The position numbers were made by a program, and so were the translations under genes. Shown piece by piece: positions 1 through 64,000 of a stretch of DNA of 64,000 bases. Numbering within the stretch: the stretch's first letter is position 1; the number at the start of each line of letters is the position of its first letter. The notes beneath the pieces are model-generated. The model saw nothing but the letters and a program-made list of their open reading frames with translations, ran no database searches and was not told the origin of the DNA. The DNA is from Trichodelitschia bisporula (Eukaryota > Ascomycota > Dothideomycetes > Phaeotrichales > Phaeotrichaceae), in NCBI GenBank assembly GCA_010356995.1, contig ML996689.1, positions 895,228 to 959,227 of the forward strand, read 5' to 3'.

Positions 1-742
1 CGCGGTGCTGGGCGAAAAGAGTGCGCTCCAGAGCGTCGAGGAGTTCTTCGCCACGCTCGAGCCACCCGTGCTCCCAACGGCACGAAGAGGTGGAGCCAAA
101 AAGGCCAAAGTTCAGAGCAAGGGTGGTAAAACGTCGGCAGGCGACGGTGCCGTTGCAAACATGCGCGACGGACAGGCGTCTGAAGTGCCGCTGCAGAGCC
201 CCGTGCCGTTCGACGGCTTTGACCAGTCTCTCTTGCCGTATCAGACGGATCCGGCGTATGGAAATTACTTCACTATGGCGGCGCCGGGACTGCCGCAGGC
301 GGCGATGCTGTCACAATTAGACCGGCACATGGTGCTGGCATCGTACGCAGGAATGGATCCGGCGAGCGCGGCAGCGATTTCGAACACTATGTCTACAGCG
401 GGAGGTGTGGAAGGTGGTGTGGGGATAGGGATGCCGGGAGTGCAGCAACAGCAGCAGCAGCAGCAGCCGGTTGACTTGTGGAATATCGGCAATGTGGATT
501 TGAGCGTATTTGGGTCGGCAGGGATGGGCTTCGGCGGTGCGAATGGCTGGTCGGATCCCAGCACCGCATGGTTTATGCCCTGGAATCTGGCGCCGCCCGA
601 GAATCCGCGCGGCGAGGAGTTTGGCGATGCGGCGTTCGGAAGGATGGGATATGGTGGCTTCGGAGGCGTCGGGATCGTGGAGAGGATGCAGGGGAACAAT
701 CGAACGGGAGGGGGCGTGTTTGATGATACCAAAACGCAGTAA
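1..742 (+). CDS. C-terminal part of a probable fungal transcription factor (5' end outside the window)
   Basis: The frame is open from the left edge of the window to a TAA at 740-742, so this is the end of a longer gene. About 246 residues are visible: a Lys-rich patch near residues 30-40 (GGAKKAKVQSKGGK), then a Gly/Met/Pro-rich low-complexity region with an eight-glutamine run encoded by CAG/CAA at about 444-467, and a Trp/Phe-rich tail (DLWNIGNVDLSVF, STAWFMPW). Such disordered tails with polyQ and aromatic clusters are usual downstream of the middle homology region of Zn2Cys6 factors and can act as activation domains, but neither the zinc cluster nor the middle region lies in the window. 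The assignment is inference from composition; another nuclear disordered protein is possible. No intron is needed in the visible part. Confidence 0.5.
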   Translation, partial: AVLGEKSALQSVEEFFATLEPPVLPTARRGGAKKAKVQSKGGKTSAGDGAVANMRDGQASEVPLQSPVPFDGFDQSLLPYQTDPAYGNYFTMAAPGLPQAAMLSQLDRHMVLASYAGMDPASAAAISNTMSTAGGVEGGVGIGMPGVQQQQQQQQPVDLWNIGNVDLSVFGSAGMGFGGANGWSDPSTAWFMPWNLAPPENPRGEEFGDAAFGRMGYGGFGGVGIVERMQGNNRTGGGVFDDTKTQ

Positions 743-1108
743 CTCTGGGTAGGATAAGAAGGATCTCCGCCTCGATGTTCTTGGACCTGCGGGCAGCTGG
801 ATAGTCCAGAGCAGCGTACATATTCGAACGATAAAAGGATTCCGCGGCTTCGCGCTGCTAATTGAAAGTAAACAAAGACACCGCTGTGAAACAGTAAACA
901 AACATGGTGATTTTCATTTTCATGGTGTTGCACATTAAACCCCTTGCATCCCTGCAGCAATGACGTTTTTCTGACCGATGCGCCAACCAAGCAAGCCAGT
1001 CCAAAGCAAGCAAGCAAGCTCGTGCCACCGAGCTTCAACCTCCCCTCCGGCCACACACAAACAACTTCTTCGCAACCACTGAACCTACCCCACGAACACA
1101 AAATCACG
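743..1108. other. Intergenic spacer, 366 bp
   Basis: This stretch holds the 3' flank of the upstream gene and the promoter/5' leader of the membrane-protein gene. A pyrimidine-rich, CAA-rich leader (about 1020-1105) precedes the ATG at 1109. No gene was recognised. Confidence 0.6.
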
Positions 1109-2214
1109 ATGCCGCGCAAAGGCTCTGTTGCGGCGGCGCGTTCTGCCACGCGTTCCCAGGACAAGGGATATCTCAAGTCGAACGAGATAGCCGAGCCCGT
1201 CGTGCTTCCTACCGCAGCACAACCTCCGATCAAGCCAGTCGCGAAGACTCCCTCGGCGTTGCGCTTCGTTCTTGCTGTCATTCTGAGCTTCGGGACCTCT
1301 TACGCGCTCTACACTTTCGGTGCGCCGTATACGGCGGGCGAGTTGTCGGCTGTGAGCCGCCGCGTTGTTGAGCTCGAGGAGGTCCTTGCGTTTCCGGCAT
1401 GGCGGATCGTGGAGCTTGGTGTCGGTTGGCTTGCGGGTTATGATGGTAGGTTGATTTGTGGTGATGGGTGCTCGGGTACTAACTGGGTGTAGACTACGAC
1501 GTTGCGGCACTCATCATCCTGACTCGCCTCCCTTACTACTTCCTCCTCAACACCTTCTACGAAGTCTCACTTACGACCAGCGCCCTCGCTCTAACCTTTG
1601 ACGTCGTCAGCGCCGCGCTTCCTTTCACCTTCCTCCGCAAACGGCACCTTGAGCACGTCTCCTCGGCTCCCAAATCCGCTGTTCCGAACCAAGGTGTGAT
1701 CAACAACAAGACGATCTTCGGCCTCACGTCTCTTCTATCATCTAGCTTGTACACGATCGTCCTCTACGCCTCCTTCCGCACCTGGCTTCCCGTCTTCGTG
1801 GCTACACACTTCCACGATCTTCCCACGCTGGAACTCGCTCACTCGCGCGGCTACGTCGACCTCCTCCCGCTTTTCGTGCCGCTCGGTTGGGCCGCTTTCG
1901 CGTTCCTCTTCTCGCCTAGCGCAGGCGCGCAGAACAACCTAGGTGACGCTCGTGCGGCGGCTTTCAATCCCGCTACTGCATCGATGTGGGACCATATTGT
2001 GCACAACGCTTGGGGCTGGGAGAAGGGCACACGGGTGCTCATTTCACGAACGGTGGTCATCGGGATTCTTGTGGGTGTTGGAACTTGGGTGCGGGTCTGG
2101 GGCACGGTGGAAGGAGCTGAGAGTTTGGGTGCACTTGGGTGGGCGGCGCTTTGGGCGGGAGCTGGGGCGCTGAATGCAGCTGCAGTTGGGTGGGTTGGGT
2201 CGGCGGCGGAGTGA
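1109..2214 (+). CDS. Conserved-looking multipass membrane protein of unknown function
   Basis: Two exons, 1109-1445 and 1493-2214, flank a 47-nt intron (GTAGGT donor, TACTAAC branch, GTGTAG acceptor). Splicing joins the frame exactly and gives 352 residues. The ATG at 1109 follows ACG and begins MPRKGSVAAARSATRSQDKG, a basic cytosolic head. Hydrophobic segments follow at about residues 52-72 (ALRFVLAVILSFGTSYALYTF), 115-130, 188-215, 235-260, 300-320 and 325-345, so four to six membrane passes are likely. Internal basic and polar loops (LRKRHLEHVSSAPKS) separate them. I do not recognise a named family; it resembles the uncharacterised fungal membrane proteins common in Pezizomycotina genomes. 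The Trp-rich, Gly-rich C-terminus is G-skewed at third codon positions. Next gene is in the same direction, 445 bp away. Confidence 0.8.
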
Positions 2215-2659
2215 TGGCTGGGATTTACGGTCGGTGATGCGCGGATGATGGGCATAATGCTTCGCTTTTATCTAGGTTCCTGGCTGGTGCTTCGGAGTGT
2301 GATGCGTAGACAGGGCGTAGATCGGTTATGAGCGCTGACTAACATATATCCATAGATATAAAGTCCGCTGGTTGTTCCTTCCTGTCCGAATTCTCCCCTT
2401 CCCTGCGCAGGGCATAGACCCCTTCACCAGCAGGCCACCTCCCCGTCTCTGTCCCTTGTGCCTTCCCTTGTTGATGTTGTCTTTGGCTTTCCGCCATCGG
2501 ATTGCGTAGGAGCGTGGCACGACCGGGTGGGATAAAATCGGTACCTCGTAAATCTACTCTTCTCACCACATCCCAACATCACCATCTCATCTCAATCCAC
2601 TGCATTCTCGTCACTACGTGAATCACTACATTCAACCATCATTTCTCCCAACAAACAGA
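2215..2659. other. Intergenic spacer with promoter of the repeat-rich gene
   Basis: Contains the 3' end of the membrane-protein gene and a C/A-rich leader (about 2565-2655, many CAYCATC steps) just before the ATG at 2660. An in-frame GTG lies upstream at 2618 but the ATG at 2660 is preferred. Nothing else was seen. Confidence 0.5.
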
Positions 2660-4491
2660 ATGTCTCCCTTTCATAATGACAGCAACGAGCCCTCCGGCCG
2701 CAGCTCGCCCGGTAATCACCAGCCACTGCCTCTCCTTCCTCTCTCTAGAATACCCACCCTCCGTCGCTCTAACGGCACTTCGCGAATCAGTCGCAATTCC
2801 TCCACCAGCACCTCGCCGCACCCCACCGGCATCGCCCTGTCCTCCAATCGGTCCCGCAGTCGCGATACCTCATCCGCCTCATCCGTGAGTCCTACAACAA
2901 ATTGGCATCCCCGTGGACATGCGTCCCAGTCGGCGCTGTGGGATGAGCGTGGGTTTCTTCGAGCCGGCGTTTTGCGGAGGCAGAGGCAACATCGGACAAA
3001 CAGCGATGGCCGTTCTCTTTGGACTTGTAGAGTGGTTGGCCTCGGATCGCTGAGTCCGGCGGTGCGACGTGCTCTGGAGAACGCCATATACATTCTTATT
3101 GCTGAAGAAGAGAGAGATGGTGGTGAAGTCGACTCCGGCAGGCCTACCGTTATTTACAGCAGCGGAAGCGACAACGACGAAGTCAACGGTCTCGGCGATG
3201 GGAGTTATGAGGATGTTGGCTACGAGGGGGTTAGTACCGTTTATTGGTCCCGGATTTGGCGTTTGGCCTGGTTTGGTATCTGGGGGTTTGTTCAACTGAC
3301 CGAGGACAGACCTCGTTGCCTATGGCGAACGGTGACGGGACTCCTGACTGGCACCCGGACCCTCGGTTGGTGGCTCGGCTGGTGGATGACGGTAGCGGCG
3401 GCGACAGCCTTTGGACCATCCATTTCAACGAGAGGAATCATGATGATAACGTCGCTGATACTACGAACGGTTTTGCTGCGGGTTCGTCTGGGCCCGAGGG
3501 GGGGAATTTGACTACTTGGGCCACGCCCACGTGGCTTTCGCCCGCCAACGAGACAACTTTATCTCGGCCCTCGACACCTCTGACCGTGAGCGATGAGTCA
3601 ATCTTTGAAACTATTTTTCAGGACCTTGGAGATCTTTACGATGACCTGGATCTCCTCCATGCGGCCATGTCTGTTCAGGGGTGGCGGGGCTCGCGGTCTG
3701 TTGCCCGTGAAGTCGAAGCTCGTGATCAGCTGCAGGACCAACTCCTGGAGTCACTCCAGAGCCAGGCAGATCTTTGGCCCGTTGCACAACGCATCCTCAG
3801 TGTGCTCTACGTGCAACGAGCGTTCACCGATGACAGGGTTGATGGCATCCGGAGCACCAGTGGCCTGAACGGCACTTATAATAATGGCACTCATTCCAAC
3901 GGCACTCATTCGGATGATGAGAATTGGGACAGCACTGATATGGATGGTACTCCTGTGAATACTCATGTCAACGGCACTCATGACAACGATACTCACGTCA
4001 GCGGCACTAGTGTCAACGGTACTCAGGTCAACGGCACTCGTGCCCACGCCACTCATGTCAACGGCGTCCATGCCAACGACACTCGTATCAACGGCATCCG
4101 CGTCAACGGCATCCGTGTCAACGGTACTCGTGTCAACGGTACCCGTGTCAATGGCACTCGTGTCAATAACACTTACACTTACACCGACGCTTCTACCAAC
4201 ACTCCCCCCAACGGCACTCATCTAAATGGTACAGGCTCCACCAACCCTTATACTCCTGAGCGCCTTTTCCAACCCCACCCACGTAGGCCATCCCTTAGCA
4301 ATGTGACGTTTTACGGGACCTACCCCAGGCTGAACAGAAGCCCGAGCTATCGGCGACACGACGCTTCGCCCCAGGTTTGGGGACCGACAGGCGGCCCGCA
4401 ACCGGCGGCGAGTTACTTCAGCCGGCGCGCCATGGGGGCTGCGTTTGCGGATATGGAGTCCAGTGATGATGATTCGGATGTGGAAGTCTGA
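2660..4491 (+). CDS. Orphan protein with an N-G-T repeat region
   Basis: Two exons, 2660-3229 and 3310-4491, are joined across an 80-nt intron (GTTAGT donor, CAACTGAC branch, GACAG acceptor) in phase 0, giving 583 residues. The first 100 residues are Ser/Arg/Pro-rich and disordered. Residues around 145-165 (SPAVRRALENAIYILIAEE) form a hydrophobic helix. A helical stretch follows at about 290-365 (ESIFETIFQDLGDLYDDLDLL, then RDQLQDQLLESLQSQADL). Residues about 378-500 are a repeat of N-G-T units (V/H-N-G-T-R/H), and the tail is acidic (ESSDDDSDVEV). No signal peptide is evident, so the N-G-T sequons may not be glycosylated. I recognise no family. A GTGAGC...TTTTCAG stretch of 36 nt at 3587 resembles an intron but is too short. 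Confidence 0.7.
3870..4230 (+). repeat. Degenerate 15-bp coding minisatellite (N-G-T units)
   Basis: Inside the preceding gene, units related to gtcaacggcactcgt recur about twenty times, most regularly from 4075 to 4165. Each unit encodes Val-Asn-Gly-Thr-Arg/His. Units differ mainly at the first and last codons; flanking units are more diverged, as expected of expansion from the middle. The unit length is a multiple of three, so unit gain or loss keeps the frame. Confidence 0.85.
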
Positions 4492-4962
4492 GACCGCCTT
4501 TGCGCGGTTGTTTGAGAAGGTGGGGTTGGTGCTGGGGAGTTGAGGCGGTGTTGCTATTCTTTGAGGTTTGTGGCCTACTGATGGGGTGTTTTGAGCGGCA
4601 AGGCTGAGGGCGGTCATAATGAACGATCGGCAGTGGAGTGGTTTCTTTAAAGCAACACTGTCGTCGAGGTCTCACATTTAACTCTATTCCAACTCTTGCA
4701 TTGGCCGGTTTACACTTGTATTGATTCCGTCCAACAGTCATACTTGCAACACGTCCGCTTCCAGTAAGGCTGCGATGACGGACCCTTGTACATGAATTTC
4801 GACAGCGCTGGGGGAATGGAAGAGCCATCATCCACCGCACAATGCATCTGGAAGAAGCAAAAATTCCCTATCGCTCCCTGCATGGCTTCGTATCCTTTTA
4901 AAAAGATGCTTGGCACCTGGGGAGCCGGTATGAGTTCAAAGAGGGAGCAAAAATGCACATTT
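4492..4962. other. Intergenic spacer before tRNA-Glu
   Basis: This 470-bp stretch is the 3' flank of the N-G-T repeat gene. The tRNA gene is read from the opposite strand, so its terminator would lie here: the bases just past its 3' end read AAAATGTGCA on the minus strand, with a T-rich tract (TTTTGCTCCC) close by at about 4944-4953. No other gene was recognised. Confidence 0.5.
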
Positions 4963-5060
4963 TCCGATACCGGGAATCGAACCCGGGCCTACCCGGCGCT
5001 TTGTTACAGCGAGCGAACTCTGGTGAGAGCGGGTAATCCTAACCACTAGACCATATCGGA
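4963..5060 (-). tRNA. tRNA-Glu(CTC) with an intron
   Basis: Read from 5060 down to 4963, the sequence folds as a tRNA: a 7-bp acceptor stem TCCGATA/TATCGGA, a D-arm with TGGTCTAGTGGTTAGGAT, an anticodon stem ACCCG/CGGGT around loop CTCTCAC, and a T-arm CCGGG-TTCGATT-CCCGG. The anticodon is CTC, so it decodes GAG. About 27 nt of extra sequence sits one base 3' of the anticodon, the standard place for a nuclear tRNA intron. The intact A and B boxes (internal promoter) support a functional gene. Confidence 0.93.
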
Positions 5061-5507
5061 TGGGAGATGGGGAGTTTGGGTGGGGTAAACCTAAGATTAG
5101 TTTAAGGGGTCTGGGGGGTGGGGCGGGGATGGGGACTTGCTCCTTCCGCCAGGATGACAAGTGCTGTACGACAAGTTGGAGAAGTGCCGCGGATGTATGT
5201 TCATGTACCTTGAAGTGGAAAATGTGCTTGTGGGGAATAATCACTGCGCATCAGTTGGTTGAAGTACATTCATTCTCCGCATGCGTTCTAAGCATCGAAA
5301 TCTAAATACCATCCCCAGACAATAAGGTCACGAATGAGGCTGCCGATGCTTCTCCGCCCCGGTCATTATATACCGCCTCCATCATTTCCAACGGCTTTCA
5401 GAACGCCCCGCCCCGCCCCGCCACTCCTTAGCCGTTCCATGGGTGCGAGAGAGAGGCCCGGCAGGGCACTTATTGGTCCCTATCAATTCTGTCACGTTGT
5501 TCTTCGC
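5061..5507. other. Spacer between tRNA-Glu and the first orphan block
   Basis: Upstream flank of the tRNA gene followed by GC-rich sequence with a CGCCCCGCCCCGCC run near 5403-5420 and a TATATA at 5368. I see no supported gene. Confidence 0.4.
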
Positions 5508-6080
5508 TCAGGATGTGGCGTGACTCGTTCTCCGTTGTGAGCTGGTCGTACGCCTTAGCAGGGAACTTCGAGTATTGGACGAACGCCGAGAGATAAGGTG
5601 GAGACCGAGCAAGGAGAAGAGGGTTGATGTTGTCGGTGGGAATTGTCGGGCTGGTAGAAAATCGAGTGAGTCAGTCAAGGAGCGCTTGGTCGGCTTTGAG
5701 GAAGACTTGGCCGGCTTTGGAGCGGGCTTGATCGCCTCTGGCGGAGGTGCAGTCGGCTTCGGGGCAGGCCTAGTAGGCTCCAGGACAGGTTTAAGCGCCC
5801 CTGGCGCACGACCGGTCGGCTTCGGGGCAGGCTCGGTCGGCTCCGGAGCGGGTATAATCGCCTCTAACTCAGAATTGGTCGACTCCGGAGCGGGTTTGAT
5901 CGCCTCTGGCGTAGGATCGGTCGGCTTCCCGGCAGGTTGGGTCGGCTCCAGAGCAGGCTTGATCGCCTCAGGCGCAGGATTAGTGGGCTCCGTCGCGGGC
6001 TCGATCGCCGTCAGGCGGCGGACCGCGAGGTGGAATATCCGGAGAGTCGTCAGGCGCAGGCACCTTAGACCTCCTCGGCC
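5508..6080 (-). pseudogene. Orphan proline-rich repeat protein, probably broken
   Basis: On the minus strand the frame from 6008 to a TGA at 5508 encodes an imperfect Pro/Ala/Glu/Lys/Thr repeat with units such as PAPEAIKPAPEPTEP and APKPTGRAPGALKP, about 24-33 residues per cycle, then a basic tail. The segment just upstream reads KVPAPDDSPDIPPRGPPPDG in a different frame, so a one-base frame change separates the two halves near 6012; no splice signals explain the switch. The D-D-S-P-D-I-P stretch recurs in other orphan segments of this window (22.93 and 7.97 kb). I do not recognise the family. The opposite strand is also open here, as a Gly-rich mirror, but its composition is that of a shadow frame. 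Confidence 0.45.
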
Positions 6081-6138
6081 CTGTATATAATCGTATGCGG
6101 CAGCACCGCGGCCGCAAGACGGTTGAGTATGTCGGGCT

Positions 6139-6496
6139 TCACGCCGAAAGCTGGAACAATTTCGCGTTGAAAACGTGAAGAAGATTGCGATGGAGACACT
6201 CCATCGTGGCCTCCTGTGGGCCTGTTATATACCCAGCGGCAGGCGATAGCTGAGTTGCCGGCGACTCCATGGACGACGGAAGGGCACGACGCGCCTTGAG
6301 AAGCCGTCGGATCATATATATCTCGACCGCATGATCGATATACGCCAGAACGGGCATCGACCGGGCCAGGCAGTCTCCATGCGTTCCATACCAACCACGT
6401 GTAGTAGCCTTCACTCTTGTCCGGTGACCTCAATCGCACTAACTGAAATCGCAAGCTGGCGTAGTTGAGCCGCGAGGTTGCGCGCCGACTAATCAT
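6139..6496 (-). other. Orphan coding-like segment with a Y-I-T-G motif
   Basis: Two minus-strand frames are open: one of 143 codons starting with ATG at 6496, and one of 91 codons ending at a TGA at 6139. The second reads more like protein, with VLAYIDHAVEIYMIRRLL, then AAGYITGPQEATMECL and a tail NAKLFQLSA. The Y-I-T-G-P tract is encoded at a TATATA and matches the start of the second exon in the 22.5-24.4 kb tandem genes (YYITG followed by T/P-S-P). Its limits and splicing are unknown. It may be the next exon of the gene represented at 6759-7042. Confidence 0.35.
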
Positions 6497-6758
6497 GGTG
6501 GAGACGGTTGGAAAGCTGTTGGAACAGGGAAATCTTTCATCGCCGGATTATGAAGGGTTGTATATACGCCGGAGCAGCACCGGAGGCGCAAGTCATGCCA
6601 ATTATCCTGAAGGCGATTGGGTCGAAATGTCTAGAGGTATAATTGTCATCGCGGTGCTGTTTCCAGGAAGGACATTCTGGACCGAAGGTGATCTGAAGCT
6701 TCCAGGGCTAGAGGCTGTCAGCACACCTCCTACGTCGTCATCCGGCAGGGTGACTTAC

Positions 6759-7042
6759 GGGGAAGGTAATATATATACCATTCTCTTCTGTGGCTTCGCA
6801 CGCCTAACACAAGCTCCCGTTTTGGCGACGCATGCGATATCGAAAGCCACCGACTTAACAAGCGACGTCATGCCGGTGATTGGATGACCGGCAAAATGAG
6901 CGGCGCGCTCGGTCTCTAGGTCGCGGCGGAAAAGGATTGCTTCGAGGTCCCTAAGTGCTTGCCCCAAATGAGGTTCCACCAGCTCATGCTCATCTGCAGT
7001 GGGATAAAACGTCTCGTCATTCTCCGGGCCCTCAATGTTGCG
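6759..7042 (-). CDS. Exon-like segment of an orphan gene
   Basis: From 7042 down to 6759 the minus strand is open and has charged, helical, protein-like composition (ENDETFYPTADEHELVEPH, then LRDLEAILFRRDLETERA and VKSVAFDIACVAKTGAC). It ends in MVYILPSP at a TATATATA tract, directly followed by a strong donor GTAAGT at 6758. A branch/acceptor pair (GTGCTGACAG) ends at 6715, giving a 44-nt intron, or 51 nt with the next AG. Without splicing the frame stops at the TAA of the donor. An in-frame TAG lies immediately upstream of 7042 and could be a decayed CAG. No family recognised. Confidence 0.4.
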
Positions 7043-7061
7043 CTAAATGACGTATAGATGG

Positions 7062-7741
7062 CTACCGGTGGCCCGGCGGGAGGGGCCGAGCCACCGGACA
7101 GTCAAACGGTGGTGGTGAGAATGCTAGCGAGAATTGTTTGTACCGGTTCAGGTATTCCAGAGGGCGCTGTATATACGCCGCCACCTTTGGCTTGTGGATG
7201 GCGGCAAACTTCTCGACCAAGCGAAGACAGCCACGGTAAAAAAGCCTGTTGCTCTTAAAATATTTTGCTGCTCAAGTCTCTCAAGATAGCGCGAAGTAGC
7301 CTGGAAAGGTGGGACCTGGCCTGGCTTGAGTGCAGCAGGAGAAGTACCCGTGGCCGTCCTCTCCGGCTGGAATCGTTGCTCTGAGAAACTCCATCCATTC
7401 TTGAACGTTGTAGAGTTTGAAATAAACTTCTTCCCCCAAATCGAGCAAGGAGTTGACTTTGGCTTGACTATCAATACCGGAGCCTAGTCGCCGGCAGGCA
7501 CCGGAGCCTGGTAACCCGCAGGTACTGGAATCCGGTCGTTGGCAGGCACTGCAGCCTGTTCGCCGGCAGGCACTGGAACCTGTTCGTTCGACAGGGTTGG
7601 TTTTTGATTGTACGAATCGATGATAGATGGCGTAGGTGATAGGTGGCAGGCTGTGTGGTTGTTGGAGGTTGAAGGTTGGACGTTGGACGTTGGATTTTGG
7701 ATTTTGGACTTTGAAGTGCGCCGATGCTCGCCGCTTGACAT
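7062..7741 (-). pseudogene. Orphan gene with a V-P-A-G octad repeat, interrupted
   Basis: An ATG at 7741 opens MSSGEHRRTSKSKIQNPTS, a Ser/Asn/Pro-rich head, followed by four 24-bp units encoding (V/A/I)-P-V-P-A-(G/N)-x-Q (about 7484-7580). The last unit ends GAC-TAG where the other units have GAA-CAG, CGG or CAG, so the stop looks like a C-to-T change of CAG. Beyond it the same frame stays open (APVLIVKPKSTPC onward) for about 95 codons. Near 7255 a TTTTTT run marks a switch to another frame that reads FYRGCLRLVEKFAAIHKPK and VAAYIQRPLEYLNRYKQF before a TAG at 7062. I read this as one host gene with two or so lesions, or a gene with an unrecognised intron. Function unknown. Confidence 0.45.
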
Positions 7742-7917
7742 ATGATTTAGAACTCAACTGCTGGAAGGTGCGAGACGAGACCCCGCAGCCCAAGGCCGGC
7801 GAGGGCACTATGTGCTAGCTTTATACTAGCTAGACGCTCTGTAATAGATGTAAGCATTGGGTCGTGAGTAATAGTGCGACTTACATACTTACAGTTGTAG
7901 AGAACTTCGAAGGTCAG

Positions 7918-8220
7918 CTAGAACTTCAGATTCTCAATCTCCGTCGCACGTTGCCCGTGGGGAGTGTCCGGGGAATCCTCAAGCCGGGGGAATTGTTTGG
8001 TGCCGGGGGGTGACATGCAGAACTTTCGCTGAAGCTCAAAAATAGCAACATGATGATGGTTCGAAATCGAAGGATCAGAACATTGTCGTTTGTGGGGTTG
8101 TGGCTTACGAACATCACGCTGGCGGGTATGCTTATGGGCTGGCAGCTGGCAGTCGTCGAAGACGGATGAGCTCTTACGCATACCGAGCACCACATTGGCG
8201 GCCACTGGACAGATGCACAC
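7918..8220 (-). CDS. Short orphan ORF with an E-D-S-P-D-T-P motif
   Basis: Minus-strand frame ending at 7918 with a polar, protein-like composition (IFELQRKFCMSPPGTKQF, then RLEDSPDTPHGQRATEIE). The E-D-S-P-D-T-P stretch resembles the D-D-S-P-D motif of the segments at 6.04 and 22.93 kb. A convincing start codon was not found. An overlapping second minus-strand frame (119 codons) is also open, so the reading is uncertain. Confidence 0.3.
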   Translation of the reverse strand: MCICPVAANVVLGMRKSSSVFDDCQLPAHKHTRQRDVRKPQPHKRQCSDPSISNHHHVAIFELQRKFCMSPPGTKQFPRLEDSPDTPHGQRATEIENLKF

Positions 8221-9642
8221 TCAGAAGAATGCTTAGCGGACCAAAGGAAGATTCCCTCATACTCTCGAGCCACCGAAGAGGTCAAGTCATATGCGAAGCA
8301 GTCGTCCTATGAGGGTTGTAGCCACCTTGCTTACGCGTTCGATCGATGTATGATATGGCTGTGGGTAAGCCATACATGAGAGTCATATATGGACCTGTAC
8401 AAGTACGCCAGGAGTGACTATCGTGCGAACATACGTTCTACTGCAATGCCCTGTGCTGCTCACATTGTGGGGATTGCAGATTTTCGGGTTCGCAGAAGCT
8501 TTGGTGAGCGGAGTTGAGAGCGGATTTGAAGCGGTTATATATTGATTGATGAAGTTGATGGTTCCTGATTGCTGTTGAGAATGGGTGTTGGTGGGTGTTG
8601 TTGATGGTTGATATTGGTGGTTGCTTCTGGTGGTTGTCGTTGTGTGTGGGTGTGTGAAGAAAGAAAATGGAAGTGAAAGTATGGGCGTTTGTCAGTGACT
8701 CCATGCCCCTCTCTTCGAAGGCTGCCAAGGATCGATAGGGCTAACCGAGTGATAAGATGCTTCGAAGGTAAAGTGGCAGGTGCGACCGCCAGCTGTCATA
8801 GGAGCAACGGGAATTCGGAGCGCTCGGGGGATCTGATTACCTAGGAAAAGTCACAGGCTTTCCGGCTGGGTGTTGAGCTCCGAACAGCCAAGCAGTCGAG
8901 AAACGAGTAACAGCATACGCCGGTTACGCTGTGATACATGTGCTAACCTGCCGAACAGGCTCTTCGATGCTATCGAACACTGGATGGAATCCGACACTGG
9001 CGTCACGCTCGTTTGACATGTGTGATCTGGACCTGCAGTACGGGCACACGATCACCTAGAGCTTCAGAAAGACAACCCGCGGTGATGACCTAACTCATCC
9101 TTTCAAGATAGTACTTGTCAGAGTCTTCCCTCTTTCAAGCTTGAAGACGAGGCAAGGCCGCCCTTGGCATTAGGCTGAGAGATCTCCGGTCCGCATTCGT
9201 CCCATTGCACAATCGGTGTACTCTCGCGGGCGACGAAGACGGGAAAAGAAATCGCGAGTCAAATACCATCCCGAGCGTCCTTTTTCGAATATTTGAAGGC
9301 CGTCCCGCATCTGTTTATGACAAGTTGAGGTGATCAACGTGACGTCAGTGGAAGTATCTCGAGATGTAGTGTCACATCGGATCCACAGTTCATCCGATCC
9401 GCGACAAACGACCTCTCATCGACAAGGACCTTGGTGCTCGCAAACCGCCCGCCATCATGTTGCCATGTAGCCTCACGAAATCAATACCAGTACTTTTAGC
9501 GATGACCATGATATCTCAACACATTCCCTTTCACCCTTTATCGCCGTTGTGACCGCGTCTTTCCTTCGCGACTCCACCCACCCCTCAAGCATCGCGTCCT
9601 CCATCGCACTTCACCAAACCACCTTCACTCATTTCTATCACG
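8221..9642. other. Gene-poor spacer, 1.4 kb
   Basis: No supported gene. Contains a GGTGGTTG/TGTTGGTGGGTG-rich tract (8575-8660), a TATATA at 8537 and, at the right end, the promoter and CA-rich leader of the ALKBH6-like gene (9500-9640). Confidence 0.45.
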
Positions 9643-10402
9643 ATGTCACCCTCCACCCCCCTCTCCGCCCACCGCATCCCGACCCTCCCCGAAAGCATGT
9701 ACTACATCCCCAACTTCATCTCCTCCGCCGAAGAATCCGCGCTCCTGGACAAAGTCCGTCCTCCCCCTTTCCCAACCCCCCCCCCCCCCATCTCTCCCTC
9801 CTAACCCCCAACAGATTCCCCCAAACCGCTGGACCCCCCTCGCTCACCGGCGTCTCCAAGCCCACCCCACATCCCTCCACCAGGGGCATACCCTCCTCCC
9901 CGCCCCCCTCCCCCCCTTCCTCACCCCCCCCCTATCCCACTTCACCCTCCTCTCCCTCTTCGCCCAAACCCCGCATCAGGCACCAAACCACTGTCTCATA
10001 AACGAGTACCTCCCGGGGCAGGGCATAATGCCGCACGAAGACGGGCCGGCGTACGCGCCGCTCGTGGCTACGATTTCGCTCGGGTCCGCGCTCGTGCTGG
10101 ATGTGTATGACAAAACGGAGGAAGGGGGGAGGGGGGAGAGGCTGGGGCGCGTGTTGTGTGAGCGGGGAAGTTTGTTGGTTACGGAGGGGGAAGCGTATAC
10201 GGCGACGTTGCATGGGATTGAGGGGTGTAAGGTGGATGGGGATTTGGGGCCGGGCACGGTGGCGAATTGGGAGCTTTTGGGTGATCCGGAAGCCTTCCCT
10301 GATGGGAAGAATGAGAGAGAGCGGAGGGTCAGCCTCACATACCGTGACGTTCTGCGAGTAGCGAAGATCGGAGCTGGGATTTTGGGTGTGGGAAGACGGT
10401 GA
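9643..10402 (+). CDS. AlkB-family 2-oxoglutarate/Fe(II) dioxygenase, ALKBH6 type
   Basis: Exons 9643-9753 and 9815-10402 are joined across a 61-nt C-rich intron (CTAAC branch, AACAG acceptor) in phase 0, giving 232 residues, close to the ~240 of ALKBH6 proteins. Diagnostic blocks: IPPNRWTPLAHRRLQ directly after the splice, NEYLPGQGIMPHEDGPAY with the Fe(II) ligands H111 and D113, a second ligand H170 (TATLHGI), and the 2-oxoglutarate-binding RVSLTYRDV with R208 and R214. These are the signatures of the ALKBH6 branch, thought to act on alkylated nucleic acids; substrate in fungi is not established. The first part of the gene uses C-ending codons and the second part G-ending codons. It converges with the MFS gene, 92 bp downstream. 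Confidence 0.9.
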
Positions 10403-10494
10403 CCGGATCACCAACATCAATAGCCAGGAACGAAAGCAGGTCTATTCTACCCATAAGGACCCCAACGCCATGCATGCCCGCTCGTGACGAAACG

Positions 10495-12379
10495 CTACAA
10501 GCCATATAAGAACGTCAACCGCTCATCCCCCCTCCTCCCCTCCCCCTCCCCCAAATAACCCCCCACCCTTCGCGCCCACCCCTCCCCAGCAACCGCCCTC
10601 ACAAACCTGACCACACTCCCCACCGGGCCCGCCTCACTCGGCCCCCTTCCAAGCCTTTGCTCAGCCTCAACCTCCGCCCCGCCCCACCGCGCAACAACCG
10701 CCTTCCTCTCCCGATTCTCCCTAGCGATCAGCACCCCAAACCCCGCATACCCGGCAAACGCCACCCCCACCAGACCCAACGTGACAAAGAACGGAACCTC
10801 ATACGTCGGCCCGTACTTAGGCCGGAAGAGCAGCGCACTGAAAACACCAGCCAAATTCCCCCACCCGTTAACACCGAGCACAACCGCGCGCTTCCCCGTC
10901 TCAGGCACATTCCCCGCGAACCACGCAATCGTCAGCGGAGACGCGATGAACGTCCCGCCCAAGAGGACGCACAGCGCGACATACCGCGCCCACATCCACG
11001 CCGCCGGAAAAACCACAACCCCTACCAAACCCACCAACAAAAGCCCCAGTCCCCACAGTATCGGCATAATACGCTTCCGCACCTTGTCCGACCAATACGT
11101 AAACGCATATAATATCCCCGCACCACAAAGAAACGGCGGCGCGGTGAGGAGATTCACGTGCGCCGGCGAACTCGTCAATTGCCGCAACACCAGCGGGAGG
11201 AAGACGCTGAACGCGGTTGCCGGGACCGCGGAGAGGATGTTGCAGAAGAGCAGATACCAGAGTTTCCAGTCCAGCAAAGCGGAGAATACGTCGCCCCGGC
11301 TTAGGCCGCGGTCGTCGGTTACGGGCTTGCCGCCCGGCGGCGCGGCGGCGGCGGTTGGGGTAGAGGGGCCAGCGAGCAAGCCCGCTGTTTCCTCCTCGCG
11401 CTCCTCGCCCGCGTCATCCCCTTTCCGCGGCAGCCCCGCGCTCTCATCCAACTGACGATCCCTCGCAATCCTCTCCTCCGCCCACCCCCGCTGCTCCGGT
11501 GTCAAAAACCACGCTGTGCGCGCATTATGCGGCAACCAGACAAACCCCACCAGCGCCAAGACAACCGTAACCCCCCCCTCCAGCGCAAACAGCACCTGCC
11601 ACGGGCGCCAGGCCGTCGTTGGTATATCCGCCCCCGTCGGGAAATGCGTAAACACACCCGCAGCAAGCAGACCCCCCATCGCCCCAGCAACAGCATACTG
11701 CCCATAGAACAGCCCAAGCCTCCGCGCGAACTCGAAGCGCGTGTAGAAGAGGGACAGGTACGAGACGGTGACGGGGTAGAAGCCCGCTTCGAGGGTGCCG
11801 ATGACCATGCGCAGGAGGATGAGTTGCCATTTCGTGCGCACCCAGATGTGCAGCGCGGTGCATAGGCCCCAGAGGGCCATGCAGCTGGGGACCCAGACCG
11901 CCATGCCGTATTTGCGTCCCAGCGCTGCGCCGACGGGCTGGAGCGTGACGAAGAAGGCGAAGAAGACGGCGACTGCGTCGTTGAGATCCGAGGGCTGCAG
12001 CCCGACGTCTTTGGTGAAGTCGGCGGTTTCAGCATTCCCGATCTGCGCCCGTCAGCCTCCATTCTCCAGAATACTCCACGTAGAAGCGGTAACCCACATT
12101 CGACCGATCCAACGAATTAAACAAAAACAGCAGCGCCAGAAACGGGAGCAGCACGGTGTCGAGCTTGCGCACCGTCGCTCTATCCAGCCGCTCCATCCGC
12201 TCGGCGTCCGCGTCTAGCGGGCCTGCCTCGAGCGTCGCGTAGTCCCTCATCTCTGCTTCATTGGCCTCGTCGTCAAGGCTGTGGTCGCGTCTATCGTTGT
12301 AGACACGCTCGTCGTGACCTCCGTCGTAGTCGTCGCGCTCCAGACTGGCGGTCAGGCGCCGCAGCTCCACTGGCCCCAT
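10495..12379 (-). CDS. MFS permease, anion:cation symporter (allantoate/nicotinate permease-like) family
   Basis: Exon 1 is 12379-12098 and exon 2 is 12042-10495. The 55-nt intron (GTGGGT donor, GCGCAG acceptor) splices in phase 0 and restores the family hallmark LDRSNIGNA at the end of TM1. The product has 609 residues and about 12 membrane segments in two halves, separated by an unusually long, charged loop (about residues 280-345, with GEEREEETAGLLAG and GGKPVTDDRGLSRGD). LILLRMVIGTLEAGFYPV matches the conserved TM4 region of ACS transporters, whose known members carry allantoate, nicotinate, pantothenate, biotin or similar anions; the substrate here is unknown. The N-terminus (about 75 residues, acidic) is cytosolic. 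Third-position skew flips along the gene as in its neighbour. Confidence 0.88.
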
Positions 12380-13249
12380 TCCGCAGCAGCCAAGGCACAG
12401 GTGGCACGAGAGAGTGGGGTGGGTCGGTCACACGGGGAGGAGCGGCATGCCGGTCGCTAAGCAACAGGAACTAGTGGCCAGGAGGGAGGGTATCGGGATA
12501 CCGAAGAGTGGATTCGGAGGACACGATGTAAGAAAAGGGTAATGTGGTACGCCTTGCGGAGGTGCGAGGTTCGATGGAGCTCGTGTTCTTGGGGGCCCCC
12601 GGGGTGAGCTCCTGCGCCACGTAGCCAATCACGGCGGTGGGCGGCGCCGGGGAAACATGAGTCTGAGAGGTTGAGGCTGAATTGAGTCCGAGGATTGATA
12701 TACGTCATCTCTTGCGGATATCTAGTGCCATTTCGCTCCATATAGACTCGGTTCTAACTCACGGGTTACAGTAGGCTAGTTGTGCTCTAGGGCCTGATAG
12801 CGTGGAGCTTCAGCCTTAACAGCGACAACATCGCGCCCTCCAAGAACTGCGGGACGCAACCGCACGCTGTACGACACGACTTCAATCTCAATCCGTTGCC
12901 CGTTGCCCATTGTAAGTATCATACACCCACCAAGCTCCTCCTGCCCTTACTCCCTCGTAAACCACCACTACACATGGGTCATCAGGGCCCAATCGTCTCC
13001 AGACGCAAAGCCAAAAAGCAGTACCCCAAACCAGGCATCGTTTCGTATCGTCTCGCACCCATTAGACCCAAATCAAGAAAAACAGCACTCTTAAAACCAC
13101 AATCCGCAATGCCATGCATCAAGCCCCGCTCCGTTTTAAACCGTCGTCGTATTTCAACCCTCAATCAAAGTGTGCATACTGTTTTGCCCATCTGGTTCAT
13201 GTGCGCATCATTGCCGATCGGAAGACCCATTCATCATCCCAGCCCACGC
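12380..13249. other. Spacer: MFS promoter and 3' flank of Pal1
   Basis: 870 bp between two minus-strand genes. It must contain the MFS promoter (12380-12800) and the Pal1 3' UTR (13000-13249). No additional gene is supported; open frames on the plus strand over 12.9-13.9 kb mirror the Pal1 coding strand. Confidence 0.5.
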
Positions 13250-15217
13250 CTAAGTCCCCCTACCCGGCTTCCGCCCCTTCAAACTCTTAACCCGATTCAT
13301 GAACCCTCCACCAGTCTTCTCCTCACTCCCAACCGTCCCAGCCCTCTCCCGCGTCGGCACTCCCCTCGGCGAGCTCGGCGCACGCGGGTGACCACTCTTC
13401 TCTGCCGGCACCTGCCTCTCCTGAATCGCCGCCGTCTTCCGCTCATACGCCTCATCATACGCGCGGTCAAACGGATTCCCCTCATTCTCCTTCCTCAGCC
13501 TTGGCATACCCCCCGCGCTCTCCGCCTTGGGCGGCGGCGGCGGCGGCGGCGGCGGGCTCCCAGGCGGGCTCGTGAACCCCGGCTTATCGGTAAGCGTGTA
13601 CCCGTTCTCTCCACGGTCGGTCCGCTCGGTGCGCTCGGCCCGACGCTCAGCGTAGCGCTCGGCGTAGCGTTCGCCTGGAGAACGAATGCGGCCGGGGGGC
13701 ATGGGCTCGCCTTCGCGCTTGCTGATGCCGCGGATACGCTGGGCGAGGGACTTCTTGCGGGCCAGGCCTGCGGCGCCCTGCTCGCTCTCGCTCTGGCGAC
13801 GCTGGAGGGCGGAGCGCGAGGCCGGGGTGCCTTCGAGGAAGGTGCTCGTGCCGAGACCAATGGATGCTTCGCCATGAACTGGTTCAACGCGCGCAAGTGG
13901 ATCGAAGGAGATGGCGCGCTCCGCACTGGGGCGCTTGATCCCGTCGGTGCCGGCGGTGCTGTAGTCTGAGAAGCCCTCTTGACCCAGGCCGTAGAAGCGC
14001 TCCAGATCGATACCTTTGTTCACCGGGCCGGAGCCGCCAATCATGTTGTTCGCCGAGTTTGCGGGGAAGGCACGCATCGGGGCGCGATTGTCCTTTTTGC
14101 GGTTACGATGCGGGTTCACGGCGTCAAACGGTCCATCGTGGTGGAAAACTGCGAACGTTAGCTGCGCACTTCTACTGCAGAGAATGACATACGTCCGGCA
14201 CCGTAGATGCCTGTCTGGTCAAGTTGGTCGATCAGGTCCATGCCACGCGGCTTGCGCTTCGGTTGACGGCCTTTCGACGGGTCTTTCGACGGATCCTTCC
14301 CGATGAGCGTCGCGTTGCTGTCGGGGCGCTTGCCGTCACGCGTACGCTGGTCGCGACGCTCGCGCCGGCGCCCCGTCTCCTCTGACTTTTCCGTAATGGC
14401 GATAGACGACTCAGAGGCACGCCGACCCGGACGCGGACCGACAGGTTTGCGCTCGCGCTCGGGGCTGGCGAAGATGTCGAGAGTGTCTTGCTGCGGCCGA
14501 GCAGGCGGAGGCATGGTGGAGGAGGGGGTCGTGCCACGGGGCTGCGGAGATGGTTGGGGATCTGTGGGTGTCAGAACAAAATTCGCATCGCGGGCAACGG
14601 GCCACGTACTCGGAGTGCTCTTGAGGGTCAAACGGTCCTGCAGCGCGGGGTAGTTAGCAAAGAGCTTGACGAATTTGCGAAAGTGGTCGCGCGATTGCTG
14701 CGGCGGCTTCTGCGGCGACGACTCGACGGGAGCCATGGTTGGTGACACCACAGAGACACAGCAGCAGATTGCGCATGCAAGGGAAGAAAGAACTCACAAA
14801 CAGCTCTTTGGCCTCATTATCAATGGCCGGCTGCGGGCCAGCTGACGACATCCTGGGATCCGACACGGGGGATTCGACGCGTGGCGCCTGACTCTGCGAC
14901 TGTGCTGCGAGGGCCGCCTCAACCTCAAAAGCGGCAAGGAAGGGGTTGGTGCTCACGGGGCGAATGCCGGCGCTGTTTGGTGCGCTGTGCGGCAGCTGAA
15001 GGCCACCGGGTGACGGGAGGAGACCCGGCGACGGGTATGCAGGAGATGTAGGGCGGGCAGAGGAGGCGCTGCGGAACGGATTGTTGTTGGCAGACGGAGC
15101 CGATGGGGACGGGAGGTTCAGCGTCAGGCTAGAGGCTGAGGGCCGGCGGTCTGGAGCGATGCGACGGGTCTTATCAGTATTCTTGGACTTGGACAGTTGG
15201 CAGTTCAATTGGCAAAT
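13250..15217 (-). CDS. Pal1-family cell morphology protein
   Basis: Three exons are clear: about 15217-14798, 14709-14193 and 14148-13250, with introns of 88 nt (GTGAGT...CCGCAG) and 44 nt (GTATGT, CTAAC, TTCGCAG). Splicing the last intron recreates the Pal1 signature: DLIDQLDQTGIYGAGL joined to FHHDGPFDAVNPHRNRKK, followed by IGGSGPVNKGIDLERFYG. The N-terminal half carries NPF tripeptides (NNNPFRS, STNPFLA), expected for EH-domain binding, and a domain FRKFVKLFANYPALQDRL. The C-terminus is basic and has a nine-proline run. Pal1 proteins act at growth sites and endocytic patches in fungi. The 5' end is not settled: the first clear exon lacks an upstream ATG in frame, and a candidate first exon (MSLDVPFPG, ATG at 15511) does not join it in phase. 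Confidence 0.87.
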
Positions 15218-17404
15218 GGGTAACTAGTTAGTAGTAAGGGGTGGCTGTGGGAGGACGATGCATGCAGCAGCGAAACCAAGTTTTTTTTTGGGGGGGTGGA
15301 TGGTGAATGTGGTGGAGGAGGGGATGCGATTGGGGAAGATCAAGCGGGTGTGGCGGCGCGAGACGGGAAGAGGCAGACTTGGATGATGAAGGGGGGGAGG
15401 GGGGGGGTAGATCTGTGAGATACTGATAAAAGAGAGGCAGGAGAGGTGCATGAGTAGTAGAGCAAGTGTGAAACTGTGAAACGTACCAGGAAAGGGGACG
15501 TCGAGCGACATGTTCGCAGTAGTAGCAGTGATGTACGTAGCTACGTAGATGACGACGAGCACTGCCTACTTTTTTGCCTGCGTATACTCCGAATACCTGG
15601 GAATAGCCAGGAGCTGGGGAATAGCGGGGGTAGGGGGTTGATTCCCTAACCGCAAACTGGGAGATGTATGGAACCTGATTGCGCGTATCGTGGAGGCTGG
15701 TGCAGCTTCCTTTGGTGAGAGTTTTAGGAGGGGGTTAGTTGTTGGTTGGAGGGGTTGGAAGGGGGTGGGCAGTAGGAAGAGGCGTGGTGCTGGTCGGAGC
15801 GAGAAAGCGTAGATCCCTGACACCGGGGTGATGGGCGTTTGGCAAGCGATAAGGTTTTTTTTTGGGGTTTGGGCGCTTTGAGAAAATCGTGCGACGTGCA
15901 AACCGTGATTGGAAGCGTTTCTGCGACTTCGCCAACGCAGGACAGAAGTTCTTTGGGGGGAGGGGGGGTGCTAATGGCTGCTAAACCTGCGACTGTCGAT
16001 GCAGGTTGATCGCTGTTCGATGGGAGCGGGGGGTGGTGGCGGGAAACGTGGTGTGTGTGGATGGATTGGGTGGAGGGTGGATGTTTGGGTTGCGGAGTGA
16101 AGGAGACGACGGGGAGAGTGAAGAAGTGGACGACTCCCGGGAGATGATAAAGGAAGAGGAAGAGAGAGGAATTGAGGTTAGGGCGGAGGAGGGAGGGGGG
16201 GAGAATGGAGCGGGGCGGAGAGAGGGCGATGGCGGAGCGGCGGAGAAGAAGGGGAGGAGTTAGCAGATGCCGATGGAAGAGATGCCACGCGCTAATGCTG
16301 ATGCCGTTCAGACCGAGAGCAGATGGAGGAGAGACGTGGGAGATGAAAGGCGAAGATGAGAGGAGCAGACTCCGGGAGATAAAGAGATGAGTGATGCTGA
16401 TTGAGATGGCCCTAAGATTGTATGGGATGTGGTTGAGAGAAGCGGATGAAGGAGAGGAAAGGAAAGGAAAGGAAAGAAGCGACAACAAAAGACAAGAAAG
16501 AGGTCGAAAGAGACCCGCCCGCGACGTTGAACAGGACCGAAGACTCGCTTCACCCACTCTTCTTCCACTTGTTTTGCTCTCTCCTCCTTCCTCCCTTTCT
16601 TTCGCTTTCTCTTTCTTCCTCTGATCTCGCTTCGCCGGACGTCTCTACCATCTTCCCTTCTCTCCGTTCTGTTGTTGTCGCTTCTTCTTCAGTCGGATCA
16701 CTCTCCGCTACCGGTGCCGCTGCTCTCACAGCAGTACCATCATCCTCTCTTCACCTCACTGGATCCGCTCAGCCAGGAGAACTTCAGTTCATCACGAGAA
16801 CATCTAATTGATAGTGCATGCATACGCCTAGCCGACCTTACAGCTGTGCAAATTAAGGCATCACAGTCTCCACACGCGCGCAATTCCAGAAGTCAACAGA
16901 TGCAGCAGCCCCTCCACACGCTCTCCACCACACCCCCTCCCAGCGCCAAATTGCGGGGTGTCACGCCCATGACGAAGTGAAATTTCTCGGCATGCGGCTT
17001 CTGATCTTGACCTGGCCTTTTATGTCCACACCAGCCCAGTTGCATTGATGCATCGAAATAGCCAGCCAAACAAAAGGGTGCAAAGAAAGGCTCTTAGCTA
17101 GCAGAAAGAATAGAACTCCAGCCAACAGAAGAGGACCAAAGGCAGTAGCTGAAGAAAAGAGAGGCCCAAAGACCCTGCAGCAAGCGGAGAAGGCAGAGCC
17201 AAACAAAAAGCCCCCCAAAGTCCATCGCCCGGGCCATCCCAGTCGTCCAGTCCCAGTCGTTCTCTGCACTCCCACACCCGCCGATCTTGTCCAGCCCTGG
17301 CGTTCTCCACACCATCTGACGACACATCCAACAACACCGACAGGAACCGAAACAACATCAACAAACCGCATTCTCCATTCCGAATCCGTGACATTCCCAT
17401 CGCC
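15218..17404. other. 2.2-kb divergent promoter region between Pal1 and MED31
   Basis: This region must carry the 5' part of the Pal1 transcript (minus) and the MED31 promoter (plus). Long pyrimidine tracts on the minus strand (15260-16560: runs of CCT/TTC) suit a long Pal1 leader. A candidate Pal1 leader exon ends at a GTACGT donor near 15486. The purine-rich plus strand gives long open frames, but their composition is repetitive and I do not support them as genes. Confidence 0.5.
16456..16475 (+). repeat. Short (GGAAA)n microsatellite
   Basis: Four perfect GGAAA units within a purine-rich tract between Pal1 and MED31. Confidence 0.9.
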
Positions 17405-17834
17405 ATGGCCACCACTGAGCCTGCATACGCCGGCTACACCCGCTTTGAGATCGAGCTCGAGGTACACAATTCCCCAAAGCAACCCTCCGAAGTCATCTAA
17501 CCCCATTGAAGTTTGTCCAGACTCTCGCCAACCCCTGGTACCTCAACTATCTCGCGGCGCAAAAGATGTTCGAGAAGCCCGCCTTCGTCGAGTACCTGAA
17601 GTACCTACAGTACTTCCGCGAGCCGGAGTATGCCAAGTTTCTGTCGTGCGTGGCTTTTGCCCTGCCCTCCCATTGTCTCGGAGGGAGCACTCATTTTTAT
17701 ATAGGTATCCCGGCCCCACGCTGCGTGCCCTCGAGTTGCTCCAGCAGGAATCGTTTCGCCGTGATATTCTCATCCCCGAGGTCATGATGCGCTTGTTTGA
17801 CGAGGGCGTCAAGGCGGCGACGACGGAGCGGTAA
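17405..17834 (+). CDS. MED31: Mediator complex subunit 31 (Soh1)
   Basis: Three exons, 17405-17461, 17512-17645 and 17705-17834, with introns of 50 and 59 nt, give a complete 106-residue protein. The conserved MED31 core is plain: RFEIELEFVQTLANPWYL, then LNYLAAQKMFEKPAFVEYL, KYLQYFREPEYAKFLSYP and LLQQESFRRDILIPEV. MED31 sits in the middle module of Mediator and bridges transcription factors to RNA polymerase II. Length fits the family (about 100-130 residues). The ATG at 17405 is in good context (CCATCGCCATGG). The second intron ends in TTTTTATATAG. It is divergent from Pal1; the strand downstream enters an orphan region. Confidence 0.95.
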
Positions 17835-18916
17835 GGTTGACGATGAAGCCTTTTCGGGCTCTGGATGTGAGGCTGCCTTGGACTTGAGTTGGTAGGTAGT
17901 CTTAGGGCTGCCCTTTTCCCTTCAAGTGTATGTCCACTAACGGTTGCAGTCGTGCTCCTTGGCCTGGCGACACGGTCGTGTTATCGACCAGCGCTCCACC
18001 GTAGCCGACCGCTGCTAAGGCTGTTCAGGACGCTCATGCCTGTGATCAAGCTGCTGGCTGGAGAGAGTGCGTCTACCCGGCAGCTCCAGCTACGGCACAA
18101 TGTCCCCATTGTATACAGTATGTCGTAGATGTTCCCCGGCAGCCGTCTCACCCGCGTGGCGTGGTATTGTCCTCAGCAAGCGGCATGCTCTTACGCCAAT
18201 GGCACTATCGACGCCCTAAACCTGGCGCCTCTTCATGTAACCAGGGATATGATCTTCAGCCGCGCGATGGAGCGTCGACGCTGCTGATGCGGGCCTGTTG
18301 GAGGGCTGCAGGCGCAGAGTTTGAAGATTCGGTCGGGCCGGTCGCCGAAGAAGTGAGAGTGCGAGATATCTATTTACAGCCATAGTGGCTTGTATGATTG
18401 CTTAAAACATGACGCCCTTGAGGCTCTACGTGGTTACTATGACTGATCGTGCTCATATGGCGAGGAAGTAGGTTCGACCACCACTAATGCCTCACAGCTT
18501 CAGAACAGGCTCTCAATCCATCATTTCGACTCTTTGACGCCCTGACACTCTGGCAACATGAGGAACCCATCTTCCAACACCATGAATGGCCTTCCCTCCA
18601 GTGCCTGTCGAAGCCCACGGAATTCGCCCTTTGCGCCTTCACCATCCCAGAAGCTCTTGAGAGCCGCTTGCCTTCGCTCCCTCCACCTGAACCCCCCCAC
18701 CTACGCACCGTGCATCACTCGCACTTGCCAAAGCCATGGGGTTGAAGGATTTTCTTCCCAACCCGGCATGAACGTCCAACCCAGCCTCGCTCATCCACCC
18801 CCGCTCCTTCCCTCCTGTCCTCCATTTCCCCTCCTCCTACCCCTCTATGGCAATCGCAGCTTCCCTTGGAGCAAACGAGTGACGTGGCCATTATATGCCA
18901 TTATGTCAGCGGTCGG
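17835..18916. other. Spacer leading into the large orphan block
   Basis: MED31 3' flank and 1 kb with no supported gene. An open plus-strand frame near 18161-18385 (ending EEVRVRDIYLQP) has no recognisable start or family and is left unannotated. Confidence 0.4.
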
Positions 18917-18926
18917 GTATAAAATT
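18917..18926 (+). promoter_or_regulatory. TATA box of an orphan transcription unit
   Basis: GGGTATAAAATTCC lies about 100 bp upstream of the ATG at 19019, followed by a C/A-rich leader with several CATC and CACC steps, the usual layout of a fungal TATA promoter. Confidence 0.55.
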
Positions 18927-19018
18927 CCTCTCGTCTTGACCGGGACCAACGGACTTCTCTCATCCTCTTCATCACCACCACTCAACATCTATCAACGGCC
19001 ATCAACGTCTCGCGTTTT

Positions 19019-19345
19019 ATGTCCACTCTCTTGCACTCGTCTACATCGTTCAAATACCTGTTACCAACACCGAAACACGTCATTGCTTTTGAACTGGCTG
19101 AACAAGCGCAGTTCCTCGTCTTCTTCGTTGCACCACCACGCAGACCACATACTTGATTATCTGTTAGCTTTTCAGCGGACTTCGTTTTCAACATGTCTGG
19201 CGAGTCATATCGCCAGCCGATACCTGATGGTAGCAAGGCTCAATCTTCAGTTTACACAGCTGCGTTTACCTGTGTATTAAGCCTTGCTCAGACGGAACAC
19301 GTCATCGGTGCCCCAGCGACCCAAAAAGATGAGAATGACACATAA
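19019..19345 (+). CDS. Small orphan ORFs (45 and 50 codons) behind a TATA promoter
   Basis: ATG at 19019 opens a 45-residue frame (MSTLLHSSTSFKYLLP ... FVAPPRRPHT) ending at 19156. A second ATG at 19193 opens a 50-residue frame (MSGESYRQPIPDGSKAQSS ... ATQKDENDT) ending at 19345. Shortly after, a GTACGT donor at 19355 and a CTGAC/TTTTTTTGCAG acceptor ending at 19424 delimit a 70-nt intron that would lead into the exon holding the ATG at 19457. How the pieces join is unclear. They may be the 5' part of the gene below. No family recognised. Confidence 0.4.
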
Positions 19346-19456
19346 GCACAGTAGTACGTATATATGCCATCACATCTTCCCATTGATTGGCAACTTGACT
19401 GACACCTTGCTACTTTTTTTGCAGCTTCTCACCCGAGCATCGCGAGGACCTCGAGT

Positions 19457-20160
19457 ATGTCCGAAATTCAGCCACCCACGTCCCCAAATGTATGGCAACC
19501 GCGGGATATTTACTTGTTGCTGGTCGATGTTAAGGAGACCTCTTCAGAGCGGCACTCGCGGGAAGCCGTGGAGATGTTGCGCTCCTTCAAGCTGAGGAGG
19601 TTTTACACTGGCGTCTCCCGGTATGAGGGATTTATTGAGAACACTGGGGACAGCGTAAAAGCCACAGGTCTTCGCGGAGGCAACAGGGTTCTTGACAACA
19701 AGGACCTTCATATAAGGGTGATCACTGTACGCCAGTTGGCCCTCTCGGCCGTCTGCCTACAGTTTTCACACCAATATCTCGATTGGCTGGCGAGGCCAAC
19801 AAACGCCGCAGGAGAGAATACAGCATTAGGAACGCCGGGCACCATGTCCTGGCGGTCTTCCGGGCGGTTGGGGGCGACGGTCTGGAGGTAGCCTGGTCCA
19901 ACAACATACCCGACCAGCGAGGTGCGTCCCTCGCTTGATGCGCGACTGCGTGCCGGTTTGGCGGCAATTCCGGCACCCTGGACTAGAAACAGTTCTACTC
20001 CGCCGAGTTTGAGGATGTGGATATGGATCCAGATCTTTTTGCGCTGCTCGGGGATCTCTTCACGGACGCCTCAGACGACTGCTCGTGGTCAGCCTCTGTT
20101 GAGGTATGGTCACGTACGAGAGTCCACATCACGCCATTGGTGCATGGACCAGTGTGGGGA
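19457..20160 (+). pseudogene. Orphan paralog copy 1 (D-I-Y-L-L / R-A-V-G-G-D family)
   Basis: From the ATG at 19457 the frame reads MSEIQPPTSPNVWQPRDIYL, VDVKETSSERHSREAVEM and LRSFKLRRFYTGVSRYEG, and stays open to 19891. In a second frame the segment at 19818-19915 reads IRNAGHHVLAVFRAVGGD, and a third open piece at 19993-20160 reads FEDVDMDPDLFALLGDLF then TDASDDCSWSASVE. Matching pieces occur in copy 2 (20573-21066), so the locus encodes or encoded a protein family unknown to me. A candidate intron (GTGCGT donor at 19920, AACAG acceptor at 19991) does not join the frames cleanly. A further open stretch to about 20420 contains one TGA that could be a former CGA. Either undetected introns or decay explains the frame changes. 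Confidence 0.45.
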
Positions 20161-20572
20161 GGGATCCATGAGTAGATAGGTTCTTCGAGTGGAGTCATCC
20201 ACCTCCATGTTTTGTTCCTCCTCATGTCCCCGAGAGCCTCCGAGCTCAGCCTCGATGGCTTGGAGATGACGAGGAAGGCAGGCGACAGTGAAATGTCGGA
20301 CGAATCTCTCTGGCGGGCAGAATGGTATTGACGGAAGAAGAAGGCCTACATAGAGATTCCGTCCGACGGGCTCTTCAGCGACTCCGGCGATTGCACTAAG
20401 GAGGATCCACTTGTATTCTAGAGTTGCTTGCTTTGCTTCTCTCCTCTCTTCATCTCATCAAAGTCTTCACAATTCAGCAAGTTCTTTGTTTCTGAACACT
20501 TCGCGTGTCATCAAGTCTTGGGATTGTCATCCCGCCATAGCTGCGTCTGTCTCGCAGCATTAAGTACCTTAA

Positions 20573-21066
20573 ATGGGTGGAGCTTCGGCTCCTGTATCTG
20601 TTCCCTCTTCTGCTCTCGCTTCTGCTCCCGCTACTGAGATGGCCAGTTCGTCGAGACCGTGAGGAACGTCGAGGCTCATTTACATCCTCCAAAACATCCG
20701 CCGGCCCCCTTCAACTGGCCTTCCACGACAAGGAGTACTCGTGGAGTTGCTGCGCTCTTTTCAATCTTGGCAGACTTTTCACCGGCGTTTTCGCGTATAA
20801 GGAAGTCGTTGAGAACACGGCATTAGGGACGCCGGGTACCACGTCGTAGCGGCCTTCCGGGCGGTTGGGGCGACGCTGTGGAGGCTTCTCTCTCCATCAA
20901 CAGCCAGTCGACGGAGGACACCCTTCGCGAGTTAGGAGACGAAATGACTCCAACTGAGCGGGCAATCATGACCAGCGGCTTGAGCAGAAACACACTGCCG
21001 ACCAGCATTTCGTGGAATAACGAACATCAACAAGGAGAACTACTTCATCTTCACACAATTCAATGA
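20573..21066 (+). pseudogene. Orphan paralog copy 2, interrupted
   Basis: The ATG at 20573 opens MGGASAPVSVPSSALASAPA, then an in-frame T-G-A, then SRLIYILQNIRRPPS and VELLRSFQSWQTFHRR, which align with DIYLLLVDVKETSS and VEMLRSFKLRRFYTG of copy 1. The conserved block follows as IRDAGYHVVAAFRAVG; one G is missing relative to copy 1 at that point, after which the frame VEASLSINSQSTEDTLRE ... HQQGELLHLHTIQ runs to 21066. Two further in-frame stops precede the block. This is a decayed or multiply spliced relative of copy 1; unlike copy 1 it lacks a 177-bp stretch bounded by GAGAAYAC repeats. Confidence 0.45.
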
Positions 21067-21391
21067 TTTCAAAGCACACTCTTGCTTGTGACTGTGACAC
21101 GGGTACTGGCAATGACAGTTCCACGGTTTGTGTTGTGCTATGAAGACGATGACTCGGGATCACGCTGCTAAAGATTTCTATGTACAGTATATACGACTCC
21201 TGTCAGGGGCGCACAAGTCACTGGTTGCACAGCATTGGTTGTGGAATAACATTCATTGAAAGCTTGAAGAACTATGTAAAGGTTTCGCGTCTGAATGTGG
21301 AGTGTGGGGGAGCTGGGGGTGCTAGCGCACAGGCCAGCGCCAAGCCCTCAACCGGCAAGTCCAGTCGGGGCTGGAATTGCAGTATCCGGCA
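21067..21391. other. Spacer in the orphan block
   Basis: 325 bp with no supported gene; a TATATA at 21187. Confidence 0.35.
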
Positions 21392-21878
21392 TCAATCTTG
21401 CCGAGTCACGTGACCCATACAGGGCATGTGGCCATTTGACATGGGAGAGATGGTATCCTCCCATGACAACTCCGATGAATCGATCTGGCTTTCCAACCGG
21501 CCCCCTGGTCCACATGGCTGTACGCGCGGCGCGCACGCGCATGGGCGGCGAAGACGTCGAGCGAGAGGCCTAGAGCGCGGCCTATATAAATCCCGAGCGG
21601 ACATCCAGCGCAAGATCCCCCTGCAGATCGCCAGCAGGAAGACGAGGAGGATGAGGGCGTAGGCTGTGAACTTGCCCGCGGCCTTGTGAATGATCTGTTG
21701 GTCTGAGCGATCTGCTTCTCGACATATTATATAAGACCCTCACCAGGCAGTATACCAATCCGCCTCCAGCCGCCGGGGATCCACCGCTGGTGGGCTTGTT
21801 CCGGAGACCGATGAACGGAAGTGGGATGTTCTCCGAGCCAGGCGGACCGTGAGGAGGAGACGAGACGGCGTCATGCAT
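21392..21878 (-). CDS. Orphan single-pass membrane protein candidate
   Basis: ATG at 21878 (minus) opens MHDAVSSPPHGPPGSENIPL, a Pro/Ser-rich head that continues NKPTSGGSPAAGGGLVY. A donor-like GTGAGG follows at about 21749. Downstream another frame reads READRSDQQIIHKAAGKF, then a clear membrane helix TAYALILLVFLLAICRGIL, then a strongly basic stretch RWMSARDLYRPRSRPLARR. The frame ends at 21392. The positive charges after the helix suggest the C-terminus is cytosolic. A TATATAA tract sits at the join of the two frames; a small intron is possible, but its acceptor was not identified. No family recognised. Confidence 0.4.
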
Positions 21879-21919
21879 GGTGGCATCAGTATCCGGCTAT
21901 AGGGGTTAGTGAGGCACGG

Positions 21920-22117
21920 TTAATTCAGACTGTGCAAAGTCCAGGAGTTGGTGGAATCGTCGAAAGGGTAAGAACGAGGCTCCCAGCCGTCGGGTTTGAT
22001 GTACTGGGTAAAGCTGTCGAAGGCTGTGCCGGCAAAAGGTGAATCGTCAGCCTTGTCCTTGGCTGCCGGAGACTCATGCTCCGTCGCGCTAGCCCGGGAA
22101 GCCGGAGGGCCGTCCAT
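21920..22117 (-). CDS. Orphan 65-residue protein with a D-D-S-P motif
   Basis: ATG at 22117 opens MDGPPASRASATEHESPAAK, then DKADDSPFAGTAFDSFTQYI, KPDGWEPRSYPFDDSTNS and a Trp/Leu tail, with TAA at 21920. Upstream on the minus strand lies a C/A-rich leader and a TATA-like ATCATATACTCC about 100 bp before the ATG. The same frame remains open upstream to 22591, where it is the second exon of tandem copy II, so it could instead be the C-terminus of that longer protein. No homolog known to me. Confidence 0.45.
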   Translation of the reverse strand: MDGPPASRASATEHESPAAKDKADDSPFAGTAFDSFTQYIKPDGWEPRSYPFDDSTNSWTLHSLN

Positions 22118-23427
22118 GGCAAGCTTCGTTTCCGTTTCTGGAAGGTACAGAAATGTGTGATGGTAAGCTGGATGACGCTGATTGGCGGGGTGGTGGAGGA
22201 TGTGGGGGTCCAGAGAGGGAGTATATGATTGCACTTCAATGGCAATGAATCGTGACCGCACTGGTATAAGAGGTTCCACTCGAAACATATTGTTGACGAG
22301 GTTTTCGGAAGCGGTTGCGTGGAGCAGCACGCACCGGCGGCCTCGGGCATGATATATACCTGCGGGCCCAGCCTTTCGGGAAGATTGCGTGGATGGTTTT
22401 TTCCTGAAGGCTTTTGAGCCAGACGACGAAGGGTCTCGCCCTTCGTCGTCTGGCTCGTCGGCTGAATCCTTAGTTGTGTAGACACCGGGGCGGTATGGGG
22501 CGCGGCGCTTGATCTTTGTGCCGTAACGGCCCTTGATGCGATTAGCGGCGGTAGGCACAGCCGGAGAAGTGCCGGTTATATAGTACTGCAACAGTTAGCA
22601 TCGCTGAGCCGAGAACGAAGGGCGTATCCGCGCCCTAAAGAACTTACTGTCGGTATATAGAGGTGGCAGCCACGAGGACCAGAGTCATCACTGCGTTCCG
22701 CACTCATCGCCGCTCTCCCCACCCTCGCCTCCGCAGCCTTCAACCACTCCGATATAGGCGGCAACGCTTGGAAAATCTCTCGTCCTCGAGGCTCTCATCG
22801 TTGATCTCGAACCTGCGTTAAAGTTCGTCGTTCTCCAGTTGGAGAACGCGCGTTCTCTAATCGTCATTATATAGATTTGCATCTGGATGTGGAGGAGGTG
22901 AAGCGGAACCGCTCGCTGGGAGGTCTGGGGAATCGTCATGGTCGGTGCCTTAAACGGGGGAGACGGCAGCTGACCTTCCATCTGCTTGTTCCATTTGGAA
23001 CCATCAGACTTGGAGCCCGAAGCACCTTGACCCTTGCTGCCAGAGCCGCTCGACTTCTCGCCACCGCCAGAGCCGTCCCTCTGCCTGGAGGCGAGCGACC
23101 TGCCGCTTCACGCGAGCGCTGCACTTTTGAGCCTTGGTAAGTTCCTTCGGGGCGTTGTCAACCGCGACAGCAGTGGCGTTGGCCTCCTTGTCCGAGTGGC
23201 TCGCAGCTTGTTTGATGATGGTGGCGTTGGTGGTCTCGGGCTTGTTTGACGTCTGAGGTGCCGACTTGACAACCGTTACAGGGGAGTCGTTGTCGTCCTT
23301 TCCAGGCTTTCGTATGATATCCGGTGGCAGCTAGGGGCCGCAGTATAGCGCCGGTATAGAGGGGTTATGAGAAGGCTGCACGCAGGTACGCGCAGAGGTA
23401 CTGGGGTATGATTGGCGGCTCAGCCAT
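22118..23427 (-). CDS. Tandem orphan gene, copy II
   Basis: ATG at 23427 opens MAEPPIIPQYL, matching copy I exactly at protein level. Further down the minus strand are DDNDSPVTVVKSAPQTSNK, the stretch KCSARVKRQVARLQAEG, a DDSPDLPASGSASPPPHPD tract and LPPISEWLKAAEARVGRA, ending HLYIPT at a GTAAGT donor (22647). The 62-nt intron ends CTAACTGTTGCAG (22586) and the next exon starts YYITGTSPAVPTAANRIK, then a Lys/Arg-rich stretch and GVYTTKDSADEPDDEG. The last splice joins HLYIPT to YYITG in frame. Frame changes occur between the upstream pieces (a TAA after AAFS; a switch near 23085; TAG and TAA codons near 22830-22860), so copy II is either partly decayed or has more introns than I can place. 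Confidence 0.5.
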
Positions 23428-24449
23428 GTTTGTGACGTTTTCGTCATTCATTGGAAGTGTTAACGATTGTAGTTAAAGTGGTGAGTGACGTTGTTGGTGG
23501 AAGAAGAAGCTGAAGCCGAACCCTCGCCTGAGCCAGTAGCCTTGGTCTCCGGAGGGGAAGGGCCGGTTATATAGTACTGCAACAGTTAGCCTCGCTGAGG
23601 TGAGTGAGAGCGTGTCTGCGTCCCGAGGCACTTACCTGCAGGTATGTAGGCAACACCTATCATGTCGAAAGTGAATGGTTTTGTGGCTATCTCACCGGTA
23701 GTTGTTAGGAGGTTGGCCGGCGTGTTTTCTTGATCGTAGGGGGGGTCTGAGGCCGTTGACGAGTTTGCTTACCGTAGTGTGTGACTTGAAGTTGCTCTGC
23801 TCTTGAGGGAATGTGGTGATCGTGTGTTGTGCGGTTGATGAAGAGGGGAAGATGGATATGCGGGCTTTTATAGCAGCACAGTTGCCGCCAAGGGGGCAGC
23901 ATTTTGTGGGCGGAATTCGGGTTCTCCGTGAACTCAAATGCGGAAGGTGGAGGTGACAGCAAAGCGTCCGTATATAGGATTCATGTGAGGCTCCACGCAA
24001 GCGCGCGCAGAGGCTGACATTTTTTAAAAGCGATAGTGTCCGCAACTCTATCGGCTTGGTTCTGCTCTGCAAGCGACTTGTGGACATTAAGCTACGCGTC
24101 AATCTCGCTGGATGGCTCTACATCTGTCGGTGGCTTGCGGACGGGCAAAGCCGCTTTCGTCTTTGTGTAGGTGAATGGCGACTTGCGCGGAGCAGGCCTA
24201 GGAGCCCGGTTGAACGAGGATTTAGGATGAGCGTAGCTAATCTTGGTACCATTCGTCTTTATGGTGGTAGAAGGCTTAGGAGCCTGGTTGGTAGCGGGTT
24301 TGACGTACGTAGTGCCAGTCTTGGTGGCATTCGCCTCGAGGCTACCAGCAAGCTGGGGAGCCGGGCTGGCAGCGGATTTGGCATGAGAATCGTCAGCCTC
24401 GGTGACACTCGTCTTGGAGGTATTGGGGGATGATCGGTGGCTCAGCCAT
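23428..24449 (-). CDS. Tandem orphan gene, copy I
   Basis: ATG at 24449 opens MAEPPIIPQYL. A one-base frame change later the strand reads NTSKTSVTEADDSHAKSAA, then SLEANATKTGTTYVKPATN and PFTYTKTKAALPVRKPP before a TAA near 24091, a Lys/Thr/Pro-rich region like its counterpart in copy II. A TATAAAAG box at 23865-23872 then precedes a second start, ATG at 23662 (MIGVAYIPA), which runs to a GTAAGT donor at 23635. The 59-nt intron ends CTAACTGTTGCAG (23577) and the next exon starts with TACTATATAACCGGC, nearly identical to copy II. Copy I therefore may hold two short transcription units, or one gene interrupted by decay. Spacing to copy II is 0.99-1.02 kb at both matched ends. Confidence 0.5.
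23865..23872 (-). promoter_or_regulatory. TATA box inside tandem copy I
   Basis: TATAAAAG on the minus strand, flanked by GC-rich sequence, followed by a C/A-rich leader with CATC and CACC steps, a possible GTAAGC donor at about 23775 and the ATG at 23662. Confidence 0.55.
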
Positions 24450-24639
24450 GTTACTGGCGTTGTCTATATTCATGGAATGTTCCACGATTGTATAAGCCAC
24501 ACCGGGCCGCCCACCGATATGCCATGCTGAATTCAGATGCGAACTAGCTTTTGCTCATCTCGAGCTTGTGGGTTTGTGGGCGGTGATCAAGGGGCCTCAT
24601 TGATGGAAGCAGACTGCCTTTGGTATATAGCCGGCAAGG

Positions 24640-24927
24640 TCAGTGAAGTGCGCGCCGGCGCGCGCAGACCTTGCAAGTATCCTCAATGGCGCATTCATGG
24701 CACTCTTTCTCCTTCGTCTTCGCTAAGGAAATGATGGGGCAGGAGAAGGTTGCGGGCTCATGCGGCGGGTGGCGACGGTAACACGGCCGGGAGTCGTAGC
24801 CACCATCGTGGCCACCGGCTAGGGCCTCGGGGTTGACAGGATCACGCTCTTCCTCGTCTCCGTAAATGGCTTCTTCCAGGGGTAGCTTGCGCTTCCAATT
24901 GGGGCTCTCGCTGCCTATAGTTGCCAT
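24640..24927 (-). CDS. Orphan 95-residue Cys-containing protein
   Basis: ATG at 24927 opens MATIGSESPNWKRKLPLEEA, continues IYGDEEERDPVNPEALAGG and ends CHECAIEDTCKVCARRRALH. The C-terminal C-x2-C-x5-C-x2-C arrangement could bind zinc, but no known zinc-finger family fits. The same frame extends upstream with protein-like sequence (GQFEDVSHHIFDLVCTF) up to an in-frame TGA that may be a former CGA, so the ORF may be the remnant of a longer protein. The opposite strand upstream is also open; the minus reading is preferred on composition. Confidence 0.45.
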   Translation of the reverse strand: MATIGSESPNWKRKLPLEEAIYGDEEERDPVNPEALAGGHDGGYDSRPCYRRHPPHEPATFSCPIISLAKTKEKECHECAIEDTCKVCARRRALH

Positions 24928-25445
24928 GAAGGTACAGACAAGATCGAATATATGATGGCTGACATCCTCGAATTGTCCCCTTCAGGATCGGCGGTTTCTT
25001 ATAAGTTCGACTCGTGGCTGGCGCGGGAGCCTGTGCTTTGTATATCCGGACCGGCATCCGTCCTGAGTGTATACGTCGAAGCGGTCTCTTTGAAGTTGAT
25101 CAACTCCGCGAGGCGGTGGGACGCTCGCCGGGCCGCGTCACACCGGTATAAGGGCCATTTCAGGCCGAACAAGAGAAAAGAGTGAGAAAAAGGGAGATGG
25201 GGGGATTCGGAGAGCTAGGAAGTTCGTGAGTGCTGGAGTTTTTCGAGTGTTGAAAAATGGAAATAAGGCGGCGTGCTTTGACATGCACTTGATGTCGGTA
25301 TGGCAGGGCCTCGTTGTTTTGGGTGGGTTCGGCCATGCTCTTGTGAGCCAGTGGTACCGAAGAAGCTGCGTATACTATATCACGATAATGATCATTCGTA
25401 GAACGATCAACCGATATATCATGCATCGACTCAGCAATATCATCG

Positions 25446-26100
25446 TCAATGGTAAACCCGGGAGGGGCTTAGAGGAGGCTGCTGATTCGCTGCGAGTGTC
25501 TTCGGTGGTGATTCCAGCCAGTCAGCTGGAGAGGCGCTTCTTGATTGCGTATGAGCACGATGACCATGGAGAACCCCCATGCCCGTAACAGCTTCAACGT
25601 TGACAGAGTCCAAGGACTCGTTGGAGCCCATGTAAGCGCCAATCATCATGGGCTTGAACCAAGACTGGGTGACGCGGGTCGTGGAAGCGGTGGTCGAGCG
25701 CGCGGTGCCGGTGGCCTTGCGCGCGATGTGAGCGGCTTCCGCTCTCGCCTCCCTCTGCTTCCTCAGCTCAGCCCAGAGCAGCGGCCATGCTCACGCTTCA
25801 CCCTCTTCCGCAGAGCCCTCCCGCGGCGACGCAAGGCACTTTCTGGCGACTTCCTCGATGGTGCCTGATGTTCCGGGCTAGGAGGTGCAGGGCGAGCACA
25901 TGCGTCTTTTTCGAGGCAATGTCCGGCTCCGCCTCCATGAGCTTCTGCGTCTTCTCGTCCGCCTCATCCGGGGCCTTTTTCATCTCAGCGGTCGCCTTCG
26001 CAAGACTCTTGATGGAAGCAGCCAGATGGTTTACACGCGCTCGCGGCGGCCTGACCCCTCCCCGGGATGTCCCAGGGGATGGTGAGGGTCAGTGACCCTA
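25446..26100 (-). pseudogene. Orphan coiled-coil gene, frame-broken
   Basis: On the minus strand one frame reads RVNHLAASIKSLAKATAE then MKKAPDEADEKTQKLMEA and EPDIASKKTH (about 26040-25880), a charged helix. A different frame further down reads HIARKATGTARSTTAST, then FKPMMIGAYMGSNESLDS and VNVEAVTGMG (about 25710-25580), ending at 25446. No splice sites joining them were found. A short upstream stretch, TIPWDIPGRGQAAAS (about 26090-26045), matches TIPSDILSPGDQAAA in the gene at 26225-26734, so the two loci share ancestry. Function unknown. Confidence 0.35.
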
Positions 26101-26224
26101 TACGGCGAACTTTCGGGCCGACAGTGTCGGCAACAAGCACGCTCGTCGTGCCTTTCTCGTGTGGTGTGTGTGTTCTGCGAGCTCGTTTCTTCGGTGGGTG
26201 ATCAGTGTAGCGAATTTTGTTTGT

Positions 26225-26734
26225 TTATGCTTTCGAAGGCAGGGCCGTTGTGAAGATGGTAAGAATGCTTGCACGCCCCACTTGAAGGGGCGCCCCTTCA
26301 CGTTCCTCACCCAGCACGCCCACTGAGGAGCAGATGAAGATCGTTATGCGGATCAGGCCGCTGTCGAGCGCGGCGGCCTGATCCCCGGGGGACAGGATGT
26401 CCGAGGGGATGGTGAAGGGAGGTGCTCTGGTAACGGAGCAGGCCGAACGGACAGCAAAGGAGGAGCGCAAGGCGAAAGCGGCGCGGAAGTCCGAGGAGGC
26501 TCGGAAGGCCGAAGATGCGATGCGACTTCGGCGGAGCTGACTTGAAAGGGGGCTGGTGATGGGTAAGGGCGGAGACAGGACCCCGTCAATCCCATTGTTG
26601 CACAATTCAGCCTGAATCGTATATGAGAACAGCCGACGGTTTTTGTTTGTGATGCTTTCGCCTAACTTGATGGTATGCTGCGCAGGCTTGTACGGATTGA
26701 GGCCTGGGGCGGCCGATGTTGGTGAGCCAGACAT
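26225..26734 (-). CDS. Orphan 169-residue protein
   Basis: ATG at 26734 opens MSGSPTSAAPGLNPYKPAQH, then TIKLGESITNKNRRLFSYT and IQAELCNNGIDGVL, a convincing coding composition. The second half is a Ser/Arg/Ala/Phe-rich run overlapping an equally open plus-strand frame that reads as a charged helix (TEQAERTAKEERKAKAAR), so the real 3' end is uncertain. TIPSDILSPGDQAAALDS matches a fragment 0.3 kb downstream. A TATAAAT lies only 10 bp before the ATG, too close for a normal TATA promoter, so the start could lie further in. No family recognised. Confidence 0.4.
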   Translation of the reverse strand: MSGSPTSAAPGLNPYKPAQHTIKLGESITNKNRRLFSYTIQAELCNNGIDGVLSPPLPITSPLSSQLRRSRIASSAFRASSDFRAAFALRSSFAVRSACSVTRAPPFTIPSDILSPGDQAAALDSGLIRITIFICSSVGVLGEEREGAPLQVGRASILTIFTTALPSKA

Positions 26735-26927
26735 GTTGGATTTATAGGTATGAGACTCGTGACGCGCCAAAAAGTAGAGGCGGTCAGGAACCTCCGTTCA
26801 CACCATTGGTGCGCGGCTCAGATGGCGTTGGCGCATATATAATTGGCCGGAGGCGCTCACTGCGGAATGAGGTGTTAGTAGATGTTATGAGGCATTGAAA
26901 AGTGACATACTGATATAAAGGCATTGG

Positions 26928-27286
26928 TCAAACCGAGCAGAGTAGGTAGTGGATGCTGCCGACTTTTCGGGGGGTAAGCGTGACTAGCTGCTTCTGCGAG
27001 CTTTTCACCATAGCCTTCTCTTGCTCTTCACGAATCTTCAATTCGAGAGACTCTTTTTCTTGCGACAACTTGCTTGAACGTTGCGCGTTAGAACTGGACG
27101 ATATTTCATCGATGAGGGGTTTCATGAGGAGGAAGTTCTTCGTGGAGGCTGGCTTTGTTTTGTGGAAGAGGAAGTGTGGGCAGGGAGTATATTTATCGTC
27201 GGTCCTCGAGCATTCACAAGCGTTCGGCCCTGTTCATCACCGTGTTTCGTTGTGTTGTTCTTGACATGATAGTTGTTCCGGGCCAT
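26928..27286 (-). CDS. Overlapping pair of small orphan ORFs, the second a coiled coil
   Basis: ATG at 27286 opens MARNNYHVKNNTTKHGDEQ and runs 54 codons to a TGA at 27122. The TGA overlaps the ATG (ATGA) of a second frame, 27125-26928, which reads MKPLIDEISSSSNAQRSSK, LSQEKESLELKIREEQEKAM and VKSSQKQLVTL, a clear amphipathic coiled coil of 65 residues. The overlap suggests either one protein split by a one-base frame change, or a missed intron at the junction. No family recognised. Confidence 0.45.
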
Positions 27287-27593
27287 TGTCGTGAATGGTC
27301 GGTCCAGGAGTCTCATTCGCTAGTTGGTCCTCTTTTCGGGAGAAAGATTTTCCGTGACGGGTAAAAGTCCCATCACGTGCATGTCTCCCTTCCATTCTTC
27401 AACATCAACCCCCCACCATCACTTCTTCCACACATTTACCAACACCTGCCAAACATCTACCGACTCCGTTTATATGTCGAATTGAAGGCTTCAACGCAAA
27501 CCCCCACAACAATCGGTCCACACATTGTCAGTGGCTTGCATAGCCTTATCGATCACTCAATCAATCATTCAATATATCTTTACTCCCCAAAAA

Positions 27594-27601
27594 TATATAA
27601 A
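27594..27601 (+). promoter_or_regulatory. TATA box of the orphan gene at 27664
   Basis: TATATAAA about 65 bp upstream of the ATG, with a C/A-rich leader between (CATCCACACACCATTG). Confidence 0.6.
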
Positions 27602-27663
27602 GGCGAAGAAGGCTTCTCCCGTGCTCATCCACACACCATTGTTTTTGAATCTTCATTTTCAAA

Positions 27664-28326
27664 ATGAAAGCCTTCAACAACAACACAGCTCCTCTTCCCG
27701 ACTTCTCCTTCCAGTATCGCATGGATAGGATGCCGTTCGACCACCTCTATGAAGGAGCTTATGCTTCCTTCGACTTTCCTCAGCTCCTCATCAAGTTGCT
27801 CTCAGGCCTTTCCCCGGTCCCGAACTCTTCCGGAAAGCCAACAAAGTCCAGCACCATGGTGTCTAGCACCTCCATTTCGACCGACAGAACGTCTACCAGG
27901 GCATCCTATATATGTAAGTTCTTCAGTAGTCTCTGGTTTGTGGGCTTTGCTAACAGTGACAGATATCCAGTGCGGCCTTTATGCACCGCCTTTAGTGTGA
28001 CCTGTATACCGCCTTTGGCGTGGCCTGTCGCACCTGCCCCGCCGCGCGGACGCCTGGTCCTGCCGGTTCAAATCCCCCCCATTCCTGCCGCCGCCCCGGA
28101 GTATATATATGTTCCGCCAGTTCCGGTCATGGTGCGTACTACCAATCCGGATATTGCCACCAACAAAGACCGCCAAAAAGTGTCAAAACATGAACCCCCT
28201 CAAAAAAAGGTCAGAACCCAAAGAAAAAGAAAAGAGAAGAAGAGCTCGGGCAAAGGCGCGATTAGAACCTCGGCATTCAAAGCGCACAAGGCGGCATCAG
28301 CCTTTATTGCGCGGTGCGTTCTATAG
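27664..28326 (+). CDS. Orphan Pro-rich protein with a basic tail
   Basis: ATG at 27664 opens MKAFNNNTAPLPDFSFQYRM, then DRMPFDHLYEGAYASFDFP and a helix QLLIKLLSGLSPVP. A strong donor GTAAGT at 27914 follows ASYI (TATATAT). Possible acceptors: CAG at 27970 (57-nt intron, keeps the long frame, 201 residues) or CAG at 27962 (49 nt, best branch distance, but stops after 95 residues). Unspliced, the frame is open for 220 residues. The long version continues PIPAAAPEYIYVPPVPVMV and ends in a Lys/Arg-rich stretch (KKVRTQRKRKEKKSSGKG) that could be a nuclear signal. A GTGCGT donor near 28316 hints at further exons. No homolog known to me; promoter and codon use suggest a real gene. Confidence 0.55.
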   Translation: MKAFNNNTAPLPDFSFQYRMDRMPFDHLYEGAYASFDFPQLLIKLLSGLSPVPNSSGKPTKSSTMVSSTSISTDRTSTRASYICKFFSSLWFVGFANSDRYPVRPLCTAFSVTCIPPLAWPVAPAPPRGRLVLPVQIPPIPAAAPEYIYVPPVPVMVRTTNPDIATNKDRQKVSKHEPPQKKVRTQRKRKEKKSSGKGAIRTSAFKAHKAASAFIARCVL

Positions 28327-28964
28327 CGCCTCTCATGCGACCGAGATCTCCGGTAACTATATACAACCGACGAGGAACCTCCGGATGTATATTTGGACTG
28401 ATGGCTCGCCTTGGGCGATGGCGCCAGCCTGAGCAGCGCCAGGAGAAGAAACTCACGGTGGCTGAGGAGAAGAAGAAGCGGGATGAAGAAAAGAAGGGGC
28501 GTGTGGAGGAGGAAACCCATGTTTCATTGGGTGTTATGATAGTAACGCCCTTAGGGCATTGACATCAGCTACTACAGGCATCAAATACAACCTCGCTCTC
28601 ACCTTTCTCCTAGATCACCACGTTCCCATGACGACGCCATGATAACACCCATGCCTAGCCATCTACGAAGTATGTATCCCGCAAGACCAGCAAAGTTCAT
28701 TCCAAGAACTCCATTCTTGACAGGAACTCGTTGACTTGCAACTTGTTGGAAGGATGTGTGTGTAAGTAGTTCCATATTGAAGCAATGAAGCTTTGAAATA
28801 TCACATTGGCGTTACTGCTTCGGGTACTGAAGCCCCATCCCGCACCACAAGGATTCTCATCAGCTTAGCATTAAAGCATACACCAGAGCAGCTGTCGCCC
28901 AAACTCCATCCGCCCAAGAAGCAGGCTTCACAGCCCTCCAAGCCAGCCCACTCTCCCATCAAGC
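28327..28964. other. Spacer between the orphan block and the reductase gene
   Basis: Holds a charged open frame at 28440-28560 (LTVAEEKKKRDEEKKGRVEE), possibly a further exon of the gene before it, TATATA at 28360, and the 3' flank of the reductase gene on the minus strand. Nothing else supported. Confidence 0.4.
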
Positions 28965-30636
28965 CTACACCCCAAAAACCTCCCCATGCCACCAAACCCC
29001 CCTCCCCCTCCTAACCCACCGTCCCACCTCCCCCCTAACCCCGCGCGCCATCCCCACCGGCCCACAAACCACAACCGCAACCCTGCCGACATACCCCGCA
29101 AACACCTCATCCACAACCTCGCGCCACACCGGCCGTCCCCGTCTAACCAGCACTCCCTCCCCCAACCCCGCCCCCGCGCTCTGCATCTCAACCCCCTCCC
29201 TCCCCTCCCCACTCCCCGTGATAAAAACTTCAACGTCACCTTCTACCTTCTCGGTACCAAACGCCCACGCTACCTCTGCGCCAGACCTCGCAACCCACAC
29301 TAGTCTCGCGCCCTCCCCTCCCCTCGCCGCTAGAACGGAGCGCCACACCGGCGCAATGAACGTCCCGCCCACACCCCCGGCGACAAGCAACACCCTGTCG
29401 AACCCGCGCCAATCGGGCATCCACCGGCCCGCACCATACGGACCTTCAAGCGTGACGTACACCTTCCCCGGCGCAGCGGCGAGGTGCTTCGTCGCGCCGC
29501 GGAGCGGACGGATGATGAGGTCGAGGGAGGGGGAGCCCGGGTTCGAGGCGATGGTGAAGGGGTTGGCGCTCAGACCAGCCCAGCTTGCGGGTGCGGCGCG
29601 GGCCGGGCCGCGGAGGAAAATGTGTTGCCCGGCTTGCCAGGTGCTTTCGGGCGCGGGGGTGGAGATCTTGAGGAGGGAGGTTCCCGGAAGGGTTGTGAGG
29701 GTCGCGGGGACGGTGCGGCTGGCCAGGAACCGGAGAATGGTGTGGGTGGTGAATATGAGGGCGCATTCGGCGATGTACGGGCGGATGTGGCTGACGTGGA
29801 ACCAGGCCAGCGGGAGGATGGCGCAGGCGACGGCGATGTGCACGCGGTAGAAGAGGGTGTAAGACACGTTGCGGAGGGGGCGGAGGGCGGTTGTGCCCAG
29901 CAAGGTCAGGAGGGTGATGAGGGTGAGCCCGAGGGCGACGTCGGCGTCCTTGATGCGCTTGGCGAGGAGACTGGAGCGGAGGTAGAAGTTTAGGTAGAAG
30001 GAAGCGTGGAGGGTGAGGAGGATCTGGATCAGCCTCCCCAGGACCTGGTGGGTTTCCAGGAGTTGCTCGTGGGAGAGGCGGGTGAGGAGCTGGAGGGGGG
30101 AGAGGGGGGATTTTAGCGAGAGGAGGTAGTGGAGGGGGAGTTGGGAGGCGCCGATGATGGCGAAGCGTTTTGTTAGGTGGAGGTAGTCTGACTGGGTTAG
30201 CACATGTCGTTGGGCTCGATATCACCACCAGCTACGCTCATCACGAGGCTAACTCACCACCATGTGTCTCCCTAACACACAACCACCCCAACCAAGCCCC
30301 CCACCCCACCCCCAAAACCCACTCCCCCCTCTTCCCCCACCCCTCCCTCACATCATCCCCGCACCACCACTCCGCCCTCCTCACCCAAGCCTTCGCTTTG
30401 CGCGCCCAATTGCCCTCCTCTTCACCCTCATGCTTCAAATACGGCGAACTCGGCCGACTCTCCTCATCGCCCCTCCCCCAGCGCGATCGAAACCAGCGCA
30501 CAAGGAAGAAGCCCTGTAAAAGCGCGACAACGACTACGGCCGAGAGCTGCGCGACCGTGGCGTGGAAATCGAGCGCCGAGCGCCGAGCCGCCAGGCCCGC
30601 GGCATCGGGGAAGATGAAGTGGAAGCCGAAAGCCAT
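28965..30636 (-). CDS. Ferric reductase / NADPH oxidase-like membrane flavoprotein (AIM14/FRE type)
   Basis: Exon 1 is 30636-30258 and exon 2 is 30187-28965; the 70-nt intron (GTGAGT donor, CTAAC branch, CAGTCAG acceptor) joins them in phase, giving 533 residues. An N-terminal helix (about 22-45) is followed by a charged loop, then a ferric-reductase membrane domain with His residues suited to bind haem (LLETHQVLGR, LTLHASFYL, YRVHIAVAC, WFHVSHIRPY). The FAD-binding motif is present as NPFTIAS (canonical H-P-F-T variant), followed by a Gly-rich NAD(P)H-binding segment VAGGVGGTFIAPVWRS and a C-terminal CGPVGM. Size and order fit yeast AIM14/YNO1-like proteins; whether it reduces iron or makes superoxide cannot be told. 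Third-position skew flips from C to G along the gene. Confidence 0.85.
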
Positions 30637-31325
30637 GATAGTGCGCAGCTGCGTGCCGGGGACGTGACGTGCCGTGTGAACAACTACCGTAGGGCTAGCG
30701 CGAACCCCGTCCGAGCGGCGGAGACCACGACCTCGGGAACGTCGACAAAAAAAAAAGGTTGAGGCCCGTCCACAACGCGCAGGGGGGTTGTACAACCTCA
30801 AACAAGGCCGTCCGTCGCAACAAGCTTGTAAAAAGAACGACGTCGCGAAAGTTGAAGCCGTGCAAAAGGCGTGCAGAAAGCTTGCTGCGGGTCCCCGAGA
30901 TTTAAGGGTGCGGCGGAGGATAAGCAAAGCTCCGCGTTAAGCCTTACCTCTGTGCTTAGAAGTTGATCCATCGGAAGCCTTCCGCTCCTTGTCCACACGT
31001 AGCGCAGTAAGCCCCTGATGACAAAGCTCACGGGATACTACCCCCGCTTCCTCCTTACCCCCATCCTCAGCCTCACCTCCATCACAGCTTCCATCCTAGC
31101 AACCAATAGGCACCGTTCCACCCGCTTATTACGAAAGACAGCTTGTGGCGCATACCCCTCTCCCCGTGGCGCAGTGCCCGTTTTATTCATGCACAAGGCA
31201 CTCCTAGCGCCCGGCGCCGCGCGGGCGATATCCCGGAAGTTGGACGCCTTGCCCGCTGACGACCCCTCCGCATCTCGCGCTGTCCCACGATCCAAGGTTC
31301 CGAACTTCTGAGCCCTCCGGAGCAC
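30637..31325. other. Divergent promoter region, reductase and nucleoside hydrolase
   Basis: 689 bp between genes read in opposite directions. Contains an A10 run at 30750-30760 and C/T-rich leader sequence from 31030 to 31320. Open frames here lack supporting features. Confidence 0.45.
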
Positions 31326-32957
31326 ATGGAATCAATCACCGGTCACGACGTCGCCAACGCGAATGCACGAGAGGCAGCGTTGCGGCTCTGGAACCCTGGT
31401 CCCGGTGTTACTCCCGTTCCTCTCTGGCTGGACTGTGACACAGGTACGTGGACCCCTCTTTGGTAAACCCCAGATGTGCTTCTTTGGCCCCCATTGCACG
31501 ACCTCCAAACACGTCCTCATTACCCGCTAACATCTCCAGGCCATGATGTACAACCCCACGTCCCGGTTCCCCACCTCAGCCTAACCCCGCATAGGATGCC
31601 TTCGCCATTCTCCTCGCCGCATGTAGCCCCGCAGCATGTCTACTAGGAGTAAGCACCGTCCACGGCAATGCCTCGCTGGACGACACGACGAAAAACACCT
31701 GCAGCGTCCTACGCGCCATCGGACGGCCCGACGTGCCCGTGTTCCCTGGTGCTGTGAAGCCGCTGTGCCGCGATCCGGTGCACGCAGAGTCTATCCATGG
31801 TGCGCCTGCCTGCCTTGCACGACTCCCTGGATTTTATGCATTTTGAGAGCTGCTGATATGAGCAGGCGCATCCGGCTTGGATGGCACGACGTTGCTCCCC
31901 GACCCAGGGGAGATCCCGCCCATGGGCGACAACCTGGCCGTGAATGCCATGTACACTGCTTTAAAAGACACCCCTCCGCAAACGGCATGGCTCATAACGA
32001 CGGGAACTTTGACCAACGCTGCGCTGTTCTTCGCCATGTACCCGTCTATGATCGAGCACCTCGCGGGCTTGAGCATCATGGGTGGCGTGGTAGGCGGCTT
32101 CTTCACGCACGCGCCGCTGGGGAAGCTCAGCGAGCGTGTTGAGCTGTCGGAGAAGCTACACAAAGAGTTCCCCACCTGGTTGTCAGGAGATTCGGTTATG
32201 ACGACCGAGGAGCTGGGAGCGCATTTCCGCGGACTGGGACTTCTTAAGGACCAAGGCGTTGCTGATGACAAGTTGTTCAACGTGCTTGACAAGGCGAAAG
32301 AGTCATTCGGAAATTGGTCGCCGTATGCCGAATTCAATGTGCGTAACTGCCGTGTTGATGCCGACCTGCGTTCCTGAGCTGACGGGAAGTAGATATTCGT
32401 GAGTCTTAGACACTACTCGTCCGCCCTGATGATGGTTGTCTGATCAAGCAACGTAGTGTGACCCGGAAGCAGCAGCGTCCATTTTCACCATACCCAAGCT
32501 TGCTGCTAAAACGACACTGATTCCGCTAGATGTGACGCATCAAGTGCTGGCCAATCGTACCGTGCTCGACCTACTTCGCTTTGGCTACGAGGGAGACAAG
32601 GGAAAAACGACCGGTCTACGGATCCTCTTCCAGGAAATATGTACCTTCTTCGCAGGCACCTACGACCGTGAGTTTGGAATGGACACCGGCCCGCCGTTGC
32701 ATGACCCTATTGCCGTTGCCGCCGCCATAGTGCCCGAAATCTTTGACGACCTGGACGGCGAGCGCTTCGCGGTGCACGTTGTGCGTGAAGGCGATGCGCA
32801 TGTGGAGCAGTGCGGCCGGACCATAGTGAAACGCGCACCCAAGGGTCAGCCTGGCGTTCGGATTCCGCGCACACTGCACATCCCCGAGTTTTGGCACATG
32901 ATTGATCTGTCACTGGCCGTCGCCGAGAAGAGATCGCCGTGCGTGCTTCCGTCGTAG
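31326..32957 (+). CDS. Inosine-uridine preferring nucleoside hydrolase family protein
   Basis: Six exons: 31326-31443, 31540-31547, 31595-31799, 31866-32338, 32393-32398 and 32457-32957, encoding 436 residues. Exons 2 and 5 are micro-exons of 8 and 6 nt. Exon 2 completes the family signature WLDCDTGHDDAFAILLA (residues 34-50), whose Asp residues bind Ca2+; exon 5 supplies Ile-Phe in YAEFN-IF-CDPEAAA, where homologs have I-x before CDPEAA. Later motifs include GNASLDDTTKN, TTGTLTNAAL and GPPLHDPIAV with the C-terminal His-Asp of the active site. The enzyme would hydrolyse ribonucleosides to base and ribose in purine/pyrimidine salvage. No signal peptide. All introns have GT-AG ends (47-96 nt). 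Confidence 0.92.
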
Positions 32958-34509
32958 CTTTAATGGCCTCTGAACTGCCGGCCTGCTTGGGTTGCGTTGG
33001 AGAGTGGAGAGCGCCGGCTGCACTAGGTATTGCCTATGGGGACGATTGGAGCGGAGGGAGTAATAGACAAACACTCGTGCTACCCGGAAGTTTATGGAAT
33101 ATCGAGACGTGGCAATGCAGTTTCGCGGAAGAATTGAGTCGGCTTGGCGTTGCTCATGCGCTTTTCATGCCGTGCTCCCTCTGCTCGGCTGGACGACAAG
33201 AGGCATGAATGCATCAATTGACGCGAGAGCATGTTGTGTTTCGTCAAAAAAACAAAGTGTGATGGCATGCCATGCGGGAAGTGGTCTGAGCTCTTGCCGG
33301 TAGATACCTAGCAACGCCCGGAGAAGTCAACGCGGGCGAGGGGGCGTGCTCTAATTTTGAGGCGTTGCCAGGAAGAAATGAAGCATAAAAGGATGAAGCG
33401 TGCAGAATGGAAGAAGAGGTGGCGTGGAGGTGAAGATGAAGAGATGAGAGTTCGCGATGTCTCAAACTCTCCGTCATCAATCTCGTCATCGTCCTCAGCC
33501 TTGAACCTGTCGTACCTTCCCCTCCCCTCACATCGCGCCTTCTTATTCAAGTCAAGGCGAAGAGAAGGCGCGACTCCGTGTCGCATTCAGCCAATGACAC
33601 GCCTGGGTCGCCCGTAGCCTGAAGTGGTTAAGCTTGGGGCATAAAACGACCAATGAGCACTTTGTAACCCCTGTCACTTCTTCAGCCACCCACCAACGGG
33701 GGGCCCAGGGAGTGGGAGGAAGGAGCGAAACAGAAGCAACAGCGAGAGAGGAGAGAGAGAAGGCAGCTGCGACTTGCATCTTGCCTGTGAGAAAGACAAA
33801 CCAGCTCTTCAACTTCTTTCCCTTCGTTTTCGCGACTCTCGTTTTTTCTCCGTCTCTCATGCCGAAAGCTTGACTGCACTGTGTGTATTCTTTTTCTTGT
33901 CTTTTGCATCTCGAAACACAGGCAACCCTCTCCCCCAGGATTCCTCTTCTTCTTCTGCTTCTTCTTCTTCTTCTCTTCTTATCCCTCCCTTGTGCCGAGC
34001 ACGCTCCGACATTAGAAAGTACTTCCCCGTCGCGTTCTTTCGCCTCGCCCACCAGCTGTGCAGCAAGTCCCGTCCCGCTCGCCGTGTGACGACCTGCATC
34101 CCGCTACTCCGCCCCCCTCTTTCTCCTCCCCAGACCGGGTCGTCAAACAAGAAGCCTAGATACCGCTCTAGCAATCGTTAGGGCTAGATTCGCAACAAGC
34201 CGCTATCCAACTGTTCAATTGCCCTCGACATTCGGACTACACAACTCCATGAGGTCGAACTGAAATCCCCTGGGATTGTCGCCGATCATACCCCGTCGCC
34301 TGCACTTCGGTCCCAACCACCGCCGTTGGACACGCCCGCCCCTTGAATCGCGCGATCTCGATCACACTCTTTAAGAGAACAACGACTTCGGCGTCCCTTC
34401 GGCGGGTTGGGGGAGACAGAAGTGCTTCGACGTCGGTACGCGACAAAACCTCAACCGAGTGCTCCTCGACGGAGACTGTCAGTTCTGCAAGTGTTCTTGA
34501 TCAGCAAGC
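32958..34509. other. 1.5-kb spacer and long TeaR leader
   Basis: Nucleoside hydrolase 3' flank, then sequence with a long CT-rich stretch probably belonging to the TeaR-like gene's 5' leader. No other gene supported. Confidence 0.45.
33944..33980 (+). repeat. Interrupted (TTC)n microsatellite
   Basis: About a dozen TTC/CTT steps with one GCT interruption, in the CT-rich region upstream of the TeaR-like gene. Confidence 0.8.
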
Positions 34510-36284
34510 ATGGCCACTATCTCGGCTACCCAGGCTATCCGCACACTTACCCCTCCCAGCAGCTCCCATGGGGGTCGGGGAGGTTGGGACTACGCCGTTC
34601 CAAACAACGAGGTTTGTTTGCGACTTTCCTTTGCTGCCAGCTCTGTCTAGACGCTTGCTAACCAACCGCTTCGCAGAACTTGGTCATGGGCGACAAGGCA
34701 CACTCGAGCATGGAGCCCGTTGCCAGACTCCCTCACGGTCTTCGTCAACCCTTTACCCACCAACCCAACGGCTTCTCCAAAACTTCACCACCACGCTCCG
34801 ACACGTTTGACTCTCAACTCTCCCGTACCACCTCCGAGGGTGACCTCTTGGCCCCATCACACACCAAGAACCTCTCGCGGAAGCACAGCGACATCAGCAA
34901 TGCCAGCGCCCAGGACAGTCTCTTCGACCCGTACAAGGCGGATCCTGCGACCAAGATGATCGGTCCGCGCGAGAATCCCAGCAAGCGCAAGCAAGCGAAC
35001 GGCGTCAAGACAACGCCCGAGGAGGACGCAAACAACTGGATACACCGCGACAAGCTGGCCCAGATTGAGAGCCGTGAACTTATAGAAGCAGGCTTCCGCG
35101 TGCCAGCGCGCGTGACAAGCTCGGGGCCCAAGTCTGCTGGCAGCTCCCTGCACAAGGCGGACCAGAGCATCGACCGCACCACCGACGCGCCTGCTTACAG
35201 TGAACCTATTGGCCCGAAGCGTGAAGATAAGCGGCAGCGCACCGTATCACCCATCCCCGGTGAGTACGGGGACGAGCCGGTCATAGAGTTCGAGCTGCGC
35301 ACCCCGGAGGAAGTTGCAGCGGAGCAGGAAGCTCGCAGTCCCTACTTCTGTTTACCACCTGCACGCGGCGCCGGCTCGCGTATTCCAATCGCAAAGCAGA
35401 GCCCTGTGCCTGTGCCTTCTACCTTCATCGAGCGCGACTCACCCCTGCCGCGCAGCCGAAACACAAGCGGGACTTGGACTGGTATAGATGGGCGTCCGCG
35501 AGGTAACAGCGTCGGCAGCCAAGTGCTGCTAGATGATGATGAGGCTTTGCGACCACATACACCGGTACGCCATAGCTCTGCAAGTGAGAAGCAGTCTCCA
35601 CCAAAGTCCAAAGTCCCGTCCAAGATTACGCCTGGCGGTCGTAAGACGGGTGGCGCCCGCAACAGCTCCAACACCAAATCACGCAATTCTTCGCAGCAAG
35701 CTCAGAAGGAGTCGCCAAACCGGCGACCAGGCACCTCATCAGGCATACCCCGCCCCTCGACAGGCCACCGCCCCGAAGGCGAGGCGCCCTGGATAGCGTC
35801 CATGTACAAGCCGGACCCACGTCTCCCGCCCGACCAGCAGATCCTCCCGACGCACGCGAAGCGCATGGCGCAAGAACAGTGGGAGAAAGAAGGCAAGGTT
35901 GGCTCTTTGTACGACCGGGAGTTTCGGTTGCTCAACACTGAAGATTTCACGCGACCCGAGCCGAAGAGCCTCAAGGACATGCCGCCACCGCCGGAGCAAG
36001 AGGAGCGGACCAAGACCACAACGGTTACGGCGAAACAACTCCAGCCGTCTCCAATGGCGAGTCCAAGGTCTGCATCTAGCGGACGGCCAGGAACCCGTGA
36101 TACAGAGCACGGCGGCTACAGAACTATGCCTACGATACACAAGTCGACGCCGACACCAACTCGACCCTCATCACCGAAGGAGGCACCGGTAGTGGAGGCA
36201 CATGATCGGTCGAAGACGCCGCCCGAGGAAAAGGAGAACAAAAAGGAGAAGCAAGGCTTGTGCGGGTGCTGCATCATCATGTAG
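34510..36284 (+). CDS. TeaR/Mod5-like prenylated cell-end marker protein
   Basis: The main exon is certain from the ATG at 34686 to the TAG at 36284 (532 residues). It is largely disordered, Ser/Pro/Arg-rich, with conserved-looking blocks NNWIHRDKLAQIESRELI, PWIASMYKPDPRLPPDQQ and KRMAQEQWEKEGKVGSLYDR, and ends GLCGCCIIM: a CaaX box (CIIM) for prenylation preceded by cysteines suited to palmitoylation. This is the layout of Aspergillus TeaR and fission yeast Mod5, which anchor the microtubule-delivered cell-end marker TeaA/Tea1 to the tip membrane. A good upstream exon, 34510-34611, begins MATISATQAIRTLTPPSSSH; joined to the acceptor at 34675 it goes out of frame, but joined to GACAAG at 34697 it stays in frame. 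The start is therefore open. Confidence 0.8.
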
Positions 36285-39022
36285 TAGCGCCTGACTGTCC
36301 TTTCTCTCTACTCTCCACCCTGCTCCGTGCGCTTCAACGCCAGCGTGTATCTGTCTCCCTCTAACGACCTTACTGCATTATCACTATCTTCGACTGTGTT
36401 CTGATTATGTCTCTCTAGCGGGATTGGGGGGTGTTTGACGGATGTTTCCTCATTTCGATGTCCATCTCCCGCCAACCAGCTCCATTCCTGCACCACACTC
36501 ACGTCCGCCCACCTACTGCGACACTTTCCCTTCGGCGTTTTCGGGCATGTAGGGAATTGCCTACCTTTTTTCCGTGCACATCTTGCGCAAGCAGCCTGTC
36601 TGGCATCGAGCATGGGAGGCAAGTGTACTTGTTGACTAGCGTACAGCCAGCTTATTCTTCTTGCTGTCTTTATATTTCATGGTGTCTTATGCTGTTTGTG
36701 TATACTGAGGGGACGGCGTTTCTTGAGTGGCTCTTGATGGGTTGTCTGTTGATATCCAGGTGTGTGATGGGGTGTGGTGCGCCTTCTTTGTGTCTTTGGC
36801 TTCGAGGGGCGGTGTGTGGTATGCGAAGGGAGGGAAGAGATGTGATGGTGCCGGCTGGTGGTGGGGACGATGCTAGAATGGAATGCAATGGGCGCCAGTG
36901 ACGGTGCCGAGAGGGCCTGGGGCTGTAACTAAGTTAGACGTACGTAGACGCCTGTGGCGATTGCAAGATTTTGTGGGTGCTTGACCATGCTGTTTTGCTG
37001 TGCCTGTGTATATCGGCAAGGTAGTGGGGTGAAAGTGACTACGACGGAGGACACAGGGAGCCTTGATATCGGACCACAATTTATATATTCAACCGACCAA
37101 GGCTATGTTCACGCGAGGCTGCGTTCTCTCCGACAAAGCTGACGAGTTCTTACCGCTGAGTCGGCTCTTCCTATCATACCGAAGCAGAATTCGGTATGGA
37201 GCAAGCAGTTCCCATAACACGCACTCCTCTCAACCCAAGAAAACGCTCGGCCCCTCCACCAACGTCACTCCTCCCACAGACGCGTAACGCGCAGACGCGG
37301 ATATGCGTGGCTTGCGCGTGGCGCGCGGGCCTGTGCGCACTTTTGTGGCTGGGCGCGGGATGGGCTGACGTCGGGGGGTTGGCGGGGTAGGTGGGGGGTA
37401 GGGCTGCGGATGAATCACCTTTGTATCGCCATGTATATTCGTGTTCTGGTTTCACAGTTAACTCGATGTCTGGATTTAGGATGCGAGTCACAGGATGAGT
37501 GGGTGGCTTTTGACGGTTTGGGACGCCTGGTGGTTCTGGTGTACCAGGTCCTATCTCTGCGGCGCGGCGGCTAAGCGCCGACCCGACGTGCGCGGTGTCC
37601 CGGACTGGAGACCGGAGGGGAGACCGATAGGGACGGCACTGATGGGGACCGACTGTGGGATGATTCACGGCTTCCCGTTTCCAGGAATCAGGATTTTATG
37701 GCGGCTTTAGGTCTCCAGCGTGGCGTGTTGGAGAGTTTTTTCGACTGATAGTCACGTTTGACATGCTGTTTTCGGGTTGGGCATGGAGGAGCAGATCCAG
37801 ATCAGCCGCACCGGAGAGAGGAACCCAGACTTCTCGCTGGGTCGAGCGCGGCGGCGGCACTCAAGCATTCCCTACTAGCTCTTGATTTTTTTTTTTCAAG
37901 CGCCGTTGCCCCGCTGCAACGCGCGAGCGGGCCGGAAAGCGAGCATGAAAGCGACGCTGTTGCTGGGACTACTGCATTGCTTTGCTCTATCTCTCTAGCT
38001 TCGAGTGGCTGGGGGCTGTTCGGTCGGTTGACGGCGAAAAGTAGAAAAAAATTCTGTTGGCAGGGGGTTGCCCGGTTGGCGCGGGGTAGGGAGGGGCAAC
38101 GGAATGTGTAGGTCGGTGGCGATAGGGTTTGGGATTGGGTAGGGGCTGCATTGGAGATGGGACACCGCTTTCGGTGCAAGGTGCGCCGCAGCAGGCTGGT
38201 GGTGAGCATTCGTGGTAGGTTGGGAGTGGCTATGGGCTTTGTTTTTAGGGTTCTTGGGTTCGTACTTTGGGAGTTCGGTCGGAGAGAAGAACTCCCGTTG
38301 GGAGGTGGAGAGACATCAACGCGCAAGCACGGGGTCGATTTTGGATGCTACTGTGGGCGGGAACGAGTACCGTAGTGGACCGGTCGGGCTTCATAGGCGC
38401 GGGGTCAAACTACGTGCCGTTTGGTGAAATTAGGTTACCGGTATCAATGGGTAGACGATTGCTACAAGGCATAGTATTGAATGAATAGGATGAAGCAGCG
38501 ATCCACGATCAATGGACAGCGGCGAGTATCTGCCATGAGCCGAGTGGCTCTCCTCTCTCCTGCTTGCAGGTCTGGAAAACAGTCATCGATTACCCCTCCA
38601 GCCCCTCTCTCCGCTCCTTCTTTTCCTGTAAGAAAGCGCTGTGAAAGACGAGGGTAGTGCACGGACCCTTACCGCACCTGCCTGCTGCACCCAGCCAACC
38701 TACTGGCTTCTAAGCGATTCGCCCTTGGCCCACTCTGCCCTCGCTCGACCTTTTCCCTTTAAATTTCTCCCCTCCCCCTCCACATCCCACCTTTTTCTTG
38801 CTCTTTGTCTTCTCATACCTCAAACCAGCCAGCGTTTGTATCTGAGTGAGTACTTCCCACAACAACCTTCCTCCATCTTCCTGCACCTCGCTCTACTTCC
38901 CTTCATCGCCACCATCACACATCACCTTTGGCCTTGCTTGCTGACTCCATCAAAAAGGAACTCTCCCGCCTTCTCCGTCAACTTAACCACTCGATCCCGC
39001 AAACTTTCTCTCAGCCGTTAAA
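36285..39022. other. 2.7-kb gene-free stretch between TeaR-like gene and TEF1
   Basis: 3' flank of the TeaR-like gene (36285-36700) and the promoter of TEF1. The last 300 bp are strongly C/T-rich (38730-39020), typical of highly expressed fungal housekeeping promoters. A T10 run lies at 37887. No ORF in between has a convincing start, codon use or family. Confidence 0.5.
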
Positions 39023-40853
<1,831 letters not shown>

Positions 40854-41698
40854 ACGTGTGCCTCTGATGATGATGATGAGATGCGTGGGCTGAGTGGTCG
40901 GGTAAACGGGGTGTGTTGTTTCTGCTCGGGTTTTTTGTCTGGGCGTAAACCTTCCTCTGTTATCATAGACCGCAAAAGTCAATGGAGTTTGTGCTGAATC
41001 TTGTCCTCCGTGGTGTTTGTGATGTCTTTGATATCTATGAAGTGCTTGGATGCCGTGAATTCTCGACGGCGCTGTCTGATCCTCTCCACCTCCGCCCTCT
41101 ACCCTCTGATGATCGCCGACCGCCGACCGCTAGCCTCGCACCAGAGTTTAAGCTCCATACTCACCCTGCACATATAGTTCCCCGGAATCCCGCTGATGCT
41201 GTAGGTATATTGTGGCTTGCACCCGGGATCCTGGCACATCGTCGAGGCTACACTCCGCACCGCACTGGTGAGCCAACCACGGACTCCACAAGGACAGGCT
41301 ATGTGATCTCAATTCTCTTGCACCTCCACCGATCTAAAGCCAGATATTAAATCGCTCAGGTGCTTTCGGTACCGCCGCATGATGATCCGCATCGCGCGTA
41401 GGCGTGTGCATTTGAAATGCGGGGAGTAGGGAGGAGTTCTTGGCCCCTGCCGTTATCATCTGCTATGTTCCACGGCTCTTCTACAGATTTTGGTGTGAAG
41501 CTTTAGGCTGTGAAGCGATCGGTATATACGAAACATTGACGCCCGTCGGGTGTGCGGGTAATGGAAGTATGGTGGAGTGTTCATTTGCAGCTTAATCCTT
41601 ACGGACTCAGAGGCCGCAAGGCCGGCTATATGTCCTTTTCTCCTTCCACAGCCTCCTCCCCCCAGATTCTTCACCACCATATCTTACTGCATCCAAAA
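40854..41698. other. Spacer after TEF1
   Basis: TEF1 3' UTR (GATGATGATGATGAGATG at 40866) and the promoter of the SURNod19-like gene, with TATATA at 41523 and a TCTTCACCACCATATC leader before 41699. No gene supported. Confidence 0.5.
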
Positions 41699-43167
41699 AT
41701 GCATCTTCTCCTCCCCCTCCTCGTCTCCTCAGCCTCCGCCGCCGTCCTAGCCCGGCACCCCCAATCCGCGGCCGCTGGAGGTCTATCAAGCCTCTTCTCC
41801 TCCCTCGGCACCAGCCTGCTGAACTCTTTCGCGCCCCCGGCGAAGCCCCTCCGCATCGACGAGGTGAAGCCTAGGATCAAGTCTGAGGCTATAAGGCAGC
41901 TGGTGCGGTATGGGCCGCTGTTTTTGCCGGCGAGTAAGGTACGTGGCTTCCCTGAGTGTATCGCGGTGCTGATGGCGTAGGACGGCGGCGCATCCGTGGG
42001 AGCAAGCCATGAGCATGGCGGTGCTGGGATGGGTGGTATGGCCCCAGCGGCGTCGAAGGGTTCTCCGCCGCCGGGCAACGGTCAAGGCCTCGCGATGGAC
42101 CCAAACGGCACGCCATTTAGCCGGACGCTGGACGGGGGGGTTTGTACGGACTGTACGGTGCTAGCCGCCGCCATTGACATCGTTTTCGCCAACGGGAGTA
42201 GGGCGGATATCGCCAATGGCGTGTATCTGCATCATCTTGTTGCGCAGACGATGGGGAACAGTACTGGCAAGGGGAAAGGGTCGTGGGTGGATGCGTGCCC
42301 GAGGGCGGGGATTACGACGAGTGCGGGGGGCGTGCAGGCTCCGAGTGCGCTGGCGGGGTTGCTTGGGGGGGTGGATCTGGGGAGTGTGGCTTCTGGGGGC
42401 GCGTTTGTTGGGGGTGCGGTAGATGCGTTTGTGGACTGGTTTACCGCGCCCGATGGGAGTGTGAGGAGTGGGTATTTTATTCCGGCGGGGAGTTGGGGGT
42501 TTATGAGTGGGGAGGTTATTAACTACCTGCGGGAGGAGCAGACGGTGTATGTGCAGTTGGATATTGAGTGGGTGAAGGGGAAGTATGGGCGTGATGCGAT
42601 TAAGAGTCCGTTGAATGTTGAGGGTGGGTTGAGGATGTGTTTGGAGGAGGGGCAAGGCTGATGCGCGTAGGCTGCGACTTTACGCACTCGGCGTTTAAGA
42701 ATGGGGGTGATCGTGGGAAGATTACTTCTGCTGACTTTACGGTCAGCAGGGACGTTACGGTGATCTGCCAGCGTACGTTCTACTCGCCCTTCTCTGTTCC
42801 GCATGCTAACTACCCAAGGCGCCCACATGCATGACGGCGGCGAGGCGGTAACGGCCTTCGTCAACGGCAAGCCGATATGTACCTCGCAAGCGACGTATGG
42901 CAGCGCGGGTGCGGAACTCATCGTCAATGGCAAGGCATGGAAGACTATTAGCAAGATGAGCGACTGCTTGGATCCCGTTGAGTTGAAGAAGGGAGACAAG
43001 ATACGTCTCGAGGCAACATATGATAACGTTGCACACCCGCTGTAAGTGCTCCGCGGCTTGCTGTGATCTTAGTCCGGGCTAACAGGAGCAGGAGAGAAAG
43101 CGGTCATGAACAGCAGGGCAATATGGCCTTCATGACGTTCACTGTTGTACCGAAGGATGGTATCTAG
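41699..43167 (+). CDS. Secreted SURNod19-like protein (possible copper protein)
   Basis: Five exons, 41699-41938, 41981-42623, 42671-42772, 42819-43041 and 43086-43167, with introns of 42-47 nt, encode 429 residues. A signal peptide is evident (MHLLLPLLVSSASAAVLA). The C-terminal half carries blocks seen in plant stress-up-regulated Nod19 proteins and related to peptidylglycine monooxygenase-like folds: EGCDFTHSAFKNGGD, RAHMHDGGEAVTAFVNG, SKMSDCLDPVELKKGD and a closing HEQQGNMAFMTFT. The H-M-H and the Met near the end could be copper ligands; this is inference. Three of the junctions fall inside these motifs and restore them exactly, which supports the model. Function in fungi is unknown. tRNA-Val starts 59 bp downstream. 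Confidence 0.78.
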
Positions 43168-43226
43168 GTCGCCTGGCGAATGTGCGGTCTTATGGATCTT
43201 GAGGCAGAAAGGCCTTTCATCAAATT

Positions 43227-43319
43227 GGTTCTGTGGTGTAGCTGGTTATCACACTTGTCTAACATCTCCTCGAGATATCTGGACACAAGTGGTCCCCGGT
43301 TCGAGCCCGGGCAGAATCA
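43227..43319 (+). tRNA. tRNA-Val(AAC) with an intron
   Basis: Acceptor stem GGTTCTG/CAGAATC (one G-T pair), D-arm TGGTGTAGCTGGTTATCAC, anticodon stem CTTGT/ACAAG with loop CTAACA plus C, anticodon AAC at 43261-43263, and T-arm CCCGG-TTCGAGC-CCGGG. About 19 nt between the base after the anticodon and the 3' half of the loop form the intron (about 43265-43283). The A and B boxes are intact. Confidence 0.92.
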
Positions 43320-43726
43320 AAACGAGTTTCCTTTTTGCACTTTTCGGTTTTTGAACATTCCTTTTAGCAGAGATGAGGTTGTGGAGTCTCCATCGGAGGT
43401 CTCAACCCGGAAATATCAACACGTTCACATTTTCGATGTGTGCTCAATGCGGATCCAGCCTGACCGGGGTTTGTCAGCCTCGCGCTTATTGGCGGAGAAA
43501 CTGAAAAAGGCCACCTCGGCTCGGGCTCTAACGCCTTTTAGGCGAAGGACAGCCTTGCGGCATTACAGATAAGGCTCTGGGACAAGCAGAACGTGATTCT
43601 AGAGATTTCAGAGCGTGCAGCATTGAGACCGATGCCGAGGGATCCAGTCTTTCTTGTTGCCATTGGCTATTCCAGTGCCTTCAAAGACGAGGACCGCCTT
43701 GGACCGAGCTCCGGTACCTGGAATGC

Positions 43727-43796
43727 CATAGCGATGCTGATATGCCGATATCGAGATTACCCATAGCGATGCTGATATGCCGATATCGAGATTACC
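43727..43796 (+). repeat. Perfect 35-bp tandem duplication
   Basis: Two identical adjacent 35-bp copies (43727-43761 and 43762-43796), each starting catagcgatgctgatatgcc and containing CGATATCG, a short palindrome. Confidence 0.93.
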
Positions 43797-44017
43797 CATA
43801 TCAATGTCCTTTTCTCACGAACGACGGAATATACGCTGTAGTCTCTCTCTCGCTGGAGCCAAGTATTCTATAGACTGCACTGTCCCTTATATCATATCCG
43901 CGATAGTAATTCCCCTCGCTAGCCGGCCCGTCAGCCCTATGATATTGACAACCCGTCCAACCGTCCGATATATACCTCAAACTTCACACAAATATCACCA
44001 ACACCTCTCCCACCACC

Positions 44018-44026
44018 ATGGGATGA
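44018..44026 (+). promoter_or_regulatory. Minimal upstream ORF (Met-Gly-stop)
   Basis: CACCATGGGATGA: an ATG in strong context followed after one codon by TGA, ending 7 bp before the main ATG at 44034. If transcribed it would tax initiation at the main start. A second ATG at 44024 overlaps it and reads out of frame. Confidence 0.6.
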
Positions 44027-44033
44027 CCCAGCC

Positions 44034-46434
44034 ATGGCGCCCCACTCGTTCACCGCGCTCCTGGCCCTCGCCGCCCTCGGGCGCACAATGGAATCGCAAT
44101 ACACATTCCACGCCCTCGCCTCTGACGCCCTCGACCTCTCCGCCGGCCCCGACAGCTCCTTCCTAGGAAACTTCACCTCCTCGCGCCTTCCCTTCGCCGC
44201 TCCTCCCTCCGCCCGCATCCCAACAAGCAACCACGCCCTCCTCGCCACCATAACCCTCGCCAACACCACCTGGAAAATCACCGAAGATCTCGCCACCCTC
44301 AACGGCGCGCTCGTCTTCACCTCCCCCAGCGGCACGCAGCGCATCTTCCGCAAAACAGCCGAGGTCTTTGCGCCGGGCGCCGAGGCCTCGTATCCGCGGT
44401 ATGCGGGCGTGCCGATTCGCGATGTCGGGATGGCGCTGAATGATGTGTTGGCGGATAAGTTGCTGACGGGCGGGGAGCCGAGTGAGGCTCAAGTAAGGGC
44501 GACGATTCCGCCGTTGACGAGGGGGCCGGCGTGGACGGGGTTTGTGGGGAATGTGCAGGCGAATGATGTCATGGCTATTTTTCCGATGGGGAATACGAGG
44601 GCGTGGCAAGTTGTTCATATGGCGCCGGAGGTGGCGCGCTATGCGCGGGCTAGGAGTGAGGGGTTTGTGGGCGGGTGGATGCCGGCTGTGCGGAAGGTGT
44701 TTGCCGTGCGGGAGGGGAGCTGGTGGGAGGTGGTTGGGTTTGGGGATGTGGATGCTCCCGACCCGTTTGTGATCCAAACGTGGCATCGGAGTATGTTGGT
44801 TGAGAATGGGAAGGTGGTTAAGGTGGTGTATGGGCATTCGTATCCCGATTTTGCGGGCGTGCAGAAGGGGCCGCCGCCGGAGAAATTCTACGAGGCTCTG
44901 CTGAGGTTTGGCGAGTACTGGGAGGGGCATTTGAAGGATGTTGCCCCTCTTACGCTGCCGGATCAGAGCTGGGTTGATATGACGAAGTTTGCGTTTGCGA
45001 AGGAGCTTATGACGCGACCTGGGGGGGTGTATCCTAAGTATGGCGCATTCGATCGCGACTATGCTGGGTCGGAGTACGATGGGTTTCAGGTGCGTATCCC
45101 GCAGTGATACTCGTAGAGGGCCACGGCTGACGACGCAGGACATCTTCACCAGCAGTCTCTCGGCGAACCTCGAATGGGGCCGCTTCACCCACGCCGCCGC
45201 CGTGCTGGACAACTACTTTACGCTCTTCGTCTCGCCCGCCGGCGACATCAACATGCGCGGCCCCGAAGTCGGCCAGTTCGGCCTCACCCTTTCCCTCCTC
45301 GCCAAGTACGCCGCCTACACCAACGACATCGCGCTGCTCACAAAGCACAAGGCTAAGATCATTGCTACCGCCGCTGTCCTCACCCGCCTGCACGACGAAG
45401 CCCTTGCCCTCCCGAAGAGCAACCCCGGCTATGGGCTCATTCATGGGTGGAGCGAGAGCGATGCTGCGCTCAAGGCAAACCCGGCGACGTGGTGGAAGCC
45501 GTACTTCGCGAACAGCGCTTTTGCGGCGCGCGGATTCCGCGACCTCGCACGGGTCCCGCTCTTCGCCGCGCAAGCGGCAGACTGGAAGCAACGCGCAGAT
45601 ACGCTCGTCGCCCGCACAGTCGAGGCCATGAACGCTTCCGTCCTACGCAACAAAGGCACTCTCCCCTACATCCCCCCGCTCCCCGGCGTAGCGAACACCT
45701 TCCGCGAAGCCATGGCCAAAGGCGACAGCGAGCAAGCCTGGCCCCACCGGCTCTACGCCGAGCTCGTGCACGCCAACGTCCTGCCGCGCGAACTCCAAGG
45801 CCAGGTCATAAACGTGATGCGCGCGTATGGTGCAACCAGCATGGGCGTCGTCGCCAACGTCGGCGCGCCAAGTGGGCAGACGCGGGACATTCTCGGGTTC
45901 ATTAGCTACGGGTATGCGCTCGCACTGCTGTTCCTGGATCGCGGGGATGAGTACGTGCTGTTCTTGTACAGCCATCGGTATCATGTACACTCCCGGGGCG
46001 CGTGGAATGCGGCGGAGGTGAGCGGGACGGCGGGGGGCGCGAGCACGTTTTGCAACCCTGCGCAACTGACTATTCCCAAGCTGGTAAGGTGGGCGCTGGT
46101 GCTGGAGGATCAGGATGAGGAGAGGGTATACCTTGGGCGGGGGGTGCCGAGGGCATGGTTGGCGACGGGGAAGGAGGTTGGGATTAGGGGGGCGCCGACG
46201 AGGTGGGGGCGGGTGGATTATACGATGAAGATGGTGCCTGGGAAGGAGGTTACGGCGAGGGCGAAGTTTGAGGGCAGAGTGCCGGCGGAGGTGGAGTTTA
46301 AGCTCAGGCTGCCGAAGGGGGTGAAGATTGGGGGTGTGTTGGTTAATGGGCGGGATGTTCCCGTGAAGAATGAGGCAGTTGTGGTGAAGACGGAGGGTGC
46401 GAGGGAGTTTTTTGTTCAGGTGCGGATTAGTTGA
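44034..46434 (+). CDS. Large uncharacterised protein, possibly six-hairpin glycosidase-like
   Basis: Exons 44034-45089 and 45139-46434 with a 49-nt intron (GTGCGT donor, GCTGAC branch, ACGCAG acceptor) in phase 0 encode 783 residues. The start MAPHSFTALLALAALG is mildly hydrophobic; secretion is possible but not clear. The central region (about residues 350-640) is rich in helices with aromatic and Gly-turn segments (EWGRFTHAAAVLDNYF, GYGLIHGWSESDAAL, WWKPYFANSAFAARG, AWPHRLYAELVHANV), as in alpha/alpha toroid glycoside hydrolases. The C-terminal 120 residues are beta-like (VDYTMKMVPGKEVTARAKF). No catalytic pair can be named, so the enzyme role is inference. Codons end in C early and in G late. 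Confidence 0.75.
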
Positions 46435-46974
46435 TCCTATCTGATGTAAACCCGTGAGGTTTGGCGAGGCTGAAACTGTTGATTTGCATCTCCACAGTAA
46501 CTGATGGGAGCAACGGCTCATTACGTGTGTCAAGGCACCTGTAAAACTGACGGTTGAAGTAAAAGACGAAGAGGAAGAGAGGAAGAGACTCGATATTTAA
46601 TCACACGATGCCAAGTATCCCTCCTTTGCTCCTTCCTTCTATCATGCGCTCATTACATCATGTTCTTTAGTATGCTCCTTCCATGTCTACATGAGTAACG
46701 AGGTCATCACGGTGACAGCACGGCATCATCACAACCAGTTCATTTCAGTCAGGAATAGAAACCTAGGGGTATCAACGCCGCGAAGCCCACAGCCGAACAC
46801 CAATCTCATCAAGCAATACACCCGAGAAATGCTCATGCGACCTTCTCAACCGTGACGCCAACCACCAGTCAGTTCCCATACTCAGAATACGATCTGCAGA
46901 AATATCTACCACCTGGCTGTTCTAAATCCCTTCCGAAGGTCCAATGCAGTGCCGCAGCCCATGCAAGCCTACAG
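46435..46974. other. Convergent intergenic spacer
   Basis: 540 bp shared by the 3' ends of two converging genes. AT-richer than its surroundings. No gene supported. Confidence 0.5.
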
Positions 46975-49659
46975 CTACGCAAGCTCATCCTCCTCATCGG
47001 TCTCGTTCCCCTGCGAAACGAACCACGACAGAGTGCGACGCTTTTCCGGACGCGGCAGCCCCAGGGAGAGTTCGTCGTCACTGTCCTCCACAGCGGGCCG
47101 CTTGTTGGTATTCGGAATACTGATCTCTTTGAGCGGCTTCTTGCGGGGCTTCGGAGCAAGCTCATCGGAGTCGGAGTCGTCAGTAGCCGGACTGAGCGTC
47201 CTGAGCGGCTGCTTGCCACGCGCAACCTTAGAGACTTTGGGAGCTTTCACCTGCGGCACCTTGCCCTGTGAGATGTTCTCATCGGCCTCAACATCGTCAT
47301 CGGTGCTCGTGGGCTCGTCATCGGTGCCACTGTGCTCGTCGGTCTTTGCAGCGGACTCCAGATCATCACCCGTCTCCCAGCCCTCACTCGTCATCTCCGA
47401 GTCCTCATCCAACTTCTCGTCTTCATTCGCCTCCTCTTCCTCTTCCTCATCCTCTACAGCCTTGGCATTGCTCTTGTAGTATTTATCCTGCCACGGCTCC
47501 GGCGCAGGTCCCCCGAAAAAGATGCCTTTCTTAGACCCCCTCACCACCGGCGTCGGCTCCAACGGATCCCGTTCGCCATCGTCTTGATCGACAAAATCCA
47601 TGAACTGCTGCGGGGCCCAGCGTATTTTGCGGGCGAACCCCGTCCAGATGAGCGGCTTATCTGCTTGGCAGGTGAACAAGCTCTTGAGAATGTGGTGCCC
47701 GGCCATAGGCGTCGAGGAGACCCATTCACAAATCCCTTCGTCCCACCGGAAGCCTTGCACCCTCTGCGGATTTTTCTTGGGCCGGACGGGGATGCGCAGC
47801 GGGTGGGTTGCGAAGTATTTGCGCTCTTCGCGGGAGAGTGATTCCCCAATGGTGGTGACCCAGTCGGACCATTCCAGTGAGCCGGGACCGGGGTACATGA
47901 GCGCCGTAGCCATCCCAACACGGCGCAGGAAGAATTTGGTCGACGGAAGGAGAGCGAGGCCAGGGACCGACGGCTTCATCAACTTCGTGATGATGTGGAA
48001 GCGCAATATGAGTGGAAACGTCATTTCTCCAATGGCGCGCGGCTGAAAGGCGCTGGTGAGCCTGTAAACTGCACCCGCAACGGATATGACGAAGTCGGGC
48101 AGCATGTCCAGGATCCCGTCATCGAAATTGTCCTGAAGGAAGCCAACCAGGTCGTTCAAGCTCACACAGGCGGGGCCCTCTGCAATGAAGTGACCGGTTA
48201 TTTGCGTCAGGATGGTCGCTGCAACGACGTACGATGCCCGTCGCGCCTTGTGTCCGGTGCGGCCACCTGCGCCCTTGCCGTACCCCGCAACCATCTCCAC
48301 CGCTAGGTTGTTCAAGATGCGGACGATCCCATCTGTCTTCGATCTGTATTGAACGCAGACCATGGGCGCAATACCGAAGGCGGCTAGGATGGTGGTGAGA
48401 CTGTAGATCGTGGTCGTGAGCCTATCCTCGAGGATCTCCTTCGATGCGTTAGGGCCTTTGCCGACCCATTCGGCCTCCCAAGTCTTCAACGCATCTTTGC
48501 TAGCTTGTCGGACACCAGTTGCGAGCTCCATCGCCACGCTTAAGAAGTCAGCGGCCACGTCCGCAGCCGCCCAACACTCGACGAAGACGCAGAAGAGAGC
48601 CTGCCAAACGGGCAGCATGCCCGTGAGAGTGGTCCACTCGACGGGAAAGCCCATCTCGAGCAAGTTCTTCGTGAGCTTGAATTGCAGGCGTCGCTTGGCG
48701 ATGAGTGAGGTCTCGGGTGTAACAGCGGCAAAGACCGAGGTCGCGAAACACTCAAGCTTCTGACAGCAACCGGACTCCGCTTCCAAGCGCGCAATAACGT
48801 GCTGGTGAACGTCAACGTAGAGGAGTTCCTCTGCCTCGTTGGAGTCCAGCGGCACGCACTTCAGGTTGAGAAGTGGGAAGATGACCGAAGGTCTTATCAG
48901 CCCTTCGGACATCGCCCTCTTGATGAGATGGATGGCATGCGCGCGCACCGTCTGAGGGAGCACATCCTTCGTGTCAGGGAACTGAAACTCCTCGTAGACG
49001 CGCGTGATGACGTCGTCGCGCTCGTCCGTCGGCAAGTCAGAGCACTGGTCCAGTTCCCAAGAAATGGCCGCCGGAATCGCACGCGCGCACATCACCTTCA
49101 GCGAGCTGACCATAGAGACGCCAGCTGGCTTCAGCTCGTTCGAGTCTGGGGCGGTCGACGGCGCGAGAGTCGAATCCGAAGCGGTCGCCCATAAAACTTC
49201 CACGAACGCCGCTATCAGACCCCCCTGGAGATCGTTCGTGTCGAGATTTGAAGGGCGCCGGCTTATGCGAATTGGGGGAGGAGGCTTCATCACATCCGAA
49301 GGATCAGGCGCCGCGGAGGTCCGGTTGATATAAGGAGATGGAATGGACAACTGGCCCGCATCCGTCTCCGCGGCCGGCTGAGTCGATGCCGCTGCACCCA
49401 CAGGATTCGGAGGAGCAGCAGCAGAGTACAGGCGCACTTTTCGGGCGGGCTTAACCCAGTCCGGAGAACCCGCGCTACCTTGGAAGTGCGCTGGCGGTTT
49501 AGCTTCGGGAGCTTTCACCGACTGTGGGTTTGCTGCCTTCGCAGCCGGCTTGGATGGTGCTTTCAACCGCCTCAGCGCCTCGATCTTGACGGTCATTGGG
49601 CGCATGAGGCGGTTGGCGCGCTTGACATCCCAAGCGGGACGCTTCCCATCGCGAGCCAT
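46975..49659 (-). CDS. Uncharacterised large protein with an acidic tail, probably nuclear
   Basis: A single exon of 894 codons from ATG at 49659. The N-terminus is basic (MARDGKRPAWDVKRANRLMR), followed by a Pro/Ala-rich linker, then a helical globular region (about 150-620) with VYEEFQFPDTKDVLPQTV, HLIKRAMSEGLIRPSVIF, FVECWAAADVAADFLSVA and FRWDEGICEWVSSTPMAG. The last 200 residues are strongly acidic with Ser/Asp repeats (EDEEEEEEANEDEKLDED, TDDSDSDELAPKPRKK). Basic patches among acidic runs suggest a nuclear or chromatin-associated protein. I recognise no domain. No introns are needed, unusual here for a gene this long. Confidence 0.8.
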   Translation of the reverse strand: MARDGKRPAWDVKRANRLMRPMTVKIEALRRLKAPSKPAAKAANPQSVKAPEAKPPAHFQGSAGSPDWVKPARKVRLYSAAAPPNPVGAAASTQPAAETDAGQLSIPSPYINRTSAAPDPSDVMKPPPPIRISRRPSNLDTNDLQGGLIAAFVEVLWATASDSTLAPSTAPDSNELKPAGVSMVSSLKVMCARAIPAAISWELDQCSDLPTDERDDVITRVYEEFQFPDTKDVLPQTVRAHAIHLIKRAMSEGLIRPSVIFPLLNLKCVPLDSNEAEELLYVDVHQHVIARLEAESGCCQKLECFATSVFAAVTPETSLIAKRRLQFKLTKNLLEMGFPVEWTTLTGMLPVWQALFCVFVECWAAADVAADFLSVAMELATGVRQASKDALKTWEAEWVGKGPNASKEILEDRLTTTIYSLTTILAAFGIAPMVCVQYRSKTDGIVRILNNLAVEMVAGYGKGAGGRTGHKARRASYVVAATILTQITGHFIAEGPACVSLNDLVGFLQDNFDDGILDMLPDFVISVAGAVYRLTSAFQPRAIGEMTFPLILRFHIITKLMKPSVPGLALLPSTKFFLRRVGMATALMYPGPGSLEWSDWVTTIGESLSREERKYFATHPLRIPVRPKKNPQRVQGFRWDEGICEWVSSTPMAGHHILKSLFTCQADKPLIWTGFARKIRWAPQQFMDFVDQDDGERDPLEPTPVVRGSKKGIFFGGPAPEPWQDKYYKSNAKAVEDEEEEEEANEDEKLDEDSEMTSEGWETGDDLESAAKTDEHSGTDDEPTSTDDDVEADENISQGKVPQVKAPKVSKVARGKQPLRTLSPATDDSDSDELAPKPRKKPLKEISIPNTNKRPAVEDSDDELSLGLPRPEKRRTLSWFVSQGNETDEEDELA

Positions 49660-50738
49660 GGCCTTGTACCGCTATGGAGAGTCAGTTTGATTATTTTGTA
49701 TCTGGTGGTTGAATGATGACCGTAATAGATGCGCGCCCGTAGCAATCGGAAGAGATGGCGCACGGCGCCTTCGTATGTGAAGGGGCCAAACTGAGTGATA
49801 AGAAGCAATGTTTTGGTGTGAAAATAGAGTGTGCATTTGGCACTACGAAGAGATATGTTCGGCTAAACGGCCGTTTATATTTTGCTCACAGCTTCGATCT
49901 CCCGGTAATTCCGATACATAGCGCAGCAAAACTCCAGGCTCCTGGGGTCCAATTGTAAAATGTTTCACCAATCTAAAAGATGGAGAGTGATGGCGGATGG
50001 TGTTGCTAAGGTGTATGTAGAGGTTGCTTTCGTTGACGCTCAAACAAACATCGCGACCCCGAGGTGCACAGGCCTTTCACTAGTGCACAGACCATCAACA
50101 ACAACGATGGTTGGTGGCCAATAAGCGGCCGTCGTGCCGCGGACGGTAGGGCACAGGCCTTGTAAGCGCCAAGGATCGTTTATAAGGCTGAATCTCAGCA
50201 GAAAATCCTTGGCGGCGGAGCCCGGGGTTGGGCTCGGAGCTCAGCCTATGAGTTCAATTGAAGGGGAGCTTGTTTGTGTGTAGGACGGAAAACTGTATAG
50301 GTGTGGGTTGGTAGAGGATAGGTAGAGGAAGTGAGGCAGTAAGGGCGTGAGCCATACTGAGCAGCCTCACTGGGCCGTGATTAACCTTGTACAAAATAGA
50401 TGCTGCCTGTCTCGCCGACGACCAAGTCGTGTGACAATGTATATTGTATACGGTTCCATGTCTTCTAGACATGCGGAGCCATATACTGATTTTGCTGTTG
50501 AGGAGCAGGCTAGCCGCGAATCGAAGCTCCTTTCACACTGTCGCCATCTGGCTGATATATACTATCGCTCCGAAGACTGTCATGGCCTGGAAATATAACT
50601 TCAATTCTGCGTCCGATACGAGTCCAAGTGCTTCATGTGCCGTATTGGCCGGCGCGGGTAGGACCAATCGATCGTCGATATCTTAACAGTATCGTCATAC
50701 GACGCTATCGCGACCCGTCCCGCACCGTTAAAAGGCGC
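49660..50738. other. Spacer with a possible decayed orphan segment
   Basis: Promoter of the acidic-tail gene, then an orphan region. Around 50430-50600 the plus strand reads RHAEPYTDFAVEEQASRES and LADIYYRSEDCHGLEI, again at a TATATA, without a start or splice context that I can support. Confidence 0.4.
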
Positions 50739-51116
50739 ATGGCTGACACGCGCAAGGGAAGCGAAGGACTCGAGTCTAACACCGGGCCGACGGGTACAGG
50801 TTCGTTGATGTCAGCGCTCTACCCGGCGGTAGTGCGGCGCTCGATGGGCATCATTGTCTCCCGTTCAACACGAACATCTTGAGGCCCGAAAGTAAAAATG
50901 AGACGATGGCTCTTGAGATTTCCCGAGTTGGATGTCAAGTTGCTTTTGTTTCGGAGCAACGAGCTGGTTTTGGCTTGCCAATCCGGAATGCTGGCGTTTA
51001 TCCCACACAGCGCGTCGCTGTATTTCGAACCTCCCGGTTGCCACGATGCTTATTGGCAAGGGGAGAGGGAATTTCGACGAATGACCGATAGTTTAGGAGG
51101 CAACAAGGACAGTTGA
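50739..51116 (+). CDS. Two small adjacent orphan ORFs
   Basis: ATG at 50739 opens a 47-residue frame (MADTRKGSEGLESNTGPTGT ... SRSTRTS) ending at 50882. ATG at 50898 opens a 72-residue frame: MRRWLLRFPELDVKLLLFRS, NELVLACQSGMLAFIPH and SLYFEPPGCHDAYWQGER, ending at 51116. The latter alternates hydrophobic and charged residues like a folded domain. They are 15 bp apart and in different frames, so they may be parts of one broken gene. No family recognised. Confidence 0.35.
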
Positions 51117-51220
51117 ACAGATAGAAAGACTGTGAAAAAGGCAAATATATCGAGTACTACTTGAAAGCATCATTATCATGGTGATTGACGGGCTCTTGGG
51201 GAAACATACTTGAGGAGACC

Positions 51221-51406
51221 TTACATAGAGTGCAGTAAAAGTGTGAAAATCGCAGCGACCGCATACTGCTGACAGCAAATTATATGGGAGATGATTTGGG
51301 GAGTATCGGCCATGACTAGTGGGAGCAGCGTGGTCGTCATGTAGTAGTATCGACGACCGGGAATCGACTCGGTGATGTCCATGGGATTGCCGACGTCTTC
51401 AGCCAT
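51221..51406 (-). CDS. Small orphan ORF with a hydrophobic C-terminus
   Basis: ATG at 51406 opens MAEDVGNPMDITESIPGRR, then YYYMTTTLLPLVMADTPQI and a hydrophobic end AVAAIFTLLLHSM; stop at 51221. The frame is open upstream with compatible sequence (FGWLSSAAGSIKEAKDVDD), so the start may be earlier, near a GTATAC at 51471. Function unknown. Confidence 0.4.
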   Translation of the reverse strand: MAEDVGNPMDITESIPGRRYYYMTTTLLPLVMADTPQIISHIICCQQYAVAAIFTLLLHSM

Positions 51407-51946
51407 TAGGTCATCGACGTCTTTGGCCTCTTTGATAGAGCCCGCGGCAGAGGAGAGCCACCCGAAGCGGTGTATACTGGGTTATGGAAAAATGAACTTT
51501 GAGGTTTGAGGTTTGTTGGTGACGGAGAGTCAAGAGGGAGAAGATATGGTATGCATCAGCGAGAAAGAAGTGGAGTTAGGTGAGCACTTGAGCGAGGAGG
51601 AAAATTGAGGGAGACAAGAAAGTGAAGTGAGTATCCTCAACGTGCGACTCGGCCTGCTTTAGCGTTTGGCTCGGGCGGCCTCGTTCGTCTCGGTAACCAG
51701 AGACTCGGCTTAGTCGTTCATCCCGGACAGTGTGCATTGCTTGACGTGTGATGCCAGTCCGTTAGCTGTTCATATTCGTCGGAGCATTCCTGTACATGAG
51801 TGCGCATGGAGGCGGCGTTTGAAGAACACATCTCGAGAAGTTTTCAAGAAAGGGCCCATTACCACCATCCACCTGAGACATACAATGGAAGGGAAAAGGG
51901 TCTACAAGTGAGCGCTATAAGTACATCAGAGGAGGAAAGCCTACCC
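51407..51946. other. Spacer before the AAA+ ATPase gene
   Basis: About 540 bp; the last part is the 3' flank of the ATPase gene. No gene supported. Confidence 0.4.
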
Positions 51947-53831
51947 TCAATCCCCATCCTCATCTTCCTTCTTCCCCGGCATCACCGCAAACGTGATATC
52001 CTTCTCCACATTCCCCCTTGCATTGACCGTCGTGACCTTGTACTGTCCCCCATTCCACAAATCCTTGATCGTCAACTCTCTCGTTCTCCCCAAGCTCTCA
52101 ATAGCCGAAATGCGATCAAGGGTCGCTTCCAAGTGTTCATTGAATCCTTCAGCGTCACACACCTCGCGGAACGCATTCTGCATCGGCACCGAGTCCGCCC
52201 GCACCATGCCGTCCGAGTCAATGGTGAACAGGTTGTCGTGATCGTAGCTTTGAATAAAATCTGCGCGGGTCATAATCTGCCGCGCTTCGTGTAGCGGAAC
52301 CGAGGGCAGGATGTGCCCCTTCTCCGGATCGTACACCGCACCCATCTTGCGCTCCTGGTCCACCAGCGCTTTGGCTAGCACCATGGCAGCCGAGGCGTAC
52401 TTTTGCTGATCCATAACGTCGTCATCCATTTCCTCGCCGAGGATCCAGCACTGCTGATGTCAGATATCTCAGTTAAGAGCGACACATGGTACCCACTTTG
52501 TTCAGCAACCATGTCTTCTCCGTCTTGCAGATATGCTCACAGACCTCAAGCATATCATGCGCACGTGCCACACGGCTCAAGAACGTCAACCGCCCACCCA
52601 CCCTATCATACACCTTCTCCAGGATGTCCATCGACGGCTCCTCGCGATGGTACCTTTTGCGATACTCTTTCAGCGCGCGGAGCGCTGCCGACTTTGACAG
52701 ATCGCGGACAGGATGTACGCGCAGTCGGGTCGCATAGTTCTTCAGCCGCTCGTACACCCAGTAGTCGTCGCTATTGAGCACGACGGTACAAAGATTGCTA
52801 GCGGCCCACGCTTCGGCGCGCTGCTGAATCAACTCGAGCAGGTCGCGGCCGTCCTCGTCATCGCGCAGGAAGTGCACACTGTTGATGATGAGGACAAGGG
52901 GACGCCCGACGCGCTTGCGGCGCTCGATAGCGACCTTATCGAGCTTGTTGAAGGCACGCTCAATGTCTAGCAGGGCCGAGGCGTCGCGAGGCCCACGAAT
53001 GGAAAATAGGCTGCCGATGTTATCTTCATGGAACTCGAAGTCGAGGGCTTTGCCGAGGCGTAGGCGAAAGATTTCTACGTCGGCGTGCGCTTCGAACATG
53101 GCGATTCCTTCACCGTCGATTTTGCTCATCGCGTCGATAATCATGGAGGACTTGCCTGTGCCCTTTTCGCCTATGAGTAGGTGGTACTGCCCTTTGTCGT
53201 GTCCGGCGATGATCCGGTCGATCTCGTCCTGCTCGGGCCGCATAACCCAGTGATGATGGCCTCCTGGGACCACGAGTCCATCGGGGAGGGCTTTGGTCGG
53301 GCCGGCGAGTACGAGGACGGGATCGCCCGGCTTGAAGGCGTTTTCCATTTTCTGGAGCACCATATGCTTGTAGTAGAGGGTGTAGCTGTAGCCGACCAGC
53401 CTAGGAACGTTAGGATCCCATACAAAGCTCAGTGCTACATTTGACCACGGCATGGGCAGAAAAGATACGAGCGTACGTTGCAGACAGGACATTTTGATAT
53501 CGACCACGTGGCATGGCAATATGGCAAGGAGGAATGCATACCCGAGAATTGTTATCGACGCAAAAGTAGTGAGCGCACTCTCGGCCATCTTCCAACTCGT
53601 GCTCTTCCAGTCGAAATCATCAGCCTTCTTCTTCTCATGTGACGTCTCTCCATCAATCGGCACTGCCTGCGAGCCGCTCTGCGGCCCTGGACTCGGGTCA
53701 CCATTGATCCATCTCACACCGCCTGGCGAGACACGAGGGATGAAACGCGGAGGTGGGACAAAGAGTTGACTCCGAGCATGTCTCGTGCACCGCAGGCGTG
53801 GCAAGCCGACCACGCCACGTAGTCCTATCAT
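51947..53831 (-). CDS. Mitochondrial membrane-anchored AAA+ type ATPase, fungal family
   Basis: I propose three exons: 53831-53542, 53400-52497 and 52453-51947, giving 566 residues. The N-terminus is Arg-rich without acids (MIGLRGVVGLPRLRCTRHAR), a likely mitochondrial presequence. A single membrane helix follows (ALTTFASITILGLVGYSY), then NAFKPGDPVL and a P-loop IGEKGTGKSSM (about residues 173-183) and a Walker-B-like LVLIINSVHFLRDDED. The helical C-terminal part contains RVGGRLTFLSRVARAHDM and CWILGEEMDDDVMDQQ. The first intron (53541-53401, GTATGC donor, CCTAAC branch, CTAG acceptor) is 141 nt and keeps the frame, so an unspliced 613-residue reading is also open. The second is 43 nt. Substrate unknown. 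Confidence 0.82.
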
Positions 53832-55104
53832 GCCTGGAACCCGGGTCGGCCCAGCCTTGCAAGGCGATCTGCAGCGAGATTACGTCCGGGTTTGAGCTGG
53901 CAGATATTAGGGCCCGAGGCTGAGGCAGGAACCGGGACTCGACCGGCGACGTCCTGTGTCCAAGTGTGCTGTGTGCGATGATCGCCAAACCGGGCCGGCC
54001 CTTTCCGCGCTTTCCCACGGGAAACGGAAGCCAAATGGTTCCTGGAACAGAAGCGCGTCTAAAATTGATTGGACAAACAGGGCCCGGGTGGAGAGTGGTA
54101 TGGAAGCCAGCCTCCAAACAGTGGGATTTGAAAAAAAAACCGGGGAAGATGCAAGAGGTTACTTGGCCCCAAGCTGGCGAGATGTTCGCTGGCAAACACA
54201 CAGAAGAAGCGGAGTGGGATTTTGGGGTTAGAACGAAAGGGAACAGCGCAGCGAGAAGAGGCAGAAAGGAGTGAGAAAGGAATCGGAGTTAAAGAAAAGG
54301 CCGAGTGGGGTATGAAGGAGTGTTGGCGCATACGAAGTTTGTTCAAATGAAGGCGAGGTTCGCTCCTTCAGCGCAGGAGTTAGTTACAACGCGACGACGT
54401 CGTTCGTGTCTTGGTGTTTTTCGAGCGTCGGCAGCAGGGGGGGGGGTGCGTCTCAAGCCCAACGGCCATACAAAAATGTTGTAGCTGCCTTGTCAGCAAA
54501 TATGCCTGAACGAACTGTTCATAACTTCTTTTTTGGGACGGCTTTAAACTTTGGACCAGCTTCAGCGAGTCTGCACCGCCTCACGCCTCGTGCGCCTCAT
54601 GCGTCTCTCTCCGCCTCTCCACATCTCCCGCATCTTCCGCCTCTCCACGTCTCCCGCCTCTCCGTCTCAAGTCATTGACCGTTGGAACACGTAATCAATC
54701 CCGCTATGCCAATGCAGTTGGGCCTTGTCGCCTGAGGCTCCGGGTACTTGTAATTGTCTTGCTCGGGCCGACGGGGAAAGAGCGGACGGATGACGGGGAA
54801 GGGACTGGGGGACAAGGACAAAGTATGGAGAGGAGGAGCAGGGATGAAGGGACAGCGGAAGTAAGGTTGGCGGCGCCAGTAGTGCTGCTCCAAAGTGCCT
54901 CGCGCTTCGACCTTTTTTTTTTCTTTCTCGCCAACCGTGCTGCATTCTCCCCAAAGAGGTGCAGTTTTAACAGCGCATCAACCGCTCTATCTTGTACACT
55001 ACGCACAATCTCACTTCTGATCATCATTCAATCTTCCTCTCCTTGACCTCCGAGCTTCGTCTTCTGTAATATTAAAAGCCTTTGAGCATTTGAGAATTGG
55101 CGCA
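53832..55104. other. Bidirectional promoter region, ATPase gene and CLU1
   Basis: 1.27 kb between divergent genes, both with expected mitochondrial roles. Includes a G11 run at 54436, repeated CGCCTCTCCACATCTCCCGC-like steps at 54585-54665 and the CLU1 leader with a T9 run at 54913. No gene supported. Confidence 0.5.
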
Positions 55105-58100
55105 ATGTCTTCGGATTCTGGGAGTGATACCAGCTCCTCCGCTTCCTCTTGTGCGTTACCCCACGAACCCCCACCAATTTTGATCTTTGCCTTGTGTGCA
55201 ATGCTCAATATTCATTCTTTGGCCCTTCTCGCAAGCCAATGCAGCTTGGATCCAGCTGACGGAAGCGATAGCGTGCTCCGAATCGTCTTCGGGATCCCAG
55301 AACGGCGACGTCATCCAAAATGTCGAGATCGTTGAAACCATCGAGACCGGCGACAAGAATGCCGAGTCCACAGAGGCTGCGGAAAACGCAGAGGATGAGG
55401 AAGCCAACGCAATTGAGAGTACGTTCACACCCATGCCACCAACCGGTGGCAAACGGACGTAAAGCTAACGACCGCCTTACCAGATGTCTTTACCCTTACC
55501 ATAAAACTCCCCCACGAGCCTTGGGAAACGCAGATTCAGGTACGCATTGGTGGTTGGTGGCGGTTTGGCGGGGCTAATTCACCAGGTCTCCACGCAAGAA
55601 CAAGTCCAAGATGTGCGGCAGTCCGTCATCGACCAGCCCTTTGCCATGCAGTATTCCTGCTTCCATCTGGAGCACAATGGGGAACGGGTGAACGACTTTG
55701 TCGAGCTCTCCGAGGTCCCCAACGTCACCTCTGAGTCTACCTTCACGCTGGTGGAGGATCCCTACAATGAGAAGGAGGCCCGTATGCATGTCATTCGGAT
55801 CCGGGAGCTGATCGGAGCTTCTGGTGACCGAACGGACACCATCTATGGCATCAGTGCCGGACTCTCGCTGCACGACAGCATCACAGAGCCTCACATTGCT
55901 GCCAGCGCATCGGCTCAGAACGGTGCTCAGCCTGCCGAAGGTGAGAATGTGGCCGACTACAAGTTCGAGGCTCCCGGCACGGTCAAGACCTTGCTCCTGC
56001 CTCCCCAGCAGCCAGCCCCCAAGACCATCAAGTCGATCAGCCTCTCGCCGTGGAATCCTCCTCCGTACCACCTCCGGACAAAGGGTCACCTTCTCTACCT
56101 GGTGCTCGTCACTAACGAGGGTGAGCAGTACCATATAACCTCGCATGTCTCTGGCTTCTACGTCAACCGATCGAGCCACAACAAGTTCGAGCCGTCTCCC
56201 AAGCAGGGGCCGAAGAGCCTCCACGCCCACTCTCTCCTTACCCTCATTAGCCAGCTGTCTCCTTCATTTGAGGCATCATTCAAGGCTCTCCTGGAGTTCA
56301 ACAGCAAGCGGGAGCCTCTCGCCATGTTCCAGCTCTCCAACGCGATCCCTGTGAGCCCATGGCTAGTTGCACCGCCGGTTGTGTCCATCGACCACCAAGC
56401 GGACATCACCCGCACTCAGGAGAGCTTCCTCCTTTCTGGTGCCGAGCGTACGGACACTCTGCGGGACTGGAATGAGGAGTTCCAATCCACTCGTGAGATG
56501 CCTAAGGAGACCGTCCAGGACAAGGTCTTCCGGGAGCGTCTTACCTCCAAGCTGTTTGCCGACTACAACGAGGCTGCGGCACGGGGTGCCGTGCTCGTCG
56601 CTCGTGGAGAGGTCGCACCTCTGAACCCGACGGAAGGCCGGGATGCTCAGATCTTTGTCTACAATAACGTCTTCTTCTCGTTCGGCGCCGATGGTGTTGG
56701 CACGTTTGTCACTGAGGGCGGTGACGAAGCTGCTCGTGTTGCGACTGGCAAGGATGTCATGGGCGTGAAGGCGGTGAACCAGCTCGACATCAACGGGCTG
56801 TTCACGCCTGGTACCGTGGTCGTAGACTACCTTGGCAAGCGCATTGTCGGCCAGAGCATCGTTCCGGGTATCTTCAAGCAGCGGGAGCCTGGAGAGCACC
56901 AGGTCGACTACGGAGGTGTCGAGGGTAAGGAGGTTGTTGCTGACAACGAGGCATTTGTGCCTCTGTTCGACAAGCTGTCTGCGGCCCTGCACGTCAAGAA
57001 GCACCCGGTCTGGGACAAGGAGGGTGTGCGCCACGACCTCGAGGCGAGCGTTGAGACCAAGGGACTTCTTGGTACCGACGCCCGCAAGTACATTCTGGAT
57101 CTGTACCGCATCGCTCCTCTGGACGTGCCGTGGATTGAGCAGTACTGGACGTCGACCGATGAGCGGAAGGAGAAGCAGAACCCCGATAAGGATTATCCCC
57201 ACCGCATGACTGTTCTCCGAATTGAACTCGTACAGGCCTATGCCCGTGAGAAGCTCCGGGAGTATGTCAACGCCGAGTTGAAGAAGGTTGCCGAGCGCAA
57301 GGAATCTGAAGCTAAGAAGGTAGAGAGTGGCGAGAAGTCGGAAACGGAAGACAAGCCCGAGGGGGCCGAGGAAGAGGCCAAGAAGGATGACACTCCCCGC
57401 GTCGACATGTCCAAGTTCAAGTTTGCGCTCAATCCCGACGTCTTCTCCGGCCAGGTGCCGCAAGCCGACGAGGAGAAGGAGCAGATGGCCCAGGATGAGG
57501 CTGATGTGCGGGCCACCTGCAACTACCTGACGTCGCAGGTCATTCCGCATCTCATCCGGGAGCTGCAGGAGGGCGAGGTTGGCTTCCCCATGGATGGCCA
57601 GTCTCTGAGCTCGCTTCTCCATAAGCGTGGTATCAACATGCGTTACTTGGGGCTCATTGCCACCCTGACCGATGCGGACAGCACACGCCTGCGGTCGCTG
57701 CGGAGCCTCACCGTCCAGGAGATGGTTTCTCGTGCCTTCAAGCACGTCGCCAACAAGAGGCTGCGATACCTCGCTGCACCGTTTGCGCCAGCTTGTGTTT
57801 CCCACCTGCTCAACTGCCTGCTTGGCTCCAAGGTCAACCCCAAGCCAGTGGCGGAGACGGACGAGTCGCTCAAGGCCATCTACCCTGACGAGGATCTGAG
57901 CTACGAGAAGGTCACGCCAGAGAGCCTGAAGGCGGAGATTGTTGATCAGATTCGCCTGAGGTACCGCTACGTGCTCAAAGACGACATCGTCCAGCCGGGC
58001 AAGGAGCTGCAGATGCTCCGCGAGGTTGCCCTTAAGCTGGGTATGCAGCTTGTCGCCAAGGACTATGCCTTCGACCCTGAGCGCGCCACGGTCAATGGTA

Positions 58101-59321
58101 CTGCTGAGCGCCAGCCTGCTCCAGGTGCTGCTCCCGCGACCAGTGGCCATTCCAGCGGGGCCAGCAAGAAGAAGAAGAAGAGCAAGGAAACGTCTTCACC
58201 GCTGCGGAGCGACTCGCCTTTGCCTCAGCAGCTGGTCACCTTCCATCCTGATGACGTGCTCAACTTTGTGCCCGTCATCAAGGAGGCCTCGCCCAAGGTA
58301 TGTTTTGCTCCGCTACCTGTTATCAATTGCTAACCCTGTGCAGAGTACTTTGGCTGAGGAGGCCTACGACGGCGGCCGCATGTCGCTTCACCAGGACCAG
58401 AAGGAGCTGGGCCAGGAGCTGCTGCTGGAGTCTCTTTCACTCTATGAGCAGATCTACGGTATCCTTCACCCCGAGGTTGCGAGGATCTACCTCCAGCTCT
58501 CCAGCTTGTATTACGGCATGGATGAGAAGAACGCAGCCGTTGAGCTCGCGCGCAAAGCTGTGATCGTGGCTGAGCGTACTCTCGGCATCGACTCCCATGA
58601 GACGATCCTCAGCTACCTCAACCTGGGCCTTTTCGAGCACGCTAACGGCAACTCGAGCTTAGCGCTGCCTTATGTACTCCATGCGCTGGAACTGTGGAAG
58701 ATCGTCTATGGCCCCTCGCACCCGGATTCCATCACCACGATCAACAACGCAGCCGTGATGCTGCAAAGCATGAAGCGCTACCACGAGTCGCGCGTCTGGT
58801 TCGAAGCCTCTCTCGCACTCAGCGAAATCGTTTCAGGTCGGCAATCTGTCAACACTGCGACGCTACTCTTCCAGCTTGCGCAAGCCTTGGCGCTGGACAA
58901 GGACTCGCATGCGGCGGTACGTCGCATGCAGGAGTCGTGCAATATCTTCCGCGCGCTGCTTGGCCCCGAGGACCGCAACACCAAGGAGGCGGAGCACTGG
59001 CTGGACCAGCTCACGCAGAGCGCTGTCAGCCTCGCCAAGCGCGCAAAGGACATTCAGTCGCAGCGGTTCCGCCGCGGCGGTCCGCTCTCGCGCATGGGCG
59101 CTACGCAGCCCCAGCCGCAGGTTGGGCAGACGAGTGCTGATGCGGCCAAGGGGCGGATTCCGGGGGCCAGGAGCGATGTGGACAACCGGAGCATCGACGA
59201 GCTGATCAAGTTCATTGATGGGGATGCGGGGCAGACGGCTAAGTCTGGACGGGGGAAGAAGGGTGGCTCTGGGACGCGCGGTGGGGGGGTTAAGCGTGGG
59301 GCCAGGAGGACGGGTGCGTAA
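55105..59321 (+). CDS. CLU1: Clustered mitochondria protein (CLU1 / TIF31)
   Basis: Five exons: 55105-55150, 55272-55418, 55484-55539, 55586-58297 and 58344-59321, encoding 1,312 residues, normal for the family. The order is typical: acidic head (ETIETGDKNAESTEAAENAE), ubiquitin-like CLU N-terminal domain (NVFTLTIKLPHEPWETQI), GSKIP-like segment, central CLU domain (RDWNEEFQSTREMPKETV, then YNNVFFSFGADGVGTFV), an eIF3-p135-like region, and C-terminal TPRs (LLLESLSLYEQIYGILHPEV, VIVAERTLGIDSHETILSYL, LALPYVLHALELWKIVYG). CLU proteins bind mRNAs for mitochondrial proteins and keep mitochondria dispersed; yeast Clu1/Tif31 also associates with eIF3. The acceptor of intron 1 is my choice of two in-frame options. 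C-terminus is Gly/Arg/Lys-rich. Confidence 0.96.
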
Positions 59322-60321
59322 TGGATTTGCGGGTGTACATGTGGACGGGATAAAAGGAACTGGAAAAAGGTAACGGCTGGCTTCTTAGAATCGGGTACAT
59401 GATTGCTAGCTAGGGAAGGTGTGAATGCATGGGCGGGAGAGGGTGTACATATTTGCATTGGCGGGGGGGAAATTGGAGCTTTCTTCTCTTTTGGATTGCG
59501 GGTCGGAGTCGTTCGCGATAGACTAGGCATCATCACCACTCATCTTGTTGCGGTTGAATTAAGTTTGTGTTGAGAGAGGCTTGCGTTTGCTGCGCGGCGG
59601 ATGTGTGTGGGTGCGGATTCCAAATCGATGGATGTGAAGCATGTCGAATGCGGGTGATCACCGCGGTAGATCAGTAATGGCAGTATTGCTGGCTGTTGCT
59701 TCCATACCCCATGGTAGCTATGTTGATGTGGACATGAGGCAGGAGCATTGCTAGGCAGGAAGGGGCATGTTACTCGAAATGAGGAACATGACATAATTCA
59801 CGATGAGTGGAAGGAACAAAGGAGGACATTTGCCACATAGCGCACCATAGTATTTAGTCCCGAGCGTCTCTCGACTCTCTTCTTCTCTTCGTCCTTCATC
59901 AACTCTTCACTTCACACCGCAGCCATCGCACGTGTCATGCCCATGCTTCCATTATATGTCATAAGAAGAAGTGACGTTGCAGCCTCGGCACCTACCAGCC
60001 GCGTCGTGACCCCGCGTTGCGACCAGAACTAGGGGACGCAATGCGGGGAATAAGCCTCGCAGGGTGCGCACATCTCCACCTTGTGGGGAGAGCGGGGATT
60101 CGCGATCTCGTGAGGGGTATAGTATGCAGGCCGAGGGGGAGAGGAGCTCGAGTGTGGTAAAAGGGCTGCGGCGGGGCTGACGTTGTGCTGGTTGCTGTGC
60201 TGCGAGGCTTGAATTCGGCCTCGCATTGGACTTGATACTGGGCACGAGGTTCGCACATCCCTTCGACGACGGCTCCGTGCCGTGCTAACACGCAAAGCAA
60301 CGCAGATATCAAACCGCAACC
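59322..60321. other. 1-kb spacer between CLU1 and the PhyH gene
   Basis: CLU1 3' flank and PhyH promoter. Contains CT-rich leader-like sequence at 59860-59925 that may mark an unrecognised transcript start. No ORF with good support. Confidence 0.45.
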
Positions 60322-61334
60322 ATGCCCACCCACCTAAACCCTCCTTCCCACGCCCCGGCCCCCCTGCCCACCGACCCGCAAACCCTTGCCGACATACAGC
60401 ACGTCTTAGAGCATGGCTTCGTGATCTTGCCCTCCCTCCTCTCACCCTCAGTGGTCGCAGCATGCAACGCCGAACTCGCACGCCTCTCCGGTTCCACGCC
60501 CTCGCGCGGACGGAACTCTTTCGAAGGCGTGGCGACTGTCCGGATCTACGCCCTGCTGAACAAGTCGCGGATATTCGATGAGCTGGTTGTGTTGCCGCGC
60601 GTGCTGGCGCTGAATGAGTACTTCCTCAGCCCTGGGTATGCGATTAGTGCGATGCATAGTATTGAGATTGGGGCGGGGGAGCGGGCGCAAGGGTTGCATC
60701 ATGATGATATGTTTTGCGACCTGTCGAGGCCGAGGCGGGCGCTGGGGACAGCGGTTGTAGTTGCGTTGGATGGGTTTGGGGTGGAGAATGGGGCGACGAG
60801 GATTGTGGCTGGGAGTCATAAGTGGGGGGGGAGGGTCCCACGGGGGGGCGATGAGGTTGTGAGTGTGGAGTGTGAGGCGGGGAGTGTGGTGTATTTTTTG
60901 GGGACGACGTGGCATGGGGGTGGGGAGAATAGGAGTGGGAGGCCGAGGAGGAGTGTTACGGTGCAGTATTGCCAGCCTTGGGTGAGTTTTCCAATGGAGT
61001 GAGGGTTTGGTGAGTGGTTGACGGTGGCAGGTTCGGCCGATTGAAAATCAGTTCCTGGCGGTTGATCCGCGGAAGCTGGATGAGATTCCGGAGCGGATTG
61101 TTGATATGATGGGGTATAAGGTCCACAAGCCGTTTATTGGGTATGGTGAGTGGTTGTTCTTGCCTGGAGGGGTTTCCTGGTGGGGGAGGTTAGCTGATTT
61201 GATATTGGATAGTTGATGGATTGAGTCCGCGGACGGCTGCGAAGCGGATGGTGCAGTGGTTGCAGAAGCCGGCGGATTGCAATCCGCCTTCGTTTGCGCA
61301 TCGTGGTGATGTGGAGGAGAAGAGCAAGTTGTAG
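60322..61334 (+). CDS. Phytanoyl-CoA dioxygenase (PhyH) family protein
   Basis: Exons 60322-60981, 61031-61145 and 61213-61334 (introns 49 and 67 nt) encode 298 residues. Fe(II)/2-oxoglutarate ligands are visible: GLHHDDMF (H-x-D within residues 126-129), TTWHGGGENRSGRPRR with the distal His at 198 and a following Arg for 2-oxoglutarate. Other blocks fit the family (LEHGFVILPSLLSPS, LNEYFLSPGYAISAMHS, GATRIVAGSHKWGG). Substrate unknown; relatives hydroxylate fatty-acyl or secondary-metabolite substrates, but no biosynthetic cluster is next to it. The first half uses C-ending codons and the second half G-ending codons. The last 16 codons form the first unit of a degenerate tandem repeat. Confidence 0.88.
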
Positions 61335-61735
61335 CAAATGGAAGTTGCTATCCAGGGCAGGGCCGATGTCTCAGCTAAGCTGGACGATGGAGAAGGCGAA
61401 GCCGGCCCCCGAGTTTATGCTTCACAACGATGCGGAGAAGGGGAAAACGTAGCAAATTGAAGTTGTGTTCAGCATTGCACAATGGAGATGGGCGAGCCCG
61501 ATGCCTTTGGGCTCGCGCATCATAGCGATGTAGAAGAGTAAGTTGGATCAATTGAGGTGGTGATTGACGAGGGCCGATTTATGAGCAAGGCTGAATGACG
61601 GGAGATAGATGAGCCCATCCCCCACGTTTGTACATCACAGCAACCTGGGGAAGAGAGGCAATTTGTAGTAACTGCAGTCGTATTTAAGAACGGGGTCGAT
61701 GTTTCGGCTAGGCTGGAGGAGGAATGTGGGCCGTC
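61287..61735 (+). repeat. Degenerate ~115-bp tandem repeat starting inside the PhyH CDS
   Basis: Four units begin near 61287, 61408, 61504 and 61621 (spacings 121, 96 and 117 bp). Each begins with a variant of C-C-t/c-T-x-C-G-T-T-T-x-x-x-C-A-T-C-x-x-x-G followed by GATGTGGAGGAGAAG-like and GTAGCAAATTGAAGTTG-like segments and GGGCCGATGTCTCAGCTAAG-like sequence. Divergence between units is large (roughly a third of positions), so the expansion is old. Unit 1 contains the PhyH stop codon. Confidence 0.7.
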
Positions 61736-64000
61736 CCGATCGGCCTAAACTAGCGACCGCGGGCCCTGCCGAAGACAAAATGGCTGCTTATTCGCCCAGT
61801 GTATTGGAATATCAATGTCGTCTTCGCTGACCCGCAATTGACGGGCGCTACAATCTTCCAGAAGTAAGCGGGCATTTACGGGGCTGGGGATTTTTGGTTG
61901 CGGCAAGCGCGATGCGACGTGATACGAGACGGCAAGTTCTCGACGGCAGGCTTGCGGCTAAGAAGCAGTTGGATAAGCGCCCGGGCCGCTCAGACTCCCG
62001 CAAAGCCAAGAAGAGCCAAGAGGCAGAAGAAAACCCAGGACTACGGGTCGACCGTAAGCAACTTTTCTTTTTTGCGCATCGTTTTCCCCTTCCCCGTCAA
62101 CGCTAAGGCCTGGAGCTGAGCAAATTTGCTGTGACGATATGCAGGAGGGGCAAGTTTTGGGGAGAGAGATACGGGAGGGAGGGGAAAGCGAAAGGGCGCG
62201 GGACGGTTGATATGCGGTGCCAGATAATGGGAATTGGTGGAGTGAGAAATGTTTGTTGTGGAAAGCAAATGCGTACCGTATCTTCCGCCTCATGGACGCG
62301 GTGGGATGGCGATGCCCCTGGTGACACGAGAGCGAGTGGCAGGTGGATTGGCGTGTGCAGTGCCGCATGGATGCCGCATGGCTGACCTGCTGCACGCCCT
62401 TCCGCAATGGGACGGACGTGGCGCTGGCAAGCTTCGGGAGAAATTTTGGAGATAGAGGAGGTGATTGAAGCGGAGCCTCCACATGGAGGGAACGACAGGT
62501 AAGAGGGAAACTAGAGGGTTGGTGATGGTACCAGGTACGATACCTCGGAGTAGTTCTTACTTCTGAGGTCATAAAACCTCCGGGACACGCACGTTTAGGG
62601 CTATGTGAAGTGCAACGAGTGTACCGTGCAGTTACGGGTGTGGTATGGAATGGCTGACGGAATATTGGTGCAAATGTTGCCATGCAAGGCCTGGACTTTG
62701 CGAAGCGGCACAGCTCGAGTGCGGCGGCGAAGGAGATGTGGAAAAAGGAACGTTGGACATCATGTGGCATCCGGGGGTGGATACCGTTCCTTTCTCACGC
62801 CTTTTGCGCCTGTTCCATCCCATCGGCTCTCATGAGAGAGACAAGGGCAAAGCAAAGGCATGGTCAAGCGCGCACACGATGTCAAGCGAAAAAGCTCAAG
62901 CGACAAGCGCAGGTGCCAATCTATCGCGACATGGGAGGTTGGTGAGCAGGAAAACCCAACAAACCAACAAACCAACAACGTTCCAGCAAGTCTTTTGAAG
63001 CAAAGCAAAGCAGATCATCGCATCAAAAAGCAAAACAACACAGACAGTCAGACAGTCAGCCAAGCGAGATGCAAAAGCTCACGCACCACACGCGCTTCAA
63101 TGCCCTCTTTGTCTCATCACCCTCGGAGGCGGAGAGGTGGAGCAGCGCCCGACGCAGAAACCTCCGGATTAAAACTGAACAGCCGCGCGGATTTCCTGCC
63201 CTTTCGCGATTGCCAAAAGCCTAAGCTCCATATTATCGGCCTCGTGAGCCGCCTCAGCCGCTTCCACTCCTGGTATAGGAGTGACAGCCGACTGGCGGAT
63301 ATTTTTGTGCTACTTACTGCACAACTCTACGGATGTACCGTAGAACTACGGTACCCCACAGGCCTTAACCCCTCTCCACTCATCCTCCATCATCGAACTG
63401 TATCCGAGTCCCCCTTCTCCCGCCTCCAGCCCCCCCCCGCGCCTCTTCCTCCACCCCCCACCACCAACACCTCCACCTTCGGCACCTGCACAGACGGGAG
63501 CGATAAATCACCGTTTCTTGGCCCTCGAGACTATTGGTCCACTCCGCTGATGCCTGACTCGTCTCTACCTTGGCGCGTCGATTCAGCTCACTACCAGTAC
63601 CGTAAGCCTGGGCAAGATAAGTTAGACTGAAGGCAATGATCCCTCATCCCTCATGCCTCACTCCCTCTAGCAGAATCCCATACAGTTGGGAACGGGAGCT
63701 AGATACCCAGCGAAATACTGGTACCGTAGAGTATTTTCTTCTTTGATCCGCCTGTGCTGTAACACTTGCCGTCTCTCTCGCTCCTCTCTCCGTCTCCATC
63801 ACACACTCACTCTCTCTCTCTGTCTCCATCTCACTCCCTCCCTCCCATCTCGAAACTCTCTTGCATTTGCGACTGTGCGGTGCAATCCTTCAATGCCCTC
63901 TATTTCTTATGCTTATTCCGCCATTGCAAGCCTCACTCTTACGGTACAATCGTCGATTGATTATCCATCTTCCGCTCCCCTTCACGTCATGAGCTCCCAC
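61736..64000. other. 2.3-kb region with no supported gene
   Basis: A minus-strand frame of 270 codons (62770-61958) is open but lacks protein-like composition. The right end is CT-rich with a (TC)n tract at about 63805-63825 and may be the promoter/leader of a plus-strand gene beyond the window. Confidence 0.4.

Follow-up and report, generated by a model that had tools for sequence, protein, structure and literature searches.

A patchwork of short gene pieces from many contigs in the genome of Trichodelitschia bisporula

Our data show that the stretch at 22118-24449 of the window (i.e., the whole 64,000-nucleotide stretch of Trichodelitschia bisporula DNA that was analyzed, to which positions refer unless a source contig is named) is part of a ~9-kb patchwork of gene pieces from many contigs, and not the tandemly duplicated gene that had been proposed from the sequence alone. 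The pieces often abut, run in one direction within each block, and are found in a comparable arrangement at a second locus.

Extent and sources of the patchwork island

A search of the organism's own genome revealed that the pieces of the island are 44-274 bp long (median about 110), match separate loci, and retain 70-95% identity to them (Table 1). Besides coding sequence, they include leaders and 3' ends of genes, as well as one promoter-like piece and short stretches of intron. Direct matches to other loci cover about 3.6 of the 9.2 kb, and coverage reaches about half once in-window repeated blocks and LTR sequence are included; the segment 19627-21200 yielded no dispersed piece. Solo LTRs mark past retroelement activity.

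The E-value cut-off was 0.01 for part of the queries, including 53.0-55.8 kb, and 1e-6 for long queries and the second island; match counts for long queries are lower bounds (the self match is not among the rows listed). A 2.8-kb query yielded 13 non-self matches to 9 other genomic places (E 0.01), and a 15.35-kb query yielded at least 14 further ones, all within 24670-28298, with none in its other 11.7 kb (E 1e-6). No genome match was obtained for 8.3-18.5 kb and 28.3-40 kb at E 1e-6, and only the self match for 53.0-55.8 kb at E 0.01. The segment at 40-53 kb was set aside as a control: it is not clean and contains a dispersed repeat. Among the best 39 of 201 candidates there, 38 of 40 rows belong to this one repeat, near 46.5 kb, and 2 are tRNA-like.

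The source loci look intact where they were read, and several are conserved genes. We take the C17 source to be RTF1-like, a name for which Pfam gave no hit. The EAF and VIT1 sources match PF09816 and PF01988, respectively, and the PRP5 source matches PDB entry 7oqb (E 6e-50). Pfam gave no match for several sources (C3:314k, C19/C16, C18, and C20), some of which have genomic relatives, as would suit an ordinary fast-evolving paralogue family of which blastn sees only scattered conserved spots. We regard that explanation as highly improbable, given that paralogy with those sources is impossible for the pieces of PRP5, EAF, VIT1, and ADA3, that the neighbors of such conserved-gene pieces in the source are missing from the matched stretch of the window, and that the joins abut.

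Table 1. Features of the island, ordered by position in the window
Feature	Position	Strand	Remarks
Patchwork island, extent	19113..28298	.	flanks without matches at E 1e-6
Exon 2 of copy B chimeric frame (predicted)	21920..22585	-	
C18 gene piece within copy B exon 2	21937-22210	-	donor's own frame
C19 gene piece within copy B exon 2	22379-22556	-	donor's own frame
Y block copy B	22563..22660	-	78% to 23554-23649
Putative intron B (GTAAGT...GCTAACTGTTGCAG)	22586..22647	-	
Putative exon 1, copy B (MSAERSDDSGPRGCHLYIPT)	22648..22707	-	
C14:643k gene piece	22910..22967	-	78%; adjoins next piece in frame
C1:1121k piece, inside 857-codon ORF	22966..23078	-	82%; sub-threshold Myb-like match in ORF
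C1:1219k locus piece	23079..23166	-	83%; source itself second patchwork island
M block copy 2, MNDENVTNMAEPPIIPQYLCAYLRAA uninterrupted	23341..23474	-	23388-23474 76% to C20:81k gene
Y block copy A, putative intron 23577-23635	23554..23649	-	
C3:1811k shared piece	23697..23947	-	70% overall, first 85 bp 89%
M block copy 1, continued beyond insert	23957..24013	-	
C3:314k insert (1338-codon ORF)	24017..24423	-	~406 bp, 73%
M block copy 1 (MAEPPIIPQYL at 24449)	24417..24492	-	
VIT1/CCC1-type transporter 3' end, C4	24495..24571	-	77 bp, 90%; last codons and 3' flank
C20:81k gene, upstream flank	24572..24660	-	81%
Cys-rich-protein gene piece, C20:585k	24670..24819	-	76%
PRP5/DDX46-type helicase, internal coding, C7	24823..24932	-	110 bp, 78%
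C2:900k gene, 5' part	24937..25082	-	75%
C18:638k, leader to start codon region	25146..25264	-	82%
RTF1-like gene piece, C17	25775..25888	-	85%; exon end and 19 nt of intron
C20:585k gene, second piece	25938..26016	-	80%
EAF gene leader and start, C11	26639..26773	-	81%
C14:643k gene leader and start	27632..27812	+	75%
C16/C19 gene family piece	28240..28298	+	90% to C16

Repeated anchors and chimeric reading frames

The repeats on which the proposed duplication was built are present. A MAEPPIIPQYL start occurs on the minus strand at both 24449 and 23427 (1,022 bp apart; 78 columns, 81% identity, E 1e-11), and the GTAAGT...CTAACTGTTGCAG/TACTATATAACCGGC junction occurs twice, at a distance of 991 bp (99 columns, 78%, E 2e-15), the two anchor pairs lying in head-to-tail order as predicted. 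Both matches far exceed chance, each motif being found at these two genomic places only with up to 3 mismatches allowed, and reversed-pattern controls for both motifs gave 0 matches in the genome. The copies differ at 4 positions of the 33-nt MAEPP core, every one a third codon position as read by eye. The anchors are two short homologous blocks, of about 135 bp (M) and 98 bp (Y).

Beyond these blocks, the predicted ~1-kb unit dissolves. Word-7 blastn of 18-28 kb at E up to 0.5 found no continuous ~1-kb off-diagonal; instead of homology across a whole unit at one offset, the self-matches within 22118..24449 consist of the M and Y blocks (offsets 1022 and 991), a 58-bp block (offset 616), and an internal repeat with a 78-bp period. 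The 616 offset arises because the ~406-bp insert interrupts the copy-1 M block. The M-block end is 308 bp from the intron block in copy 1 vs 681 bp in copy 2, so that the agreement of the two ~1-kb spacings is mostly coincidental. Between the anchors, where a strongly diverged second copy had been expected, the two copies match different loci: C3:314k and C3:1811k in copy 1, and C1:1219k, C1:1121k, and C14:643k in copy 2. The likeness in "N-A-T" and "D-D-S-P" tracts is the composition of pieces of different disordered-looking protein genes, and the conservation near the intron does not need the selection on the splice region that had been suggested, as homology just stops beyond the ~100-bp blocks. 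A single fast-evolving two-exon gene that was duplicated in tandem and then diverged between conserved anchors would suit the similar head-to-tail spacing of the two anchors and the 241-aa spliced frame predicted at copy B. We nevertheless consider it very unlikely, because the inter-anchor stretches match different loci, the 406-bp insert lies within the copy-1 anchor, and the exon 2 frames differ between the copies.

The two-exon prediction is plausible in part. Splice-site-like sequence is found at both putative introns, and at copy B a chimeric spliced frame of 241 aa, predicted to run from MSAERSDDSGPRGCHLYIPT into YYITG..., is plausible. In copy A, the frame of the nearest upstream ATG reaches exon 2 in a phase other than that of copy B, so that the two copies would encode different proteins rather than one. 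The supposed new family is a patchwork of pieces of different genes rather than a gene family of two-exon layout. An introner-like mobile intron was also considered behind the intron conservation and rejected, this intron being found at only 2 genomic places.

Two donors' frames are preserved within one ORF in 4 cases; the ORF at 24640-24981 joins the C20:585k and PRP5/DDX46 pieces in frame, and the pieces at 27632..27812 and 28240-28298 share one 225-codon frame. Neighboring coding pieces are joined out of frame at C1:1219k/C1:1121k, MAEPP/C3:314k, and C19-type/C1:1121k (28298/28435), and the codon-position change counts (117/128/178) look mostly neutral. Judged by sequence, some frames, such as that of copy B, may be young chimeric genes, and much of the remaining island looks like decay. 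Pfam gave no match for 6 island proteins.

Insertions, direction of the pieces, and TATA excess

Copy 1 holds two pieces, of 77 and ~406 bp, that are missing from its relatives at that point. The 77-bp transporter piece is missing from C20, where the flanking blocks are contiguous, and the 406-bp insert from both copy 2 and C20. For each, there is a source at another locus as well as a relative without the interruption, as is to be expected of a templated insertion, and we infer the direction of copying into the island from the intact or uninterrupted state of one of the copies. CCTC is present at both ends of the 406-bp insert, which also has ATACC in common with its donor, and the 77-bp piece shows AAC; microhomology thus amounts to a few bases, read at a divergence of 10-27%, and no low-divergence junction with a known empty site occurs among those read. 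Neither insertion shows a poly(A) tract or a long flanking repeat. Joins often abut within 0-10 bp: 11 of 28 gaps are no longer than 10 bp vs 2.4 by random placement, and 11 was reached in none of 20,000 simulations.

A second patchwork lies at C1:1217.7-1223.6k, with at least 11 non-self matches (E 1e-6) at identities of 73 to 95%; one piece is 95% identical over 153 bp to ADA3 (PF10198).

Source genes are uniform in direction per block. In 21.5-27.1 kb, this holds for all 17 decisively scored sources, and 28 of 30 rows are sense on the minus strand; of the other two, one is a hit to a palindrome and one has tied scores. In 27.6-28.8 kb, the 5 rows (4 pieces) are all sense on plus, and in the second island all 13 are sense on minus; 5 rows in 19.1-19.6 kb have no decided orientation. 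The strand scoring was right for 28 of 28 of its training genes, a sanity check that is hence not independent. Since random break patches would be expected in either direction, the coherent direction counts against plain break repair; that templated insertion should be independent of orientation is our own expectation, with no source behind it.

TATA is about five-fold over its dinucleotide expectation in the island. The 44 sites lie at a median of 31.5 from piece borders vs 41.0 for island positions drawn at random (P 0.16), and the 24 sites outside pieces at 57 vs 67.6 (P 0.30). A comparison of all 44 sites with random positions outside pieces (31.5 vs 66.8, P 0.0016) is disregarded as evidence, since 20 of these sites are within pieces, and in one TATA comparison the island sub-stretches were picked after the TATA bins had been viewed. 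RIP-type mutation was rejected as the cause of either the divergence or TATA: donor-to-window changes, leaving out the C3:1811k, C4:1540k, and LTR alignments, number 76 for C>T, 88 for G>A, 61 for T>C, and 74 for A>G, and TACA, TGTA, and CATA show no per-base depletion (1.08, 1.08, and 1.30 times the rest), TACA standing at 0.99 of dinucleotide expectation in the island vs 1.29 in the rest. Footprints of TA insertion are not supported as the general cause of TATA: 13 of 23 unshared sites (70 alignments) show no length change. The TATA excess is predicted neither by templated insertion nor by any mechanism known to us.

It is conceivable, albeit improbable, that such islands arise by orientation-controlled, repeated writing in the sense direction, maybe via unspliced transcripts, at dedicated loci marked by TATA. 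TATA may then be the recognition or break site of the driving enzyme, with sites not clearly nearer to piece ends than chance. If this is true, the genome builds chimeric frames at dedicated places.

Candidate mechanisms and known systems

With moderate confidence, we postulate templated insertion at DNA breaks or stalled forks in a region transcribed one way, with sense chimeric frames persisting. Over a long time, short gene pieces from many contigs would have been copied in, with little or no homology at the joins and with the source loci kept. Some would have landed inside earlier sequence, namely the 406-bp piece in the copy-1 MAEPP block and the 77-bp piece just before it. The region would be, or have been, transcribed in one direction, and insertions that yielded sense-oriented, spliceable, open chimeric frames would have persisted. 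This appeal to selection is weak, because the codon-position counts are mostly neutral and three coding joins are out of frame. In addition, insertions at end-joining sites are described, in the available part of one paper, as rare events in yeast, in contrast to animals (PMC9779921).

The island may show the assembly of new mixed genes. As a rule, these are inferred from cases that are old and already smoothed over, and here sources, pieces, and uninterrupted relatives are all visible in one assembly. If such islands prove to be genome-wide, they would offer a direct route to how gene pieces are copied and to what sets their direction (selection vs copying). The one-way direction is what RNA templating would predict and plain break repair would not.

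RNA may have been the template, if a retroelement reverse transcriptase switched transcripts or if transcripts templated repair, with sense multi-gene pieces integrated; we consider this possible, yet rather unlikely. As expected of retrocopies, all parts are sense per block (the palindrome hit, the tie, and the 5 undecided rows excepted), joins are direct without long homology, and solo LTRs record retroelement activity. In the available text of the respective papers, Magnaporthe grisea carries fused transcript copies, one of them tripartite, from LINE template jumps (PMC2104539), and human class 2 templated insertion patches may be reverse-transcribed RNA (PMC5110952). However, the RTF1-like piece includes 19 nt of donor intron, and the C3:1811k piece contains promoter-like sequence (TATAAAA) reaching upstream of the TATA box, a leader, and the start of an intron, so that the template was not spliced mRNA and at best unspliced RNA. 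Poly(A) tract and long flanking repeat are both missing at the two insertions read, and the insertion within an older block, together with the range of identities in the second island, points to many events and not to one cDNA. The M. grisea chimeras share with the island direct fusions and no homology at the joins, and differ, as far as that source goes, in having up to 3 parts, a LINE 3' part, and, for the tripartite chimera, 14-bp direct repeats (PMC2104539); the island has many parts, some of them unspliced or untranscribed-looking sequence.

We find it improbable that the island is one or several decayed transposons that captured gene fragments (Helitron, Pack-MULE, or hAT transduplication). 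Helitrons end in 5' TC and in a 3' hairpin and CTRR. No terminal inverted repeats frame the island: none of 22 inverted pairs in 17.5-30.5 kb is convincing, the longest (32 nt, G-rich) lying outside it. The genome has one partial Helitron_like_N match (51 of 191 positions, E 1.8e-5; 0 of 14 controls), which just passes the family cut-off when its neighbors are counted. The 6 island proteins lack Pfam matches, and the copy-1 inserts start and stop inside genes. According to the accessible parts of the sources, maize Helitrons resemble the island in carrying many fragments from different chromosomes, gained stepwise (PMC3288121), and a histone H3-like gene was multiplied by hAT transduplication in another fungus, Pyrenophora tritici-repentis, there by near-identical elements with terminal inverted repeats (PMC3538342), a frame that the island lacks. 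Pleurotus ostreatus Helitrons, in turn, are described in the available text as not prone to capture host gene fragments (PMC4289320).

Among the matches listed in the open-access literature, we found no description of such islands in a fungus. Fungal introner-like elements recall a side feature of this genome, an intron-centered ~44-nt sequence repeated at several loci; they are near-identical introns genome-wide, whereas the intron studied here is at only 2 places. The templated insertions of our preferred reading are known, in the parts of the papers available, as copy-paste and complex insertions in yeast dna2, rad27, and RPA mutants (PMC11724301) and as patches from distant regions in human TSIP class 2 (PMC5110952). 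They share with the island short distant copies, sometimes several per site, and little microhomology. Those cases come from mutants, induced breaks, and single polymorphic insertions, whereas the island holds dozens of co-oriented pieces and an excess of TATA.

Patchwork structure of the stretch

The original prediction interpreted two matched minus-strand anchors, the MAEPP block (copy 1 at 24449, copy 2 at 23427) and an intron block extending from a GTAAGT donor to the exon start (23577 and 22586), as a ~1-kb tandem duplication of a two-exon gene. Both anchor pairs are present in the window at these positions; self-comparison of 18–28 kb revealed no continuous ~1-kb off-diagonal. This comparison returned the MAEPP pair (offset 1022, 81%, 78 columns), the intron pair (offset 991, 78%, 99 columns), and a further 58-bp pair (offset 616), together with an internal repeat of 78-bp period and three pairs outside the predicted duplication. 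When as many as 3 mismatches are allowed, the whole genome contains two occurrences each of the MAEPP codon pattern and of a 29-nt intron/exon pattern, all of them within the window, and a peptide search located a third MAEPP-block relative on contig C20. Another pair, at 19567–19888 and 20740–20884 on the plus strand (offsets 1173 and 997, 73% and 85%), again comprises short blocks, not a full duplication.

A search of the organism's own genome (25.65 Mb, 30 contigs) with 21900–24700 yielded 15 rows. Two are self matches, one of them a palindrome hit; the remaining 13 come from 9 places on 6 contigs. Each place corresponds to its own part of the query, except that those on C18 and at C3:1625k overlap, and some matches abut (23079–23166 with 22966–23078; 24572–24660 with 24495–24571). 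One coding-like piece contains, at 22416–22456, two perfectly matching 18-bp inverted arms around a 5-nt loop; in the C19 relative the arms are similar but the loop has the opposite orientation. The pieces were read against the matching loci (see the table). The source of the PRP5/DDX46-type piece matches PRP5 (7oqb, E 6e-50) and DDX46 (E 2e-61). With E up to 0.1, Pfam families were found in 4 of 10 scanned source proteins (DEAD, EAF, VIT1, and a sub-threshold Myb-like) and in none of the other 6; the RTF1-like protein had no Pfam match, and we take its gene to be RTF1. We are nearly certain that the stretch is a patchwork rather than a gene duplication.

Positions of pieces, reading frames, and introner-like family members (window positions unless a locus is named)
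Feature	Position	Source or basis
PRP5/DDX46-type gene piece, internal, 110 bp	24823–24932	PDB matches
EAF gene, leader and start	26639–26773	PF09816
VIT1-family transporter gene, last codons and 3' flank	24495–24571	PF01988
RTF1-like gene, exon end with 19 intronic nt	25775–25888	no Pfam match
ORF, donor frames kept	24640–24981	PRP5 and Cys-rich gene
ORF, donor frames kept	21920–22594	intron block, C19 and C18 genes
ORF, donor frames kept	22688–23107	C1:1121k and C14
ORF, donor frames kept	27649–28326	C14 and C19/C16
Introner-like family	6690–6761	
Introner-like family	L026 4041–4093, 5326–5395	
Introner-like family	L030 4361–4411, 5172–5227	

On C20, the counterparts of 24660–24572 and the MAEPP block are contiguous, whereas in the window a 77-bp transporter-gene piece sits between them. 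Copy 1 is the apparent recipient of inserted sequence, since after IPQYL its block is interrupted by ~406 bp with a match in an ORF at C3:314k and resumes at 24013, whereas copy 2 and C20 continue without a break (IPQYLCA[YW]L). The insert lacks 49 internal bases of its donor and has CCTC at both ends; at the left one it also shares ATACC with that donor. Over 21508–28298, 29 blocks were tabulated (dispersed pieces plus the window's own MAEPP and intron blocks); of the 28 gaps between them, 11 measure no more than 10 bp, where random placement would give 2.4.

Extent and composition of the islands

Searched against the genome, 18400–21900 returned an LTR family and a few pieces at 19.1–19.6 and 21.5 kb. 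The solo LTR itself (21201–21468, 268 bp, TGTCA...TGACA, ACTCC on both flanks) has 22 near-full-length rows elsewhere at 86–97%, and more partial ones. Of 15 candidates from a 15.35-kb query beginning at 24650, 14 were scored; the query gave at least 14 rows, all within 24670–28298, and none for 28.3–40 kb among the matches listed. With 22 of 23 candidates scored, 8.3–18.5 kb had no rows among the matches listed and 4.9–8.3 kb had at least 20, of which 11 were a tRNA and the rest repeats and a few dispersed pieces. The 53.0–55.8 kb part matched only itself; 40–53 kb was not usable as a control. A second island (C1:1217.7–1223.6k, 11 non-self rows) includes 153 bp of an ADA3 gene (PF10198), matched at 95%, as well as a further piece of the same VIT1-family transporter gene.

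TATA occurs 60 times in the first island (~19.1–28.3 kb) versus 11.4 expected from dinucleotides, and 13/8.2, 12/8.9, and 19/15.0 times (observed/expected) in three other window parts. The second island (52/15.1) and the loci L026 (28/11.4) and L030 (32/15.2) are similar; eight other loci show 1.1–1.8-fold. No other tetramer exceeded 2.4-fold over the remaining window, and the flanking sequence held no motif wider than TATATA. TATA is not clearly located at piece borders (one of three comparisons gave P 0.0016, not counted as support), and several within pieces arose via clustered substitutions where the source has none. The segments 50001–52000 and 6001–8200 are also TATA-rich (11 and 10 clusters in 2-kb bins) and are possibly small islands.

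Other window elements include the intron-centred, introner-like family, with homology from GTAAGTCA to about 10 bp past AG (~44 nt) and two more matches on C1 and C2; a dispersed repeat of about 180 bp (46502–46690, at least 38 rows at 76–84%); and minisatellites at 3934–4211 (15-nt period, inside ORF 3235–4491) and 5690–6007 (copies at multiples of 21 nt). Neither ARAGORN (bacterial code) nor Rfam at gathering score called a tRNA-like sequence with a probable intron (43217–43319; 94% to C1:1305k, 92% to C11:922k). There are short spliceosomal-type introns whose branch sites read CTAAC, and CLU, ferric reductase-like, and MFS genes were identified; with the solo LTRs and the size of the genome, these features suggest that the source is a filamentous ascomycete.

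Direction, reading frames, and origin of the pieces

Donor coding strands were read by hand and afterwards scored from the codon usage of sequence lying no more than 500 bp from each match. Over 21508–27070, the donors of 28 of 30 rows read sense on the minus strand of the window; the other two rows are the palindrome hit and one with equal scores (7 vs 7). When the palindrome row is excluded, 17 donor loci have a score margin of at least 10, and every one of them is minus. All 5 rows (4 pieces) at 27632–28832 are plus, and 5 rows at 19.1–19.6 kb lack a decisive score. In the second island, 13/13 rows are minus (9 donors, 4 with margin at least 10). Several of these donors have no Pfam match or are island loci in their own right; conserved or recognised donors alone share one direction in the first island (4/4: PRP5, EAF, RTF1-like, VIT1) and in the second (2/2: ADA3, VIT1). 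Template switching on RNA would account for this direction but leaves the intron and promoter-like pieces unaccounted for, and we consider it unlikely.

Four window ORFs retain the frames of two donors. By contrast, the frame is not kept at three joins between neighbouring coding pieces (C1:1219k/C1:1121k; MAEPP/C3:314k; C19-type/C1:1121k at 28298/28435). Differences by codon position across 14 alignments (117, 128, 178) are about those expected if the copy is neutral and the source constrained. On this basis, a few of the predicted chimeric frames may have a coding function.

Because the source is kept, an older block is interrupted, and identities range from 70 to 95%, the sequences indicate many copying events spread over time. 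Gene-fragment capture by a transposon would explain why pieces accumulated in steps, but searches of the island revealed no repeats framing it and the sole enzyme trace is one partial Helitron_like_N match, making this quite improbable. We favour, with about even confidence, templated insertion: pieces would be copied at breaks with the source retained, and sense-oriented pieces would be those that persist. Templated insertion leaves direction unaccounted for; it explains piece size, joins, and the mixture of source types, which span coding, leader, 3' end, intron, and promoter-like sequence.
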